Positions 1 to 58,952 of a stretch of DNA of 58,952 nt are shown here, one piece after another (the stretch's first letter is position 1; each line of letters starts with the position of its first letter). A model generated the notes under the pieces. That model was given only the letters and a program-made list of their open reading frames with translations, was not told where the DNA came from and did not search any database. The DNA comes from a bacterium (GTDB taxonomy: Bacteria; UBP7; UBA6624). Position numbers and translations under genes: made by a program. The DNA lies in the NCBI GenBank assembly GCA_002716355.1, contig PBAU01000009.1, forward strand, positions 1 through 58,952, in the 5' to 3' direction.

Positions 1-433
1 CTTCCTTTGGTTTTTCAGCCTTGGCTTCTTCCTTTGGTTTTTCAGCCTTGGCTTCTTCCTTTGGTTTTTCAGCCTTGGCTTTTTCCTTTGGTTTTTCTTC
101 AGCTACAGGTGATTTGTAGTTTGTGTTTTTAAAGAATCTGTATCTCAGTATACCTTCACTATCTTTGAGAAAGGTCTCAATCTCTCTTTTCGTTTTTTGT
201 TTAATGTTAATTACAAAAAAAGTGTAATCACCATCTCTGAACTTGTTAATAGTGTATGCCATTCTCCTGATACCCCAAGGATCTTTTGTTGTGATTTTAT
301 CCTTATTTTCTTTGATTATTTTTTCTATATCTTTAATCAAATTTTTATTTGCATCACTGTTTTCAGGACTTAAAATCAGTGCTAATTCATAAGAACGTAC
401 TTCGACACTACGTTCCGGAAATTTATAAGACAT
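1..433 (-). CDS. rpsF: Ribosomal protein S6 with repetitive C-terminal tail (3' end outside window)
   Basis: Translation from the ATG at 433 gives a small-subunit protein S6. It starts MSYKFPERSVEVRSYELALI and contains DPWGIRRMAYTINKFRDGDY, the family's conserved central stretch. S6 binds the central domain of 16S rRNA together with S18. A strong Shine-Dalgarno (AAGGAGG complement at 440-446) fixes the start. After about 105 residues the globular domain ends and a Lys/Glu/Ala/Pro tail begins, built from 9-residue EAKAEKPKE units that run off the left edge of the window. No stop codon is seen. It is the last visible gene of the minus-strand grpE-Hsp70-trmH group but has its own TATAAT box. Confidence 0.93.
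   Translation of the reverse strand, partial: MSYKFPERSVEVRSYELALILSPENSDANKNLIKDIEKIIKENKDKITTKDPWGIRRMAYTINKFRDGDYTFFVINIKQKTKREIETFLKDSEGILRYRFFKNTNYKSPVAEEKPKEKAKAEKPKEEAKAEKPKEEAKAEKPKE
2..97 (-). repeat. 27-bp tandem repeat inside rpsF
   Basis: Three nearly identical 27-bp units (2-28, 29-55, 56-82) and a partial fourth encode the nine-residue unit EAKAEKPKE in the C-terminal tail of S6. Units 1 and 2 are identical and unit 3 differs at its last base. The array reaches the window edge, so the total copy number is unknown. Confidence 0.9.
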
Positions 434-458
434 TTTTATCCTCCTTATGGTCTAATGA

Positions 459-472
459 TCTGCAATTGCAGA
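459..472. promoter_or_regulatory. 14-bp perfect palindrome in the rpsF leader
   Basis: TCTGCAATTGCAGA is perfectly self-complementary. It lies between the predicted transcription start (near 481) and the rpsF Shine-Dalgarno at 440-446. It could be a protein operator or, in RNA, a short hairpin in the leader. S6 operons are often controlled by S6:S18 binding to the leader, but I do not see the characteristic motif here. Confidence 0.5.
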
Positions 473-487
473 CAAAAAGGTTCAGCT

Positions 488-493
488 ATTATA
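488..493 (-). promoter_or_regulatory. -10 box of an rpsF promoter
   Basis: The reverse complement reads TATAAT, a perfect -10 hexamer about 55 nt upstream of the rpsF ATG and just downstream of the trmH stop. No good -35 hexamer is visible. It implies a leader of about 48 nt carrying the palindrome and a good ribosome-binding site. Confidence 0.5.
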
Positions 494-498
494 TATTA

Positions 499-1233
499 TT
501 AATCTAATATTTGATTGATAATTATTGCTGCCGCTGACGAGACACTCAAGCTTTCTATGTTTTTTGTTTTAATTGTGACTTTTTTACTTTCTTTTAGCCA
601 TCTTTCGGGAATACCTTTAGATTCATGTCCAAAAACAAATGCATTTTTTGATTTTTTTATTTTTATTGTCTTTATATTTGCTCCATTGTGGGCTACTGCT
701 GTAAGAATTTCATGATCACAAAGCATTTCAAGATTTTTATCATTTATTCTGCAGTAATTAATTCCAAATGAAGATCCAGCTGAAGATCTAAGAACAAGCA
801 GATTATATGGATCAGGTGCTTCTTTTACAAAAATGAAATCATTAATGTCGTGACCACGGCTTGTTCTTATTATCGATCCAATATTTGTAGGATCTTGAGA
901 AAACAATATAACTATATTTTTTTTATAAGATATTTTTTTTCTTGCTGGATAGCTTCCTATTCCTATTATTGGTTCTAGCCTTGGAAGAAGCATGTGTTTT
1001 TTTATTATTTCTTTTTCTGACACGAAGATTTTTTCTTGATGTTTTTTATTAATTTTTTCAAAATACTCTTCAGTTGTCAGTATGTTTGGTTTCCAACCTC
1101 TATTAATTGCAGCATCTAACAATCTTAAACCTTCAGTTCTCACTATGTATTCTTTTTTTCTTTTCTGTTCATTTTTAAACGGTCTGAACGTTTTTAAAAA
1201 AGGATTTTTGATTGATGTAATTTTGTTTTTCAG
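499..1233 (-). CDS. TrmH/SpoU-family RNA 2'-O-ribose methyltransferase, non-canonical start
   Basis: This is a SpoU-type (SPOUT, knotted) methyltransferase that would transfer a methyl group from SAM to a ribose 2'-OH in rRNA or tRNA. Motif 1 is seen as DPTNIGSIIRTS, motif 2 as FVFGHESKGIPERW and motif 3 as LSVSSAAAIIINQ. The first canonical start is a GTG at 1143. However, the open frame continues upstream to 1236 and encodes ITSIKNPFLKTF and then KRKKEYIVRTEG, the normal N-terminal substrate-binding region of the family. No ATG, GTG or TTG exists there. A CTG at 1233 or an ATT at 1221 is the likely initiator, and I give the CTG. The exact RNA target cannot be read from sequence. Confidence 0.82.
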   Translation of the reverse strand: MKNKITSIKNPFLKTFRPFKNEQKRKKEYIVRTEGLRLLDAAINRGWKPNILTTEEYFEKINKKHQEKIFVSEKEIIKKHMLLPRLEPIIGIGSYPARKKISYKKNIVILFSQDPTNIGSIIRTSRGHDINDFIFVKEAPDPYNLLVLRSSAGSSFGINYCRINDKNLEMLCDHEILTAVAHNGANIKTIKIKKSKNAFVFGHESKGIPERWLKESKKVTIKTKNIESLSVSSAAAIIINQILD

Positions 1234-1236
1234 TTG

Positions 1237-1539
1237 TTAGATTTCCAATTGTTTTTTTCTTTTTTCAATTAATAATTCAATTCTTTTTACTGTTGATTTT
1301 TTTATTTTTTTAGCAATAGACAAACTATTTCCATCTAGTTTTTCAGCAAGTGTTATATTGCCATCTTTTAATGCATAGAGAGCTGCAATTTTTTTAAATC
1401 TAGACGCATATTCCTGTGTGATGAAAGGTGCTATTTGAATTAAAATTTTCTTCATTTGGTATGTATCAGAGTCTATATTTTTCTCCAATACATCCAGGCA
1501 TTTTTTTATTTCATTGTTAAACTTTTCTATTTTCGACAT
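1237..1539 (-). CDS. Small basic helical protein, unknown function
   Basis: An open frame of about 100 codons lies between the Hsp70 gene and trmH, 8 nt after the Hsp70 stop. The product is Lys/Ile-rich, predicted mostly helical, with no signal peptide, membrane segment or cysteine cluster; it has one Cys. I do not recognise a family. An ATG at 1539 is preceded directly by a TTG at 1542, and I prefer the ATG. Its TAA (1237-1239) is in the same frame as trmH, which follows at once. Position suggests cotranscription with the chaperone genes. Confidence 0.6.
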   Translation of the reverse strand: MSKIEKFNNEIKKCLDVLEKNIDSDTYQMKKILIQIAPFITQEYASRFKKIAALYALKDGNITLAEKLDGNSLSIAKKIKKSTVKRIELLIEKRKKQLEI

Positions 1540-1547
1540 CAAGAATA

Positions 1548-3320
1548 TTATTCTTCTTTCTTTTCTTCTTCCTGCTCGTCCTCTACAGACATTACAGTTA
1601 TTTCAGCATCTGATAATATTATTTGAAGATGTTCAATTTCACTTTTGATTTTATCCTCATCATGATCCATTGCCCTTTGCAGATTCGCTATTGCCGTTCT
1701 TAATGAGGTTTTCATTTCCTTTCCAATGAATTTTTTTCTGTCTCTTATGAATGCTTCTGCTTCATATATCAAAGCATTTGCTTCTGAAGTTTCACCTATT
1801 TCATTTTCTTTTTGAGATGTTCTAACGCCTATTTCTAACTGAGACTCTCTGACCTCTTCTGGACTTAATCTTTTTTGACTTGTTTTAAATGAAACTGATT
1901 TTGCTTTTTTGGAAGCTCTGTCTTTTGCTGTTACTTTGACGATTCCATTAATGTCATAATCGAATAAAACATCAACAAGTGCTTTTCCTGCATCTTGGGA
2001 ATCTATTCCAGAAAAAACAAAGTCTCCAAGTTTCGGGTTCTTGGAGGCAACTTCTTGTTCACCTTGAAAGATTGTTATCTGAGCTTCTGTTTGCATGTCT
2101 TGTGTCGTAACATAAGGTTTCTTTTTTGAGCAAGGTATAGCTGTGTTCCTGGGTATAACGACTGAAAATTTACCATCTTTAACTTCGATTCCAAGTGAAT
2201 GCGGGGCAACATCGACTATCACCATTTCTTCCAATTTGCCTCTTTTAACACCAGCTTGAATTGCAGCACCTAAAGCAACTGATTGCTCTGGATCAACTTT
2301 GTGATCCAGTGTGCTTCCTACAAGATCTTCTACAAATTGTTTTACTTTAGGAATCCTTGTGGTTCCGCCAACAAGAAGAATGGAATCTAGGTCTTTGTAG
2401 CTTAGCTTGGCATCTTTCATAGATTGCTCTAAGGGTTTTTTGGTTCTTTGGACCAATGGTTCGATAATATCTTCTAGCTGATTTCTGGTAAGTGTTGCCT
2501 TAAGGTGTTTGGGTTCTTCTGATTCAGTGTATATAAAAGGAAGATTTATTGTCGTTTCAAGATGTTCTGAAAGGTCTTTTTTTGCATTTTCAGCGGCATC
2601 TTTCAATCTTTGCTGAATTACTCTTTTTTGAATTTCGTCAATTTCTTTTCCTTCCAGGTCAACTTTTTCATTTTTTTGGAAATTTTCTTTTAGCCAGTCA
2701 GCAATCGCCCAATCCATATCGTCTCCACCAAGCTGAACATCACCATTTGTAGCAAGAACTCTAAAGGCACCTTCTCTAGACTTTATTATCGAGACATCGA
2801 AAGTTCCACCTCCAAAGTCGTAAACCATGATGGTATCTTTAGATTCCATGTTTAAGCCGTAAGCAAGAGCGGCAGCAGTTGGCTCGTTAAGTATTCTTTC
2901 AACAACAAATCCAGCTATCTCACCAGCATCTTTAACGGCTTGTCTTTGAGCATCACTAAAGTAAGCAGGTACAGTTATGACTGCCTCTTCAACAATTTCA
3001 CCAAGATGCTCTTCGGCATCTAGTTTCAATCTTTTGATTATTGCTCCAGCTATTTCTTGAGGTGTGAATTGTTCTTTTCCTAAAGTTATAGTTTTATCTT
3101 CACCAAGTATTCTTTTTATAGAAGCTACTGTTCTGTCGGGAAATGCTATCGATTGGTTTTTGGCAGCTTCACCAACTAGCAAATCACCAGTTTCAGACAT
3201 TCCAACAACACTTGGTGTTAAAAGAGAATCTCTTGCGTTAGGGATTAGCTTTGGGGTGTCTTTATCCATATAGCCAATCAAACTATTTGTTGTTCCAAAA
3301 TCAATACCTAATATATTCAT
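1548..3320 (-). CDS. dnaK: Hsp70 (DnaK-type) chaperone
   Basis: This 590-residue ATP-dependent chaperone has the Hsp70 signatures GIDFGTTNSLIG at residues 5-16, VYDFGGGTFDVSII near 170 and a third LVGGTTRIPKV near 317. The substrate-binding domain begins near residue 375. It is shorter than classical DnaK (about 635-640). The interdomain linker reads MVIVDVAPHSLG rather than the usual VLLLDVTPLSLG, so this may be a variant Hsp70 rather than the main DnaK. The C-terminus is the usual acidic EEQEEEKKEE-type tail. grpE lies directly upstream and no dnaJ is nearby. The start has a Shine-Dalgarno (AGGAG) and a TATAAT about 20 nt upstream. Confidence 0.9.
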   Translation of the reverse strand: MNILGIDFGTTNSLIGYMDKDTPKLIPNARDSLLTPSVVGMSETGDLLVGEAAKNQSIAFPDRTVASIKRILGEDKTITLGKEQFTPQEIAGAIIKRLKLDAEEHLGEIVEEAVITVPAYFSDAQRQAVKDAGEIAGFVVERILNEPTAAALAYGLNMESKDTIMVYDFGGGTFDVSIIKSREGAFRVLATNGDVQLGGDDMDWAIADWLKENFQKNEKVDLEGKEIDEIQKRVIQQRLKDAAENAKKDLSEHLETTINLPFIYTESEEPKHLKATLTRNQLEDIIEPLVQRTKKPLEQSMKDAKLSYKDLDSILLVGGTTRIPKVKQFVEDLVGSTLDHKVDPEQSVALGAAIQAGVKRGKLEEMVIVDVAPHSLGIEVKDGKFSVVIPRNTAIPCSKKKPYVTTQDMQTEAQITIFQGEQEVASKNPKLGDFVFSGIDSQDAGKALVDVLFDYDINGIVKVTAKDRASKKAKSVSFKTSQKRLSPEEVRESQLEIGVRTSQKENEIGETSEANALIYEAEAFIRDRKKFIGKEMKTSLRTAIANLQRAMDHDEDKIKSEIEHLQIILSDAEITVMSVEDEQEEEKKEE

Positions 3321-3340
3321 AATAATTCTCCTATTCTTCT

Positions 3341-3346
3341 ATTATA
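3341..3346 (-). promoter_or_regulatory. -10 box of an internal promoter before the Hsp70 gene
   Basis: The reverse complement reads TATAAT, 20 nt upstream of the Hsp70 ATG inside the 110-nt grpE-dnaK gap. The -35 region is poor. No CIRCE-type inverted repeat was seen. The rest of the gap (3347-3430) is A/T-rich and shows nothing else I can support. Confidence 0.45.
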
Positions 3347-3430
3347 GATTTTCGATTATGAAACAAGGCTATTTGTTTTGTTTAAAAATGCCTGTTTTTT
3401 GATTGTTTTTAGAGGATTTTTAAATAAATC

Positions 3431-4012
3431 TTAATTTTTTCCTATTGAAACTTCCGAAGCTCTTATTACTTTGCCTTCGTATTCCCAGCCTGATTGATAT
3501 ACTTGAATAATTTTTCCTTTAGGTCCATCTGCAGTTCCTAAAGCTATATGTTTATTTGGATCAAAAAGATCACCAGGCTTTGGAGTTATTGATGAAAATC
3601 CAAGTTTGGCTAGCTGTTTTTCAAATAATTTTGTCACATCTTCTATACCGGATAGAACTTCCTTATTTTTTTCTGTTTTTTTAAGGTAATCTTCAGCCCT
3701 TTGTAATGCATCTACTACAACAAGCATAGGTTTTACAGAATCTCTTTTTACTTTTTTCTTTTCAATTTCTTCAAGCTCACCTTTCCAAGAGTTTAAAAAT
3801 GATTTAAATTCATGAACTTTTTCTGATAGGTGGGAAACTCCTTTTGCACCTTCGAATGCTTCAAATCTTGTAATTTCATCTTTGATTTTATTGAGCGACA
3901 TGCGTAAATCGTTTATCTCTTGCATTAAGGGCTCAACAACAACTCCAATGTTTAATGGGTTTTCTTCAACATCTTGCCATCCTTTTAGGTGAACTTCTTG
4001 GTTTTGGCTCAT
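3431..4012 (-). CDS. grpE: GrpE nucleotide exchange factor
   Basis: GrpE releases ADP from DnaK. The protein has a long N-terminal helical region (about residues 25-85) and the C-terminal beta domain signature with FDPNKHIAL and GWEYEGKVIRASEVSI, matching the family's normal end. A TTG at 4021 is in frame, but the ATG at 4012 sits 8 nt after a TACAAT box and gives the natural start MSQNQEV. It is divergent from gmk across about 50 nt and precedes the Hsp70 gene, its functional partner. Confidence 0.9.
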   Translation of the reverse strand: MSQNQEVHLKGWQDVEENPLNIGVVVEPLMQEINDLRMSLNKIKDEITRFEAFEGAKGVSHLSEKVHEFKSFLNSWKGELEEIEKKKVKRDSVKPMLVVVDALQRAEDYLKKTEKNKEVLSGIEDVTKLFEKQLAKLGFSSITPKPGDLFDPNKHIALGTADGPKGKIIQVYQSGWEYEGKVIRASEVSIGKN

Positions 4013-4020
4013 TAGAATCA

Positions 4021-4026
4021 ATTGTA
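4021..4026 (-). promoter_or_regulatory. -10 box for leaderless grpE
   Basis: The reverse complement reads TACAAT, with 8 nt to the grpE ATG and no Shine-Dalgarno, so transcription should start at or beside the A of ATG. Confidence 0.5.
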
Positions 4027-4050
4027 ATCAACTAAATTCAATTTCAAGTG

Positions 4051-4056
4051 TAATAT
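4051..4056 (+). promoter_or_regulatory. -10 box for the gmk operon
   Basis: TAATAT ends 8 nt before the gmk ATG and no ribosome-binding site is present. It is divergent from the grpE -10 box about 25 bp away. Confidence 0.45.
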
Positions 4057-4064
4057 TAATAAAA

Positions 4065-4646
4065 ATGTCAAAACTGATTGTTGTTACCGGCCCTTCAGGA
4101 GTAGGCAAAACAACATTAGGTAAATTTTTAATTCAAAATCTTAAATTAAAAAAAATCATTACGTGTACTACTCGAAAAATGAGAATGAGTGAGAAAAATG
4201 GTGTTGATTATGTTTTTTTCTCAAGATTGGAATTTAATAAATTAATAAAAGAGGATAAGTTTGCCGAATATGCAAACGTTTACGGAAACCTCTATGGAAT
4301 ATTAAAAAATGATATTTATGGATCTTTAAAAACATCTCATTCTTTGGTTATTGTTGATGTGCAAGGTGCAGAAAATATTAAAAAGATGATAAAAAAAGAT
4401 CTTTTTGTTGTATTTTTATTGCCTCCATCAAAACGAGAAATATCCGAGAGGATATCGAAAAGGAATCAAGATTCAAATGCAAGCCATAAGAAACGAATCG
4501 ATTTTCTGGAAAAAGAAATCTTATGGTCTTCTAATGCAGACATTGAAGTCATCAATGATGATTTAGAGAAATGCAAAAAGGAATTAGGGAAAGCGGTTAA
4601 TTCATTCTTGAATTCAAGTGAGTCACAAAAACAAGAAGCTTCGTAG
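4065..4646 (+). CDS. gmk: Guanylate kinase
   Basis: Guanylate kinase phosphorylates GMP to GDP with ATP. The P-loop GPSGVGKTT is at residues 9-17. The GMP-binding region carries CTTRKMR and NGVDYVFFS, and VDVQGAENIKK is the Walker B-like segment. At 193 residues it has typical length. It heads a long plus-strand operon that runs to tusA at 15040. rpoZ and coaBC follow, a common bacterial arrangement. Confidence 0.95.
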   Translation: MSKLIVVTGPSGVGKTTLGKFLIQNLKLKKIITCTTRKMRMSEKNGVDYVFFSRLEFNKLIKEDKFAEYANVYGNLYGILKNDIYGSLKTSHSLVIVDVQGAENIKKMIKKDLFVVFLLPPSKREISERISKRNQDSNASHKKRIDFLEKEILWSSNADIEVINDDLEKCKKELGKAVNSFLNSSESQKQEAS

Positions 4647-4650
4647 TAGA

Positions 4651-4989
4651 ATGGATAACCTTATGAGCGAAGAGAAACCAAGATATGAAGACATTATTGG
4701 TAGTGATAATATGAAAGGTATTGTTGCTATTGAAGACTTATTAAAAATTTATCCAAATCGTTATGTAGTAACTGAGATTGTTGCAAAAAGAGCTAATGAT
4801 CTTGAGTCAAGGCTTGATTTGCCAAGAGTAGATTTAGGTGACAGGGAATTGCAGGAGGTTGGATATGTTCAAGTTGCAATTGCTGAATTTTTATCTGGTC
4901 AAATTAAACCAAAAATACCTGATGAAGCTTTTGTTCCTAGGAATCAATTCCCTGAAGATTACGAAAAAATTCCTTCAAACGAAATTTAA
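4651..4989 (+). CDS. rpoZ: RNA polymerase omega subunit
   Basis: Omega helps fold and hold the RNA polymerase beta' subunit. The protein has IEDLLKIYPNRYVVTEIVAK and RANDLESRL, followed by QVAIAEFLSG, the helical core of omega/RPB6. The ATG at 4651 starts 4 nt after the gmk stop. A GTG at 4618 and an ATG at 4663 are also in frame. The gmk-rpoZ-coaBC order is a classical conserved cluster and supports the call. The C-terminal tail is Pro/Glu-rich. Confidence 0.85.
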   Translation: MDNLMSEEKPRYEDIIGSDNMKGIVAIEDLLKIYPNRYVVTEIVAKRANDLESRLDLPRVDLGDRELQEVGYVQVAIAEFLSGQIKPKIPDEAFVPRNQFPEDYEKIPSNEI

Positions 4990-5001
4990 CTTTTTTTATA
5001 T

Positions 5002-6147
5002 ATGAAGGTCTTGATTGGCGTTACTGGTAGTATAGCATCGTACAGAACTCCTGAATTACTAAAACGTCTTATAGCTATGGACATTGATGTTGAGGTTGTT
5101 TTAACCAGAGGTGCAGAAAAATTCATTGGAGCAGCATCTTTTGAGGGTTTGATTGGCAAGAAAGTGCATTCAAGTCTTTGGGAAGATCCTATGGCGCATA
5201 TACATCTTGAAAGATCTTGTGATTTGGTTATTGTTTGCCCTGCGACTGCTCATTTAATTTCGAAATTGAATTCAGGATTAGCTGATGATCTTCTTACAAG
5301 TATTTTGCTAGCAAAAACAAACAATGTCCTCCTTGTTCCTGCGATGAATACAAATATGTGGAAAAATTCATTGATAATTAAAAATGTTCAAGATTTAGAA
5401 AAAAAAGGTTTTTCATTTTTGAATCCTGACAAAGGCCTTTTGGCTTGTGGTGAATACGGAGTTGGAAGATTGCCTCAAATTGATATGATTTTTTATGAAA
5501 TTCTTTTTCATTTGGAAAAAAAATCTTTTAAAAATAAAAAAGTTTTGGTTACTGCTGGGCCTACACGAGAATTTATTGACGATGTTAGGTTTTTGTCAAA
5601 TCCTTCAAGTGGAAAAATGGGATTTTCACTTGCCTTGAACGCTTGGATAAAAGGAGCTGAGGTAACTTTAGTTGCTGGCCCTGGTACCCCTGATTCGCCA
5701 GATGGTATTCATAGAATTGATGTTGAATCTGCAGAAGAGATGAAAAATGCAATTGATGATGTATATGATTATGGTTTTTTCACTGCAGCTGTAACAGATT
5801 TTTCTTTAGGTGTTAGGAGGAAAGGGAAACCGTCAAAAGAGGATTGGCTTAAAGGCGGAATTGCATTAGAGAAAAATCCTGACGTTCTTTATAGCAATAT
5901 AGCTAAATTTAATAAAATAATTGGTTTTTCGGTTTATTCTCAAGGTACTTCTTTGGATGCTGCAAAAAAGGTTTTCAAAAAAGGAGCTGATTATGTTGTT
6001 ACAAACAATGTTGCAAATTGCTTCGGCCATAATGATACGGATGTTGAGCTTTTTGATAATGAATTAAACTCGACAGAATTTAAGGAAATGGATAAAATAT
6101 CTTTAGGCAGAAAAATATTAGATATTATTGGAGATGAAAATGATTAA
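5002..6147 (+). CDS. coaBC: Bifunctional phosphopantothenoylcysteine decarboxylase/synthetase
   Basis: CoaBC catalyses two steps of coenzyme A synthesis. The N-terminal flavoprotein (CoaC) domain, residues 1-175, shows GVTGSIASYRTPELLKRL, the PAMNTNMW substrate loop and LACGEYGVGRL with the catalytic Cys. The CoaB domain starts near residue 180 with KVLVTAGPTREFIDDVRF and LSNPSSGKMG, the nucleotide-binding motifs. At 381 residues it is slightly short of the usual 400 but both domains are complete. It overlaps ppiC by 8 nt. Confidence 0.94.
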   Translation: MKVLIGVTGSIASYRTPELLKRLIAMDIDVEVVLTRGAEKFIGAASFEGLIGKKVHSSLWEDPMAHIHLERSCDLVIVCPATAHLISKLNSGLADDLLTSILLAKTNNVLLVPAMNTNMWKNSLIIKNVQDLEKKGFSFLNPDKGLLACGEYGVGRLPQIDMIFYEILFHLEKKSFKNKKVLVTAGPTREFIDDVRFLSNPSSGKMGFSLALNAWIKGAEVTLVAGPGTPDSPDGIHRIDVESAEEMKNAIDDVYDYGFFTAAVTDFSLGVRRKGKPSKEDWLKGGIALEKNPDVLYSNIAKFNKIIGFSVYSQGTSLDAAKKVFKKGADYVVTNNVANCFGHNDTDVELFDNELNSTEFKEMDKISLGRKILDIIGDEND

Positions 6148-7171
6148 AAAAATTATATTATTGTTATTTGTTTTTTCTAATTGTTTTGTTCTTTTTTCTC
6201 AGGAAGAAGGCAAGGTAATCGGGAACATAGGGAAGGGAGAAAGCAAGAGACCTATATATTTTGAAGATTTAAGTTTTAACATTTACACGGAGTCACAGTT
6301 GTACTACCAGCAGGGAAGATCTCCATTAACTGGTAGCCTTTTAGACGTTATAACTTGGAAGGTTTTTGAGATTGAATATCAATCTCGCAATTTTGAATTT
6401 GAAAGTATTGATATTGAGCTTGATAATTATTTATTTGGTGATCAAGAGAGAGCAAAAGCTTTTAGCTATTACTCTGAAGTTTTTGGATCCAAGATCGTTA
6501 AGGATGTTACAAGATCTAAATTAATAACTAGAAAAATGCAAGAGATTCTTCGCTCCGAGCTCTTGGAGATTAATGATAAGAATCCTACAGAACAGGATTT
6601 ATTAGATTTTTATGTGCAATATCAAAAGGATGCATTTACGGTTCCTACATCTTATCGTTTGGGGATGATTGAACTTCAAGATCCTTCAGAGTCTAAAGAG
6701 GTGGAAGAAAAACTTTTAAATGGTGAGTCTTTTGAGGATATTGCTTCTGCTCATTCTGAACATTTTGATTCTGCTAGAAATGGTGGGAATTTAGGTCAAG
6801 ATATGACAGAGGCATCAATTATGTCACAGTTAAGTTTTGCTGCAGATCAAATATTAGAAGCCGAAGAGGGTTCTTGGGTTGGTCCTATTTCTGTATCTGC
6901 ATCACTGGGACAGGATTTTTTTTATTTTTTTAAAATTCTTAAAGTGGAACAGGGTTACGAACAATCTTTTGAAGATGTAAGAGAGACAATACTTGCTGAA
7001 TTGACGTATGTAGAAGCAGAACCTCTTTTGATGGAATGGGTTATAGAAAAATTGCTTTTTCATGGTGTTGAATTTGAATATGCCCTTTATGAAGAAATTT
7101 ACAAAGAAGCCTTGCCTCAAGCTACATCTGAATTAGAGCTAGCTGAAATGTTAAATCCTGAAGGTGAATAG
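6140..7171 (+). CDS. Secreted parvulin-type peptidyl-prolyl isomerase
   Basis: A hydrophobic N-terminal signal (IKKIILLLFVFSNCFVLFSQ) is followed by a SurA/PpiC-like protein. The parvulin domain covers about residues 170-280, with NGGNLGQDM matching the GGdLG motif. The role would be folding of exported proteins in the periplasm. Three nearby starts exist (TTG 6128, ATG 6134, ATG 6140). GGAG at 6130-6133 is well placed for the ATG at 6140. There is no lipobox I trust: a Cys lies in the signal core but without a clear cleavage context. priA follows with a 4-nt overlap. Confidence 0.82.
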   Translation: MIKKIILLLFVFSNCFVLFSQEEGKVIGNIGKGESKRPIYFEDLSFNIYTESQLYYQQGRSPLTGSLLDVITWKVFEIEYQSRNFEFESIDIELDNYLFGDQERAKAFSYYSEVFGSKIVKDVTRSKLITRKMQEILRSELLEINDKNPTEQDLLDFYVQYQKDAFTVPTSYRLGMIELQDPSESKEVEEKLLNGESFEDIASAHSEHFDSARNGGNLGQDMTEASIMSQLSFAADQILEAEEGSWVGPISVSASLGQDFFYFFKILKVEQGYEQSFEDVRETILAELTYVEAEPLLMEWVIEKLLFHGVEFEYALYEEIYKEALPQATSELELAEMLNPEGE

Positions 7172-8811
7172 CTGTAACAAGATATTACAAAGTATTTATT
7201 ACCTCAGATTTTTTTAGTCTGAAGTCTTGGACTTACTCTTTTGAAGGAGAGATAAAAGTGGGAACCTGGGTTTCAGTCGATGGTTATGGAAATTCAAAAA
7301 ATAAAAAAGAAATATGGGGTTTAGTTGTTTCTGAGACACAGCCTTTTAAGGCTTGTAAAAAAATATTGAATATTGGGCCAAGAATGAGAAAGAGCAGATA
7401 TGATTTTTTTCAAGATTGTTTAGATTGTTTCATTCCTCCTGGTCCAATTTTAAAAATTTTAATGCCTGGCAGGGCTCCAATTGAGCCCAACACTCTTAAG
7501 GCGTCACAAATTTTAAATGTTTTTCCAAATTTGAAGACTTTAAAAAGGTACGGTTTCCAGGCAACAACAAAATCAAACAAGAGCTTGAAGGCTATTGCAA
7601 ACGGCGAAAAAGTGAATGTTTTTGGGCTTGTAGATTCGATTGGTTTTCCTTTCTCGAATCTTACTAAGATTAATATTTTTGAAGAAGGGCATCCTGATTA
7701 CAGAAGTTTTTATAAAAAAAATCGATATTCATGGTTCAGAGATTCTGCAACCTTAATCAAGAGGTACCAATTTTTTTCTAATTGTGAGATTGAGTGGCAT
7801 GCTAATTTAATTGCTCCTTCAGTTGGTTGTTATTTGGAAAAATTGAAAAATTCTGACTATAGTCAATTTTTAAGTCCGGTTGTTGGGTTTGGGGATGAAG
7901 GCATTACAGGTTTCGGAAAAGAGTTAAAAGCGTTTTTTGAAAAAGGTCAAAAAATTTGTATATTATTGCCTTCAAAAGGTACAGGTAGCCTTTTTTGTAA
8001 ATCTTGTAAGAAGAATATTAGATGTCAGATTTGTGACAAGGTGCTAGTTTTATCTAAGAATGAATTAAAGTGTATTCAATGTAATCAAGAATGGCCGAAA
8101 GTTAAAAAATGTAATGAATGTAATTCATGGCTTATTGCTCTTAGGCAAGGAGTAGATCACTTCAAAGAGTGGTTGCTAAAAAAAGGTTTTTCTGATTTTG
8201 AGATTGAAATTGTTACTTCAAGTCAAAATGAAAAACAGTTAAAAGATTCTTTGGCTAGATTCAAAAAAGGCTTGTCAAAGGTTTTATTGACTACTAATTT
8301 TGAAATTGCAAGAGAGAGTCATGGTCAAAAAGTTTTATGGATTCCTTATTTGAAATATTTTTTTATTGATGATGATTTTCGTTCTTATGAAAATGGTTGG
8401 TGGAGAATGAATGCTTTGAATAGTTTTTCCAGCAAGAACGATATTCGTTTGTTATTTGGTTTTTCTGGTGAAAGAATTCCACCTGTAGATTGTTTTTTGC
8501 AACGTAGTTTTTCTGATTTCTACAGGCAAGAAATAGAAATAAGGAAGCAGTTCGACTATCCTCCTTTTGGCGAAATTTTAATGATTATTAGCAATCGAAA
8601 AATATCAAATTTTATTTATAAAGGTGAAAACATAGATGATATTGCAAGTGATTTGCGTTACCTAAGAGCGTTTGATGGCAAGGGTAAAGAATCTACACAT
8701 TACGCTTATGTGTTTCAAGCTGCAAAAATCAATCAAGATTTTAAAAAGTTTATAAAAAATTTTGTTTTGGAAAATGAAAATATTAGAATTTATTATGAGC
8801 AAAAATTATGA
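7168..8811 (+). CDS. priA: PriA-like primosomal protein, degenerate helicase, apparent ATA start
   Basis: PriA restarts stalled replication forks. Zn-binding cysteine pairs are visible (CKSCKKNIRCQIC then CIQC and CNEC) near residues 270-320, and the N-terminal 3'-DNA-binding domain is present. Length is about 547 residues against about 730 in E. coli, and I see no Walker A GxGKT loop, only LLPSKGTG near residue 265, so helicase activity may be lost. The first canonical start (GTG 7258) would cut into the DNA-binding domain. Upstream, the frame encodes RYYKVFITSDFFSLKSWTYS, matching the normal N-terminus, back to a TGA at 7165. The only plausible initiator is the ATA at 7168, which overlaps the ppiC TAG as ATAG. 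Confidence 0.82.
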   Translation: MAVTRYYKVFITSDFFSLKSWTYSFEGEIKVGTWVSVDGYGNSKNKKEIWGLVVSETQPFKACKKILNIGPRMRKSRYDFFQDCLDCFIPPGPILKILMPGRAPIEPNTLKASQILNVFPNLKTLKRYGFQATTKSNKSLKAIANGEKVNVFGLVDSIGFPFSNLTKINIFEEGHPDYRSFYKKNRYSWFRDSATLIKRYQFFSNCEIEWHANLIAPSVGCYLEKLKNSDYSQFLSPVVGFGDEGITGFGKELKAFFEKGQKICILLPSKGTGSLFCKSCKKNIRCQICDKVLVLSKNELKCIQCNQEWPKVKKCNECNSWLIALRQGVDHFKEWLLKKGFSDFEIEIVTSSQNEKQLKDSLARFKKGLSKVLLTTNFEIARESHGQKVLWIPYLKYFFIDDDFRSYENGWWRMNALNSFSSKNDIRLLFGFSGERIPPVDCFLQRSFSDFYRQEIEIRKQFDYPPFGEILMIISNRKISNFIYKGENIDDIASDLRYLRAFDGKGKESTHYAYVFQAAKINQDFKKFIKNFVLENENIRIYYEQKL

Positions 8812-9311
8812 ATTTAAAAAAAATACCTAAAGATATTGCTTTTTTGACCAAAGCTTGCATGCCGGTTAGAAAGAGGATCAAAAACAATGTGATTGCAAAA
8901 ATGAAATGTATCCTGGTTGAAAATGACGGTGTGGGGCTTGCAGCTCCTCAGGTCGGACTTGACTCTAGATTGATTTTATGTAAGGAGAGTCCTGAATCAG
9001 AAAACATTCATGTAATGTTGAATCCGGTAATAGAAGAAAAAGAAGGCTTGGAGATTGATGCTGAAGGTTGCTTGTCTATTCCTGATTTAGCAGTCGATGT
9101 TCCAAGGCAAACAAGGATTAAGGTAACTTACAGTGACGAAAATTTAAATGAAAAAAATATAGTTGCTGAAGGTTATTTTGCTAGAGTCTTACAGCATGAA
9201 ATCGATCATTTAGACGGAATATTAATTATCGATAGAGGCTTGGATAATGGTTTTTTTTACAAAGGTAAACAGCTATCTAAAAACGAGGTTGATAAGAAAT
9301 TTTTAAAATAG
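8808..9311 (+). CDS. def: Peptide deformylase
   Basis: Def removes the formyl group from new proteins. All three metal/active-site motifs are present: GVGLAAPQVG near residue 42, EGCLSIP near 86 and HEIDHLDG near 129. The ATG overlaps the priA stop as ATGA. It pairs with fmt, which adds the formyl group. Confidence 0.96.
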   Translation: MNLKKIPKDIAFLTKACMPVRKRIKNNVIAKMKCILVENDGVGLAAPQVGLDSRLILCKESPESENIHVMLNPVIEEKEGLEIDAEGCLSIPDLAVDVPRQTRIKVTYSDENLNEKNIVAEGYFARVLQHEIDHLDGILIIDRGLDNGFFYKGKQLSKNEVDKKFLK

Positions 9312-10180
9312 GTTTTGCTGGATCTGACAATCTTGCCGTGCAGGTTTTGAAGAGTTTGGATATTGATCCTGATTGGATACTAACTAAACCAGATTCAAAA
9401 AGCGGTAGAGGTTTAAAGGTGAATAGTAACCCTGTTATGGATTATGCCATAAGTCAAAATTATAAATACTATACCTCTGTGAAAAAAGTTACAAATGTCG
9501 ATTTATTGTTAGTTGTTTCTTACGGTAATATCATCCCTGATCAAATGTTGGATTATAAATTTGGATGTTTAAATCTCCATCCTTCTTTTCTTCCAAGGTA
9601 TAGAGGTGCAACACCTATACAGAGAGCAATCATGTCAGGGGACAAGAAAGTCGGTGTTTCATGGATCAAATTGACAAGTAATCTTGATGCTGGGCCTATA
9701 TTGTGTCAAGCTGAAGTTTTAGTTGATTATCAAGATAAAAATGAAAATTATGATTCTGTAAAAACCAAAATTGCTAAATCAGGTAGTGTTTTAATCAACA
9801 AGCATTTAAATGAATATGTTAATTCAGAATTAAAATTAAAAGAGCAATCTGGAAAGATAACTTGGGCTAATCGAATCACAAAAGAGGAAAGGGTGGTTGA
9901 TTTAAAAAAAAATGCAAAGCAATGTAATAATTTAATCAAAGCTTTAGACCCTTATCCAGGCGCTAGGTGCAGGTTTGAGCATGAATGGGTTACATTTAAA
10001 AAAAGTTCTTTCTCTATGGTCCAAGATATCAACCCTGGTGAAGTTGCGCTAGAGGGAGATTCATTAGTTGTAGGAACTTCAGAAGGTGTTTTATTGGTTG
10101 ATGTTATCACCCCCCAAGGAAAAAGACCCATGTCGGGAAAGGATTTTTTAAATAGTAGGCCCAATGCAAAATTTAGCTGA
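9299..10180 (+). CDS. fmt: Methionyl-tRNA formyltransferase, non-canonical start
   Basis: Fmt formylates initiator Met-tRNA using 10-formyl-THF. The catalytic loop is visible as LNLHPSFLPRYRGATPIQRA, with SWIKLTSNLDAGPIL after it; the C-terminal OB-like domain covers about residues 200-290. The first canonical start is GTG 9338. However, the preceding codons encode FKIGFAGSDNLAV, the universal first beta strand and loop of Fmt, back to a TAA at 9293. An ATT at 9299 gives MFKIGFAG, which matches the family's usual length exactly. An ATA at 9308 overlapping the def TAG (ATAG) is the alternative. Confidence 0.93.
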   Translation: MFKIGFAGSDNLAVQVLKSLDIDPDWILTKPDSKSGRGLKVNSNPVMDYAISQNYKYYTSVKKVTNVDLLLVVSYGNIIPDQMLDYKFGCLNLHPSFLPRYRGATPIQRAIMSGDKKVGVSWIKLTSNLDAGPILCQAEVLVDYQDKNENYDSVKTKIAKSGSVLINKHLNEYVNSELKLKEQSGKITWANRITKEERVVDLKKNAKQCNNLIKALDPYPGARCRFEHEWVTFKKSSFSMVQDINPGEVALEGDSLVVGTSEGVLLVDVITPQGKRPMSGKDFLNSRPNAKFS

Positions 10181-11903
10181 AGTTAAGATAATAAAAGAGC
10201 TCTTTAGGGAACATCAATTTAGATTTTATAAAGGTTTGCTTGCTGGTAAAAGGGTTTTCGTTTGGGCTGTAAGGAGCCCTGATTTTTCTTGGAGGTCTGC
10301 GGAAAAGAGTTTTCGCGAACTTTTAGATAAAAGCATTCCTAATATATTAACATTAAGACATTTTGCTTCTTACAGGGGAGAATATAGGTTTGTTATAGAT
10401 GGCATAAGTGAATTTAAAACTTTAAAATCATGGATTAATTCAAAGCCTTCTTATTCTGAAAAATTAAAAATTTGCTCTTCTGTCCTTCGTTCGTTAATGG
10501 GTCTTCACAGTCAGGGTTTTACTCATTGTTGGATTAATGAAGATTCATTTATTGTCGATTCCGAAGGCAATGCACGCATGATTGATTTTCCAATTAAGAA
10601 TATGTATTATTCTTCAGTTTTAAAAAAAGATCAAATAAAAAATGATAGCTTATTTGGTTTGCCTCCAGGAGACAAAATTGGACAAAAGATATTTGACACA
10701 AAAAATATTGCACTTTTAATTATAAGAATTTTGACTGGATCCGTCCCTCCTTTAATTGGCGGAAAATTTTTGCTTCCAAGGAGTTTGAATCGTGATTTTT
10801 CTGGTTCCTTGAAGAGAATATTAAATGAAAATAGTGAGGATGTTTTGCAAAGCATTCCTGTTCTTATTGGCAGGATTGAAATGATGAACGAAGAAGAAGA
10901 CTCTTTGAAAAAAGGAAGTTTGTTTAATTATTTTTCTATTTTTAGCCGTAAGTATTTAGAACCTTTTTCTCGTATATTGTTGACTATAGCAAGCATATGG
11001 GCTTCTTTTGAGATTCTTTATTTACTCGGTTTCAGTCAGATTGATTCAAGGATTCCAAATGTAATTGGTCAAACTGAATCAATTGGTTTTTCAAAATTAA
11101 AATCAAAAGGATTTGATGTTAATGTAGTTGGTTTTGAGGATAAAAGTAATTTTGATAAAGGTTTAATTGCGCGCACAGACCCAACAGTGGGATCAAGTTT
11201 AAAAAAGGGTCAATTGGTTAATGTTTGGATAAGTTCAGGTTATTTTGAAAATATCATTCCAGATTTTATTGATTTCAATTTCAATGATTATGTTTCTGAG
11301 TTGATTAAGAGCAATATATGGCCATCAAGAATTAAAAGCATTCAAAGCAGTCAGAATTTAGATTGGGAAATAGCATCTTTGGATCCAGCTCCTGGATCGA
11401 AATTAAAACAAGGTGATGACATTGTTTTGAACATTTATTTTCTAGAAGATACTAGCTTGTTTAAATTTCCAGATTTTAAAAATTTAAATATAAGTAATTC
11501 TTTGCAGCTGCTTAAGGGTGAAAATTTTGAAATTAATGGAGCTGTTAGGACAAAGCGTTACCTTGAAGATGATATCAATCAGCAAAAAATAATATATCAA
11601 TTTCCAGAACATCAAAATATGTTGCCCACACTTTTAGATAACGATCTTTTGTTCATCGTCAAAGAGTCTAAAAATTGGAGTTTTGACATGGGTGAATTGC
11701 CCCCTTGGGTCAATGATGGAGGTATTGAAATCGTTGTAAAATATGGTTCTGAAATGGAAATTTGGAATGAGGTGATAACAAGAGGTCTAAAAAAGGTTTC
11801 TTTTCAAGCAAGAATGAATAATATATTATCGGATAACAAAAAACCAGTTTCCATCATTATTAGCCAGGATGGCAAATTGGCTTGGAGCTCTCAATTTGAA
11901 TGA
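10164..11903 (+). CDS. Membrane pseudokinase with extracytoplasmic PASTA domains
   Basis: Residues 1-240 resemble a Ser/Thr kinase fold. The catalytic loop reads HCWINEDSF in place of HRDLKPxN, and the DFG region reads MIDFPI; both catalytic Asp and Lys positions look lost, so this is probably a pseudokinase. A membrane segment (ILLTIASIWASFEILYLLGF) lies near 270-290. It is followed by about three PASTA-like repeats (IPNVIGQ near 299, then ARTDPTVGSSLKKGQLV, then ASLDPAPGSKLKQGDDI). PASTA domains generally sense peptidoglycan fragments. fmt-PASTA-rpe order is typical of FCB-type genomes. The start overlaps fmt by 17 nt. Confidence 0.75.
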   Translation: MQNLAEVKIIKELFREHQFRFYKGLLAGKRVFVWAVRSPDFSWRSAEKSFRELLDKSIPNILTLRHFASYRGEYRFVIDGISEFKTLKSWINSKPSYSEKLKICSSVLRSLMGLHSQGFTHCWINEDSFIVDSEGNARMIDFPIKNMYYSSVLKKDQIKNDSLFGLPPGDKIGQKIFDTKNIALLIIRILTGSVPPLIGGKFLLPRSLNRDFSGSLKRILNENSEDVLQSIPVLIGRIEMMNEEEDSLKKGSLFNYFSIFSRKYLEPFSRILLTIASIWASFEILYLLGFSQIDSRIPNVIGQTESIGFSKLKSKGFDVNVVGFEDKSNFDKGLIARTDPTVGSSLKKGQLVNVWISSGYFENIIPDFIDFNFNDYVSELIKSNIWPSRIKSIQSSQNLDWEIASLDPAPGSKLKQGDDIVLNIYFLEDTSLFKFPDFKNLNISNSLQLLKGENFEINGAVRTKRYLEDDINQQKIIYQFPEHQNMLPTLLDNDLLFIVKESKNWSFDMGELPPWVNDGGIEIVVKYGSEMEIWNEVITRGLKKVSFQARMNNILSDNKKPVSIIISQDGKLAWSSQFE

Positions 11904-12550
11904 AAATAGCACCTTCGATTTTAGGCTGTAGTTATTTGAATTTAGGTGAGCAGGTTCTTTCTGCAATTGAAGGTGGTGCTGAATGGATTCATGTTGATGT
12001 AATGGATGGAAATTTTGTGCCAAATATCAGCATTGGGATTCCAATTGTTGAATCTTTAAGTAATATTGATTGTTTTCAAGATGTTCATCTAATGATCAAC
12101 TCCCCAGGTAAATATATTCAGAAATTTATTGATGCTGGAGCTAATGCAGTTTCTTTTCATTATGAGGCAACAAAAAATATTGAGGATAATTTAAATTTGA
12201 TATCTTCAAATTCATGCCTTGCGGGCTTGGCAATCAATCCTGACACTGAGTTGAATGTGCTTTATCCATATTTAAATAAGGTTGACTATATTGTAATGAT
12301 GTCAGTTTTCCCCGGATTTGGTGGGCAGAAATTTATCAATTCAACACCAGATAGGATTTCTCAATTGAGTTTATATAGAAAAGAAAAAGGCTTAAAGTTT
12401 GAAATTCAAGTTGATGGTGGCGTCACTCGAGATAATGCAAAAATGTTACATCATGCTGGAGCAGACATACTTGTTTCTGGTTCAGGTGTTTTTAACGATT
12501 GTTATTCTCCTGCTGATTCTGTCTTAAAGATAAAGAAGGAATGTTCATGA
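11900..12550 (+). CDS. rpe: Ribulose-phosphate 3-epimerase
   Basis: Rpe interconverts ribulose-5-P and xylulose-5-P in the pentose phosphate pathway. The TIM barrel begins KIAPSILGCSYLNL. It carries HVDVMDGNFVPNIS (metal His/Asp), DVHLMI, and QVDGGVTRDNA with DILVSGSGVF at the phosphate site. The ATG overlaps the preceding stop (ATGA). Confidence 0.95.
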   Translation: MKIAPSILGCSYLNLGEQVLSAIEGGAEWIHVDVMDGNFVPNISIGIPIVESLSNIDCFQDVHLMINSPGKYIQKFIDAGANAVSFHYEATKNIEDNLNLISSNSCLAGLAINPDTELNVLYPYLNKVDYIVMMSVFPGFGGQKFINSTPDRISQLSLYRKEKGLKFEIQVDGGVTRDNAKMLHHAGADILVSGSGVFNDCYSPADSVLKIKKECS

Positions 12551-13677
12551 AGAATTTTACTAGTGAATCTGTTACAGAGGGGCATCCCGATAAGCTTGCT
12601 GATAAAATTTCAGATAGTTTTTTAGATTTAACTTTATCTTTGGCAGGTGATAAGAAAGATGTAAAGGCAGCTATTGAAACAATGCTTACGGGAAGCAAGG
12701 TTGTTGTTGCTGGCGAAATTTCTCGTCATCTTGTGGATGATGTCAAAAAACAGTCTGAAAAAATAGTTCATAATGTTTTAAATGAAGTTGGTTACACGAA
12801 AGATTCTTTGCAAAAAAATATTATTGATATTGAGATTGTTGATGAGCTGAAGCCTCAGTCCTCTGAGCTTGCAAGGGCTCATGAGGAAAGTGATGATGGA
12901 AGTGAGCTTTCAGGTGATCAGGGCATGATGCATGGTTTTGCTTGTTTACAAACACCTGTGCTTATGCCTGCTGCTATATCATGGGCGCATGATTTGGCAA
13001 AAAGGTTAACAGAGGTTCGCAAAAATAAAACTTTACCTTATTTAAGGCCTGATGGAAAAAGTCAAGTTACTGTCTCTTATAGAAACAAAAAACCATTTGT
13101 TCATTCAGTTGTCTTAAGCACACAGCACGATGAAAGTGTTTCATTAGGAGATTTAAGAGAAGATCTAAAAGAGAAAGTTGTAGTTGATGTTTTAGGTGAT
13201 TTTTTGACAAATCAAAGTAAATTTTATATACAGACATCTGGAACATGGCATGAAGGTGGTCCTATTGTTGACACCGGATTAACTGGTAGAAAAATAACAG
13301 TAGATACCTATGGGGGGTATATACCAAATGGTGGTGGAGCTTTTAGTGGCAAAGATCCAAGCAAGGTTGATCGTTCAGGTGCTTATTACGCTAGATTTGC
13401 TGCAATTCAAGCTTTGAAGGAATTTAAGAATCAAGGTGTCTCTGAAGTTGAGATTCAAGTAGCGTATGCTATTCATAAACCAACACCTATTTCTGTAGAT
13501 GTGAAAACAGATCGATCTGATTTAGATCCTGAAATAGAGGATTATGTAAAATCTTTGAGATGGGATTTAGCTTACATAAATCAAAAATTAGATTTGTGGA
13601 ATTGTCGATATGAGCCACTATCTTCCTATGGTCATTTCGGTCGAGAAGATTTGAATTTATCTTGGGAAGACTATTGA
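12547..13677 (+). CDS. metK: S-adenosylmethionine synthetase
   Basis: MetK makes SAM from methionine and ATP. It begins FTSESVTEGHPDKLADKISD with the active-site His. It has GDQGMMHGFA in place of GDQGxMFGYA, the phosphate loop GGGAFSGKDPSKVDRS, and the normal C-terminal domain. The ATG at 12547 overlaps the rpe stop as ATGA and has AAGGA 6 nt upstream, so it is preferred to the ATG at 12541. There is no room for a SAM riboswitch upstream. Confidence 0.96.
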   Translation: MKNFTSESVTEGHPDKLADKISDSFLDLTLSLAGDKKDVKAAIETMLTGSKVVVAGEISRHLVDDVKKQSEKIVHNVLNEVGYTKDSLQKNIIDIEIVDELKPQSSELARAHEESDDGSELSGDQGMMHGFACLQTPVLMPAAISWAHDLAKRLTEVRKNKTLPYLRPDGKSQVTVSYRNKKPFVHSVVLSTQHDESVSLGDLREDLKEKVVVDVLGDFLTNQSKFYIQTSGTWHEGGPIVDTGLTGRKITVDTYGGYIPNGGGAFSGKDPSKVDRSGAYYARFAAIQALKEFKNQGVSEVEIQVAYAIHKPTPISVDVKTDRSDLDPEIEDYVKSLRWDLAYINQKLDLWNCRYEPLSSYGHFGREDLNLSWEDY

Positions 13678-14792
13678 GTTCAGTAAGTAAAAAAATTAAT
13701 CTTGATGCTGTTTCTGGTATAGATGTTTTTCCAGAGGTTAAAGAAAGGATACTTTTGTCGCTTGGAAGACAAGCTCCAATAAATACATCCTCTAGACATC
13801 TAGCAGGACAAAATATTTCTGCAGTTTTGGATGGTTGTACTTCAACTGTGCTTCAATCTTTAGGTTCTGGTTTTAAAAATGGAATTTGGACAAGTTCGGC
13901 TACAGAGGCCCATCACCTTATTGCACATTCAATCAATCCCAGAAAGATCATTGTTCCAAGAGGTTCACGTTTAAGCTTAATTAATTCAGCTAAAATTATT
14001 TCCAAAAGATGTAAATGTGAAATTATTCAGCCAAAGTTTAATCCTTTGAATGGTTTTGATTTAGATGTTTTAAAAGATGTAAATGAAAAAGATGTTCTTT
14101 TTATGGATTCTTCTTTGGCTGAGATTGGTTTTGTTTACGACTTGAATTTTTTTAATTCTGTTTTGCAGGAAGCCAAAATTAAAGTTCTTATGGATGTTTC
14201 ATCTTCTTTTGGCTGGAGAGAATTAAAAGATAAACTGTTTTTTTCAGATTGGGTTACTTGTTCTTTTTATAGGTTTGGAGGACCTGCTGGTGTTGGTTTT
14301 TTAGCCTCAAAAATCGATGACATGAAACCTTTGTTTCATGGTGTTGAGCAAGAAGGTTTAAGAGGTGGGAACATTCCTTTAAGCTTGATAGAAGGCGCTG
14401 CTTATTCGATGGAATTCTTTAAAGGGAGATTTTTGAAAGCCACATTATCAGGCTGGAAGGAAACGGTTTGCAAGTTAGCAACCTTTATTGAAAATGAATT
14501 TAAAACTAACCAGTTTAAATTTGACAACCATTTGCCTCATGTTATTTCATCACATGTTAAAAATGTTGATCTTGATGCTTTCAGGATGAACCTTTCTGTT
14601 GAAGGTGTTTTTATTGGCACAGGCCCAGCTTGTGTGTCTGGAGCAGGAAAAAAAAGTCAAATTTTGGAAGATATGAATATTAATGATGGTCAAAATTTAT
14701 TAATTTCTCCTGATCTGAATTTAAAAGATCGAGATCTAGAAAACCTATATGAAAAATTAATCAAAGCTTGGTTTGATGCAAAAATAAAATGA
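13674..14792 (+). CDS. NifS/IscS-like cysteine desulfurase family protein
   Basis: This is a class V aminotransferase-fold protein related to cysteine desulfurases, which mobilise sulfur from cysteine. Family features are the start KINLDAVSGIDVFPEVKERI, SSATEAHHL and the C-terminal FIGTGPACVSGAGKKSQIL with a Cys in the active loop position. The PLP-lysine region is divergent: the usual SxHKxxGP is seen as SFYRFGGPAGVGFL with Arg where Lys is expected, so PLP chemistry may be altered. The TTG at 13674 overlaps the metK stop as TTGA; a TTG at 13662 is also in frame. tusA follows directly, which suggests a sulfur-relay role. Confidence 0.78.
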   Translation: MSSVSKKINLDAVSGIDVFPEVKERILLSLGRQAPINTSSRHLAGQNISAVLDGCTSTVLQSLGSGFKNGIWTSSATEAHHLIAHSINPRKIIVPRGSRLSLINSAKIISKRCKCEIIQPKFNPLNGFDLDVLKDVNEKDVLFMDSSLAEIGFVYDLNFFNSVLQEAKIKVLMDVSSSFGWRELKDKLFFSDWVTCSFYRFGGPAGVGFLASKIDDMKPLFHGVEQEGLRGGNIPLSLIEGAAYSMEFFKGRFLKATLSGWKETVCKLATFIENEFKTNQFKFDNHLPHVISSHVKNVDLDAFRMNLSVEGVFIGTGPACVSGAGKKSQILEDMNINDGQNLLISPDLNLKDRDLENLYEKLIKAWFDAKIK

Positions 14793-15040
14793 CAATTCCA
14801 ATACACATACACAAATTGGACACAAGAGGGTTTCTTTGTCCTATACCTATTATTAAATTAAAAAAACTTGTTGATGGTTTAGATATAGAAGATGGCGGAA
14901 AACAGATAATTAAACTTTATTCTGATGATCCTGTTTCGGATGTTGATGTACGAGCATGGTGCTTGGATAATGGCCAAGAGCTTGGAGGTTTGGAAAAAAA
15001 GGGAAAGGATTTTATTTTTAAGATAATAGTGAGAATTTGA
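14789..15040 (+). CDS. tusA: TusA/SirA-family sulfur carrier
   Basis: This 83-residue protein has LDTRGFLCPIPIIKLKKLV, the CPxP motif whose Cys carries a persulfide. TusA-type proteins accept sulfur from IscS and pass it to tRNA thiolation or molybdenum cofactor enzymes. It overlaps the NifS-like gene by ATGA, so the two are probably made in coupled fashion. It is the last gene of the gmk operon. Confidence 0.9.
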   Translation: MTIPIHIHKLDTRGFLCPIPIIKLKKLVDGLDIEDGGKQIIKLYSDDPVSDVDVRAWCLDNGQELGGLEKKGKDFIFKIIVRI

Positions 15041-15065
15041 TGAAACTTTCCTTCTTTTAGATTAG

Positions 15066-15159
15066 TATAGTACTTAACACTTCGGTCAAATGAGGGCTAG
15101 GCCAAGTGTTTTACCTAGTTTTACCTGGGTGGGGAGAGCCTTCGGCTCTCCCTTTTTTT
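15066..15159 (+). ncRNA. Candidate small RNA: possible pseudoknot plus terminator
   Basis: Behind tusA, a TATAGT box at 15066-15071 is followed about 5 nt later by AACACTT (15076-15082), which pairs with AAGTGTT (15104-15110); GG/CC (84-85/102-103) extends the stem. In its loop, CTAGG (15097-15101) is complementary to CCTAG (15114-15118) downstream, which would give an H-type pseudoknot. The intrinsic terminator follows. A transcript of about 80 nt would be independent of any protein gene. It could equally be the 3' UTR of the gmk operon. No Rfam family is recognised. Confidence 0.35.
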
Positions 15160-16131
15160 ATTATTGATTTTCAAAACCGAAATGATTCCTATAGGAAAAC
15201 CAACCCAAAGTGTTGTCAGTCTAGTTAGAAAGGTTCCACTGTTTGCAACTTCTTCTTCAAAGCCTGACAGCATTAGAAGGTTTGTTAATGTTAATTCAGT
15301 TGCACCAAGGCCTCCAGGTATGAATGACAATGCGCCAGCTAGCATTGAGGTTGAGTAAAACCTAGTGAGAGCTGTTATTTTTTCAATTAATGAAACATCT
15401 GTGTTGCTATTTTGAAATATTGAAAAATTGGGAAATATTGCTTCCAAGCATAAAAAACATGTTATCCCTTCTAAAACCCATGCAAACCAGCCCCACAATA
15501 AAAGCTGAGGGATATTTTTTTTTAACAGCTTTAGTGTTTCTAGAAAGGTCTTAACGAATTCCTTTCTTTCTTTTTTAGGTACTGACTTGGAAGCAATTTT
15601 GTTTACTAGTGATTTGGCAATAATGTATAAAAGCAGCATTGTAATCACTCCAAAAATCCATGATATTAAAATTAGTTCTATTGAGTTTTGATAAAGATAT
15701 TGTTTATTTTTTAAAACCATGTAAATAAAAATAGGAAAGCACAACATTGTTACACCAGCAACATCACTTGTTCTTTCTATCCAAATGATAGGCAAACTTT
15801 TTCTTGCAGGTATTTTTGTTAAATCGTATAAATGCAGGCTTTTTGCAATTTCACCAATTTTTCCTGGTGTAAATGTGTAAAAAAAACCTGAAAAAAAAGA
15901 TAAAAATGATTTTGAAATTTTGATATTTTCCCCACTTTTATTTAAAAGCCAATGCCACCTTAAGGCTCTTAAGATATAGTTCAGAAAAGCAAAAAAAATA
16001 CCAAATAAAATAAGGTTTATATTGAAGGTTTCAATTTGTTGAATGTTTTTTAAATCTGAATTAAAAATCCAAACACCATATAGTGTTATAGCTATTGCAG
16101 TACATTTCCAGACTAGTTTAATTTTATTCAT
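15121..16131 (-). CDS. Flippase-like multi-pass membrane protein (UPF0104/AglD-MprF type)
   Basis: This protein of about 336 residues has 7-8 predicted membrane helices. It carries the lysylphosphatidylglycerol synthetase TM-region signatures: LNYILRALRWHWLL, FSGFFYTFTPGKIGEIAKS near residue 90 and FIPGGLGATELTLTNLL near 285. Members lacking the MprF catalytic domain are often near glycan or lipid genes, and the substrate is unknown. The ATG at 16131 overlaps the preceding gene by 8 nt. The last dozen codons are encoded by the plus-strand terminator hairpin, so the extreme C-terminus is probably not under family constraint. Confidence 0.85.
   Translation of the reverse strand: MNKIKLVWKCTAIAITLYGVWIFNSDLKNIQQIETFNINLILFGIFFAFLNYILRALRWHWLLNKSGENIKISKSFLSFFSGFFYTFTPGKIGEIAKSLHLYDLTKIPARKSLPIIWIERTSDVAGVTMLCFPIFIYMVLKNKQYLYQNSIELILISWIFGVITMLLLYIIAKSLVNKIASKSVPKKERKEFVKTFLETLKLLKKNIPQLLLWGWFAWVLEGITCFLCLEAIFPNFSIFQNSNTDVSLIEKITALTRFYSTSMLAGALSFIPGGLGATELTLTNLLMLSGFEEEVANSGTFLTRLTTLWVGFPIGIISVLKINNKKRESRRLSPPR
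15132..15159 (+). terminator. Rho-independent terminator of the gmk-tusA operon
   Basis: GGGAGAGCC pairs perfectly with GGCTCTCCC across a TTC loop, and seven T follow (15153-15159). It is oriented for plus-strand transcripts. It also forms the last codons of the convergent flippase-like gene. Confidence 0.92.
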
Positions 16132-16900
16132 ATATTGCGTATGCAATCCTTGAACCTTGACCATGAGACCATCTTGTTGGCTCTGGTAGCTTGGGATGTT
16201 TTTCGTATTCAACCTTTATAACAACTTTTCTCGATATTTTTAGAGATCTTTTTATTGTGTTTTCGGTTGGCCAGCTTTTTAATGCAACTTCGCGCAAAGG
16301 CATCATATCGTCAGATTTGAATTGGGGTTTTACAAACATTGGAGAAAAACAAACAGCATCAAAATTATCTTTTGAATTTTTAATATATGTTTCATTGTCA
16401 ATGCATTTTGTTTTTATGTTCAAGGCAGCCTTTCTTATGAATTTAGGGTATTCTTTATTTTTATTAGTTTTTTTTAGCCCCTCAGAAGTTATAAGATGTA
16501 TAAATTTATCTTTCTCAAGGCCAATCACATTCGCTCCACATGATGCAAGCACCAAGGCATCATGAGCCATCCCAAGGTTAGCATCAAGTATTTTCATTCC
16601 TTTTTTTGGCTTTACGCTCCTGTAAAGGTGATCAGGAAGGTTGTTTTTCAGTGAGCCAATTCTAATTTTAGACAAGCCTGGATGCCAAAACCATATTTTT
16701 TGATTTGGAGTGTATGCTTTAAGACCCTGTTTTTTGTTTACTATCAATATTGGTGAATTGTTGTTTTGGGTTGAAATTTTTTTTAATGTTTTTTCTCTTC
16801 TCTCTTCATAAATGCAGTTTAAATTTTTCGCAATATTTTTTGCCTTGGATATTTCTTCTTCTTGCGGTTTTGTCTTGGTGGTTATGATCCATTTTTCCAT
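16124..16900 (-). CDS. RsmJ-like SAM-dependent methyltransferase
   Basis: This is a class I methyltransferase. The SAM loop reads LDANLGMAHDALVLASCGANV with the acidic end GLEKDK, very similar in spacing to the RsmJ (16S rRNA m2G1516) family. Further features are DAVCFSPMF in the catalytic-motif position and KVVIKVEYEKHPKL near the end. The N-terminal 80 residues match the RsmJ layout of a small lead domain with IWFWHPGLSKIRI. It sits between moaC and the flippase-like gene and its role is probably unrelated to molybdopterin. The exact target is inferred from the family. Confidence 0.65.
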   Translation of the reverse strand: MEKWIITTKTKPQEEEISKAKNIAKNLNCIYEERREKTLKKISTQNNNSPILIVNKKQGLKAYTPNQKIWFWHPGLSKIRIGSLKNNLPDHLYRSVKPKKGMKILDANLGMAHDALVLASCGANVIGLEKDKFIHLITSEGLKKTNKNKEYPKFIRKAALNIKTKCIDNETYIKNSKDNFDAVCFSPMFVKPQFKSDDMMPLREVALKSWPTENTIKRSLKISRKVVIKVEYEKHPKLPEPTRWSHGQGSRIAYAIYE

Positions 16901-16906
16901 TTTTAT

Positions 16907-17350
16907 TTATTTTGTTTTTTTGATAAGTCGAATATTATTGATTTCAATTTCTTTTGTTAGTGATTTTGTCATATCGTAAATGTTCAATAATGCAATCATT
17001 ACTGCATTTATTGCTTCTATCTCAACCCCTGTTTCAGATTTTGTTATAGTTTTTGAAGTGACTATCATGGAGTTTTCCTTCCATTTGATTTCAATTTTTA
17101 CATTTTTTAAATTTATTTGATGACAAAGGAGAACTAGATCCGATGTTTTTTTTGCAGCATTTATTCCTCCCAATTTTGCAACAGTAAGGATGTTGCCTTT
17201 CTTGCTCTTCGGGTCTTTTTTAATTTTTTGAGCAATTTTTTCAGGAAATGTTATTGAGCCTTCAGCAGTTGCTGTTCTTGTTGTGGTTTGTTTTTTTGAA
17301 ACATCAACCATGCTAACACCCCCTTCATCATCTAGATGTGTTAAATTCAT
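16907..17350 (-). CDS. moaC: Cyclic pyranopterin monophosphate synthase
   Basis: MoaC completes cyclic pyranopterin monophosphate formation after MoaA. Family blocks visible are MVDVSKKQTTTRTATAEG, AAKKTSDLVLLCHQINL and TGVEIEAINAVMIALLNIYD with DMTKSL. AGAGGAG is placed well for the ATG at 17350, which overlaps the moaE TAA (TAATG). Usually moaC is the first enzyme in transcription order; here moaA is upstream. Confidence 0.95.
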   Translation of the reverse strand: MNLTHLDDEGGVSMVDVSKKQTTTRTATAEGSITFPEKIAQKIKKDPKSKKGNILTVAKLGGINAAKKTSDLVLLCHQINLKNVKIEIKWKENSMIVTSKTITKSETGVEIEAINAVMIALLNIYDMTKSLTKEIEINNIRLIKKTK

Positions 17351-17718
17351 TAATTTATCTCCTCTTTCCATACAGGTAATCTTTTTTTACATTCTTCAAG
17401 AACCCATTCTGCTGCCTCAAAAGCTTCTTTTCTGTGTGGAGCTAATATGCCAATTTGTATAGATCTTTCTTTTGGTTTTATTTTTCCAGAACCATGTTTA
17501 ATTATGATTTCTTTAATGTCCCATTTTCCTTCTGCTTGTTTTGCAATTTTAGACCCTTCACTTTCAAGCATTTCTTCATACACTTCATAATTTATAAATC
17601 GAACTTTTTTGTTGTTGTTGGGACTTCTGACAGTTCCTTCAAAAAGAACCCAAGCCCCAGAATTAGCCCTGAAAGGTCTTTCCAGTTTTTTCAATTTACC
17701 TTTTTGGAATATTTTCAT
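17350..17718 (-). CDS. moaE: Molybdopterin synthase catalytic subunit
   Basis: MoaE inserts two sulfurs into cyclic pyranopterin using thiocarboxylated MoaD. Signatures are GAWVLFEGTVRSPNNN, INYEVYEEMLESE, HGSGKIKPKERSI, APHRKEAFEA and the C-terminal LPVWKEE with the catalytic lysine. It overlaps moaD by 4 nt. Confidence 0.93.
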   Translation of the reverse strand: MKIFQKGKLKKLERPFRANSGAWVLFEGTVRSPNNNKKVRFINYEVYEEMLESEGSKIAKQAEGKWDIKEIIIKHGSGKIKPKERSIQIGILAPHRKEAFEAAEWVLEECKKRLPVWKEEIN

Positions 17719-17936
17719 CCTCCAGACATAGGTGGCAAAAATGCAATTTCAGAATTTCTCGGAACTTTTTGGCTCCAGTCGCAAAATTCAAAATTCAAAG
17801 CAGGTTTGATCTTCTTTTTTTCTAATTTGATCTCTTGGTCCCATATTTTTTTTAAAGTTATATTTTCTTTCCAATCTATTTTTTTTTCTTTCCAGCCTAG
17901 CTCTTTTGCCAAGTGTCCAAAAAGCAGTATCTTCAT
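17715..17936 (-). CDS. moaD: Molybdopterin synthase sulfur carrier subunit
   Basis: A 73-residue ubiquitin-like protein that starts KILLFGHLAKELGWK and ends EIAFLPPMSGG. The terminal Gly-Gly is the site of thiocarboxylation. It lies directly between moaA and moaE. Confidence 0.93.
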   Translation of the reverse strand: MKILLFGHLAKELGWKEKKIDWKENITLKKIWDQEIKLEKKKIKPALNFEFCDWSQKVPRNSEIAFLPPMSGG

Positions 17937-18896
17937 TCAGCCTCCAATTTGAGACAAGGACATCCAAGTCTCCTCTTTTGTCTTCAAAGGATTATAAGTT
18001 CTTTTGTTTTTTATGGCTCTTTCGATCATTTCTTGAAGGTTTCCAATATTTTTATTTCTCAATTCATGTTTTAAATCGATACCTTTATTTTGATAGAGGC
18101 ATACAAATAATTTTCCATCACATGATATCCTTAACCTGGTACATTTGTGACAACCAGGGTCAGAAGCGGCTGCAATTAATCCAATTTCCTTTTTTGATTT
18201 ATTTATTTTTCTGTAAACCGCAGGGCTTAATTTCGATTCTCTAGTGTTGTTCTCCTTGGGTAAAAGCTCAGTTAACTTTTTTTCAATATCTTTTGCGGAA
18301 ATGAATTCATTTTTATGATAATCTGAAGTGGATGAAAATGACATCAATTCTATAAACCGCAAGCTTACCTCATGCTTTTTAGCAAAATCTATAAATTTAG
18401 GAATTTCATTGAAGTTTGTGTTTGTGACAACTGTGTTAATTTTTACATTACTGAAACCCAGTTTCTGTGCTTTTTTTAAAGATTCAAGTACCTTTTGAAG
18501 GTTCCCATTTCCGGTTGTTTTTTTAAATTTACTTGAATCAAGAGAATCTATACTGATGTTAATGTTGTCTATTCCTGAAATAATTAGGTCATTTATTTTT
18601 TCTGAAAGGTAGTGTCCATTAGTAGTTATTGATATTTCTGGTTTTGGATCAAGTGTTGAAAGCATTTGAACTAATTTGTTCAATCCCTTTCTCAACAGAG
18701 GCTCTCCCCCTGTAAGTCTTATTTTTTTTAAGCCAATAAGGGCATTAAAAATTTTTGCCAATTCAAAGTATTCTTCTATTTTCAGAAATTTATTATTTTC
18801 AATTGAGTTGATGTTCCCATTAGGTAAACAGTATTTACATCTGTAATTGCATTTATCAGTTAGCGATATGCGAAGATATTCTTGTTTAACATCCAT
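17937..18896 (-). CDS. moaA: GTP 3',8-cyclase (radical SAM)
   Basis: MoaA starts molybdenum cofactor synthesis by rearranging GTP. The radical-SAM cluster motif CNYRCKYC is at residues 16-23. The glycine-rich LTGGEPLLR follows, and the second cluster is CHKCTRLRISCDGKLFVC near 255-272. It ends in QIGG, the conserved C-terminal double glycine needed for activation. At 319 residues it is typical. Its start overlaps the unknown upstream gene by 11 nt. Confidence 0.95.
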   Translation of the reverse strand: MDVKQEYLRISLTDKCNYRCKYCLPNGNINSIENNKFLKIEEYFELAKIFNALIGLKKIRLTGGEPLLRKGLNKLVQMLSTLDPKPEISITTNGHYLSEKINDLIISGIDNINISIDSLDSSKFKKTTGNGNLQKVLESLKKAQKLGFSNVKINTVVTNTNFNEIPKFIDFAKKHEVSLRFIELMSFSSTSDYHKNEFISAKDIEKKLTELLPKENNTRESKLSPAVYRKINKSKKEIGLIAAASDPGCHKCTRLRISCDGKLFVCLYQNKGIDLKHELRNKNIGNLQEMIERAIKNKRTYNPLKTKEETWMSLSQIGG

Positions 18897-19320
18897 TTTT
18901 TATTATTTTTTTAATTTTTAGAAATATTTTTTCAGGGCTATCTTGATTGTCCCAACCATAGGTTTTAATTTTATGTTCTATTGTCTTAATTGATAATTTT
19001 AGTAATTTATCTTTTTTGGGAAAGATAACTAATTTTGCATCTTTTTCATTTTTTAAAACATTATTAAGTTCCATTGTTATTTTTGGGAAAAGGGTTAAAA
19101 AATCAAATACATTTTCTTGATTATGTATGTATTTAATCTTTAAGTAATGTTCATTGTCTTGATTAATTATTTTTCTTTCAGTCCAGTTTTGATTCGTTCC
19201 GGATATCCATAAAACATTTATATCTTGTTGTTTTGCAAGTTTCTGCGCTATATTCCAATATTTTTTTTTATGGTTTTTTCCATTTGAGGAAATGCTTCTT
19301 GATAATGCGATTATTTTCAT
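18886..19320 (-). CDS. Unknown protein embedded in the molybdopterin operon
   Basis: This 144-residue basic protein starts KIIALSRSISSNGKNHKKKY, with a beta-strand then Ser-rich loop somewhat like nucleotide-binding proteins. It has LVIFPKKDKLLKLSIKTIEHK towards the end. There is no membrane segment or metal motif. I do not recognise the family. It overlaps moaA by 11 nt and follows the NUDIX gene by 1 nt. A role in molybdenum cofactor handling is only suggested by context. Confidence 0.6.
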   Translation of the reverse strand: MKIIALSRSISSNGKNHKKKYWNIAQKLAKQQDINVLWISGTNQNWTERKIINQDNEHYLKIKYIHNQENVFDFLTLFPKITMELNNVLKNEKDAKLVIFPKKDKLLKLSIKTIEHKIKTYGWDNQDSPEKIFLKIKKIIKNGC

Positions 19321-19321
19321 C

Positions 19322-19813
19322 TTATCTTCTTTTGGACAGATATTCTTGAATGAATTTATTATGACAATGAAAAGGTATCATTGGAAGGTTTTCAAATTCA
19401 AAAAAGCTTAAATCCTGCGCATCGTCTCCGGCTTTTATTTTAGAAAAATTGGATACTTTCATTTCAACAGCAATTGAGAGTATGTCTCCAAAAATTGTTC
19501 CATAATGAGAGCACGTTCCAATCATCCCAATAACTTCTCCATCAAGGTTAGTTTCCTCTTTGAGTTCACGTCTTGCTGCCTCTTCAAGTGTTTCCCCCAA
19601 CTCCATAAAGCCACCAGGAAGTCCCCATTCTCCTATTGCCGGTTCAAACGCCCTTTTGGCCAAAAGAATTTTATTTTTTTTTAGGCATATTATCGTTGCT
19701 GTTGGTTTTGGATTTTGATAATGAATTGTTATGCATTTTTCACAATGGTATCTGTTTCTGCCCTCAATGAAGCTGAATGTATTTTTGTTGCCACATATTG
19801 AACAGTATTTCAT
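19322..19813 (-). CDS. NUDIX hydrolase with N-terminal zinc ribbon
   Basis: The first 30 residues form a zinc ribbon (CSICGN then CEKC). They are followed by a NUDIX domain with the full box GFMELGETLEEAARRELKEE at about residues 75-94. It would hydrolyse a nucleoside diphosphate linked to another moiety, in the general style of NudC or ADP-ribose pyrophosphatases; the substrate cannot be read. A TATTAT box 8 nt before the ATG suggests an internal leaderless start. Confidence 0.9.
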   Translation of the reverse strand: MKYCSICGNKNTFSFIEGRNRYHCEKCITIHYQNPKPTATIICLKKNKILLAKRAFEPAIGEWGLPGGFMELGETLEEAARRELKEETNLDGEVIGMIGTCSHYGTIFGDILSIAVEMKVSNFSKIKAGDDAQDLSFFEFENLPMIPFHCHNKFIQEYLSKRR

Positions 19814-19821
19814 ATTTAAAA

Positions 19822-19827
19822 ATAATA
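19822..19827 (-). promoter_or_regulatory. -10 box for leaderless NUDIX-moa transcript
   Basis: The reverse complement reads TATTAT, 8 nt upstream of the NUDIX ATG in the 67-nt gap after the HdrB-like gene. No Shine-Dalgarno is present. Confidence 0.4.
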
Positions 19828-19880
19828 TCTAGCTCAAAATCTCACTATTTTTTGTATATTGTATTTTTGGCAATTTTTAT

Positions 19881-20831
19881 TCAATCTACTGAAAGGCCTA
19901 ATTTTTTGAATATTCCCTTATAGGAAATTTTCCTTTCAGATGAATTGATCCTGTTTGCACTCATGCCTAATGATATGTTAATTAAGTCAGTTGAATACAT
20001 TACGGGTATTGGATCACTATTTATTCCAAGCTTTTTCATTATCTCTTCTTGGTATTTATCTATCGCCTCAAGACCTCTTGGATCAAGTGTTGCTATGACC
20101 TCAGCATTGCTTTCATGCGCATCCTCAATTATTGGAGTTATTATTTTTAATGCATATTTTTTGGAAATATTATTAAATTCATTTGATCCATGCTTTTTTA
20201 ATTCTATTGTTAAATAGCCACCAAGCCACCTATTGAAAGAGCCCCATTTGACACATTTTCCTCCTGATTTTTCAATTAGAGATGAAATCACAAAAGGATT
20301 ATCTGGATGATCTGATTGAACTTTTGACATTGGTCTCATGAGTTCAGGAGGCGTATGTACAGCTATCCTCAAAGGGTCAAATTGTTCTTCTCTGTCGTTT
20401 CCCAGCTTTCTTATAATCAATCTGTCAAATTTTTTCCCACCTGTTTGAGCTTTAATTAAATGGAGAATGTTAACTGCTTTGAATCTTCCAGCATAATCGA
20501 TCTCAAGAGATTTGACCATTTTGTCTTTTATCTTTTTGTATTGAGGTTCTTCAAGCCTGCTTATAGCTTTTCTGTAAATTTGATAAAGTAATGGGTCAGC
20601 TATAAAAAGTTTATCGTTTCTAGTTGTTTTTTCAGCAATGCATAGATTCCTTAAGGTGTATGCTAAAAATTTTGTTTCATCCGTTAAATAAGGCCCTTCT
20701 TCACCCGTATCGCTCCAATTTTGGATTGTTTCATCATCAATTCCTAATTGTCTTAAGCAAACAGAGATGCTACTTTCAAAATTTTTATATACTGAAGACA
20801 GCATGCCGGATTTCATTATTGTTACCTTCAC
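19881..20831 (-). CDS. HdrB-like (CCG-domain) protein lacking cluster cysteines
   Basis: The layout follows heterodisulfide reductase subunit B and related CCG proteins: RNLCIAEKTTRNDKLFIADP at residues 61-80 (family RNlxiAexxgAd..txC), IAVHTPPELMRP at 156-167 (family aVHYGCHxLrP), DNPFVISSLIEKSGGKCVKW, and PIPVMYSTDLINISLG near 274-289 (family iPvlhxtQLxglAlG). Yet both CCG sites are gone: the first CC reads EE (44-45), the second reads WLGG (202-205), and the CxxC partners are replaced. Only Cys25, 64 and 193 remain. HdrB proteins normally carry non-cubane [4Fe-4S] clusters for thiol/disulfide chemistry, so this one should not. The GTG start overlaps the HdrC-like stop as GTGA. Confidence 0.8.
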   Translation of the reverse strand: MKVTIMKSGMLSSVYKNFESSISVCLRQLGIDDETIQNWSDTGEEGPYLTDETKFLAYTLRNLCIAEKTTRNDKLFIADPLLYQIYRKAISRLEEPQYKKIKDKMVKSLEIDYAGRFKAVNILHLIKAQTGGKKFDRLIIRKLGNDREEQFDPLRIAVHTPPELMRPMSKVQSDHPDNPFVISSLIEKSGGKCVKWGSFNRWLGGYLTIELKKHGSNEFNNISKKYALKIITPIIEDAHESNAEVIATLDPRGLEAIDKYQEEIMKKLGINSDPIPVMYSTDLINISLGMSANRINSSERKISYKGIFKKLGLSVD

Positions 20832-21388
20832 TCTTCTCCCTCACTCCCTTCCTTTAAGGATTGGTTGAATGTAAAGAATCCAGGTAAATCCTGGATCTCT
20901 CTTAATGGCATTCTTTCTTCTTCCTCTTCTTCATCCCCACGGAGAAGTTTCTGGAAAAAACCTTTCTTTTTCTCCTCTTTTTTTTCTTCTTTTTCAAATC
21001 CAATGTCAGATGGTTGGATCCTGCCCCAATTTTCCAAAGGGGATATGAAGGAATTGTAGAAATCAAAAACAGGATTGTCCCTTGGGGCCATATTTCTTTT
21101 TATGGATTCAAATCTGAGCCATTCCAAAACTTTTTCAATATCTATATCTTCAGGAGCTATGTCTGTAGCGCAAAAAGCATCTTGCATTAACCATATGTCT
21201 ATTGAGGAAAGTATTGATTCGTCATTGGTCAATATGCCATTTATTATTCTTGATAGGCCATTTTTGCATATGTTTCTAGAAGGCATAGATCCATCTCCAG
21301 CCCACCAATGTTTTAATGGCATTAAGTTAATGCCCGTATCTTGCTTCAGTTTTTCATGAAGATGAGCAATTTTTGAAGAATCTTCCAT
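20828..21388 (-). CDS. HdrC-like protein lacking both ferredoxin cysteine motifs
   Basis: Residues 10-126 align without gaps to HdrC-type electron-transfer subunits. Landmarks are TGIN near 18, SRIINGILTNDESIL, IDIWLMQDAFCATDIAPEDI and VLEWLRFESIKRNMAP, ending with WGRI. In the second motif (67-79) the four family cysteines are Met, Ala, Ala, Ala. In the first (24-36) they are Leu, Trp, Gly, Met. The prolines closing both motifs are kept. An acidic/basic low-complexity tail (about 132-165) follows, then a conserved-looking PLREIQDLPGFFTF. It heads the minus-strand operon leading into moaA and is coupled to the HdrB-like gene. Confidence 0.75.
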   Translation of the reverse strand: MEDSSKIAHLHEKLKQDTGINLMPLKHWWAGDGSMPSRNICKNGLSRIINGILTNDESILSSIDIWLMQDAFCATDIAPEDIDIEKVLEWLRFESIKRNMAPRDNPVFDFYNSFISPLENWGRIQPSDIGFEKEEKKEEKKKGFFQKLLRGDEEEEEERMPLREIQDLPGFFTFNQSLKEGSEGEE

Positions 21389-21395
21389 CTTTTGA

Positions 21396-21401
21396 ATTCT
21401 A
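21396..21401 (-). promoter_or_regulatory. -10 box for leaderless HdrC-like transcript
   Basis: The reverse complement reads TAGAAT, 7 nt from the ATG at 21388. It is divergent from an equivalent TAGAAT at 21431-21436. Confidence 0.5.
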
Positions 21402-21430
21402 TTGTTTTTTAAGAATATTATTAACTAAAT

Positions 21431-21436
21431 TAGAAT
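21431..21436 (+). promoter_or_regulatory. -10 box for leaderless aminotransferase transcript
   Basis: TAGAAT ends 8 nt before the ATG at 21445. An earlier in-frame ATG at 21373 lies upstream of this box and would add an unconserved leader, so the box also supports the chosen start. Confidence 0.5.
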
Positions 21437-21444
21437 ATTCGTTA

Positions 21445-22611
21445 ATGAAGTTTACTCGTGCAATTGAAAGTTTGAAGCCGGAAGGTGCTTTTGTTGTCCT
21501 CGCAAAGGCGAAAGATTTAGAGTCGCAAGGTAAAGAAATAATCCATTTGGAAATTGGTCAGCCTGATTTTCCAACACCTGCGCATATAGTTTCAAGTGCT
21601 AAAAAATCTTTGGATAAATCTTGGACACATGGATACACTCCATCCTTAGGCGTTATTGAATTGAGAAAAGCTATTGCAAAAGATCTTTCAGAAAGAAGAG
21701 GTGTTTCTTTTGGGCATGATGAAATAATTGTTTGCCCTGGAGCAAAACCAGCGTTAATGGCCACTGTTTTAGCATTAGTTGAACCGGGCACTAAATTGCT
21801 TTATCCAGATCCTGGTTTTCCTTCTTACCATTCTCTTTCTTCTTTTGTTAATGCGCAAGGTGTCGGTATTCCTCTTTTGGAAAAAAATGATTTTTCTTTT
21901 GATTTAAACTTCCTGGAAAAAGAGATTAAAGGTGCTTCTTTATTGATATTAAACTCTCCTGCAAATCCTACTGGTGGTATTTTGAAAAAGGAAGATCTTA
22001 AAATCATAGCTAATCTTTGTATTGAAAATAATGTTGCTGTTTTGAGCGATGAGGTTTATTCAAGAATGTGTTATGACGAAGATCATGTGTCTATAGTTAC
22101 GATTCCAGGAATGAAAGAAAGAACTGTTCTTATAGATGGCTTTTCAAAAACTTATGCTATGACTGGTTGGAGAGCTGGGTATGCTGCAGCTGATAAATCT
22201 TTAATTGACAAGTTGGGTTTGTTCATGAATAACAATACTTCTTGTGTTAACGGAATGACCCAGGCAGCTTGCATAAGCGCTATTGAAGAGAGTCAAGACC
22301 CTAGTGAGATGATGATTCAAGAATTCAAAGAAAGAAGAACACTTATAGTAGATGGTCTCAATAAGGTTCCGGGATTTTCATGTAGAAATCCTGGTGGTGC
22401 TTTTTATGCTTTTCCGAATATTAAAAATACCAATATTAGTGGCAAGGCTATAAGTGATCATATGCTTAATAAAGGTGTTGCTCTTCTTCCTGGGGAAGAT
22501 TTTGGAAAATATGGAGAAGGTTACATACGTCTTTCGTATGCTAATTCAAGAGAGAACATATCCAAAGCGATAGATATTTTGATTGAAGAAGTACCAAAGA
22601 TATCTAGATAA
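21445..22611 (+). CDS. Class I/II PLP-dependent aminotransferase (aspartate aminotransferase type)
   Basis: This fold-type I aminotransferase starts MKFTRAIESLKPEGAFVVL. It has EIGQPDFPTPAHI near residue 38, NSPANPTGG near 180, SDEVYSRM near 210, and the PLP-lysine motif DGFSKTYAMTGWRAGY near 232-247. A C-terminal RLSYANSRENI provides the substrate Arg. It probably transaminates aspartate or a related amino acid. The recombinase gene follows directly after its stop codon. Confidence 0.9.
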   Translation: MKFTRAIESLKPEGAFVVLAKAKDLESQGKEIIHLEIGQPDFPTPAHIVSSAKKSLDKSWTHGYTPSLGVIELRKAIAKDLSERRGVSFGHDEIIVCPGAKPALMATVLALVEPGTKLLYPDPGFPSYHSLSSFVNAQGVGIPLLEKNDFSFDLNFLEKEIKGASLLILNSPANPTGGILKKEDLKIIANLCIENNVAVLSDEVYSRMCYDEDHVSIVTIPGMKERTVLIDGFSKTYAMTGWRAGYAAADKSLIDKLGLFMNNNTSCVNGMTQAACISAIEESQDPSEMMIQEFKERRTLIVDGLNKVPGFSCRNPGGAFYAFPNIKNTNISGKAISDHMLNKGVALLPGEDFGKYGEGYIRLSYANSRENISKAIDILIEEVPKISR

Positions 22612-23502
22612 TTGAATAATAAAGAAATTTCGAATATTTTAGAGAACTTTATCCCAACCATTTATAGAGATATGCTAGGTGCAAGAGATTGTTCCAATTT
22701 AACTATGGATGCCTATTCGAGACATTGGAAAAATTTTATTGAGTTGATTCGTTTAAACAAATTAGGGAACAATCCTGATAGGTATGTAGAAAAATACATG
22801 TTAGTTTTGAATGAGCAGCAATTATCCTCAGCCTCAATAGATCAGGCTTTATCCGCAATTAGAACTCTTTTAAAATTTGTTTTTTCAAGAGGTGGACCTG
22901 AATTAAATTTGGGAAAAAATATTAAAACAAAAAAAAATGAAAAATTACCTAAAATTTTATCTGAAAAACAGGTTAAAGATGCTATTTCTTACTATAAGGG
23001 TGAAAATGAAATCACGCTTAGAAACAGAACTCTTTTAGAGATTTTGTATTCAAGTGGTTTGAGGGTGAGTGAAGCTGTATCTGCGCTTATAAAGGATATT
23101 TATATTTCTGAAGGCTATATAAGAATTAAAGGTAAAGGGGGCAAATTCAGACAAGTTCCAATAGGCAAAGAGGCATTACTTTGGATTCAAAAATATTCTG
23201 TCAATAGTGATGGTAAATATTTATTTCCTAGCAAAAAATCAAAAACTCACATTAGTAGAAAAACTGCTTTTCTTGCGGTTAAAGAGGCTTTAGCTTCAAT
23301 CGGTATTGTTCAAGAGGGTTATGGACCTCATGTTTTTCGACATGCTTTTGCTTCACATTTGCTTGAAAGAGGTGCAGATTTAAGAGTGATACAGGAGCTT
23401 TTGGGGCATTCTGATATTGAAACTACACAAGTTTACACTCATCTTCTTGAAAGAAATGTTAGATCGTCTTGGGAACAATTTCACCCTCATGCTAAAAATT
23501 AA
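22612..23502 (+). CDS. XerC/XerD-family tyrosine recombinase
   Basis: The N-terminal SAM-like DNA-binding domain covers residues 1-100. The catalytic domain shows SSGLRVSEA (Arg), GKGGKFRQVP (Lys), HVFRHAFASHLLERG (HxxR), LLGHSDIETTQVYTH (His and nucleophile Tyr). At 296 residues and with HPHAKN at the end it is a chromosomal Xer protein, probably acting at dif to resolve chromosome dimers, not a phage integrase. The TTG start sits right after the previous stop. Confidence 0.92.
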   Translation: MNNKEISNILENFIPTIYRDMLGARDCSNLTMDAYSRHWKNFIELIRLNKLGNNPDRYVEKYMLVLNEQQLSSASIDQALSAIRTLLKFVFSRGGPELNLGKNIKTKKNEKLPKILSEKQVKDAISYYKGENEITLRNRTLLEILYSSGLRVSEAVSALIKDIYISEGYIRIKGKGGKFRQVPIGKEALLWIQKYSVNSDGKYLFPSKKSKTHISRKTAFLAVKEALASIGIVQEGYGPHVFRHAFASHLLERGADLRVIQELLGHSDIETTQVYTHLLERNVRSSWEQFHPHAKN

Positions 23503-23507
23503 TTATC

Positions 23508-23513
23508 TATAAT
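23508..23513 (+). promoter_or_regulatory. -10 box for leaderless LptC-like gene
   Basis: A perfect TATAAT ends 7 nt before the ATG at 23521; no ribosome-binding site is visible. Confidence 0.5.
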
Positions 23514-23520
23514 TTAGTAA

Positions 23521-24207
23521 ATGAATTTTTTAATCATTCTTAGTTTTGTTTTTTTTGAACCGATTACAGTTCAAGGAGAGCCCATTACGTTTAATAATCT
23601 TGATGATAGGACACAGATTGATTTTCCCCAAGGTGGTGAAATTTCAGGTCCAGGTTTTTCAATTAATGCAAATTATCTTTTTGGTGAGTATTTTCTAGAT
23701 AAATCATTTTCAATGAGGGGTTCGAAAGGTGTTTTTTTTGAAGGTGATTCCATAAAGGTGAATGGTTATGAATTGATGTTCAAGAATGATTTGGTTAGTA
23801 TATCAGAATCAGTAAATGGCTATTTTCAAGATTTTGAATTTGAGTCAAACTTGATAATCATGGATATTCAAAAAAATCATTTTATCCTTAGGGGAAAAGA
23901 AGAAAAACCTTTAATTTCCAATAACTTTTTTTCAATTAGTGCAAATTTTATTAAACTTGACATGCATGATAAATTTTTAAATGCTGAAGAGGATGTTCAT
24001 TTTGATTTTGACAAAAATTCAATGAATTTCAATGGCACAGCTTCATCTTTTCGATATAGTTCTGATTCAGGTTTCTTAAATTTTTATGATGTATTTTTAC
24101 ACAATAATAAAGGGTACGATCTTAAGGCTGAATATTTAGAATTAAATGAAGTCAAAAAAGAATTAAATTTAAGTGGTAATTTTGATATTAGGTTGAAAGA
24201 TGATTAG
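23521..24207 (+). CDS. LptC/OstA-like periplasmic beta-jellyroll protein
   Basis: A short N-terminal hydrophobic segment (NFLIILSFVFFEPITVQG) is followed by about 200 residues of repeating short strands with G/N turns, such as FSMRGSKGVFFEGDSIKVN and LNAEEDVHFDFDKN, as in the Lpt/OstA jellyroll fold. Such proteins carry lipopolysaccharide across the periplasm. The match is by pattern only, without a diagnostic motif. It overlaps the beta-propeller gene by 8 nt. Confidence 0.55.
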   Translation: MNFLIILSFVFFEPITVQGEPITFNNLDDRTQIDFPQGGEISGPGFSINANYLFGEYFLDKSFSMRGSKGVFFEGDSIKVNGYELMFKNDLVSISESVNGYFQDFEFESNLIIMDIQKNHFILRGKEEKPLISNNFFSISANFIKLDMHDKFLNAEEDVHFDFDKNSMNFNGTASSFRYSSDSGFLNFYDVFLHNNKGYDLKAEYLELNEVKKELNLSGNFDIRLKDD

Positions 24208-25258
24208 ATATGTTTTGATATTCTTGGTTGCTTTTATGGGTTTTTTGCCCATGTATCAAACATCTATAAATGTTTTACCTAAAGGTGAAGATTCTTACAC
24301 TGCACCGATTATTTTCTCTGAAGGCATTCTTTTCATTGGTACCTCTGGTACTGTTTATCACTGGCCTCAAGAGTCAAACGTATGGGATTCAGGATACAAG
24401 TTAAGACTTCACCCCAGGATTGCTTCCTTGAATGATCTTTTTATTTTCCCAAGTGTTTTTTCCCAAGAGATTTCTGCATTTTCAAGCGATGGAACTAAGG
24501 CTTGGTCTTTAAGGGTACCTGGCTTACCTTCCGCTCCTTCTCTTTCTGGCAGTAATATTTTGACCCATACAAATAAAGGCTTTTTAACTTTAGTGAATGA
24601 AACTGGGAAGATAATCCAACAGGATTTTGTTGATGTTAAAAGTCAAATTTTTCATAGCTATCCTATTGCTTTAGACGATGATAAAGTTTTGCTTTATGGT
24701 TCAGACATGGATGGACTTGGTGGAAGTGTTGTTTTATGGAATTTAAGCAATCGAGATGAGATCTGGAGATTCAATTATGAAAGTATTTTTGTGTCACCTC
24801 CATCTTTTAACGACAAAACTGTAGCGATAAAATCTGGGGATTCTGAGGGCAGGATTTTTTTGATTGATCTTGAAACAGGTATGCTTGTATCAAGAGTTGG
24901 CTTTGCTGGAGCTAATGATTTAAGGTTTACTTCTATTGCGACAGAAGGAGATTTTTTTTATTTGAGTTTAGATTCAACTGCATTGAAACTTGAGGATAAT
25001 GGAAATATTGTTTGGGAGTTTAATGGAGAAGGGGTATTCACATCTCCTGTAATTTGGGGAGAATATTTGGTTTTAGGCTCAAGAAACACTGCTTCTAAAG
25101 AAGGTAACGGTATAGGCTTTTTTGACCGTTTGACAGGCGATTTGGTTTATTGGCATTCTTTGGAGAACGGAGTGAATGCTGATCCTGTAGTCAGTGAAGA
25201 TACATGTGTCGTTATTGACTCAAATGGTTTTGCTCATTTTTTTAAAAATGAGGTCTAG
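24200..25258 (+). CDS. Secreted PQQ-type beta-propeller protein (BamB-like)
   Basis: An N-terminal membrane or signal segment (YVLIFLVAFMGFLPMYQ) precedes about seven repeating blades with W/G-rich turns, for example GTKAWSLRVPGLPSAP, NRDEIWRFNYESIFVSPP and NGNIVWEFNGEGVFTSPV. The repeats are typical of PQQ/WD-like propellers such as BamB, which scaffolds the outer-membrane protein assembly machine. No Cys lipobox is evident. It overlaps miaA by 11 nt. Confidence 0.72.
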   Translation: MIRYVLIFLVAFMGFLPMYQTSINVLPKGEDSYTAPIIFSEGILFIGTSGTVYHWPQESNVWDSGYKLRLHPRIASLNDLFIFPSVFSQEISAFSSDGTKAWSLRVPGLPSAPSLSGSNILTHTNKGFLTLVNETGKIIQQDFVDVKSQIFHSYPIALDDDKVLLYGSDMDGLGGSVVLWNLSNRDEIWRFNYESIFVSPPSFNDKTVAIKSGDSEGRIFLIDLETGMLVSRVGFAGANDLRFTSIATEGDFFYLSLDSTALKLEDNGNIVWEFNGEGVFTSPVIWGEYLVLGSRNTASKEGNGIGFFDRLTGDLVYWHSLENGVNADPVVSEDTCVVIDSNGFAHFFKNEV

Positions 25259-26129
25259 GTTGAAAAAGATACTTTTATTTGGGCCTACTGCATCCGGAAA
25301 AACATCATTGTCAATACTTTTAGCAAAAAAAATTGATGCTGAGATAATTAATATAGATAGCCGTCTTTTCTATCGGGGCATGAATATAGGAACAGCCAAG
25401 CCATCCAAAATTGAAATGGATAATATTTCGCATCATTTAATTGATATTGCAGATCCCGATGTTCAGTTGACAGCTGGAGAATGGCTTAAATCATTTGAGA
25501 AAATTTTCAATTCTTTACAAAGGAAAAAAAGAAATATTATTCTTGTTGGTGGTACTGGTTTTTATGTTCGTATTCTTGAGGAGGGTTGGGACCTTGGTGC
25601 CACCCCTCCTGATCACATCAAGAGAAAAGAATTGCTTGATTTAGAGAAAGCTAAGCCAGGATCTATTTTCAGTTTATTGAAAAAAGTTGATTTTAAAAGT
25701 TCAGAAAAGATTAATGAAAATGATTTGCCAAGACTGATTAGAGCTATTGAAATTAGCAAATCAGGCTTGCCTGTTGGGGAAAAGGAAAAAATTGACTTTA
25801 CATCTTTTTATTTAGATACTCCAAAAGATATCCTTGATAGAAGAATCGAAAAAAGAACCGCCATGATGTTCAGCAAAGGCTTGGAGGAGGAATTTAAAAA
25901 TTTAGTAAAAAAATATGGAAAAAGTTCTATATTGACTAAAACTATTGGTTATGCTGAATTTTTTGATTCTGAAGATTTAGATTCTGTTTTTGAAAAGATT
26001 AAGACGAACACTAGGAGACTTGCAAAAAAACAAAGAACATGGGGTAGAGGCTTGTCTTTAGATTTTAAAATAGATGGAAAGATGAGTGTCAAAAAGCAAA
26101 TTGAATTCATTATTGGAAGGATAGCATGA
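25248..26129 (+). CDS. miaA: tRNA dimethylallyltransferase
   Basis: MiaA adds dimethylallyl to A37 of tRNAs reading UNN codons. The P-loop FGPTASGKTSL is near residue 10. IINIDSRLFYRGMNIGTAKP matches the family's DSxQxYxxMxIGTAKP, with Leu in place of the usual Gln. LVGGTGFYVR and the C-terminal RRLAKKQRTWGR are also present. The ATG at 25248 is chosen over the upstream TTG-type starts; a TTG at 25260 is possible. It overlaps the propeller gene. Confidence 0.93.
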   Translation: MRSRLKKILLFGPTASGKTSLSILLAKKIDAEIINIDSRLFYRGMNIGTAKPSKIEMDNISHHLIDIADPDVQLTAGEWLKSFEKIFNSLQRKKRNIILVGGTGFYVRILEEGWDLGATPPDHIKRKELLDLEKAKPGSIFSLLKKVDFKSSEKINENDLPRLIRAIEISKSGLPVGEKEKIDFTSFYLDTPKDILDRRIEKRTAMMFSKGLEEEFKNLVKKYGKSSILTKTIGYAEFFDSEDLDSVFEKIKTNTRRLAKKQRTWGRGLSLDFKIDGKMSVKKQIEFIIGRIA

Positions 26130-26974
26130 CACTTTGTTTTGGATCTCATGTTTCTATAGCTGGCGGTGTTTGTAATGCTATTGAGCATGCGGAAAGGATT
26201 GGCTGTGACTCGTTTCAAATTTTTGTTAAACCAAATCGACAGTGGAAATTGCCCAATATAACGGATGATGATGCAGATTTTTTTTACAAAAAAGCTTCAG
26301 GTTTCTCCATTTATCCAGTTGCTCATTCTTCATACTTGTTAAACCTTGCAAGTTCAAATGAGGCTACATTATGCAAATCAGTTGACACTTTGGTTGCTGA
26401 GCTGGAAGCTTGTGATTCTTTAAGAATAAAGAATTTGGTTCTACATCCTGGAAGCCATGGTGGAGATGGGGAAGATGTTGGACTACAAAGGATTGTTGAC
26501 TCTCTTGCTGTTGTTTTCAATCGCTTCAGTGGTAAGTGCAATGTTTGTTTGGAGTTAACAGCTGGAACTGGTTTTAATTTAGGTTATAAATTTGAACATA
26601 TATCTTGGATATTGAAAAATGGACCTGCAGAAAATTTAAGTGTATGTCTTGATACTGCACATGTTTTTGGTGCGGGTTACGATATTTCAAATGAAGAAAG
26701 ATATAAAGAAATTGAATCTTCTTTTGAGGATTTGATTGGTTGGGATAATTTGAAATGTTTGCATTTGAATGATTCAAAATGCAAACTAGGAAGTAGAAAA
26801 GATAGACATGAACATATAGGCAAAGGCCTGATTGGCTTGTCGGGTTTTGAAAACATTTTATCCACCTGCAAAAATTTTAAAATCCCTGCCATTATTGAAA
26901 CACCTAAAGGCAAATCAGATGATTCTGACAAGCTGAATTTAAAGATTTTAAGAGAGATCAGTTGCAAAGTCTAA
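26126..26974 (+). CDS. nfo: Endonuclease IV (AP endonuclease)
   Basis: Nfo cleaves abasic sites in DNA. The TIM-barrel zinc enzyme shows GSHVSIAGGV at residues 7-16, FQIFVKPNRQW, VLHPGSHGG near 110, CLELTAGTG, SVCLDTAHVFGAGYD, and HLNDSKCKLGSRKDRHEHIG. All zinc-ligand regions are present. At 282 residues it is normal. The ATG overlaps the miaA stop (ATGA). Confidence 0.95.
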   Translation: MTLCFGSHVSIAGGVCNAIEHAERIGCDSFQIFVKPNRQWKLPNITDDDADFFYKKASGFSIYPVAHSSYLLNLASSNEATLCKSVDTLVAELEACDSLRIKNLVLHPGSHGGDGEDVGLQRIVDSLAVVFNRFSGKCNVCLELTAGTGFNLGYKFEHISWILKNGPAENLSVCLDTAHVFGAGYDISNEERYKEIESSFEDLIGWDNLKCLHLNDSKCKLGSRKDRHEHIGKGLIGLSGFENILSTCKNFKIPAIIETPKGKSDDSDKLNLKILREISCKV

Positions 26975-28170
26975 ATTGGAGCCATGATGTTGTGGATGTC
27001 TTCACATCACTAGAAAGAACTAATGATGTTTTTTATCTTGATGATGTAACCAATCATGGTTGGAGTTACATTGTTCTTTTGGAGAATCCTTTAAATGGGG
27101 ACCCATGGGATTTAATGGATACGAATGAGTTAAAAGAAAAAAAATTAGGACCTATGCCTTTTGTTGGAGGTTTAGTTGGCTGGCTTTCTTATGGATTAAA
27201 CAAGGGTGAAAATTGGAACAATCCGAAAAAACACCCAAATCAACCATTGTTTTCTCTTTTTGAAACTCGTTATCTTCTTTGTTTTCACAAGGATCATGGA
27301 TGGTGGACTAATTCAATTTCAAGATTTAAAGATCTAAAAGTTCAAAAAAAATTGAAAAATACACCTTTTGGAAACATGTATCCATCAATTAGTTTTAATG
27401 AATATGTTAATGAAATCAACCTTATAAAGAAAATGATTACTAAAGGGGAGATGTATGAAGCAAATTTCACTTTCAAATTAAAAGGAGAGATGCAGGATAG
27501 TTTGGATTTGTATTTGAAATTTAGAGAAAATTGTAAAACAAGCTTATGTTGCTTTGTGAAAAACCAGGATTTGATCATTGGTTCCGGATCCCCTGAACTT
27601 TTTTTGTCCTGTTCTGATGATTTTTATTTTTCTGAACCGATGAAAGGCACTGCTGGTTTTTCTGGTGTTGATTTAGCTAATGACAAAAAAGAAAGAAGTG
27701 AATTGGCTATTGTTGTAGATCTAGTGAGAAATGATTTTTATAAATGTTGTAACTTTGATAGTGTAAATGTTTCTGATGAATCTTTAATTAAAGAATACCC
27801 AACACTTAAGCAGGCAGTTGCAAGAGTGTCTGGAACTAAACGTGACGGTGTTAAAAAATGGGAAATGATTAAATCATTGTTACCTTCAGGTTCTGTTAGT
27901 GGTGCTCCAAGATCACGCGTTATTCCTCATCTTGATGCAGTCGAAAAGGGTTCTAGGGGTATTTACTGTGGTGCAATGGGCTGGTGGGCTTATGGCGGTG
28001 ATTTTAAGCTTTCACTGCCTATTAGAACCTTTGTTGCTCATGGCAAGAATCTTGAATATAACGTTGGAAGTGGAATAACCTGGCGTAGCGATCCGGAAAA
28101 AGAATGGGAAGAATGCAAAATAAAAGCTAATTGTCTAAATGAATCCTTTAAAGGTGTGATTGCATGGTAA
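26962..28170 (+). CDS. pabB: Aminodeoxychorismate synthase component I
   Basis: This chorismate-utilising enzyme converts chorismate to 4-amino-4-deoxychorismate for folate. It has SGSPELFLS, EPMKGTAGFSG with the Lys that separates PabB from the Ala of anthranilate synthase, VVDLVRNDFYKCC, and PSGSVSGAPRSRVI. pabC directly follows with a 7-nt overlap, confirming the pathway. The start is a TTG at 26962, within the nfo stop region. The glutamine amidotransferase PabA is not in the window. Confidence 0.9.
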   Translation: MQSLNWSHDVVDVFTSLERTNDVFYLDDVTNHGWSYIVLLENPLNGDPWDLMDTNELKEKKLGPMPFVGGLVGWLSYGLNKGENWNNPKKHPNQPLFSLFETRYLLCFHKDHGWWTNSISRFKDLKVQKKLKNTPFGNMYPSISFNEYVNEINLIKKMITKGEMYEANFTFKLKGEMQDSLDLYLKFRENCKTSLCCFVKNQDLIIGSGSPELFLSCSDDFYFSEPMKGTAGFSGVDLANDKKERSELAIVVDLVRNDFYKCCNFDSVNVSDESLIKEYPTLKQAVARVSGTKRDGVKKWEMIKSLLPSGSVSGAPRSRVIPHLDAVEKGSRGIYCGAMGWWAYGGDFKLSLPIRTFVAHGKNLEYNVGSGITWRSDPEKEWEECKIKANCLNESFKGVIAW

Positions 28171-28874
28171 ATTCTTTTATTTGGTCTGGTGATCATTGGA
28201 AAAAAGGCGATTTTGATTTTTTGTCGTTATCGGATAGAGAAGGTGTATATGAAACCTTTTTAATAAGGGATGGGTTAATTCAGAATAAAAATTTACATTT
28301 CGAAAGGTTTATTGCTGGATGTAGGTTTTTAAATTTACCAGAATCTTTAGGTCCTGATATACCTGAAAATTTAAATGGAGAGTGGACTTTAAGATGGGCC
28401 AGATGGCATGGCTGTCCTGCTGGAAATATTGCTCATTTATGGGAAGGCACCCTTCAGCCAAAAAAAAATCAAATAAATGTTGGATTGGTTTCAGTTAGAA
28501 GTGTTCCCAAAGTTCCAGAATTAAAAGTGAAACACCTTGCTTTGCTTAAGCGAGTCAAATTAAAACAAAGTCTAAAAAAAGAATATGGTTGGGATGATTA
28601 CCTCATTGTCGATCAAGACAAGATTTTAGAAGGAAGTAATTGGGGTTTTATGATTTTAATGAATGGGAAATGGATCATTCCGCATTTTAAAAAAGGTTTA
28701 TTGCAAAGCACAACTTTAACAAAAATTTTAAATGAAGGTGAATTTGAAGGTGTTAATGTGGTTCAGGATGATATAAATTTATCTGATTTAAAAAAAGCTA
28801 ATTCTCTAAAGGGTCCATCATCTTCAGGTTTCAGAAATTTAAATATAGTTTCGGACAAGGTTGTTGATTTTTAA
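28164..28874 (+). CDS. pabC: Aminodeoxychorismate lyase (class IV aminotransferase fold)
   Basis: PabC releases p-aminobenzoate from 4-amino-4-deoxychorismate. It is a short class IV PLP protein: LSDREGVYETFLIRDG near the N-terminus, HLALLKRVKLKQS with the PLP Lys region near 130, and DKILEGSNWGFMIL matching the fold's EGsxxNxF turn. Context with pabB decides the function over branched-chain aminotransferase. Its stop is 1 nt from the stop of hflC on the other strand, with no terminator. Confidence 0.85.
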   Translation: MVNSFIWSGDHWKKGDFDFLSLSDREGVYETFLIRDGLIQNKNLHFERFIAGCRFLNLPESLGPDIPENLNGEWTLRWARWHGCPAGNIAHLWEGTLQPKKNQINVGLVSVRSVPKVPELKVKHLALLKRVKLKQSLKKEYGWDDYLIVDQDKILEGSNWGFMILMNGKWIIPHFKKGLLQSTTLTKILNEGEFEGVNVVQDDINLSDLKKANSLKGPSSSGFRNLNIVSDKVVDF

Positions 28875-28875
28875 T

Positions 28876-29817
28876 TTAATCAACAGTTCTCTTGAACTCT
28901 TTGCCGTCTATAAGATCGTAAAAAGCACCTTCGTTTGTCAGTATTAGAGATAAATTTTGACCAGTCATGTTTTCATATATTGCTAAAAGTTTCCAGAATC
29001 TGTAGAATTCAGGGCTCTTTTCATAAGCATCAGCATAAATTTGTGTTGCCGAAGCGTCAGCTTCACCTTTAATTTGTTCAGCAGCACTGTAAGCTTCAGA
29101 CTGTATTGAAAGTAATTCTTTTTCCATGTCACCCATTATTTTTGCGGCTTCACCTTGACCTTCAGATTTGAATTTTTCAGCGATTCTTTCTCTTTCAGAA
29201 ATCATTCTTGAAAAAACTGTTTTTTGAACTGATTCAACATAATTCAAATGTTTGATTCTTATATCTATTAATTCGATTCCGAATGATAAGACGCTGGGTT
29301 TTGATTGCTCTAATATTAAGTTTTCTAAACCATCTCTGCCTAACTTCAAATCAATTAAAAATTCTGGAGCAATTTGAACGTCTTCTCCTAAGTTGTCTGT
29401 AGCAATTTCACTTCTGTCAGTTGACCTAACTGTTTCTATCAAGTCATAACCTGTAATAACATTCCTAACAACAGAATCCAATATATCATCTAATCTTGAT
29501 TGTGCTCCTCTTTCATCAACAACAGACTGGAAGAATAAAAGAGGATCTGTTATTTTCCATCTTGCCACCGTGTCAACAAAGATGAATGTTTTATCTAATG
29601 TTGGAACCTGCTCAGGGAATCCATCCCATTCGAGAATCTGATCACTAAATCTATTTGCCTTTTGGATGAAAGGTATCTTGAAATATAAGCCAGGTTGTGA
29701 GTTTGTGTCGCCGACAGGCTCTCCAAACTGCGTGATAATGACCTGTTCTGTTTCGTCCACTATGTAAAGAGAAGAAAGACCTATAGCGAAAAATATAATC
29801 AACCAAAGTTTTTTCAT
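28876..29817 (-). CDS. hflC: HflC, SPFH/band-7 membrane protease regulator
   Basis: An N-terminal membrane helix (LWLIIFFAIGLSSLYIV) is followed by an SPFH domain (VDETEQVIITQFGEPVGD, PGLYFKIPFIQ), then a coiled coil with EGQGEAAKIMGDMEKEL and a C-terminal segment. HflC with HflK forms a cap around FtsH. The ATG overlaps the hflK stop, so the two are coupled. It is slightly shorter than E. coli HflC (334). Confidence 0.93.
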   Translation of the reverse strand: MKKLWLIIFFAIGLSSLYIVDETEQVIITQFGEPVGDTNSQPGLYFKIPFIQKANRFSDQILEWDGFPEQVPTLDKTFIFVDTVARWKITDPLLFFQSVVDERGAQSRLDDILDSVVRNVITGYDLIETVRSTDRSEIATDNLGEDVQIAPEFLIDLKLGRDGLENLILEQSKPSVLSFGIELIDIRIKHLNYVESVQKTVFSRMISERERIAEKFKSEGQGEAAKIMGDMEKELLSIQSEAYSAAEQIKGEADASATQIYADAYEKSPEFYRFWKLLAIYENMTGQNLSLILTNEGAFYDLIDGKEFKRTVD

Positions 29818-30809
29818 TGTTTTTCTTCTCCAAGGTTTAAGAATGGAAGGACTCCATTTAAATCTCCATCAATCACTATGATTTTAGATATCTTTGTGAT
29901 GAGTTCTTCCATTGCTTCTAGATAAAGTCTTATCTCTGTAACCTCTTGTGCTTTTTCCCATGCTTCTCGAACCTGATCAAATCTTGAAGCATCACCTCTT
30001 GCCTCGTTGACTCTTTTTGTTGCATAACCTTCAGCTTCTGAAATTAATTTAGCTGCTTGACCTCTAGCTAATGGAACTCTTTGGTTGTATTCCTGCCTTG
30101 CTTGGTTTATTGTTGTTTCTTTTTGCTGTATTGCTTCATTGACTTCATTAAATGCATCTTTGACTGATGGAGGAGGGTTAACATCTTGAAGCTGTATTAG
30201 ATCAATCGATATTCCAGAATCATAAAGATCCATAAAGTTTTGAAGGCTTTCTTTAACTTCAATTTGTATTTCATCCCTGCCGCTAGTCAGGACTTCATCA
30301 ACTAATCTATCACCTATTGCTTTCCTCATCGAAACTTCAGATAGGTCTCTAAGTGTTTCTTTAGGATTTCTAACATTGAAAAGGTATTTTTTTGGATCTG
30401 ATATGCGATATTGAACAACCCATTGAACATCGGCTACATTTAAATCACCAGTTAGCATGATCCTTACTTGGTCAAATCCTTTATTGTTGTATTCACTTCT
30501 CACTCCAGATTTAACTGTCCTGAATCCAAATTCTTCTTTAAGTTGTTCTCTTGTTGGGACAAGTACAACTGTTTCTAATGGTGCCGGTAATTTGAAATTC
30601 AAGCCAGGATTTGCTGTTCTTGAGAATTTTCCAAACTGTCTAACAACACCTGTTTCTTGTGGGCTAACTTGATATATGGTTGTTGAGATTGCCCAGAAGA
30701 CAATAACCCATGTGAAAAAAACCTTAAGCCATTTTTCAGCTTTCTCTTTTACTGGACCCATATTTATTCCAGAGTCATTAAACATGTCTTCAATTTCTAT
30801 TTTTGCCAT
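29814..30809 (-). CDS. hflK: HflK, SPFH/band-7 membrane protease regulator
   Basis: A membrane helix at about residues 30-46 is followed by VSPQETGVVRQFGKF and PGLNFKLPAPLETV, the band-7 core, then DVNPPPSVKDAFNEVNEAIQ and an Ala/Glu-rich coiled coil. It is paired with hflC and the partner FtsH is not in the window. The start has no Shine-Dalgarno and a TATAAT box 12 nt upstream, so a leader of about 5 nt is predicted. Confidence 0.93.
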   Translation of the reverse strand: MAKIEIEDMFNDSGINMGPVKEKAEKWLKVFFTWVIVFWAISTTIYQVSPQETGVVRQFGKFSRTANPGLNFKLPAPLETVVLVPTREQLKEEFGFRTVKSGVRSEYNNKGFDQVRIMLTGDLNVADVQWVVQYRISDPKKYLFNVRNPKETLRDLSEVSMRKAIGDRLVDEVLTSGRDEIQIEVKESLQNFMDLYDSGISIDLIQLQDVNPPPSVKDAFNEVNEAIQQKETTINQARQEYNQRVPLARGQAAKLISEAEGYATKRVNEARGDASRFDQVREAWEKAQEVTEIRLYLEAMEELITKISKIIVIDGDLNGVLPFLNLGEEKQ

Positions 30810-30821
30810 ATTGCAAACTTA

Positions 30822-30856
30822 ATTATAACACTTTGAAATTCAAGAAGATAAGTGTT
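30822..30856 (-). promoter_or_regulatory. hflK promoter with an inverted repeat upstream of the -10 box
   Basis: The reverse complement reads TATAAT at 30822-30827. AACACTT (30827-30833) and AAGTGTT (30850-30856) form a 7-bp inverted repeat across a 16-nt spacer, covering the -35 region. No TTGACA-like -35 is seen. The repeat looks like an operator or activator site. Confidence 0.45.
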
Positions 30857-30929
30857 TCCTTGTATGTTTTTTATGATTTTTTTAAGATTCTTCGCGCATA
30901 ATGCATAACATGGGCCCGTTGCATGCGAA

Positions 30930-31005
30930 CAAAAGGGGGGAACTATATATAGGGGGGTATTACTTTAGAGTTGGGGGGATGGCTTGGAAGGAGGGAAGAG
31001 GGGTT
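30930..31005. promoter_or_regulatory. Strongly strand-skewed G/C-run tract after mqnC (candidate Rho-dependent terminator or G-quadruplex)
   Basis: On the plus strand this tract has G-runs at 30935-30940, 30952-30957, 30973-30978, 30993-30995 and 31000-31003 with almost no C. The surrounding DNA is about two-thirds A/T. On the minus strand, the mqnC mRNA would read this directly after its stop as a C-rich, G-poor segment, which resembles a Rho-binding (rut) site. The whole 30810-31005 gap is the largest intergenic region in the window; 30857-30929 between promoter and G tract holds small palindromes (GGGCCC, GCATGC) but no gene. Confidence 0.45.
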
Positions 31006-32154
31006 TTACAAAACAGGAATTGCAAACGGTGATTTTTTATTTGTTTCAGGCATCGGGTACTCAACCCCATCGGAAAAAGTTCTCAATATGTCGTAATAAG
31101 TGTTTCTTTGAGCCGGCATCCTGCCTAAATCTCGAATCAGTCTAATGGCTTCGTTTGGATCAACTCGATAATGAACTCCTGTTGCGGCAATAACCTCTTC
31201 GCCAATTACAACTCCACCAAAATCATCAGCTCCATAATTCATTGCCATTTGGCATAATTTTGGACCATCTGTAACCCATCCAGCTTGAAGATGAGGTATG
31301 TTGTCCAACATCAACCTGCCCAAGGCAACATGTCGCAAATAGGCTTCTCCACCTGGTGCTTTTAGATGCGTGAGCTCAGTGCCTCCTGGCTGGAATCCCC
31401 AGCATACAAAAGCTGTAAATCCATTTGTTTCATCTTGTAGTTCCCTAAGGACATTGAAATGCTCCATTTTTTCCATGGCGCTTTCACCAAAGCCATAAGT
31501 CATTGTGCAGCTGGATGGAATCCCTTCCTCATGAGCTGACCTGTGTATATCCAGCCAAACATCACGACTGCTTCTAAGTGGAGATATTTCTTTTCTTACT
31601 CTATCAACTAGTATTTCTGCTCCAGCTCCTGGTAAAGACATGTATCCAGATTCTTTAAGCTCTGAAAAAACTTTATTGAAGCTCAACTTGTCTTTTTTGG
31701 CAATCCACTCTATTTCTGCTGATGAAAGGCTATGTATTTCAACATTAGGAAATTTATCCCGTATTATTTCAAAAATATTTTTAAAATCTTTTAGTCTGTA
31801 TCTTGGATTAACCCCACCTTGCATCAGCAATTGGGTACCTCCATAATCAACCAATTCTTGGACTCTTTCCAATATCTGTTCGATACTCAAGTCATAACCC
31901 TTTTTTGATTTTGGCAATTCATAAAAAGCACAAAATTTACAGAGGACATTACAAATGTTTGAATAATTTAAAATCGTATCTACAACAAACGTACCTATGT
32001 TTCTCGGATTATGTCTCAATCTTGCTTTATTCGCAAGGAATCCCAAAAGGTTTAATGGTGCTTTCTCAAACAGTTCACAACCATGTTCTAATGTTAGCCT
32101 TTCATTGTTTTCAAATGTGTCTACAGCTTCCTTTATCAACGGTGTTATTTTCAT
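31006..32154 (-). CDS. mqnC: Cyclic dehypoxanthinylfutalosine synthase (radical SAM)
   Basis: MqnC cyclises dehypoxanthine futalosine in menaquinone synthesis. The radical-SAM motif is CNVLCKFCAF near residues 68-77, followed by LLMQGGVNPRYRL, which separates MqnC from MqnE. LPGAGAEIL, SSCTMTYGFGE and the C-terminal GRMPAQRNTYYDIL are family signatures. It overlaps mqnA by 4 nt. The C-rich tract follows its stop. Confidence 0.93.
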   Translation of the reverse strand: MKITPLIKEAVDTFENNERLTLEHGCELFEKAPLNLLGFLANKARLRHNPRNIGTFVVDTILNYSNICNVLCKFCAFYELPKSKKGYDLSIEQILERVQELVDYGGTQLLMQGGVNPRYRLKDFKNIFEIIRDKFPNVEIHSLSSAEIEWIAKKDKLSFNKVFSELKESGYMSLPGAGAEILVDRVRKEISPLRSSRDVWLDIHRSAHEEGIPSSCTMTYGFGESAMEKMEHFNVLRELQDETNGFTAFVCWGFQPGGTELTHLKAPGGEAYLRHVALGRLMLDNIPHLQAGWVTDGPKLCQMAMNYGADDFGGVVIGEEVIAATGVHYRVDPNEAIRLIRDLGRMPAQRNTYYDILRTFSDGVEYPMPETNKKSPFAIPVL

Positions 32155-32933
32155 TTTTTACTATCGTATCTTTCTTTTGAAATTATAGGTCTTGTTAATT
32201 CTTTAAATATATTCCAACCTTGAAGGATTTTCTTTTCCAATTTAACCTCGTAACATTCAAGATATTGTTTTGCTGTTTTTTTATTTACTCCTGAAGAAAT
32301 CATTATGGATTCTTTGATTTTGTCAATGTTTTTTTTGCCCCAAGTGTATGAACAAAATAGCTTTTTATCGATTTCATTTTTGTATTTTTCTGCTTTTGAT
32401 CCTTTTTTGACACACCAGAAGGCATAAGGTATTGATGTTCCAGTCATCTCATGCCAAACTAAACCTAAATCTTCAAAGAAAGCGTATTTACCATCTTGGT
32501 ACCACCTTAAAGCTTTATCGCCTATACAAAGAACTGCTTCTGAGGATCTTGGATCATCCGCATGTATCAATTTTGGATAATGTTTAAATTTTTCCTTCCA
32601 TATTGCTTTCAGTAATAATGGACTTGTTACCCCGCTTGATAAATCTCTAATTCTGCATTCTTTCAACTCTTTCCATGGACGATCGCTAAAAATTCCTACA
32701 CTCATGACCGGACCCGAAGAAGATATGCCCCATGACCTTAAGGGTATTGCTTTTGAGTTTGATATTATGGCTCCAGCAGACAGCAAACCTGTTTCGAATT
32801 TTTCTTTCTTCCAGTCCTTTTCAACTTCAACAGGTCTTTTTGTGAAAAATTCAAAATCATGTTCAATTTTGTTTCTTTCTAATGCTAATGTCAAAGGGTA
32901 TCTGTTTCCAAATCCAATAAGGCTTGTCTTCAT
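32151..32933 (-). CDS. mqnA: Chorismate dehydratase
   Basis: MqnA converts chorismate to 3-enolpyruvyl-benzoate, the entry to the futalosine pathway. It is a periplasmic-binding-fold protein of 260 residues with LSAGAIISN, GPVMSVGIFSDRPW, SSGVTSPLLLKAI, LCIGDKALRW and DLGLVWHEMTGTSIPYAFW, the pattern of the family. Position directly upstream of mqnC confirms it. A perfect TATAAT lies 6 nt before the ATG. Confidence 0.9.
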   Translation of the reverse strand: MKTSLIGFGNRYPLTLALERNKIEHDFEFFTKRPVEVEKDWKKEKFETGLLSAGAIISNSKAIPLRSWGISSSGPVMSVGIFSDRPWKELKECRIRDLSSGVTSPLLLKAIWKEKFKHYPKLIHADDPRSSEAVLCIGDKALRWYQDGKYAFFEDLGLVWHEMTGTSIPYAFWCVKKGSKAEKYKNEIDKKLFCSYTWGKKNIDKIKESIMISSGVNKKTAKQYLECYEVKLEKKILQGWNIFKELTRPIISKERYDSKK

Positions 32934-32939
32934 GCTTTG

Positions 32940-32945
32940 ATTATA
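32940..32945 (-). promoter_or_regulatory. -10 box for leaderless mqnA
   Basis: The reverse complement is TATAAT, only 6 nt from the ATG at 32933, so the mRNA should begin at the start codon. Confidence 0.55.
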
Positions 32946-32958
32946 TTTTTTCTATGTC

Positions 32959-32964
32959 TAGAAT
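32959..32964 (+). promoter_or_regulatory. -10 box for the Sel1 gene cluster
   Basis: TAGAAT ends 10 nt before the Sel1 ATG and is divergent from the mqnA -10 box within 20 bp. Confidence 0.45.
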
Positions 32965-32974
32965 ATAAGTAAAG

Positions 32975-33628
32975 ATGAAAAGAAAAGAGGCTGTTTTTTT
33001 AAAAATGAAAGCTTCTAGCGGTTGTTTGCATTCACAAGTTGAGCTAGGCAGAGCTTTTTTGTTTGGGGAGGGTTTTTCTCAAAGCTTTAAAGATGCTGAA
33101 TTCTGGTTAAGAAAATCATACGAAGAAGGTAGCCTAGAGGGCGCTTATCAATTGGCAATGTTTTTAAAAAGGTCGATTGGCAATAAAGAGAAAAATAATG
33201 AAGCTTTTCAGGTTCTTTATCATGCTGCTAGCTTAGGCCATGTTAAAAGCCAGAGAAGGTTAGCAAGATGTTTTTTGAATGGTTCTGGAACAGAGGAAAA
33301 TCAAGCTGAAGCTGCTTGGTGGTTTTTTGTTTCAGGTCTTTTAGGCGATCGTGATTCAAGGTTTATGCTAGGCAGGATGTTTGAGCTTGGGCAAGGTGTT
33401 GATCCTGATTCAGATGAATCTGTTTATTGGTATGAGCTTGCTGCTGAGAATGGAGATGTTGATGCTCAGTTCCTTCTTGCAAAAATTTTATTCAATAAAG
33501 GCTTTATCGAAGATTCTGAAAGATGGTTTAAATCGGCAAGAAGAGCTGGAGACAAAGAGGCCGTTAAGGAGTTGAAAAAAATAAAAGAAATAAAGGAGAG
33601 TGAAATTGATGAAAATTACAAATACTGA
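32975..33628 (+). CDS. Sel1-like repeat protein
   Basis: Five to six Sel1/TPR-type repeats of 30-36 residues are visible: CLHSQVELGRAFLFGEGFSQ, EGAYQLAMFLKRS, VKSQRRLARCFLNGSGTEEN, RDSRFMLGRMFELGQGVDPD and VDAQFLLAKILFNKGFIED. Such helical repeats bind partner proteins. No signal peptide is seen, so it is cytoplasmic. It begins a five-gene plus-strand cluster with two YbjQ-family genes, a SOUL protein and a methyltransferase; its 3' end overlaps the first YbjQ gene. Confidence 0.88.
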   Translation: MKRKEAVFLKMKASSGCLHSQVELGRAFLFGEGFSQSFKDAEFWLRKSYEEGSLEGAYQLAMFLKRSIGNKEKNNEAFQVLYHAASLGHVKSQRRLARCFLNGSGTEENQAEAAWWFFVSGLLGDRDSRFMLGRMFELGQGVDPDSDESVYWYELAAENGDVDAQFLLAKILFNKGFIEDSERWFKSARRAGDKEAVKELKKIKEIKESEIDENYKY

Positions 33629-33932
33629 AGAAGTTCCCGGATACAAGGTTATTGAAATTGTTGGACTAGTTGAAGGTTCAACAGTAAGAGCTAAGCATAT
33701 AGGAAAAGACATAATGGCGGGGCTTAAGGGTATTACTGGCGGAGAGATGAAAGAATACACCGAGCTCTTAAATGAATCAAGGCAGGAAGCGGTGAAAAGA
33801 ATGTCATTGAGAGCTGAAGCATTAGGGGCAAATGCCATACTTAATGTAAGGTTTTCAACATCAAGCGTTTCTCAAGGTGCTGCTGAATTGTTTGCATATG
33901 GCAGTGCTGCAATCGTGGAGAAGAATAGCTAA
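33609..33932 (+). CDS. YbjQ/UPF0145 family protein
   Basis: A compact protein of about 107 residues with VPGYKVIEIVGLVEGSTVRAK, the core GLKGITGGEMKEYTELLNES with its GGE, RAEALGANAILNVRF, and FAYGSAA at the end. These are the usual blocks of YbjQ (DUF74), sometimes called heavy-metal-binding domain; the function is not settled. AGGAG at 33594-33598 favours the ATG at 33609 over the GTG at 33600. It overlaps the Sel1 gene. Confidence 0.85.
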   Translation: MKITNTEEVPGYKVIEIVGLVEGSTVRAKHIGKDIMAGLKGITGGEMKEYTELLNESRQEAVKRMSLRAEALGANAILNVRFSTSSVSQGAAELFAYGSAAIVEKNS

Positions 33933-33936
33933 AGAG

Positions 33937-34398
33937 ATGTGGGAGATTCTTAGTCAGTTTTTATGGTTGATTTTCTGTTTTGTTTTTTGGCTGGCAGGAA
34001 AGATCAAAGAGCAAAAATATTTAAAATCATTGAGGGAAGAGGAGCCTGAATATTCAGATATTCAAATTTTAAGCACAGTCGATTCAGCTAGTTCCTCAGA
34101 AGCTAAAGATTGTTGCTTGTGTTCAACCCAAGTTGTATTGGCAATAGACCCGGGCAAGCAAGTTATTGCTTGGATTTTGGGCATGGTTGGCGGAAAGATT
34201 GATGTTTACCAGAAGGTTTTGCATATGGCAAGACGTAAGGCGAAGCTTAATTTAAGAAAGCAGGCAAGAGAAAATAACTCAAGATTGATTATGAATTACA
34301 GGATGGAAACATCGAATATTTTTGCAAATAGTGGTAGCAGTGAAGGTCAAAGTAGTGCCGTTGAGGTTTTTGCATATGGAACTATTGTCAAGAGCTGA
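33937..34398 (+). CDS. Membrane-anchored divergent YbjQ-family paralogue
   Basis: An N-terminal membrane helix (ILSQFLWLIFCFVFWLAG) is followed by a linker and a degenerate YbjQ domain: GMVGGKIDVYQKVLHMARRK aligns with the GGEmkeYtelL block of the preceding protein, and VFAYGTIV ends it. A new CCLC cluster lies near residues 59-62, where YbjQ normally has none. The start is probably the ATG at 33937, 4 nt after the preceding stop. It looks like a tandem duplication that gained an anchor. Confidence 0.7.
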   Translation: MWEILSQFLWLIFCFVFWLAGKIKEQKYLKSLREEEPEYSDIQILSTVDSASSSEAKDCCLCSTQVVLAIDPGKQVIAWILGMVGGKIDVYQKVLHMARRKAKLNLRKQARENNSRLIMNYRMETSNIFANSGSSEGQSSAVEVFAYGTIVKS

Positions 34399-34416
34399 AG
34401 GACACACAATGATCAA

Positions 34417-34968
34417 ATGATTTTTTTTACAATTATGATGTTTGCGATGGCTTTGGATTCAAAGATAAAAGAACCTGATTACACCATTCTGCAAAAGGAA
34501 AAAAATATAGAAATCAGAGAGTATTCTGAATATGTAATTGCCAGAACGTCTGTAATCAAAGACGAAAACAGGAGCGATAATGGAATGTTTATGATTCTTG
34601 CCAATTACATTTTCGGTGGAAACAAAAAGAAAGAAAGCATCGCTATGACTGCTCCAGTTATAACAAAAGAAAATGATGAATCTTACGACATGGTTTTCTT
34701 TATGCTTGATGTTGATGAGGTTGATGAGTTGCCGAATCCAGATAGCAAAAATGTCCATTTGGAAAGAATGAACCTAGGTAAAACTGTTGCTATAAGGTTT
34801 GGATGGTGGGCAACAAGATGGAACATCGAAAGGAATAGGAGAATTTTAGAGCGTTATATTGAGGAAAATGATTTAGAGGTTGTTTCTGAGATGATGGTTG
34901 CTCAATACAATTCACCTTGGGATTGGCCATTTCTTAGGAGAAATGACGTTATTTTTCAAATTAAATAA
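34417..34968 (+). CDS. SOUL-family heme-binding protein
   Basis: The SOUL/HEBP fold is shown by EPDYTILQKEKNIEIREYSE at the start, then IFGGNKKKESIAMTAPVI (family FxYIxGxNxxxxkIpMTaPV), VAIRFGWWATRW, and the C-terminal YNSPWDWPFLRRNDVIFQI. A hydrophobic start (FFTIMMFAMALD) may be a signal sequence. It could bind heme or a similar hydrophobic ligand. It is the fourth gene of the Sel1-YbjQ cluster. Confidence 0.9.
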   Translation: MIFFTIMMFAMALDSKIKEPDYTILQKEKNIEIREYSEYVIARTSVIKDENRSDNGMFMILANYIFGGNKKKESIAMTAPVITKENDESYDMVFFMLDVDEVDELPNPDSKNVHLERMNLGKTVAIRFGWWATRWNIERNRRILERYIEENDLEVVSEMMVAQYNSPWDWPFLRRNDVIFQIK

Positions 34969-34983
34969 GATTGAAATCGATAC

Positions 34984-35604
34984 ATGAATAAAGAAAAAGA
35001 AAGCGCAGTTAACTTTTTTGGAAAATGGGCTGAAACAGGAAAAGACGAAGGCATGGAGGAACACCATTCTGATTCCGTTAAATTCATGTTAGATCAAATC
35101 TTGAATCAAGCAAGTGCTAAATTTAATTTTATAGATGCTGGTTGTGGTAATGGATGGGTTGTTCGAAAGGTTAAGTTACATCCTTTATGTGAGCATGCTT
35201 CAGGAATAGATGGAGCGTCCCAGATGATAAATAAAGCAAAATCCCTTGATCCTGCAGGTAGTTATTTCCATAACGATTTGATTAGTTGGGATCCAGATTC
35301 CAAATATGATTTTGTCCATTCTATGGAGGTTTTTTATTATTTCAAAGATCCCTCTGTGCTTCTGAAAAAAATACACAAAGATTGGCTTTCTGAAAAAGGA
35401 AAGCTTGTATTCGGAATCGATCATTATCTTGAAAATAAATCATCCTTGGATTGGCCTGAAAAATGTGGCGTCTTCATGAATACGTTGCCAATAAGCAAAT
35501 GGCATGATTTGATTTCAGAAGCAGGATTCAAGAACATCAGGAATTGGCAAGTTGGAAAAAAGAAAGATTGGCTTGGAACGTTGGTTTTTTATGCAGAAAA
35601 ATAA
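34984..35604 (+). CDS. Class I SAM-dependent methyltransferase
   Basis: The SAM-binding motif FIDAGCGNGWVVRKV is near residue 44, the acidic motif II SGIDGAS near 74, and motif IV YDFVHSMEVFYYF near 102. The general architecture is that of UbiE/Methyltransf_11 proteins. The substrate is unknown. Its stop abuts the stop of the EamA gene on the opposite strand with no gap. Confidence 0.85.
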   Translation: MNKEKESAVNFFGKWAETGKDEGMEEHHSDSVKFMLDQILNQASAKFNFIDAGCGNGWVVRKVKLHPLCEHASGIDGASQMINKAKSLDPAGSYFHNDLISWDPDSKYDFVHSMEVFYYFKDPSVLLKKIHKDWLSEKGKLVFGIDHYLENKSSLDWPEKCGVFMNTLPISKWHDLISEAGFKNIRNWQVGKKKDWLGTLVFYAEK

Positions 35605-36483
35605 TTATTTTCTTTGGACCATCCAGACGCCAAAAAGAACAACCGGCAAGGCCATCCAGAATCCTTCTTGAGGAACTTGTTTGTAAATTGTCATTGCAAC
35701 CAGTGTTGTTGTTGGCGGTTGCAGATTGATAAACACTGCAACTTGACTTGGTTTTAGAAACTGGAGAGCTGTGGCCCATATTGAATAGGCCACTATGCTT
35801 GTTAGGAATGCAATGTGAAATAGGCCATACCATGCAAAAGGTGTAATCTCAGAGAAATTGGGTTTCTCACCAATCAAGAATATCCCAACAGCAATAGGTA
35901 GACCTATCAAAAAGGATCTTGAAATAGCCTCTTTTGCACCTATGGTTTTTGATATTGGAGGTATGAGAGATGTGTATATTGCCCAGCATATAACACCAAA
36001 AAGTATTGTTTTTTCTCCGTTGCCAAAAGTTGAAAGCCCACTGTTGCCAAGAATCCAATATGTTCCTGAAAATGCCAACAAGAGTCCAAAGATTCGAGAA
36101 AAAATAACTTTCTCTTCTTTAAGTATCAATGAAATCATTAAAACAAAAACCGGTGTTGTTGCATAAAGAATGGAAGCATGCGCTGGAGGCGTTCCCATGG
36201 ACATCCCCTGTAAAAAAAAGGCTTGATTTAATACAATTAAAATACCACAAAATATCATTCTTGGCATAAGTTTTTTTGGAATTATAGAAAAGCCATTTTT
36301 GTAAATTCCTATTAGTGAAAATATCAAAACTGTAAGAGCGATCCTTAATCCAACTAATGCTGAACCACCAAAGGCTTCACTTGACACTTTTGATACATTG
36401 TATGTAAGCGCAGTGATTGCTAAATGTACAAGCAGTAGCAGGATAACCTTGCGTTTTGGGATTTCTTTGATTGTTGTTTTGAT
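35605..36483 (-). CDS. EamA/DMT-family transporter, non-canonical start
   Basis: A drug/metabolite transporter with about ten helices in two EamA repeats, including YATTPVFVLMISLILKEE and LQPPTTTLVAMTIYKQVPQ. The first canonical start is a GTG at 36387, which would remove helix 1. Upstream the frame encodes KRKVILLLLVHLAITAL and then TYNVSKVSSEAFGGSALVGL, the family's normal first helix and loop, and no ATG, GTG or TTG occurs before a TGA at 36547. Candidate starts are ATC 36483 (behind AGAAGG) or CTC 36489. It follows mqnE closely. Confidence 0.82.
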   Translation of the reverse strand: MKTTIKEIPKRKVILLLLVHLAITALTYNVSKVSSEAFGGSALVGLRIALTVLIFSLIGIYKNGFSIIPKKLMPRMIFCGILIVLNQAFFLQGMSMGTPPAHASILYATTPVFVLMISLILKEEKVIFSRIFGLLLAFSGTYWILGNSGLSTFGNGEKTILFGVICWAIYTSLIPPISKTIGAKEAISRSFLIGLPIAVGIFLIGEKPNFSEITPFAWYGLFHIAFLTSIVAYSIWATALQFLKPSQVAVFINLQPPTTTLVAMTIYKQVPQEGFWMALPVVLFGVWMVQRK

Positions 36484-36500
36484 TTTGAGATTGCCTTCTT

Positions 36501-37652
36501 TTAGATTCTTTTTGCAAATTCCATAAGATCTTTTTTGCTGGGTGCATCACTATATACAGAGTTGACTGGTACAGGCTTCCTGCCACTTTCTTTTAATATT
36601 CGCATGAGGTTTGCTTGTGTAAACTCATTTGAAGAAAAGCCTCCAGCTTCTTTTGCGATTTCTTCATCAAGACTTGTACCACCAACATCATCAACTCCAT
36701 AATGCAACAGAACCTGTGTCATTTTTGGACCTTGATATGTCCATAGTATTCTGATGTGCGGAAAATTATCTAAGTAAATTCTGCTTATTGCGCAAATTCT
36801 TGCGTCATAATGTCCCGTAGTAGCTCCTACCTCATCTTCAAATTCTGTATTATCGGGAAGAAAGGCCAATGGTATCAAGGCGAGAAAACCATTCGTTTTA
36901 TCCTGAGTTTTCCTCAAAAGGTCAAGATGATGAATGATTTCTTCTTTTGTCTCTATGTGGCCATAAAGCATTGTTGCATTGCTATTCATTCCAACCTTAT
37001 GTGTAATCTCATGTATTTCAAGCCATTCCTCTCCAGTCTCTTTGTTTCTTGCAATAATTTGTCTTGGTCTTTCATGGAATATTTCCGCTCCACCGCCAGG
37101 AACAGAGTCAAGGCCCCATTTTTTAAATTTAACCAATAATTCTTCTGGGGTTATTTTGCATAATTTTGCTATATATCTAATTTCTATTGCAGTGAAACCC
37201 TGTATAAACATATGAGGAGCTTTTCTTTTTATTGTTTGCAGAAATTCTTTGTAGTAATCGAGTTTTAATCTTGGTGTTATTCCGCCAACAATATGTATTT
37301 CCCAAATTCCATTGCGTACAGCCCAGTCAACTCTTTTTTCCAGTTCTTCTTTGTCGACAATATAGGATTCTTCATGCATTTTTTTAGGATTAAAAGGTCT
37401 TTTGAATGCACATAAGCCACAATCAAGTATGCATTCATTTGTATGGTTTATATTTGAGGTGTTCCCATAAAATGATTTATTTCCCCATCTTTTTCTTCTT
37501 ATGTAGTCAGCCATGATTCCCAATGCAGTCAAATCACCTTCTTTAATCAACCTGACACCTTCTTCATAAGTGATTCTTTCTCCTGATTTTATTTTCTCCC
37601 AAGCCCAATTGTCGGGATGGTTTTTTAATAGGATATCTGCTGTTTCAGGCAT
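36501..37652 (-). CDS. mqnE: Aminodeoxyfutalosine synthase (radical SAM)
   Basis: MqnE joins 3-enolpyruvyl-benzoate and SAM to make aminodeoxyfutalosine. The cluster motif CILDCGLCAFKRPF is near residue 70. It is followed by HIVGGITPRLKLDYYKEFL, LPPGGGAEIF-like VPGGGAEIF, and ATMLYGHIET; this pattern separates it from MqnC. The ATG at 37652 overlaps ubiX by 8 nt and starts MPETADILLKNHPD, the family's natural start. Confidence 0.93.
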   Translation of the reverse strand: MPETADILLKNHPDNWAWEKIKSGERITYEEGVRLIKEGDLTALGIMADYIRRKRWGNKSFYGNTSNINHTNECILDCGLCAFKRPFNPKKMHEESYIVDKEELEKRVDWAVRNGIWEIHIVGGITPRLKLDYYKEFLQTIKRKAPHMFIQGFTAIEIRYIAKLCKITPEELLVKFKKWGLDSVPGGGAEIFHERPRQIIARNKETGEEWLEIHEITHKVGMNSNATMLYGHIETKEEIIHHLDLLRKTQDKTNGFLALIPLAFLPDNTEFEDEVGATTGHYDARICAISRIYLDNFPHIRILWTYQGPKMTQVLLHYGVDDVGGTSLDEEIAKEAGGFSSNEFTQANLMRILKESGRKPVPVNSVYSDAPSKKDLMEFAKRI

Positions 37653-38268
37653 CTTGAAATTCCTTTGGAATTCCCCATTCAGGTACAAGCTTATTGTCTA
37701 TGTTGAGTGAATCAAGAATGCGTGCAACAACACTATCTATTAGGTCCTGAATGGTTTCAGCACCTTGGTAAAACGTTGGATTTGCATCTACGATAGTGGC
37801 CCCAGCTCTAGATACTTTTAACAAGTTGTCAAGATGAATTTGAGAAAGTGGTGTTTCTCTAGGAACAAGGATCAAAGGTCTTTTTTCCTTTAGTGTCACA
37901 TCTGCCGCTCGATGAAGAAGGTTTGATGTTACTCCATTTGATATATGCCCTAAGGTTCCCATCGACATTGGAACAACGACCATGCCTCTGGTTCTATAGG
38001 TTCCGCTTGCTATAGTGGCTGACATATCCATCCCTGGATGCCATGTTAAATCAGTCCATTTTACATTTTTGCCATATTGTTCTTCGATGAATTTTTGTGG
38101 ATTTTTACCAAAATTGAAATTCAATTCATGATTTAACAGATATTTTCCCCATTTGCTTGTGACTATTTCAACTGGAATATCCCTTTTGACAAGTTCTTTA
38201 ATCAATGTGTGAGCATACAGTGCTCCTGAAGCTCCAGTTATACCTACAATTACAGGTAAATTTTTCAT
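37645..38268 (-). CDS. ubiX: Flavin prenyltransferase UbiX
   Basis: UbiX makes prenylated FMN for UbiD-type decarboxylases. It begins VIVGITGASGALYAHTLI and carries MVVVPMSMGTLGHISNGV, LILVPRETPLSQIHLDNLL and GATIVDANPTFYQ, all conserved in the family. It overlaps mqnE and is coupled to the peroxiredoxin gene by TAATG. Its partner UbiD is in the same operon. Confidence 0.94.
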   Translation of the reverse strand: MKNLPVIVGITGASGALYAHTLIKELVKRDIPVEIVTSKWGKYLLNHELNFNFGKNPQKFIEEQYGKNVKWTDLTWHPGMDMSATIASGTYRTRGMVVVPMSMGTLGHISNGVTSNLLHRAADVTLKEKRPLILVPRETPLSQIHLDNLLKVSRAGATIVDANPTFYQGAETIQDLIDSVVARILDSLNIDNKLVPEWGIPKEFQDA

Positions 38269-38888
38269 TAAGATATTTTATCTTCCTTCAGTGAAGATAG
38301 GATGTTTATTTTCTCCATAACTTCCTGGTCATGTATTCCAACTCTCACGCTTGTGAAAACATATGCAATCTTTCCTTCAGGGTTGACTATAAAAGTTATT
38401 CTTGATGCAAAGCCCAGGTCACCTAAAACTCCAAACTTTTGACTAATCTTCTTGTCAGAATCAGCAATAAGATCAAAAGGTAACTCCTTGTCTTTCTTGA
38501 ATTTTCTTTGTGTTTTTAGATTATCTGTACTGATACCTAGTACATTAATATTTTTTTGATCAAAGTTAGAGTAACCGTCTCTCAAACTACATGACTGAGT
38601 TGTACATCCAGGGGTAAAAGATTTTGGGAAAAAATAAAGAACGCTCCAGTTGCCCTTAAGGTCTTCTGAGGTTATTGTTCCAGATGTTGATGAAGCTTCA
38701 AATTCAGGAATGCTTTCACCTATCTCTAAAATTTCCCGATCCATAAGCTCACCTGGTTTCACAAAGGTATCATAAACAGCGATGCCAAATATAAATATTA
38801 TGAAGATTAGCGCTTCCAAGCTGAAACCTTTGATTATTACTGGTAGGCCTTTTTTAACATTCGATAAGATTTTTTTCAAGTGATTCAT
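38268..38888 (-). CDS. Membrane-anchored BCP-type peroxiredoxin
   Basis: An N-terminal membrane segment (LEALIFIIFIFGIAVYDTFV) near residues 23-42 is followed by a thioredoxin-fold peroxiredoxin: FTPGCTTQSCSLRDGY gives the peroxidatic Cys and, five residues on, the likely resolving Cys. It would reduce peroxides at the membrane. The ATG at 38888 overlaps the preceding stop (ATGA); the upstream in-frame start at 38969 lies inside the preceding gene. Confidence 0.88.
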   Translation of the reverse strand: MNHLKKILSNVKKGLPVIIKGFSLEALIFIIFIFGIAVYDTFVKPGELMDREILEIGESIPEFEASSTSGTITSEDLKGNWSVLYFFPKSFTPGCTTQSCSLRDGYSNFDQKNINVLGISTDNLKTQRKFKKDKELPFDLIADSDKKISQKFGVLGDLGFASRITFIVNPEGKIAYVFTSVRVGIHDQEVMEKINILSSLKEDKIS

Positions 38889-40432
38889 TTTCCCTCTAAA
38901 ATTTTCAACCTTTCTTCTTTTTGGCTGAAAAAGTTTTTTCTCAGCATGTATCTGTAGGGATTCTCCCATGAAACAAGCCAGCTTTGCATATTGATGTCGG
39001 CATTGAAGCCAGATTCATTTGAGTTTGGGTTTTCCTGAGGGTCATAAGGCTTTCCTTCATACAGGGCTTCATAAGTCATCAGCATGTTGCCCCTGTTTGG
39101 ATTTTTGATTTCTATACTGAATGGAAGAACATCCCAGCCTGGACACCAATAGGCCCTTCCATAAGGCCATGTTCCAAATTGGTTAGGGACTACACCTTCG
39201 TTAGCAAGTTGATAACACCCTTCACCAGTGCCAGCTTTCGGGTCTTTTAATTCCCCCAAAATTTCACCATTGATGGAAAAGTGATGTGTATGATTGCAGA
39301 ATTCAGCACAGTTTGCAACATCTCTTCCCCAACCGTGACCAGACATGATTCCGTTTATCGTGTATTTTTCAAATTGAGGATTTTCTAAAAGGTAAGGTTT
39401 TTTAGATGGGTTATATTCCAGATTGAAAGATCCTCCTGTCCACATCCTGTGGGCATTCATCGGTCTAAGTTTGCTATCATTTTTGGACAGGTAAATACGC
39501 ATGTTCATTATGTAGGAGGAGTTTCCTGTGGGTACATTTATTTTGAATTTTTTAACCCCGCCTTCTTTAAAAAAAGCCAAGAAAGGGGTTATGTCAGTAA
39601 GCCAAACACCCCTCCTATGATATGTCGTAATCCATCTTGACATCAGGATATCACACTTGTTCTCTTCGCAAAGGTGCAAATTTGCTATCATGTCCCATTC
39701 ATAACAGTTTTTATCATTATTGTCAGGGCAGTTCATTTCAAAATAAATTTCCATCTCGTTAAAGCTTAAAAGTTTTTGTGTTTTTGGAAACTCAACTTCA
39801 AACTCTGCATTTGCACCCCAGCCACCGCTTAACTCAAAACCATCAAGCATAACCACTTCTTCCTTTTTGTCATTAAGCTTCATTTTTTTTGTTAATTCTT
39901 TTTCCCAGTAAAGGTATTGGATCTCTTTTTCAACTGCATCGAAAATCGGAGTAGGGCTTTTTCCTGGTGGTCGGAGAAGGCCAAATTGTCTTAGGTGACC
40001 ATTTGAATCAATTAAGAATCCAGCTTTATCTGCACTCCATTCTTTTTCCCATTCAGAAAGTATTAATTCAATGTTATCAGGCAAGACGGTATTATTTTTA
40101 TTTATAAAATGTAAATATTTTTCCCAATCTGTGCCAATTACATTTTCTTTAATTTCATTTAATCTTTGATCCGCTGATTCACCTGAAGCAATAAAGACTA
40201 TGTTTGTTTTGGGTATTTCATCTATTAGTTCTTGAAAATTTGAACTCCAGAGGTTCTCCGTATAGGCATCCCCTTCTGTTAATTCAAGAAAGGCTATTAT
40301 TTCATCTGAATCTTGAGTGTATGAAAATACTCCTTGATCAACTTGAAGTTCAAATGATTCTATTTTTTCAAAAGGTTTAACACCATTGAAAAATGACAAC
40401 AGCATTAAACCCAATAAATATTTTTTTCTCAT
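38885..40432 (-). CDS. Secreted PNGase F-like glycan amidase with thioredoxin-like N-terminal region
   Basis: A signal peptide (KKYLLGLMLLSFFNGVKPF) is followed by about 170 residues that look like a thioredoxin-fold segment (ADKAGFLIDSNGHLRQFGLL). Residues 195-end match peptide-N-glycosidase F-type proteins: WITTYHRRGVWLTDITPFL, SGHGWGRDVANCAEFCNHTH and VPNQFGTWPYGRAYWCPGWD. PNGase F removes N-linked glycans from proteins. Catalytic residues were not mapped, so activity is not certain. TAATG couples it to the DUF5916 gene. Confidence 0.75.
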   Translation of the reverse strand: MRKKYLLGLMLLSFFNGVKPFEKIESFELQVDQGVFSYTQDSDEIIAFLELTEGDAYTENLWSSNFQELIDEIPKTNIVFIASGESADQRLNEIKENVIGTDWEKYLHFINKNNTVLPDNIELILSEWEKEWSADKAGFLIDSNGHLRQFGLLRPPGKSPTPIFDAVEKEIQYLYWEKELTKKMKLNDKKEEVVMLDGFELSGGWGANAEFEVEFPKTQKLLSFNEMEIYFEMNCPDNNDKNCYEWDMIANLHLCEENKCDILMSRWITTYHRRGVWLTDITPFLAFFKEGGVKKFKINVPTGNSSYIMNMRIYLSKNDSKLRPMNAHRMWTGGSFNLEYNPSKKPYLLENPQFEKYTINGIMSGHGWGRDVANCAEFCNHTHHFSINGEILGELKDPKAGTGEGCYQLANEGVVPNQFGTWPYGRAYWCPGWDVLPFSIEIKNPNRGNMLMTYEALYEGKPYDPQENPNSNESGFNADINMQSWLVSWENPYRYMLRKNFFSQKEERLKILEGK

Positions 40433-42537
40433 TAATACAACCACTCCTTTTTAAATATTACCTTCCATGAGTCACCGGTTGATTCATCATTGGTATTTAC
40501 AACTAGGTATGTTGCTTCTCCATCCTTGGGCCTGAATTCAAATCTAAAATATGCATTAATTGCATCTGATAGATTGTTTTTTTGTACCGAAAGGCTGTAA
40601 AGATGGGATGATGTTGGGGTGTAGCCAAAATCAAATGAATATATTTCAGAGCTCGATGAGGAGCTGCCTCTTTTTACATTATTCATATTCCAGTTTGGCC
40701 CAAAAGAAAAATCATTTGTTATTTTGTAATTCAGCCACCCGTCAAGGCTCGTCTTGCTAGCATCATACCAATCTCCAGAATTGAAACCTCCACCCCATAC
40801 CCATTTGTAATCATAGGCCCAGCCAAAATAGTTCAGACCGTAATCAACATAATCATATTCACCTGCAGGTATTATTGTCCCAGGTAATGACCAAGGTTCA
40901 AAATCTTGATCCAAAACTGATTTGTACATTGTGATTTCAGGCCTCCATGACCATCCATTACTCATAGATAAACCCAACGGTTCTATTCTTAGAGAGTTTT
41001 CTACAAGCTTGTTCGCTCCATTTGAAATTTCATTGAAGCTGATCTCATTTGAAATTTCCCTTATTTGATATTTTTCTTCACATTTTTTTTTCCAGAAATT
41101 TATACATTTTGATACATTTTCCGAATGTTCAATTTCAATTTTTTTAACTTTTACTGAATCATTCAACGATGAGTATCTGTAATAGCCTAGGCCAGGGTCA
41201 AAATCTGCATCAAAAATCATATATTCGGCGGAGGCAGAAAGAGGATTTCCGAAGCTTTCTACTTTAAAATAATGGCCTTCTCCATCTTTATTTTCGCTTG
41301 ATGAAAATTGTGACCATAAGTCAACATTCAACCTTGTCCCATTGTCGTTAATCGACTTCCATGAAACATCTATGCCATTTGTCATGTTTGAAGAATTCGA
41401 ATCTTCACTGGAGGAAATAAAACCTATATTTGTGTTGTCTGTTATTTGATGTTTTGTTCTTAGGATTGCAAAATGTTCATCAATTGAGTCTTCAACCCAT
41501 GCTGTTAAAAAGCCAACCTCATTAATATCGAATTTCCCTGTGATTTTTGATCCAACTCTAAGTGGAAGCTGGTTTCCATTTTCATCTAAACCGATATTTC
41601 TGCTATGGAATGGAAGGGCTGAACCTTTGCTACCAAATGAAAAAAGTCCTGAATTTTCTAAAAAGAAATCTCTTTTTTCAGGAAAAAACAAAGAGTAGCG
41701 AGTTAAGTTGCTTTGCTGTACATCTGCCTCAGCTTCTCCAAAATCAGCATTCAAAACTGATGCAATCCTCCATCCTTTCCATGGGGTGCCAATAATGTCT
41801 ATTCCAACATCAGCCTTATAGTCCATCTCTGTTTCTTGAGTCGCTTTTCCAAGCATAAATGGTTTCATTATCCAAGGATTTGAACTGGGCAAATCATTCA
41901 TTCCTGTTAATTCACCTCCTTTTGACAGTGTGTTAAGGCTATTGCTTTTTTCCCATCCTGTCCAATAGCCAGCTTCCCTTTCTTTTGAGTACCAGTATTT
42001 GAAATTTATTCCCCAGTTGTTATTATTCTCTGCATATGCAAGCGTTGAAAAAGGTATTTTTATTTCTGCACTCCATCCATCTTTTGTCAATGTGCCCATT
42101 CCTTCCCAATATCCATCCCAATCTTGATCTGGCCTGGATTCATTGGTTATCGTTCCATCAACCCTGCTTCCATTAGCATTAATGCCAAAATAGTAACCAT
42201 TTCTTTTTGACAAATAAGGGTCTATAACAATTTCTATTTTGTCATCATTGTAGAGAGTTTGGTCCCTTTTTTTGTAATTGTTTATCAGCTTGTCAGTTTT
42301 TGCCTTATACCCTATATATAGATTTTCTTTATCTCTCCAGATGAAAATCCTTGCTTCAAGGGTGCCTTTTTCGCCTTCTTTTGGTTGTTGTTGAGTCCAA
42401 TTTTGAATAATTGCTGCCTTGCTCCACACCTCTTCTTCGAGAATTCCATCAATCTTCACGCTCTGCTGCATTGTTGGAGCGCTTATTGTTTTTGATGCAA
42501 TCAAGATAAGTGAAATTAAAATTTTGTTTTTTTTCAT
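40432..42537 (-). CDS. DUF5916 outer-membrane protein with CBM9-like domain
   Basis: A signal peptide (NKILISLILIASKTISA) precedes a CBM9-type domain, residues 25-220: VKIDGILEEEVWSKA, NLYIGYKAKTDK, DDKIEIVIDP and INFKYWYSKE. The C-terminal 450 residues consist of alternating aromatic beta strands typical of an outer-membrane barrel (FFPEKRDFFLENSGLFSFG is a hallmark of the DUF5916 family). Function unknown; CBM9 domains bind sugars. It lies inside the menaquinone operon, next to the PNGase F-like gene, suggesting a glycan-related job. Confidence 0.85.
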   Translation of the reverse strand: MKKNKILISLILIASKTISAPTMQQSVKIDGILEEEVWSKAAIIQNWTQQQPKEGEKGTLEARIFIWRDKENLYIGYKAKTDKLINNYKKRDQTLYNDDKIEIVIDPYLSKRNGYYFGINANGSRVDGTITNESRPDQDWDGYWEGMGTLTKDGWSAEIKIPFSTLAYAENNNNWGINFKYWYSKEREAGYWTGWEKSNSLNTLSKGGELTGMNDLPSSNPWIMKPFMLGKATQETEMDYKADVGIDIIGTPWKGWRIASVLNADFGEAEADVQQSNLTRYSLFFPEKRDFFLENSGLFSFGSKGSALPFHSRNIGLDENGNQLPLRVGSKITGKFDINEVGFLTAWVEDSIDEHFAILRTKHQITDNTNIGFISSSEDSNSSNMTNGIDVSWKSINDNGTRLNVDLWSQFSSSENKDGEGHYFKVESFGNPLSASAEYMIFDADFDPGLGYYRYSSLNDSVKVKKIEIEHSENVSKCINFWKKKCEEKYQIREISNEISFNEISNGANKLVENSLRIEPLGLSMSNGWSWRPEITMYKSVLDQDFEPWSLPGTIIPAGEYDYVDYGLNYFGWAYDYKWVWGGGFNSGDWYDASKTSLDGWLNYKITNDFSFGPNWNMNNVKRGSSSSSSEIYSFDFGYTPTSSHLYSLSVQKNNLSDAINAYFRFEFRPKDGEATYLVVNTNDESTGDSWKVIFKKEWLY

Positions 42538-43376
42538 ATCGTCATGAATGCTCCAAGAAGCAATAGTATGCTAATCCATCCATTTGCTGAGAAAAATGCA
42601 GCATTGATTCTTTCAATGTTATTGGCAGAAATTATTGAATGCTGCCACAATAGAAGAAAAAACATCAGAACGCAAGCAATAATCCAACCTTGAGACCAGT
42701 CAAAAGCAGACCCAAAAAGAAAAAACAGCAGTGCTGCGAAAAAATGCAGTATGCGTGATACCGATATAGCTTTGTCTGCGCCATAAATTGCAGGAATTGA
42801 ATAAAGTTTCATTTTTTTATCAAATTTAATATCTTGCAAGGAATAAAGTATATCGAAGCCAGCAACCCAAAAAGTAACTGCTAGACATATCAGGTAGACC
42901 TTATCTCCCCATCCACCAGTTGCAGCAATGAATCCACCAGCTGGTGCACATGCAAGTGTTGCACCAAGCCAAAAATGACAAAACACACCCCATCTTTTGG
43001 TGAATGGATACATTGACAAAAGAAGGACTGCAATTGGCGCTAGTTGCCATGTTAAATCATTGAGGTTTTTTGCCGCATAGCCAAGAATCATCAAACTTGC
43101 GAAGACTAAAATCCAGACTGATTTTTTCTTAACGACACCAGTGACTAAACCCCAGTTTTTGCTTCTAGGATTTTTTTTATCGTAAGGGTAATCAATCAAT
43201 CTATTAAGTCCCATTGCTGCTGTTCTTGCACCAATCATTGCGAAAAGGATAAGGCAGGTTGTTTTTACATCAGGATAATCCCTCAAACCCGCAATCAATC
43301 CAACAAATGCAAAAGGTAAAGCGAAAACGGTATGTTCAAACTTGATCAACTTTAGTATTGACGAAAAAGAATTCAT
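42534..43376 (-). CDS. UbiA-family prenyltransferase (MqnP-type)
   Basis: A membrane prenyltransferase that would attach the isoprenoid tail to the 1,4-dihydroxy-6-naphthoate ring. The first Asp-rich motif is NRLIDYPYDKKNPRSKNW near residue 59, with Asp/Asp spacing for Mg-diphosphate, and the second is DILYSLQDIKFDKK near 174. About eight helices are predicted. It lies between UbiD and the DUF5916 gene in the menaquinone operon. Confidence 0.88.
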   Translation of the reverse strand: MNSFSSILKLIKFEHTVFALPFAFVGLIAGLRDYPDVKTTCLILFAMIGARTAAMGLNRLIDYPYDKKNPRSKNWGLVTGVVKKKSVWILVFASLMILGYAAKNLNDLTWQLAPIAVLLLSMYPFTKRWGVFCHFWLGATLACAPAGGFIAATGGWGDKVYLICLAVTFWVAGFDILYSLQDIKFDKKMKLYSIPAIYGADKAISVSRILHFFAALLFFLFGSAFDWSQGWIIACVLMFFLLLWQHSIISANNIERINAAFFSANGWISILLLLGAFMTI

Positions 43377-44812
43377 TAATTATCTTTAATCTTTTTTAGG
43401 ATTTCGTCAATTTTTTCTTGGTCTATGCCCACTTGTTCAGGCCATTCTCTTATTGCTGATTCTCCTTCAATTTTCCTTGTACCATCAAAGCCTATTTTTG
43501 AACCAAATCCTTCAACAGGGCTTGCATGATCAAGCACGTCTACAGGGCCATTATCCATCACAATATCTCTTTTTGGGTCAATATTAGACAAGGCATGAAA
43601 AGTTGTTTCACTTGGATTCTGGACATCAACATCTTCATCAACAACAACAATGAATTTTGTAAGACTCAACAAGCCAATTCCCCATATTGCATGTATAACT
43701 TTTCTTGCTTGGCCAGGATAGCTTTTCTTAATGCTCACAAGAAGCATATTGTGAAAAACACCTTCTGCGGGAAAGTGCATATCTTTAATCTCAGAACAGA
43801 AAAGCTTGACTAAAGGTAAAAAGATTCTTTCTGTTGCCCATCCTAAAAACCAATCCTCCTGTAACGGCTTTCCAACAATTATGTGTGGAAAAATTGGTTT
43901 TTTTCGATGTGTTATTACTTCCAAGTGGAAAACCGGATAAGGTCCAGGGTGGCTATAAAAGCCTGTATGGTCTCCAAAAGGACCTTCCTCTTTCCTCTCG
44001 TCTGGATCTACCCATCCTTCTAGAATGAACTCAGCATGAGCAGGAACTTTGATATCTGATGTTATACATTTAACCACTTCGACTGGTTTTTTGTTTAAGA
44101 ATCCTGCTAAAAGGTATTCATCGATTCCCGGTGGAAGGGGGGCACTTGCGGAATACATTGTTGCTGGGTCGCCACCAATCGCAATTGCAACAGGTATTTT
44201 TTCTTTTTTCTGGCTTGCTTTTACTTCATGCCTTTTACCATCTTTATGTAATTGCCAATGCATGCCAAGTGTTTTTTTGTCATGTTTTTGAAGCCTATAA
44301 AGCCCCACGTTTCTTGAACCTGTTTCTGGGTCGTTTGTAATTGTGGATCCTAAACATATGTATGGTCCAGCATCTTTAGGCCAAAGTGTTGGTATGGGAA
44401 GTATGTCTAGATTCGCATCATCTCCTTTTAGCACAATTTCCTGACAAGGTGCTTTTTTTATTGTTTTTGGTATCAGTTGTTTACCCAGCTCAGCAAATTT
44501 TGGAAGCATGCCCATAGCGTCCAAGATTCCAGAAACCTTTGGAGGTTTCAGAAGTTGCTCAATTCTTTCTGAATGTTCGTTAATGTGTTTTACACCGAAA
44601 GCCTGAGATACGCGATCCTTGCTTCCAAAAAGATTGACTGCTAACGGAAAGTTGCTTCCTTTTATGTTTTCGAAGAGCAATGCTTCTTTGTTGTTCCTTG
44701 TGTAGTGCTCACCAATCACTGTAACTTCAATTTTTGGATCTATCTCCTCTGTGATCCTTTTTAGTTCATTCTTTTTTTCCAGATGTTTTATGTATTCAGA
44801 TAAATTTTTCAT
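43376..44812 (-). CDS. UbiD-family decarboxylase (MqnL-type)
   Basis: A prenyl-FMN-dependent decarboxylase. Landmarks are GSNFPLAVNLFGSKDRVSQA, LPIPTLWPKDAGPYI, VAIAIGGDPATMYSAS, EGPFGDHTGFYS with Glu of the active site, and a C-terminal LDHASPVEGFGSKIGFDGT. In futalosine-pathway genomes this acts on the prenylated naphthoate precursor. It heads the operon, with TAGAAT 9 nt before the ATG. UbiX, which makes its cofactor, is in the same operon. Confidence 0.92.
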   Translation of the reverse strand: MKNLSEYIKHLEKKNELKRITEEIDPKIEVTVIGEHYTRNNKEALLFENIKGSNFPLAVNLFGSKDRVSQAFGVKHINEHSERIEQLLKPPKVSGILDAMGMLPKFAELGKQLIPKTIKKAPCQEIVLKGDDANLDILPIPTLWPKDAGPYICLGSTITNDPETGSRNVGLYRLQKHDKKTLGMHWQLHKDGKRHEVKASQKKEKIPVAIAIGGDPATMYSASAPLPPGIDEYLLAGFLNKKPVEVVKCITSDIKVPAHAEFILEGWVDPDERKEEGPFGDHTGFYSHPGPYPVFHLEVITHRKKPIFPHIIVGKPLQEDWFLGWATERIFLPLVKLFCSEIKDMHFPAEGVFHNMLLVSIKKSYPGQARKVIHAIWGIGLLSLTKFIVVVDEDVDVQNPSETTFHALSNIDPKRDIVMDNGPVDVLDHASPVEGFGSKIGFDGTRKIEGESAIREWPEQVGIDQEKIDEILKKIKDN

Positions 44813-44821
44813 AGAAAAATT

Positions 44822-44827
44822 ATTCTA
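44822..44827 (-). promoter_or_regulatory. -10 box for the menaquinone operon
   Basis: The reverse complement reads TAGAAT, 9 nt from the UbiD-family ATG, with no ribosome-binding site. Confidence 0.5.
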
Positions 44828-44886
44828 AAAAATATTTCTTTCTCTTTTTTTAAATTACACTATATCCAATAGATTTGGAGGTAATT

Positions 44887-46470
44887 ATGGCTAAAAAACA
44901 AGCTTTAAGCTCAATTGATTCAAAAAAATTATTCAAAACATGCTTCATCGCCTTGGTGGCAACATCATTTTCTTTCATCGTTCGAATAATGCTGTTAGAC
45001 AATGTTTGGCAAGAAATGTTTAACCTTAGTGAAACTCAGAAAGGAGAGATATTTGGAGCTGGTCTCTGGCCATTTGCGATAAGCATAGTTCTTTTCTCTC
45101 TTTTTATTGACAGGTGGGGTTACAGAAAGGCAATGTTCTTTGCTTTTTTCTGTCATGCTTTGCAGGTATTGTTGCTTGTCACTGCAAAAGATTATTGGTG
45201 GCTTTGGTGGGGCTCTTTCATAGGTGCTTTGGGTAATGGTACTGTGGAGGCTGTAATAAATCCTGCTATTGCAACGGTTTACAAAAAAGAAAAAACAAAA
45301 TGGTTGACCATTTTGCATGCAGGCTGGCCAGGTGGATTGGTGTTAGGCGGATTGTTGGCATTGTTGGTTTCAGCTACAGGTTTAACGTGGCAATGGCAGG
45401 TCATTGTTTTATTGTTTCCAGCAATTATTTATGGAGTTAGATTGCAGGATACAAGATTCCCTGTACATGAGAGAGTTGAGGCAGGTGTGTCTCATACTGC
45501 GATGTTAAAGGAAATGGGCTGGATGGGAGCATTGATAGTAACCTGGCTTGTTGTTTTTGAACTCGGAACTAAATTTTTGCCAGTTGAGTATATGGGATTG
45601 TCAACAACTCAATTGATTTGGGCAATCACTGCTTTAATTGTTATTTGGTACGGTAAAGTTGTTTCCTGGGCGCCAGGCAAGCCTTTGTTTGTATTTTTGT
45701 TATTGTTGATGATTCCATTAGCCACAACAGAATTAGGAACAGATGCCTGGATTAAAGATCTTATGGGTCCAGCAATGGGAAAAATTGGACTTGATGGTAT
45801 ATGGGTTTTGATTTACACCGCTACAGTCATGATGCTTTTAAGGCTTAAAGCCATTGGTGATCTGTCAAAGAAGCTTTCACCTTTACAGATATTGGCATTT
45901 AGTTCTATCTTTGCTGCTTGTGGAATTTATTTCCTTTCTATCAGTTCAGTGAGCCCATGGTTTATTTTGGGTGCCGCAACAGTGTATGGAATCGGACAAA
46001 CTTTTTTCTGGCCATGCACCTTAGGCTTGGTTGCCGAACAGTTCCCTAAAGGAGGAGCGTTAACCATCAATGCTATTGCTGGAGTTGGAATGCTTGGAGT
46101 AGGGATTATAGGAACACCTTTATTAGGAAACTTACAGGATACCCAGATATACAAAACCTTAAAAACAAACCAGCCTGAATATTATCAGGAGTTTATTCTT
46201 GAAGAAAATAAAAATAGTATTTTTGGAGAATATCAGCAATTGGATCAAGAGAGCATGAAGAAGCTTGATGCTGATCTGGCTGATGATGATGGTTCAGAAT
46301 CTTTCCAAAGGCTTCAGGAAAAAAGGAAAGCGCTTACAAGGTCAACGAATGAAGCAAAAAGCAATGCTTTAAAGCTTGCTTCCATACCTCCTATATTTAT
46401 GGCTCTTTGTTATTTTGTTTTAATTAATTACTTCAGAAGCAAAGGTGGCTATAAGCAGGTTAAACTTTAG
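44887..46470 (+). CDS. MFS transporter
   Basis: A major facilitator of about 527 residues with 12 predicted helices, RIMLLDNVWQEMFNLSETQK at the start and FIDRWGYRKAMFFAFF matching the loop 2-3 motif. A cytoplasmic insert of about 80 residues, rich in Gln/Glu (DTQIYKTLKTNQPEYYQEFI and LDADLADDDGSESF), lies before the last helix. GGAGGTAATT precedes the ATG at 44887, a true Shine-Dalgarno. The sugar isomerase gene follows after 8 nt, suggesting uptake of a sugar. Confidence 0.85.
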   Translation: MAKKQALSSIDSKKLFKTCFIALVATSFSFIVRIMLLDNVWQEMFNLSETQKGEIFGAGLWPFAISIVLFSLFIDRWGYRKAMFFAFFCHALQVLLLVTAKDYWWLWWGSFIGALGNGTVEAVINPAIATVYKKEKTKWLTILHAGWPGGLVLGGLLALLVSATGLTWQWQVIVLLFPAIIYGVRLQDTRFPVHERVEAGVSHTAMLKEMGWMGALIVTWLVVFELGTKFLPVEYMGLSTTQLIWAITALIVIWYGKVVSWAPGKPLFVFLLLLMIPLATTELGTDAWIKDLMGPAMGKIGLDGIWVLIYTATVMMLLRLKAIGDLSKKLSPLQILAFSSIFAACGIYFLSISSVSPWFILGAATVYGIGQTFFWPCTLGLVAEQFPKGGALTINAIAGVGMLGVGIIGTPLLGNLQDTQIYKTLKTNQPEYYQEFILEENKNSIFGEYQQLDQESMKKLDADLADDDGSESFQRLQEKRKALTRSTNEAKSNALKLASIPPIFMALCYFVLINYFRSKGGYKQVKL

Positions 46471-46478
46471 GAGGAAAT

Positions 46479-47474
46479 ATGACAAGACCAGTAACACTTT
46501 TTACAGGACAATGGGCAGATTTAAGTCTTGAAACGATAGCTGAAAAAGCATCATCTTGGGGATACGAAGGGCTTGAGTTAGCTTGTTGGGGAGACCATGT
46601 TGATGTTACAAAAGCTGCGAATGATATTGAATATGCAAAAAGCAGAAAGGAAATTCTTTCGAAGTATGGCTTGAAGTGCTGGTCGATAAGCAACCACCTA
46701 GCAGGTCAATTGGGTTGTGATTTAAACAATGATTCAAGATCTGACATGTTTGTTCCAGAAGATCTCCATGGCGATACTGAAGGTAAAAGAGACTGGGCAG
46801 TCCAGAAGATGAAGGATACAGCTCACGCTGCAAAGAATATTGGTGTGGATGTTGTTAACGGCTTTACAGGATCTTCAATCTGGCATTTAATTTACAGCTT
46901 TCCGCCAGTTTCTGAAAAAATGATTGAAGATGGCTTTTCTCATTTTGCAAAATTATGGAATCCAATACTGGATGTTTTTGATGAGTGCAATGTTAAATTC
47001 GCATTAGAGGTTCACCCTACAGAGATAGCTTTTGACATAATAACCGCTAGAAGAGCATTAGATGCAATTGACAACAGGGTTGCCTTTGGTTTTAATTTCG
47101 ATCCAAGCCATTTACATTGGCAAATGGTTGATCCTGTCAGGTTTTTGTATGAGTTCAAGGACAGAATATACCATTGCCATATGAAAGATGCTGCTTTGCA
47201 GTTGGATGGAACCACAGGGGTGCTCGGAAGCCATTTGAATTTTGGAGAAAATGGAAGGGGTTGGGATTTCAGAAGTCTTGGAAGAGGTGAGGTTGATTTC
47301 GAGGAGATAATCCGTGCGTTAAACCATATAGGTTACAAAGGTCCACTTTCAGTCGAATGGGAAGATGCTTTGATGGATAGAGAACATGGCGCAATGGAGG
47401 CATGTTCTTTCGTCAAATCTTTGGATTTTCCAAGCAGTGATAGAGTTTTTGATGAGGCTTTTGGTGAAGAATAA
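46479..47474 (+). CDS. Xylose isomerase-like sugar phosphate isomerase/epimerase
   Basis: A TIM-barrel AP-endonuclease-2/isomerase family protein: WGYEGLELACWGDHVDV, VVNGFTGSSIWH, FALEVHPTEIAFD, NFDPSHLHWQMVDP and HCHMKDAALQ give the metal-binding Glu, Asp, His and Glu positions, and PLSVEWEDALMDREHGA near the C-terminus. AGGAGG lies before the ATG. It is paired with the MFS transporter, so both probably handle one sugar or inositol-like substrate. Confidence 0.87.
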   Translation: MTRPVTLFTGQWADLSLETIAEKASSWGYEGLELACWGDHVDVTKAANDIEYAKSRKEILSKYGLKCWSISNHLAGQLGCDLNNDSRSDMFVPEDLHGDTEGKRDWAVQKMKDTAHAAKNIGVDVVNGFTGSSIWHLIYSFPPVSEKMIEDGFSHFAKLWNPILDVFDECNVKFALEVHPTEIAFDIITARRALDAIDNRVAFGFNFDPSHLHWQMVDPVRFLYEFKDRIYHCHMKDAALQLDGTTGVLGSHLNFGENGRGWDFRSLGRGEVDFEEIIRALNHIGYKGPLSVEWEDALMDREHGAMEACSFVKSLDFPSSDRVFDEAFGEE

Positions 47475-47489
47475 AGAAGTGTGGCTTTC

Positions 47490-49319
47490 TTAGATTTTTT
47501 TATTTACGTTTAGTAATGTTGTTTCGCAAAGTTCATTGCTTTCTTTAAGGAATTCATTAAGTTTTGACTCAAAAATTTTCTTGAATTTTTCATCCTTTAT
47601 TTCTTTCAGGTTTATTTTTACATTCAAGCCTGCAGATTCCGCTCCAGCTTTTGCAAGAAGTGCGCCAGAGCCGACATCGCTTGCCATTCCAGCATCCATG
47701 ATTTCTGATATTTCACAACAGATCCTTAATGCTGCAAGGCATTGTTTGACTGTTTGAAGAGGAACATCTGTTGCCTTTTTGTAACCTTCTTGCATCATCC
47801 TGCTTCTGGTTTCTTTTTCCTCTTTGGTATCTTTCGGCATTCTCATTGCTTCTATGACAGAGTCAAATGCATTTGTGTCTTCATCAACTGCTTTTAGGAG
47901 AGAATCCTTGATCATCTGTCCTGTTTCTGAAATTTTGCAAAGCTTTTCATAATCGTCATCAAACTTTGACTTTCCGACCGATAGGTTTGCAACCATTGTC
48001 CCTAGTGCTGCTCCAAGCGAACCGGCAAGAGCCGCAACAGACCCTCCTCCTGGGGCAGGGGTGTCTCTAGAAACCTCGTCGACAAAATCAAAAGTTTGCT
48101 TGTTCACAAGTTCACCATTCATCAATGGTAACCCTAACACTTTTTCCTCAATCTCAAAAGGAGAAACATCCCTTAAGCCTAAAGACTGTATTCCGTTTTC
48201 AACAATGTCTAGAGATGGTAACCCAGTTGATTTTTTCATTTTCCTCAAATAAAAAACCCCAGCTTCTTTTATTGACTGATAAGGGATAAGCCCTACGATT
48301 TCAGAGCCAGTTATCATTATCCCTCTTTTGTTGGCTTCCTTTATAGCTTCTTCATATATCAAATGCGGGGGGCTGATTTTGTAGTTTGTAAGGTTCATGC
48401 TGATTTGTGATTTTTTGTATTCGTCAATAACCCAGCCGATAGCCTTTACATGATCAAATTTTCCATCCTTAAAGACGGGGCCTGACGGTTTTTCTTTGTT
48501 TATCTGCAGGCTTTTGTACCTTTCTTCAAGGTTTTTTCCATATTTGTTTTTGTAATGTGAAGAAAGTTCTTCAAAGCTATCTGCAACATAATCGTCATTG
48601 CCGCATGGATGCCTGCCATCCTCAGGGAAGTTTACCACTTTTCCCTTGTAGTAAAAAGGTTCAGTGTTGCCTTCTCTTTTCCATCTACCTCTTTCCCTTA
48701 GCTCGTAAGCAATATCATTGGCATATTTCCTATCTGTTGTATTAAGGTTTATATTCCATGCAATTAGAAATTCCCTGGCTCCAACAGCTGTCGCGCCTGA
48801 TTTTTCATTAAAGGAAAAAGGACCATAGTCTGGCTTCCATTGTGGGTTTGAAACTCTATCTTTAAGCCCTTCGTATTCACCTTGTCTGACATTGGCTAGA
48901 TTAGACCTTTCTTTTGATTTGGCAGCTTCCTCATAAAGGTAAACTGGTATTTTCAATTCCTCACCAATCCTTTTTCCAACCTCATTTGCAATAAGAATAC
49001 AATCCTCCATTGATATGTTGTCAACAGGGACAAAAGGACAAACATCAGTTGTTCCCATTCGCGGATGTGCGCCTGAATGTTTTCTCATATCTATAATCTC
49101 ACTGGCTTTTTTTACCGAAAGAAAGGCTGCTTCTTTAACAGCTTCAGGATTGCCTACAAATGTAACAACTGTTCTGTTTGTATCAGAACCCATGTCAACA
49201 TCTTTAACTTCAACACCAGTTACTGACTTTATGACTGAAATGATCTGATTTATCTTTTCCTCGCTTCTTCCTTCTGAAAAATTAGGAACACATTCAACAA
49301 GCCCTAAGTTGCTAGGCAT
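47490..49319 (-). CDS. ftcD: Bifunctional glutamate formiminotransferase/formiminotetrahydrofolate cyclodeaminase
   Basis: This 609-residue fusion transfers a formimino group to tetrahydrofolate and then deaminates it. The formiminotransferase part has LVECVPNFSEGRSEEKI at the start and SGAHPRMGTTDVCPFVPV near 83; the cyclodeaminase part has DTPAPGGGSVAALAGSLGAA near 425. The linker is longer than in the 541-residue mammalian enzyme. It is usually part of histidine breakdown, but no hut genes are seen here. Citrate synthase lies 6 nt upstream. Confidence 0.93.
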   Translation of the reverse strand: MPSNLGLVECVPNFSEGRSEEKINQIISVIKSVTGVEVKDVDMGSDTNRTVVTFVGNPEAVKEAAFLSVKKASEIIDMRKHSGAHPRMGTTDVCPFVPVDNISMEDCILIANEVGKRIGEELKIPVYLYEEAAKSKERSNLANVRQGEYEGLKDRVSNPQWKPDYGPFSFNEKSGATAVGAREFLIAWNINLNTTDRKYANDIAYELRERGRWKREGNTEPFYYKGKVVNFPEDGRHPCGNDDYVADSFEELSSHYKNKYGKNLEERYKSLQINKEKPSGPVFKDGKFDHVKAIGWVIDEYKKSQISMNLTNYKISPPHLIYEEAIKEANKRGIMITGSEIVGLIPYQSIKEAGVFYLRKMKKSTGLPSLDIVENGIQSLGLRDVSPFEIEEKVLGLPLMNGELVNKQTFDFVDEVSRDTPAPGGGSVAALAGSLGAALGTMVANLSVGKSKFDDDYEKLCKISETGQMIKDSLLKAVDEDTNAFDSVIEAMRMPKDTKEEKETRSRMMQEGYKKATDVPLQTVKQCLAALRICCEISEIMDAGMASDVGSGALLAKAGAESAGLNVKINLKEIKDEKFKKIFESKLNEFLKESNELCETTLLNVNKKI

Positions 49320-49325
49320 TTTGCT

Positions 49326-50426
49326 TTAAGTTGAAAGACCTTCAGGGCCTTTGTAAACTGATTTTGGCCTCATTATTCTGTTGTCTTCTTTTTGCTCCAG
49401 GACATGTGCGCACCAACCAGCTATTCTTGCCATTGCAAAAACCGGAGTATATAAATCAGACTCTATTCCCATTGAGTAATAGAGGCTTGCTGAATAAAAA
49501 TCAACATTTGCTTCAAGCCCTTTCCTTTCTTTCAGCATGGCTCTCATTTTGTCACTCATTCGTAGCCATTTTTCATCAGCACCCTGTCCAGTCATGCTTT
49601 CGAGCATATCTCTTAAAACTATTGCTCGTGGATCCAAAACTTTATAAACCCTGTGGCCAAAACCCATGATTCTTTCTTTCCTGGCAAAACAATCTTCAAC
49701 AAATTTTTCTACATTTTCCTCTTCACCTATCGAGAGAAGCATGTTCATTACGCGTGTATTTGCGCCACCATGCCAAGGGCCTTTAAGACTGCCTATTGCT
49801 GATGTAATGGCAGAATGCATATCAGACATTGATGATGTTGTTGCTCTTGCGGTAAATGTGCTTGCATTAAAACCATGATCTGCGTGAAGGGTCAAACAGG
49901 CGTCAAAAACTCTAACCATAGCTTGATTTGGATCTTCGTTTCTTATTGACCTCATGAAATGACTGGATGTATCATCTTCGAGATTGTTTACAGAAATATC
50001 CCTGCCATTTCTAATATCATTGAAGGCAGAGACTATAGCTGTAACTTGACCTATGAGCCTAAGTGCTTTTCTTCTATTTGCTTCAGGGGAATCATCTTCA
50101 GATTCAGGATCAAGTGCTCCAAGCATGCTAACTGCAGTCCTTAATGCTGCCATAGGGTCTGCCTCTATGCATGAATGAAGAGCAGAAATGACTTGAGATG
50201 GAAGGACCCTTGATACAGCTAATTGAGCCCTCATCGCCTCCCTTTCTGATTCTGTAGGTAATTTTCTATTTAAAAGTAAGCAAACAACATCTTCAAATGT
50301 TTTGTTTTTGGCTAAGTCTCCAACCTGATAGCCACAATAAACCAATTCACCTTTAAGGCCATCAACTCTAGATAAAGTTGTGTTGGTTACAAGTATGCCA
50401 TCTAATCCTGGATTTATTTCATTCAT
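49326..50426 (-). CDS. gltA: Citrate synthase
   Basis: A type I short citrate synthase (366 residues). Active-site His are in LTLHADHGFNAST near residue 182 and GFGHRVYK near 255; the Asp is in NVDFYSASLYYSMG near 307. RIAGWCAHVLEQ lies near the end. It could act as a 2-methylcitrate synthase, which the sequence does not exclude. The promoter region is shared with the L-2-hydroxyglutarate oxidase gene. Confidence 0.92.
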   Translation of the reverse strand: MNEINPGLDGILVTNTTLSRVDGLKGELVYCGYQVGDLAKNKTFEDVVCLLLNRKLPTESEREAMRAQLAVSRVLPSQVISALHSCIEADPMAALRTAVSMLGALDPESEDDSPEANRRKALRLIGQVTAIVSAFNDIRNGRDISVNNLEDDTSSHFMRSIRNEDPNQAMVRVFDACLTLHADHGFNASTFTARATTSSMSDMHSAITSAIGSLKGPWHGGANTRVMNMLLSIGEEENVEKFVEDCFARKERIMGFGHRVYKVLDPRAIVLRDMLESMTGQGADEKWLRMSDKMRAMLKERKGLEANVDFYSASLYYSMGIESDLYTPVFAMARIAGWCAHVLEQKEDNRIMRPKSVYKGPEGLST

Positions 50427-50435
50427 AAGCTAGCT

Positions 50436-50453
50436 AATTCTAAATCTAGAATT
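50436..50453. promoter_or_regulatory. Inverted repeat between gltA and the hydroxyglutarate oxidase gene
   Basis: AATTCTA (50436-50442) and TAGAATT (50447-50453) are perfect complements around AATC. The left arm contains the gltA TAGAAT -10 box on the minus strand (10 nt from its ATG) and the right arm touches the other gene's ATG. The symmetry means each gene faces a TAGAAT. One regulator could control both. Confidence 0.4.
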
Positions 50454-51632
50454 ATGAAAATGGAATATGACATAGTTGTGATAGGCGGTGGAATACTTGG
50501 CCTTTCGGTTGCAAAAGAAATAATAGACAAAAAACCCGAGGTTAAATTGCTGGTTCTGGAGAAAGAAAACACCCTTGCTTCTCATCAGACTGGTAGGAAT
50601 AGTGGCGTTATCCATTCTGGAATTTATTATGAGCCTGATTCAAAAAAGTCTGAATATTGCATCAAAGGTGGTCAGAAGATAAAGAATTACTGTAAGAAAA
50701 ATGGGATCCCTTTGAAGAAGGTTGGAAAAATGATCATGGCAACAGGACAGAAAGATATCGATGTTTTGTACTTTTTGAAAAAAAGAGCTGAATATCTTGG
50801 CCTAAATCATTCTTTGCTTAATTCAGCTAAGTCAAAAGAGGTGGAACCACATGCTCACTGCATTGAGTCAATTTTTTTCCCAGATGTATGCATAACTGAT
50901 TATGCTGCTATTTGTCAATGTGTAAAGAAGGAATTAGAGCAAAAAGGAGTTGATGTTTTGTTTTCTTCAAAAGTGGATAGTGTGCAATGTGATATTGCAA
51001 ATTCATACATTCAGGTAAGAGGAAAAACTTATGTTTCAAAAAATGTTATCAACTGTACAGGCGTTCATGCGGATTCCTTTTTAAGGCAAGATTATAGAAA
51101 AGATGTAAGAATAATACCTTTCAAGGGGGTTTATTGGAAAGCTTCAGCACCTAAGATATCAACAAATCTTTACCCTGTTCCAAATTTAAAGTTGCCTTTT
51201 TTGGGTGTTCACTTTACACCAACTATCAATAATGAGGTACTTATAGGTCCGAATGCTTTTTTATCTTTCGACAAAGAGGGATATGGCAATTGTGATTTTG
51301 ACATAAAGGACACGTATGATATTTTTTCTTTTTCTGGTTTTTGGAATTTTTTTCAGAAAAATTTCAATGCATGCATTAATGAGTTAAAAAACTCTTCAAG
51401 AAAATCTACATGGAAATCAGCAAGATTAATGTGTCCTTCATTAGCATTTGATGCAATCAGGTATCATTCTTCTGGAATAAGGGCTCAAGCTATGACCAAA
51501 GACGGAAAGCTTTGTGATGACTTTGTCTTCTTTAGTCAAGGTAATGTGTTGAATGTAATCAACGCTCCAAGCCCTGCTGCAACATCTTCATTTGAAATTG
51601 CAAAACATATAGTTGGTAAAATAGATTTATGA
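50454..51632 (+). CDS. lhgO: L-2-hydroxyglutarate oxidase
   Basis: An FAD-dependent oxidoreductase that oxidises L-2-hydroxyglutarate to 2-oxoglutarate, a repair function. The FAD-binding motif YDIVVIGGGILGLSVAKEI is at the N-terminus. It is followed by HQTGRNSGVIHSGIYYEPDS, diagnostic for LhgO, and by IRAQAMTKDGKLCDDFVF and the C-terminal NAPSPAATSSFEIAKHI. At 392 residues it fits the family. The phosphoesterase overlaps its stop. Confidence 0.92.
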   Translation: MKMEYDIVVIGGGILGLSVAKEIIDKKPEVKLLVLEKENTLASHQTGRNSGVIHSGIYYEPDSKKSEYCIKGGQKIKNYCKKNGIPLKKVGKMIMATGQKDIDVLYFLKKRAEYLGLNHSLLNSAKSKEVEPHAHCIESIFFPDVCITDYAAICQCVKKELEQKGVDVLFSSKVDSVQCDIANSYIQVRGKTYVSKNVINCTGVHADSFLRQDYRKDVRIIPFKGVYWKASAPKISTNLYPVPNLKLPFLGVHFTPTINNEVLIGPNAFLSFDKEGYGNCDFDIKDTYDIFSFSGFWNFFQKNFNACINELKNSSRKSTWKSARLMCPSLAFDAIRYHSSGIRAQAMTKDGKLCDDFVFFSQGNVLNVINAPSPAATSSFEIAKHIVGKIDL

Positions 51633-52222
51633 GATTGTTGGTTTTTAGTGATGTTCATGTTGATTTGAATGCAGCTAAAAGGCTTGTAGAGCTTTCATCT
51701 TCTGTAGATATTGTCCTAGGTGCAGGCGATTTTTCATCAAACCATCAAGGGTTAGAAAAAACAATAAATGTATTATCGGGAATTAAAAAGCCTTTGCTTA
51801 TGGTTCCTGGTAACAACGAATCTTTTCATGAGTTGTCACGAGTTTCTTCTCAGTTTGAAAATATGCAAGTGTTGCATGGCACAGGACTTTCGTTAAATGG
51901 ATTTGATTTTTGGGGCTTGGGTGCTGGAGTTCCCGAGACTCCATGGGACTGGTCTTTTGATCTAAGTGAACATGAAGCGTTCTTGATGTTGGAGGGTTGT
52001 CCAGAAAAATCAATTTTGATAACCCATAGCCCACCTAAAGGGCATGTTGATAAAGCAGGCGGGAGCAATTTTGGAAGTGAATCAATTCTTGAATGTGTTA
52101 AAAAGAAAAAACCTTTATGGGTTTTTTGTGGACACATTCATGAGTGCTGGGAAAAAGAATCTTTTTTAGGTGGTACTAAAATTTTAAATTGTGGTCCTAA
52201 TGGGCGGGTTATAGAGATATGA
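51629..52222 (+). CDS. Calcineurin-like metallophosphoesterase
   Basis: A small metal phosphoesterase with LVFSDVHVDLNAA near the N-terminus (DxH), GAGDFS (GD), VPGNNES (GNx[ED]), LITHSPPKGHVD and FCGHIHEC (GHxH) towards the end, all in order. At 197 residues it is a minimal domain. Substrate unknown. ATGA links it to the preceding gene and its stop overlaps the sulfatase start. Confidence 0.9.
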   Translation: MRLLVFSDVHVDLNAAKRLVELSSSVDIVLGAGDFSSNHQGLEKTINVLSGIKKPLLMVPGNNESFHELSRVSSQFENMQVLHGTGLSLNGFDFWGLGAGVPETPWDWSFDLSEHEAFLMLEGCPEKSILITHSPPKGHVDKAGGSNFGSESILECVKKKKPLWVFCGHIHECWEKESFLGGTKILNCGPNGRVIEI

Positions 52223-53586
52223 TTTTTTTGCTTTTTTATTTGTTGAATCCGATTACAGATTTTCTAGAAAAGCAAGAAAATCAACCCAATATTGTATTTA
52301 TTATGGCTGATGATTTAGGGTTTGGGCACCTTGGATCTTACGGTCAAAAAAAGATAAAAACTCCAAATTTGGATATTTTGGCTAGTCAAGGATTAAGGTT
52401 TACACAGTTTTATTCTGGCTCAACAGTTTGTGGTCCGGCTAGAAGCACTTTGATGACTGGTTATCATACTGGTCATACATCTGTCAGGGGCAATACTGGA
52501 GGTATACCTCTGCTCGATGAAGATGTTACTATTGCTGAAATATTGAAATCCAAAGGTTATAAAACCGGAATGTTTGGCAAGTGGGGTTTAGGTGATTTTG
52601 GAACAAGTGGCACTCCGGATAAGCAAGGTTTTGATGAGTATTTTGGATACTTGCATCAGGTGCATGCTCATTTTTATTATTCTGAATACCTTTGGGACAA
52701 TGGAGAAAAGATGTTTTTAGATGGCAATCAAGATGGAAATAGAAACCAGTACACACATGACTTAATAACAGACAAGGCTCTTCAGTTTATTTCAGAAAGT
52801 TCAAAAAAACCATTTTTTCTATATGTTGGATACACAATTCCTCATACAGAATTGCTTGTGCCTGAAGATTCTTTAAATGAATATTTAGGAGATTGGGATG
52901 AGCCTAATCCTTATGTTGGTCATCATTATGCTAGCCAACCTTATCCAAGATCTGCATTTGCTGGAATGGTTTCAAGAATGGATAGAGACGTGGGGAGAAT
53001 TATGGATCTTCTTGATGAATTAAATTTAAGTAATGAGACAATCATCTTTTTTACAAGTGACAATGGAGGTCAAGGGTTTGATGGACCCGATTTAGAGTTT
53101 TTTGATGGAAATGGTGGTTTAAGGGGTGGTAAACAAGATATGTACGAAGGAGGAATCAGGGTTCCCCTTATTGTAAGGTGGCCAGGAGTTATCAAAGAAG
53201 GATCTAAAAGCGATCACATTTGGGCTTTTTGGGACATCCTGCCAACAGTTGGGGATATCGTTGGAGCCTCTTGGTCTAATGAGATTGATGGTCTTTCTAT
53301 GTATCCAGCATTATTAGGGGCAGCAGCACCAAAGCACGAGTATCTTTATTGGGAGTATGGCGGAGAGGGACATCTTAAACAGGCTGTAAGGATGGATGAT
53401 TGGAAATATGTAAAGCATAGAGATGGAACAAGTGAGCTTTATAACCTTAAAAATGATTTTTCCGAAAGTGATGATCTCTCAAAATTTTATCCTGAAATTA
53501 TCATAATTATGGAAAATATATTAACCTCAGCAAGAACCCCTAGAAGGAAATATGATCGGAAAGATATGACATTTGACTATAAATGA
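52219..53586 (+). CDS. Type I sulfatase
   Basis: A formylglycine-dependent sulfatase. NIVFIMADDLGFGHLGSYG gives the metal Asp pair, STVCGPARSTLMTG near residue 71 contains the Cys converted to formylglycine (CxPAR variant of CxPSR), and FFTSDNGGQ is the second metal motif. The first 15 residues are hydrophobic, so export is likely. Such enzymes desulfate sulfated polysaccharides; the target here is unknown. No FGE maturation gene is seen in the window. Confidence 0.9.
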   Translation: MIFLLFYLLNPITDFLEKQENQPNIVFIMADDLGFGHLGSYGQKKIKTPNLDILASQGLRFTQFYSGSTVCGPARSTLMTGYHTGHTSVRGNTGGIPLLDEDVTIAEILKSKGYKTGMFGKWGLGDFGTSGTPDKQGFDEYFGYLHQVHAHFYYSEYLWDNGEKMFLDGNQDGNRNQYTHDLITDKALQFISESSKKPFFLYVGYTIPHTELLVPEDSLNEYLGDWDEPNPYVGHHYASQPYPRSAFAGMVSRMDRDVGRIMDLLDELNLSNETIIFFTSDNGGQGFDGPDLEFFDGNGGLRGGKQDMYEGGIRVPLIVRWPGVIKEGSKSDHIWAFWDILPTVGDIVGASWSNEIDGLSMYPALLGAAAPKHEYLYWEYGGEGHLKQAVRMDDWKYVKHRDGTSELYNLKNDFSESDDLSKFYPEIIIIMENILTSARTPRRKYDRKDMTFDYK

Positions 53587-53601
53587 TAATAGAATCATAT
53601 T
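53573..53601 (+). promoter_or_regulatory. Possible tRNA-Asn promoter
   Basis: TTGACT (53573-53578) and CATATT (53596-53601) are spaced 17 nt. The predicted start falls at the first base of the tRNA. The -35 hexamer is good and the -10 weak. Confidence 0.3.
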
Positions 53602-53607
53602 CCGCGT

Positions 53608-53679
53608 TCCTCGGTAGCTCAGTGGTAGAGCGGATGGCTGTTAACCATTAGGTCGGGGGTTCAAATCCCTCCCGAGGAG
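53608..53679 (+). tRNA. tRNA-Asn (anticodon GTT)
   Basis: The cloverleaf is clear: acceptor TCCTCGG with CCGAGGA, D arm TAGCTCAGTGGTAGAGC, anticodon stem GATGG/CCATT with loop CTGTTAA (anticodon GTT at 53640-53642), and a T arm around GTTCAAATC. The discriminator is G79. The CCA end is not encoded, so it must be added enzymatically. It lies between the sulfatase stop and the convergent PhoX gene. Confidence 0.96.
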
Positions 53680-53681
53680 CG

Positions 53682-53703
53682 CTGGGTCTTTACCAAGGTC
53701 CAG
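53682..53703. other. Hairpin overlapping the PhoX stop after tRNA-Asn
   Basis: CTGGGTCTT and AAGGTCCAG form a 9-bp stem (with two G-U pairs) around TACC. There is no U-run on either side, so it is not a convincing intrinsic terminator; it may help separate the convergent transcripts. Confidence 0.3.
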
Positions 53704-55069
53704 TTATAGCTATTGTTTTTCCTGTCCATTGGGCATTTACAAAAAGTGTTGTTCCGTCATCCGAGAAACAGCTACCAGCAAGTTCTGTATCTTCGTTAAG
53801 ATCTCCAATTTTATATATTTCGCCTTTTTTGTTTATTCCGATTATTGAAGAATCTCCTCCAGCATCCTCACAACAGATCACATGTCCTTTTGGTGATATT
53901 GTTATATTGTCAGCATGTTGCAGTAATTCTTTGCTTGATGATTCAACAAACAGTTCCAATTTACCGTGCTCAAATTTTTCTTCAGGGGTTCCTTCATACC
54001 TGCTTGGTTTGTATTTAAAAATTTGACCTAATTGTTTTCTTCCCCCTTGTGTACATGCAAAATAAATCTCATTATTTCCGTACCACATACCTTCTGATCT
54101 TGCAAATATAGCAGCTCCTTTTTCATGCATTTCATATCTCATTTTGTCTTCATGGTTTTCTGGATTTTCAACATTTATCCAATAGGTTTCAATTTTTGTA
54201 TTTTTGGGTATTGTATTTTTTGAATCTTTCCAATTTCTAGTATCGCTAATTCCTTTTTCTTTTATACATAAAGCTTGTAGCTTGCCACTGCTGAAATCTC
54301 CTTTTTTTTCAGGTATAAATCTATATATAAGGCCTTCAGGCCTATCTTCTGTTTGGTACACTATTCCTGTTTTTGGATCAACCGCTATAGCTTCATGTCT
54401 AAATCTACCCATAGCTTTTAACGGTTTAGGTATTGTTATTTGCATTTTTTTTGATGCAGGGACTTCAAAATTGTATCCATGATTTTTTTTCAAGCCTTCT
54501 TTGTCTTCATCATGTAGAGAGTAGCCTTTTTTTACTGTTACTTCCTCACATGTAATCCATGTGTTCCAGGGCGTTATACCTCCAGCACAATTTCGAAGTG
54601 TGCCTATTAGGCTTAAGGATTCTTGCAGTACTTTTTGTTTTTTAGTGTCGTAGATGATTGTTGAGGTGCCTCCAGTGCAAGGCATTCCTTTGATGCCTTG
54701 ATCATAAAGTTTATTGGGATTGATTTTTGAATAAAGCGAATTTGTTTGTCCAAAAGGGCTTCTTGAAAAATCAGTAGGCAGATTTTCATGATTCCTGATT
54801 ATTATGCTAATTCCATTTCCTCCAGAAAAAACACCCATTCCATCCATTGCCCCTGGAACTAGGAATCCATCATTCATAACTTTTCCAACTTCAGAAATGA
54901 CCCTGTATGAGAAACCTTCGGGAAGATCAAGAATTCCCAAAGGGTCCTTTTTTAAAGCTCCATATATGGATGTTTTTTGTTTATTGAGATTTATGAAATG
55001 TTTTAATCCTGTCATTCCCGCAGAGATCACAAGCCCTGCTTTGATAAAATTTCTTCTAGTTAAATTCAT
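53690..55069 (-). CDS. PhoX-type (DUF839) phosphatase-like protein with Tat signal
   Basis: A twin-arginine signal (NLTRRNFIKAGLVISAG) leads a secreted beta-propeller of the PhoX/DUF839 family: GGNGISIIIRNHENLP, CTGGTSTIIYD, CAGGITPWNTWITCEE, GRFRHEAIAVDPKTG and TEDRP. PhoX enzymes are calcium/iron alkaline phosphatases. Whether this one is a phosphatase is a family inference. The gene runs convergent to the tRNA. Confidence 0.85.
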   Translation of the reverse strand: MNLTRRNFIKAGLVISAGMTGLKHFINLNKQKTSIYGALKKDPLGILDLPEGFSYRVISEVGKVMNDGFLVPGAMDGMGVFSGGNGISIIIRNHENLPTDFSRSPFGQTNSLYSKINPNKLYDQGIKGMPCTGGTSTIIYDTKKQKVLQESLSLIGTLRNCAGGITPWNTWITCEEVTVKKGYSLHDEDKEGLKKNHGYNFEVPASKKMQITIPKPLKAMGRFRHEAIAVDPKTGIVYQTEDRPEGLIYRFIPEKKGDFSSGKLQALCIKEKGISDTRNWKDSKNTIPKNTKIETYWINVENPENHEDKMRYEMHEKGAAIFARSEGMWYGNNEIYFACTQGGRKQLGQIFKYKPSRYEGTPEEKFEHGKLELFVESSSKELLQHADNITISPKGHVICCEDAGGDSSIIGINKKGEIYKIGDLNEDTELAGSCFSDDGTTLFVNAQWTGKTIAITGPW

Positions 55070-55085
55070 ATTTTAAAAATTAAAT

Positions 55086-55091
55086 TATGAT
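55086..55091 (+). promoter_or_regulatory. -10 box for leaderless metallopeptidase gene
   Basis: TATGAT ends 6 nt before the ATG at 55098; no ribosome-binding site. Confidence 0.4.
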
Positions 55092-55097
55092 TCCTTT

Positions 55098-55823
55098 ATG
55101 ACGTTAAAATCATGCCTTTTAATCATATATTTTTTATTTACAAATAGTGTTTTTGAAGCTCAATCGATTGAAAGCAAAAAATTTATAAAAACTGAAGATT
55201 ATTTAATTGTTCAAATTGAAGATAGGAAGATTTATATTCATCCGGAAATTAAGAATAGTGCAATAAAAAAAGATTTAATGGATTTGCTAAAAGTTAAATT
55301 GTTTGATGTAAAAAGAGTTTTACCTGAGGTTTCTTATGAAAAAATTAAAGATGTTTCAATATGGGTTGATAATGGTGATTTTGGATGTCCAGGTGCATGC
55401 TATCACCCATCAAAGATTTGGCTTGCTGAGAATGGCTTAAATCCAGACAAAGAAAAGTCGATTCAGATAGGTAGCCCTGAGATTTTTTTGGAATGGACAA
55501 AACAACAACCTTTTATGATTTTGCATGAATTGGCTCATGCTTACCATCATCAGTTTTTGGGATATTGGAATGAGGATGTAAATAAAGCTTATGAAAGAGC
55601 TTTGGAATCAGGATCTTACGAAGAGGTTCTTCATTGGAATGGTGATACTGTGAGGCATTACGGTTTAAACAACAGTCAAGAATATTTTGCAGAATCAACA
55701 GAGGCTTATTTTGGTGTTAATGATTTTTATCCCTTCGTTCGTGGAGAATTGAAAGTTCATGATTATGAGATGTACACACTTATTAATGATCTTTGGAATC
55801 CAATTGATAATGAATCGGAATGA
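55098..55823 (+). CDS. Secreted zinc metallopeptidase (HExxH)
   Basis: A short hydrophobic signal (CLLIIYFLFTNSVFEAQ) precedes a metallopeptidase-like protein. The zinc motif HELAHAYHH lies at about residues 142-150 and a downstream EYFAESTEAYFG near 195 supplies the third ligand Glu, the gluzincin pattern. NGDFGCPGACYHPSKIWL holds two Cys that could form a disulfide. Family relatives occur in Bacteroidota and Planctomycetes. The substrate is not known. Confidence 0.8.
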   Translation: MTLKSCLLIIYFLFTNSVFEAQSIESKKFIKTEDYLIVQIEDRKIYIHPEIKNSAIKKDLMDLLKVKLFDVKRVLPEVSYEKIKDVSIWVDNGDFGCPGACYHPSKIWLAENGLNPDKEKSIQIGSPEIFLEWTKQQPFMILHELAHAYHHQFLGYWNEDVNKAYERALESGSYEEVLHWNGDTVRHYGLNNSQEYFAESTEAYFGVNDFYPFVRGELKVHDYEMYTLINDLWNPIDNESE

Positions 55824-55832
55824 TTTTTTTAT

Positions 55833-55838
55833 TACAAT
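55833..55838 (+). promoter_or_regulatory. -10 box for leaderless tldD
   Basis: TACAAT ends 8 nt before the ATG at 55847; no ribosome-binding site. Confidence 0.5.
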
Positions 55839-55846
55839 CTTGAAAT

Positions 55847-57328
55847 ATGAATTTTTTATTTCCAAATAAAGAAAACTTAGATCCAATCCTGAGAGAGATT
55901 ATTGATTTATCTAAAAAGCTCGGTGTCGATTATTCAGATTTAAGGTATGGTTTTTATAAATCTGAAACAATAAATGTTAGAGATAATCTTGTAGAGGCAA
56001 TTGATTATGACGAGAATTTTGGAGTTGGTATAAGGGTTTTGGTCAATGGTGGATGGGGTTTTTCTAGCACTGCTGTTCTTGACAAAGCAAACCTTTTAGA
56101 AACACTTGAAACAGCTATAGACATTGCAAAAGCCTCATCTGAATTAAGGGTCGAAAAGGTTTGTTGGGAGCCTCAGGTTGCTCAGGTAGGCACATGGTGC
56201 TCCAGCATAAAAGAAGATCCATTTAAAGTTTCTAGAGAGGAAAAGATGAATTTGCTGCTTGACTCAACAAGCAATGCTTTGCAGCAAGATGGTTGTTTTA
56301 GGGCAACAGCATCTATTTTTTCTGGAGAGGAATTAAAGTGGTTTCTATCTTCAGAAGGCTCAGACATAACCCAAAGGATAATAAGAACATCTCCTGACTT
56401 AATGGCCTGGGGCAAAGCTTCTAACGGAAATGTTAGGACAAGAAACCATCAAACTCCCCCTTTGACATGTGGTTTTGAAAATATCAGATCTGCTGATTTG
56501 GTTGGGAATGCTGCTCGTGTGGGTTCAGAAGCTGTAGAAAGAGCTGAAGCTCCATTTGGACCTCAGGGAAAGTTTGATTTGATTCTTGACCCTGCGAATT
56601 TAGCTTTAACAATTCATGAAACAATAGGGCATGCTACTGAATTGGATAGAGCATGTGGATGGGAGGCAGATTTTGCCGGCACATCTTTTTTGAAGGTTTC
56701 AGATTTGGATAATTTGAAATATGGTTCAAAGTGGGTTAATGTGCAAGGTGATAGAACTTTGCCAAATGGCCAGGCAACACTTGGCTGGGATGACGATGGA
56801 GTTAAAACAAATGAGTTTCCAATTATAGAAAAAGGTATTTTTAGAGGTTTTGCCAGCACTAGAGACTCTTGTTATCTTGAAAAAACAAAAGGATTAGGAA
56901 AAGCTTGCTCCCATGCAGATTCGTGGTCCAATATTCCTATTTTGAGAATTCCAAATGTTTCATTGAAGCCTTCAGAAGGAGAAAGCGCTCCTTCTAAAAA
57001 TGATTTGATTAAAGATGTTAAAAAAGGAATACTCATACAAGGAAGAGGCTCATGGAGTATCGATCAACAAAGATACAATTTCCAGTTTGGTGGGGATGCG
57101 TTTTGGGAAATCAGAAATGGAGAAGTTTGCGGAATGTTTTCCGATGTAACTTATAGAGGAATTACTACAGATTTTTGGAACTCTTGCGATGGTGTTTCTT
57201 CCAAGGATTATTGGGAACCTCAGGGTGTAAGAAACTGTGGAAAAGGGCAACCAAGCCAACAAGGACAGCAAACACACGGAGCTTCCTGGAGTCTATTTAG
57301 AAATATTGATGTGGGAGATGCAAATTGA
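55847..57328 (+). CDS. tldD: TldD-family zinc metalloprotease
   Basis: TldD is the catalytic half of the TldD/TldE protease that degrades unfolded peptides and, in some species, matures peptide antibiotics. The metal motif is HETIGHATELD near residues 255-265, and GRGSWSIDQQRYNFQFGGD matches the family near the C-terminus. At 493 residues it fits. It is coupled to the partner gene by TTGA. Confidence 0.9.
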   Translation: MNFLFPNKENLDPILREIIDLSKKLGVDYSDLRYGFYKSETINVRDNLVEAIDYDENFGVGIRVLVNGGWGFSSTAVLDKANLLETLETAIDIAKASSELRVEKVCWEPQVAQVGTWCSSIKEDPFKVSREEKMNLLLDSTSNALQQDGCFRATASIFSGEELKWFLSSEGSDITQRIIRTSPDLMAWGKASNGNVRTRNHQTPPLTCGFENIRSADLVGNAARVGSEAVERAEAPFGPQGKFDLILDPANLALTIHETIGHATELDRACGWEADFAGTSFLKVSDLDNLKYGSKWVNVQGDRTLPNGQATLGWDDDGVKTNEFPIIEKGIFRGFASTRDSCYLEKTKGLGKACSHADSWSNIPILRIPNVSLKPSEGESAPSKNDLIKDVKKGILIQGRGSWSIDQQRYNFQFGGDAFWEIRNGEVCGMFSDVTYRGITTDFWNSCDGVSSKDYWEPQGVRNCGKGQPSQQGQQTHGASWSLFRNIDVGDAN

Positions 57329-58650
57329 AACAACCGATTGACGATAGGCTTTTGTTGACAAGGTATTTAAAACCTTCCAACTCAGATTACATTTCTTTCA
57401 ATGTTAATGCTTCATTTTTTAATTTGACTAGAGTGGCTAACAATAGCGTAACTCAAAATCTTTCTAGAAACTACAAGACTTTAACTGTTACTTCTTGGAC
57501 TGGTAAAAAAATTGGTTATTCAACAACAACAGATTTTTCCCAAAGTGGTATAAAAAAATGCATTAATAATGCTGAATTTATATCAAGTGTTAGTCCTGAA
57601 AACGAAGAAGCAATGCCTCCTCTTGAAAACACAATCAGCTCAATTAAGGATAATTTTGATCCAAATACTGCATACATGAATGCAAAAGAAAGAGTCTCGC
57701 TTATATCGCCTGCCTCGTTTAAAGCGGAAGAAAAAGGAATGAAGCTTGCAGGAACGGTTTCCTCTGGATGGAATTCACAAATAATCATGAATTCAAAAGG
57801 TTTAGATATTTTTTACAAAGAAAGTAAGGGTGGCTTCAGTGGAACTTTAACAAATCCAGAAGGGGGAACTTTTAGAGTCGCTTCAGAATCCTGTTGGAAT
57901 CTTCCTAGCTTGAATCCAGAAAAAGCTTTTGACTCCCTTTTTTCAAATATATGTATTGGCAATTCAATTGATAAGGATCCTCAAAAATTTAGAGTTTTAT
58001 TGCTTCCGGAAGCCGTAGGGTCTTTACTTGTATGGCTTTTGGCTCAAAATGATTTAAGGTCTGCAGATGAAGGGAGAAGTGCATTTTCAGAAAATGGATT
58101 TAAGAAACATTCAGACGGAAGGATATGTTCTAGCGGTGTAAATATTTTATTGGACCCTCATCACCCTGATTTAAAAACAGCACCTTTTGATCATGAAGGA
58201 CATCCACTTGAAAAAAGATTCTTAATCCAGGATGGATTTTTAGACCAGTTGAATTGTTCTCGTTATTGGGCGAAAAGGAATAACAAAGAGAGTACTGGTT
58301 CTTGTTGGAGCATGGTTTTTGAAAGTGATAAAAAGCCATTAGATTTAAATAGTTTAGCCTCTATAGTTGATGAAGGTCTTTTTGTTCCTAGATTTTGGTA
58401 TAACAGATATGTAGACCCAATGCAAATGATAATCACAGGACTTACACGAGATGGATTAAGAACTATTAGTAAAGGAAAGCTTGGACCCAGGGTTAAGAAT
58501 TTTAGATTCAATGATTCTCCGTTAAGGGTGTTAAATAATATTGTTGCTGTAGGAAAGCCTGAACTTGTTTCCCATTGGGGTGTGAGGATGCTCGTTCCAC
58601 CAATGGTTGTAGATAATTTTAATATGACCAGTGTTGCCCCTGGCGAGTAA
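57325..58650 (+). CDS. tldE: TldE/PmbA-family protein
   Basis: The non-catalytic partner of TldD. It has the same fold without the HExxxH motif. Recognisable blocks are ENEEAMPP, VLLLPEAVGSLLVWLL, and SDGRICSSGVNILLDP-like segments near 270, then FLIQDGFLDQLNCSRYWAKR and MQMIITGLTRDG. The TTG start overlaps the tldD stop. Confidence 0.88.
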   Translation: MKQPIDDRLLLTRYLKPSNSDYISFNVNASFFNLTRVANNSVTQNLSRNYKTLTVTSWTGKKIGYSTTTDFSQSGIKKCINNAEFISSVSPENEEAMPPLENTISSIKDNFDPNTAYMNAKERVSLISPASFKAEEKGMKLAGTVSSGWNSQIIMNSKGLDIFYKESKGGFSGTLTNPEGGTFRVASESCWNLPSLNPEKAFDSLFSNICIGNSIDKDPQKFRVLLLPEAVGSLLVWLLAQNDLRSADEGRSAFSENGFKKHSDGRICSSGVNILLDPHHPDLKTAPFDHEGHPLEKRFLIQDGFLDQLNCSRYWAKRNNKESTGSCWSMVFESDKKPLDLNSLASIVDEGLFVPRFWYNRYVDPMQMIITGLTRDGLRTISKGKLGPRVKNFRFNDSPLRVLNNIVAVGKPELVSHWGVRMLVPPMVVDNFNMTSVAPGE

Positions 58651-58693
58651 GTGTTTAAGGTATACTTAGGTACATAGTTTTTTAGGAGGTTTT

Positions 58694-58952
58694 ATGGAAA
58701 AAGGAAAGATTTTTTTGCCGATCTGGATGTTCATTTTAATTATTGCAGTATTCTTTTTTGCGGGTTTCAATTATGGAAAATCAAATGCGCTTAATTCAGT
58801 AATTGTTGAAATGACACAAAACCGTCAAATGTTTCCTGGATCTGGATTTGATAGAGGTCAAGGTCGACAAATGCCACCACAAGGCGGACCACCACAAGGC
58901 GGACCACCACAAGGCGGACCACCACAAGGCGGACCACCACAAGGCGGACCAC
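58694..58952 (+). CDS. Membrane-anchored PPQGG-repeat protein (truncated at window end)
   Basis: A strong Shine-Dalgarno (AGGAGG) precedes the ATG at 58694. One membrane helix (IFLPIWMFILIIAVFFFAGF) is followed by a short linker (QNRQMFPGSGFDRGQGRQM) and then PPQGG repeats to the window edge. No stop codon is seen. Function unknown; low-complexity Pro/Gln/Gly tails occur in surface or scaffold proteins. It follows the TldE stop by 43 nt. Confidence 0.75.
   Translation, partial: MEKGKIFLPIWMFILIIAVFFFAGFNYGKSNALNSVIVEMTQNRQMFPGSGFDRGQGRQMPPQGGPPQGGPPQGGPPQGGPPQGGP
58874..58952 (+). repeat. 15-bp tandem repeat encoding PPQGG
   Basis: Five identical units of CCACCACAAGGCGGA (58874-58948) and the first four bases of a sixth fill the right edge. 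Perfect identity at DNA level implies recent slippage or expansion. It encodes the pentapeptide PPQGG. Confidence 0.93.

Follow-up and report, generated by a model that had tools for sequence, protein, structure and literature searches.

HdrC- and HdrB-like proteins without iron-sulfur cluster ligands in a UBP7 bacterium, as probable subunits of a remodelled Hdr-Flx complex

Introduction

HdrABC-Flx complexes work through their iron-sulfur clusters. In HdrC, eight cysteines hold two [4Fe-4S] clusters, and HdrB carries ten cysteines, with two CCG motifs, for its two non-cubane clusters. Here we consider two adjacent bacterial genes whose products retain landmarks of heterodisulfide reductase subunits C and B but carry only five cysteines in total. 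The genes lie in a contig of a bacterium from the UBP7 lineage, and the whole stretch of DNA analysed here (58,952 nucleotides) is called the window below. A first-pass annotation, made from the letters alone, had regarded them as an isolated, cluster-free pair heading a molybdopterin operon. The question raised by this locus is whether the two proteins truly belong to the HdrC and HdrB families, whether they stand alone, and what function might be left to them once the clusters are gone.

Results

The two open reading frames were found on the minus strand, adjacent and coupled as first described, with the GTG start of the hdrB-like gene and the stop of the hdrC-like gene overlapping by 4 nt in the form GTGA (Table 1). 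Although both proteins match NCBIfam models, their scores fall far under the equivalog cut-offs. The HdrB-like protein matches TIGR03288 over nearly its full length (residues 12-311, 6.4e-17; the score is 61.7 bits and the cut-off 345), and the HdrC-like protein matches TIGR03290 weakly (5.5e-4). A Pfam search of the pair returned nothing relevant, including no match to PF02754; the CCG and Fer4 models depend on cysteines. With a profile built from two HdrB-like sequences, soluble HdrB chains of known structure are matched at 1.6e-12 to 4.9e-7. An AlphaFold2 prediction for the HdrB-like protein (pLDDT 91) superposes on chain B of the methanogen structure 5odc with Z 30.9 and an rmsd of 2.5 across 285 aligned residues, and the predicted model of the HdrC-like protein (pLDDT 77.5) matches HdrC chains with Z 12.8-13.5, the next family being SdhB at 6.8. 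Profile matches, predicted folds and the order of the genes all show the pair to be homologous to HdrC and HdrB, and the family membership originally suggested from short sequence landmarks is confirmed, the alignments agreeing with it as well. The HdrB fold also occurs in residues 233-495 of a Helicobacter pylori protein of unknown function (3kwl; Z 21.7 to the HdrB-like model).

The SdhE model NF042965 matches the HdrB-like protein as well, weakly. A role as an SdhE-type anchor of succinate dehydrogenase or fumarate reductase was ruled out, as the sdhA-sdhB genes of this genome adjoin two small membrane-anchor genes. A second fumarate reductase/succinate dehydrogenase set lies on a short contig of the same assembly (C15, L070) together with ExbBD/TonB-like genes and PPDK, and this contig possibly comes from another organism through binning contamination.

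Table 1. Positions of the genes and regions discussed. G000 is the genome that contains the window; G001 and G002 are the two other genomes of the phylum.
Feature	Location	Strand	Remarks
HdrC-like	window 20828-21388	-	186 aa, ATG start; open reading frame, TIGR03290, HdrC fold, ligand audit
HdrB-like	window 19881-20831	-	316 aa, GTG start; open reading frame, TIGR03288, HdrB fold, ligand audit
144-aa protein	window 18886-19320	-	between the pair and moaA; no family match
moaA, moaD, moaE, moaC	window 16907-18896	-	same set and order in G002 (L025 14472-16492)
moaD	window 17715-17936	-	73 aa, C-terminus PPMSGG
Menaquinone genes (by eye)	window 31006-44812
Interval between pair and moa in G002	L021 16214-19353
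hdrA/mvhD-flxC-flxB-flxA	G000 contig C2 51014-56029 (L095 9015-14030)
FlxB-like	L095 12235-13257
hdrA/mvhD-flxC-flxB-flxA	G001 contig C15 (L096 3418-8435)
hdrA/mvhD-flxC-flxB-flxA	G002 contig C16 (L097 4615-9675)

The replacement of the cluster cysteines proved to extend throughout the pair. Alignment of the HdrC-like protein with canonical HdrC places the eight ligand columns at residues 25, 28, 31, 35, 68, 71, 74 and 78, where the residues are L25, W28, G31 and M35 in one set and M68, A71, A74 and A78 in the other (0/8 Cys), exactly as had been read by eye. In the HdrB-like protein the ten columns (residues 9, 41, 42, 79, 82, 162, 202, 203, 250 and 253) are occupied by G, D, T, D, L, P, W, L, D and G (0/10 Cys). 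The first reading of the sites was accurate, with one nuance at the first CCG site, which had been given as EE; the gap-free alignment places D41 and T42 there and the two glutamates three residues on, although no cysteine is present either way. Within the same alignments, relatives from other genomes have cysteine at every ligand column that they cover, for all 41 of the 41 HdrB sequences (one of which is gapped at the first three columns) and all 28 of the 28 HdrC sequences. The five cysteines counted in the pair are confirmed as two and three in the respective proteins, and none of them occupies a ligand column or forms part of a cluster motif.

We then have to consider whether this loss is peculiar to one sequence. 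The search set included three genomes of this phylum, all metagenome-assembled and 62-87% complete, namely that of the window itself and two others (G001 and G002). An orthologous pair (P0003/P0004), 47 and 50% identical and equally without ligands, is present in G002, which represents another genus (NIOZ-UU106), and it also appears in the public record JACNFQ010000058.1. Because this cross-genus pair shows the same loss, the absence of ligands is not a matter of chance. The same divergent aminotransferase gene adjoins the pair in G002. The third genome (G001, 62% complete) has no hdrCB, and since it also lacks an ortholog of the neighbouring aminotransferase, the region is probably just missing from that assembly.

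The proposed position in front of the molybdopterin genes is correct as to gene order. In the window a Nudix gene and a small gene separate the pair from moaA-D-E-C, and the corresponding interval in G002 has MBL-fold, GlcD-like and GlcF genes where the window has the Nudix gene. What links the pair to the moa genes is conserved synteny, which provides no evidence of a molybdenum role. The GlcF of the G002 interval is canonical, with its CCG cysteines intact. The 144-aa protein has an ortholog at the same place in G002 (28% identical), and its N-terminus resembles those of glycosyltransferases by eye. Elsewhere in the window, genes of the futalosine route to menaquinone can be recognized by eye, including MqnA, two radical-SAM Mqn proteins and UbiX-, UbiA- and UbiD-like proteins.

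The nearest canonical relatives of the pair belong to hdrC-hdrB-hdrA-mvhD-flxC-flxB-flxA clusters, and a search of the phylum with the HdrA of such a cluster yielded one strong match in each of the three genomes. Every match is the first gene of a four-gene set, hdrA/mvhD-flxC-flxB-flxA, whose order is identical in all three and agrees with that of canonical complexes. Its first product is an HdrA-MvhD fusion (HdrA2 model NF040770, 3.7e-116; FlpD PF02662, 5.2e-24). The FlxB-like protein matches ShyB/HydB beta models (6.8e-19 and 2e-17) and the FlxA-like protein is PyrK/AsrB-like (1.4e-13 and 3e-11), while FlxC is assigned by gene order and by scores of 30-100 bits to canonical FlxC, with no Pfam or NCBIfam match. 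In G000 and G002 this set is preceded by lipB-lipA, the pyruvate dehydrogenase genes E1a-E1b-E2-E3 and tatC; in G001 the contig begins within the E2 region, and E3-tatC precede the set. The genome of the window thus encodes all six proteins, HdrA and MvhD being fused, at two separate loci, and a PF02754 search of this genome found no canonical HdrB elsewhere in it. Rather than forming an isolated pair, the two proteins more likely belong to a complete HdrABC-MvhD-FlxCBA complex, the other members of which are encoded elsewhere in the genome.

These additional proteins are likewise nearly devoid of cluster cysteines. At columns that most of the canonical sequences share, the cysteine counts fall from 26 to 0 in HdrA, from 5 to 0 in MvhD, from 12 to 0 in FlxC, from 16 to 3 in FlxB and from 8 to 0 in FlxA. 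Under a stricter count, restricted to columns that are invariant in five complete canonical complexes, only three of 80 cluster cysteines are kept (77 are gone), all of them in FlxB, compared with 210 of 601 other invariant residues (35%; p 1.3e-10), and the ligand loss is therefore specific to cysteines rather than an outcome of general divergence. A genome-wide loss of iron-sulfur proteins was ruled out, as the motifs of ordinary representatives of this class in the same genome (SdhB, MoaA and LipA) are intact. Given that a direct check of the cluster ligands showed them to be missing, the pair and the associated Hdr-Flx proteins are, by defining features, not working members of HdrB, HdrC or Hdr-Flx. 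The FlxB-like protein conserves its three cluster cysteines and two further ones in all three genomes (ICxGYHNPPPCC and GCSGAHRC), and these form a possible residual metal or thiol site.

The flavin sites have had unequal fates. In all three genomes, FlxA has other residues in place of the flavin motif IASSPT and the NAD motif GGIALPP. In HdrA, by comparison, the FAD part is the best kept, with 55 of 102 invariant non-cysteine residues retained in all three genomes, and its dinucleotide motif is conserved in each. Residues K396 and E356 of the HdrA studied here, also conserved in all three, occupy the alignment positions of Methanothermococcus HdrA residues K409 and E356, which interact with the flavin N5 and have been proposed as marks of bifurcating HdrA (PMC12054007). 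With both motifs gone from FlxA and the HdrA site kept, the HdrA FAD is the only cofactor of the assembly that we would predict from these sequences.

Selection on the second locus is strong. A comparison of the two species that share a genus gives dN/dS values of 0.04 for hdrA, 0.02 for flxC, 0.033 for flxB and 0.036 for flxA, compared with 0.038 for pyruvate dehydrogenase E3 and higher values (0.07-0.18) for other nearby genes. This comparison covers the second locus; hdrCB is absent from G001 and saturated at synonymous sites against G002, and the cross-genus identity of 47-50% for that pair resembles those of LipA (50.5%) and MiaA (42%). More generally, cross-genus identity is 47-60% for five of the six complex proteins, similar to that of LipA, E3 and Nfo. 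At the former ligand positions, too, the new residues agree between genera in 60-80% of cases, with FlxC as an exception (45%), and in an HdrA tree the three HdrAs of the phylum form one fully supported branch. The ligand loss is best read as a single remodelling in the ancestor of the lineage, followed by stabilisation.

Searches beyond the phylum returned no comparable proteins. With HdrB and FlxC profiles run against 386 sampled genomes, no cluster-free forms were seen in other phyla, where all 41 HdrB homologs examined, as the inspected part of the HdrB matches, keep their cysteines and the FlxC profile scores at most 92.7 bits outside the phylum as against 600-651 bits. The FlxC profile applied to one neighbouring phylum and the FlxB profile applied to another gave low scores only. 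A single-sequence scan of genome contigs returned nothing, as did a scan of viral contigs, and an alignment-based scan of genome contigs found a match only in NIOZ-UU106.

Discussion

By descent, the pair and the complex to which it probably belongs are a variant of Hdr-Flx. FlxABCD-HdrABC is an NADH dehydrogenase/heterodisulfide reductase of Desulfovibrio and other anaerobes, according to Ramos et al. 2015 as cited in PMC5861303. The proteins described here share with it the same subunits, full-length homology and the order seen in the canonical clusters (L074, L075, L076, L079 and L114), but they lack 77 of the 80 invariant cluster cysteines along with the FAD/NAD motifs of FlxA, and they differ from it also in the fusion of HdrA with MvhD and in the separate location of hdrCB. 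Relative to methanogen HdrABC (5odc, 8rvu and 7bkb), the likeness extends to the HdrB fold, to the HdrC fold (Z 13.1 to 5odc_C, the best score being 13.5) and to the two flavin-site residues corresponding to K409 and E356, whereas ligands for cubane and non-cubane clusters and a hydrogenase context are absent. A third relative, HdrA2B2C2 of Methanosarcina acetivorans, also has an HdrA-MvhD fusion and an hdrA2 gene unlinked to hdrB2C2 (PMC5296606), but that complex contains clusters and reduces heterodisulfide, whereas the proteins studied here have no ligands and are accompanied by FlxCBA-like proteins.

Partial loss of clusters from HdrA is already known. HdrA variants of ANME archaea have lost iron-sulfur cysteines to varying degrees (PMC9012536), and among 28 HdrA classes cluster loss is seen in methanogens too (PMC12054007). 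As in those variants and classes, clusters are lost here while the FAD site of HdrA is kept; unlike them, where some of the HdrA clusters vary, all subunits are affected. Our search of the open-access literature found no cluster-free Hdr or Hdr-Flx complex, and we found no published precedent for cluster loss across the whole complex.

We consider it moderately probable that the pair represents HdrC and HdrB of an Hdr-Flx complex whose clusters were essentially all lost in the ancestor of the lineage and which has been under strong selection ever since. The subunits would still assemble into one complex, with the HdrA FAD, whose binding is predicted from motifs, as its only redox cofactor and the remaining subunits as a protein shell around HdrA. 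Because no one-electron path would link the nicotinamide site, the HdrA flavin and HdrB without clusters, we infer from sequence and from the established HdrABC architecture that the assembly cannot use the known route of electron bifurcation. With FAD as the sole redox cofactor, HdrA might instead carry out two-electron (hydride-type) chemistry or sense a small redox partner, and the assembly could perhaps serve pyruvate/NADH metabolism, whose genes adjoin hdrA-flx. Neither unlinked loci nor direct two-electron chemistry at HdrA would be unprecedented, since in Methanosarcina the unlinked hdrA2 and hdrB2C2 genes give an active complex in which F420H2, a two-electron donor, is used by HdrA2 (PMC5296606). 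Against this reading stand the location of hdrCB and hdrA-flxCBA at separate loci, the absence of hdrCB from the 62%-complete G001, the three cluster cysteines left in FlxB with two more conserved ones close by, and a basis of three metagenome-assembled genomes of 62-87% completeness. Somewhat more tentatively, we believe it quite possible that a bifurcating machine was converted in this way into a cluster-free, FAD-only multi-subunit enzyme whose two-electron redox or sensing activity is tied to pyruvate oxidation.

The main rival, in line with the role first suggested for the pair, is a pure scaffold or regulator that has no redox activity, in which the FAD of HdrA is structural and the assembly organises or regulates the pyruvate dehydrogenase/lipoate system. 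We judge it rather unlikely. In its favour, almost every cluster has gone and so have the FlxA FAD/NAD motifs, the shell subunits remain constrained, and the order lipB-lipA-E1a-E1b-E2-E3-tatC-hdrA-flxCBA is shared by two genera. But a pure scaffold would not need the catalytic Lys/Glu pair and the FAD part that is the best kept of HdrA, and the pyruvate dehydrogenase neighbourhood is weak evidence because synteny is generally high in this lineage.

It is improbable, in our estimation, that the pair and the hdrA-flx proteins were exapted separately and no longer form one complex, with HdrBC taking on a new role such as ligand binding in the remodelled former active site. The two loci could be read in this manner, as could the observation that, in the HdrB-like protein, cross-genus conservation is higher around the former clusters than in the remainder (0.64 versus 0.47, with 19 of 303 shifts as high). 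But all six proteins are co-retained with parallel ligand loss in both genera, and the loci of the working HdrA2B2C2 are unlinked as well (PMC5296606). Even less probable is the binding of other metals or cofactors at the old cluster sites through the replacing residues. There are a few Asp, Glu and His among the replacements, and FlxB keeps its three cluster cysteines plus two further conserved ones, but for the most part Gly, Ala, Ser, Met, Leu, Trp and Pro have taken the place of the ligands, and the His and Glu of FlxC are not conserved across genera. Finally, a decaying relic or an assembly artefact is barely credible: decay would also look like total ligand loss and the genomes are metagenome-assembled, but the open reading frames are intact in both genera and, with a dN/dS of 0.02-0.04 for hdrA-flx, rule out a pseudogene, while five of the six proteins are about as conserved as LipA, E3 and Nfo, and the G002 pair is also found in the public record JACNFQ010000058.1.

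Returning to the reading that we prefer, in which a remodelled Hdr-Flx complex persists under selection, nearly all ligands have been stripped and every subunit has been kept, those tested being strongly constrained, which shows that the assembly or its flavin does something worth keeping. If true, the Hdr-Flx protein framework has outlived its one-electron relay. The lineage would then offer a case of a complex anaerobic enzyme that has been repurposed, and a natural experiment in which what HdrA does through its flavin and its structure could be told apart from electron bifurcation. The same proteins also call for caution in annotation, given that homology alone would label them an electron-bifurcating reductase.
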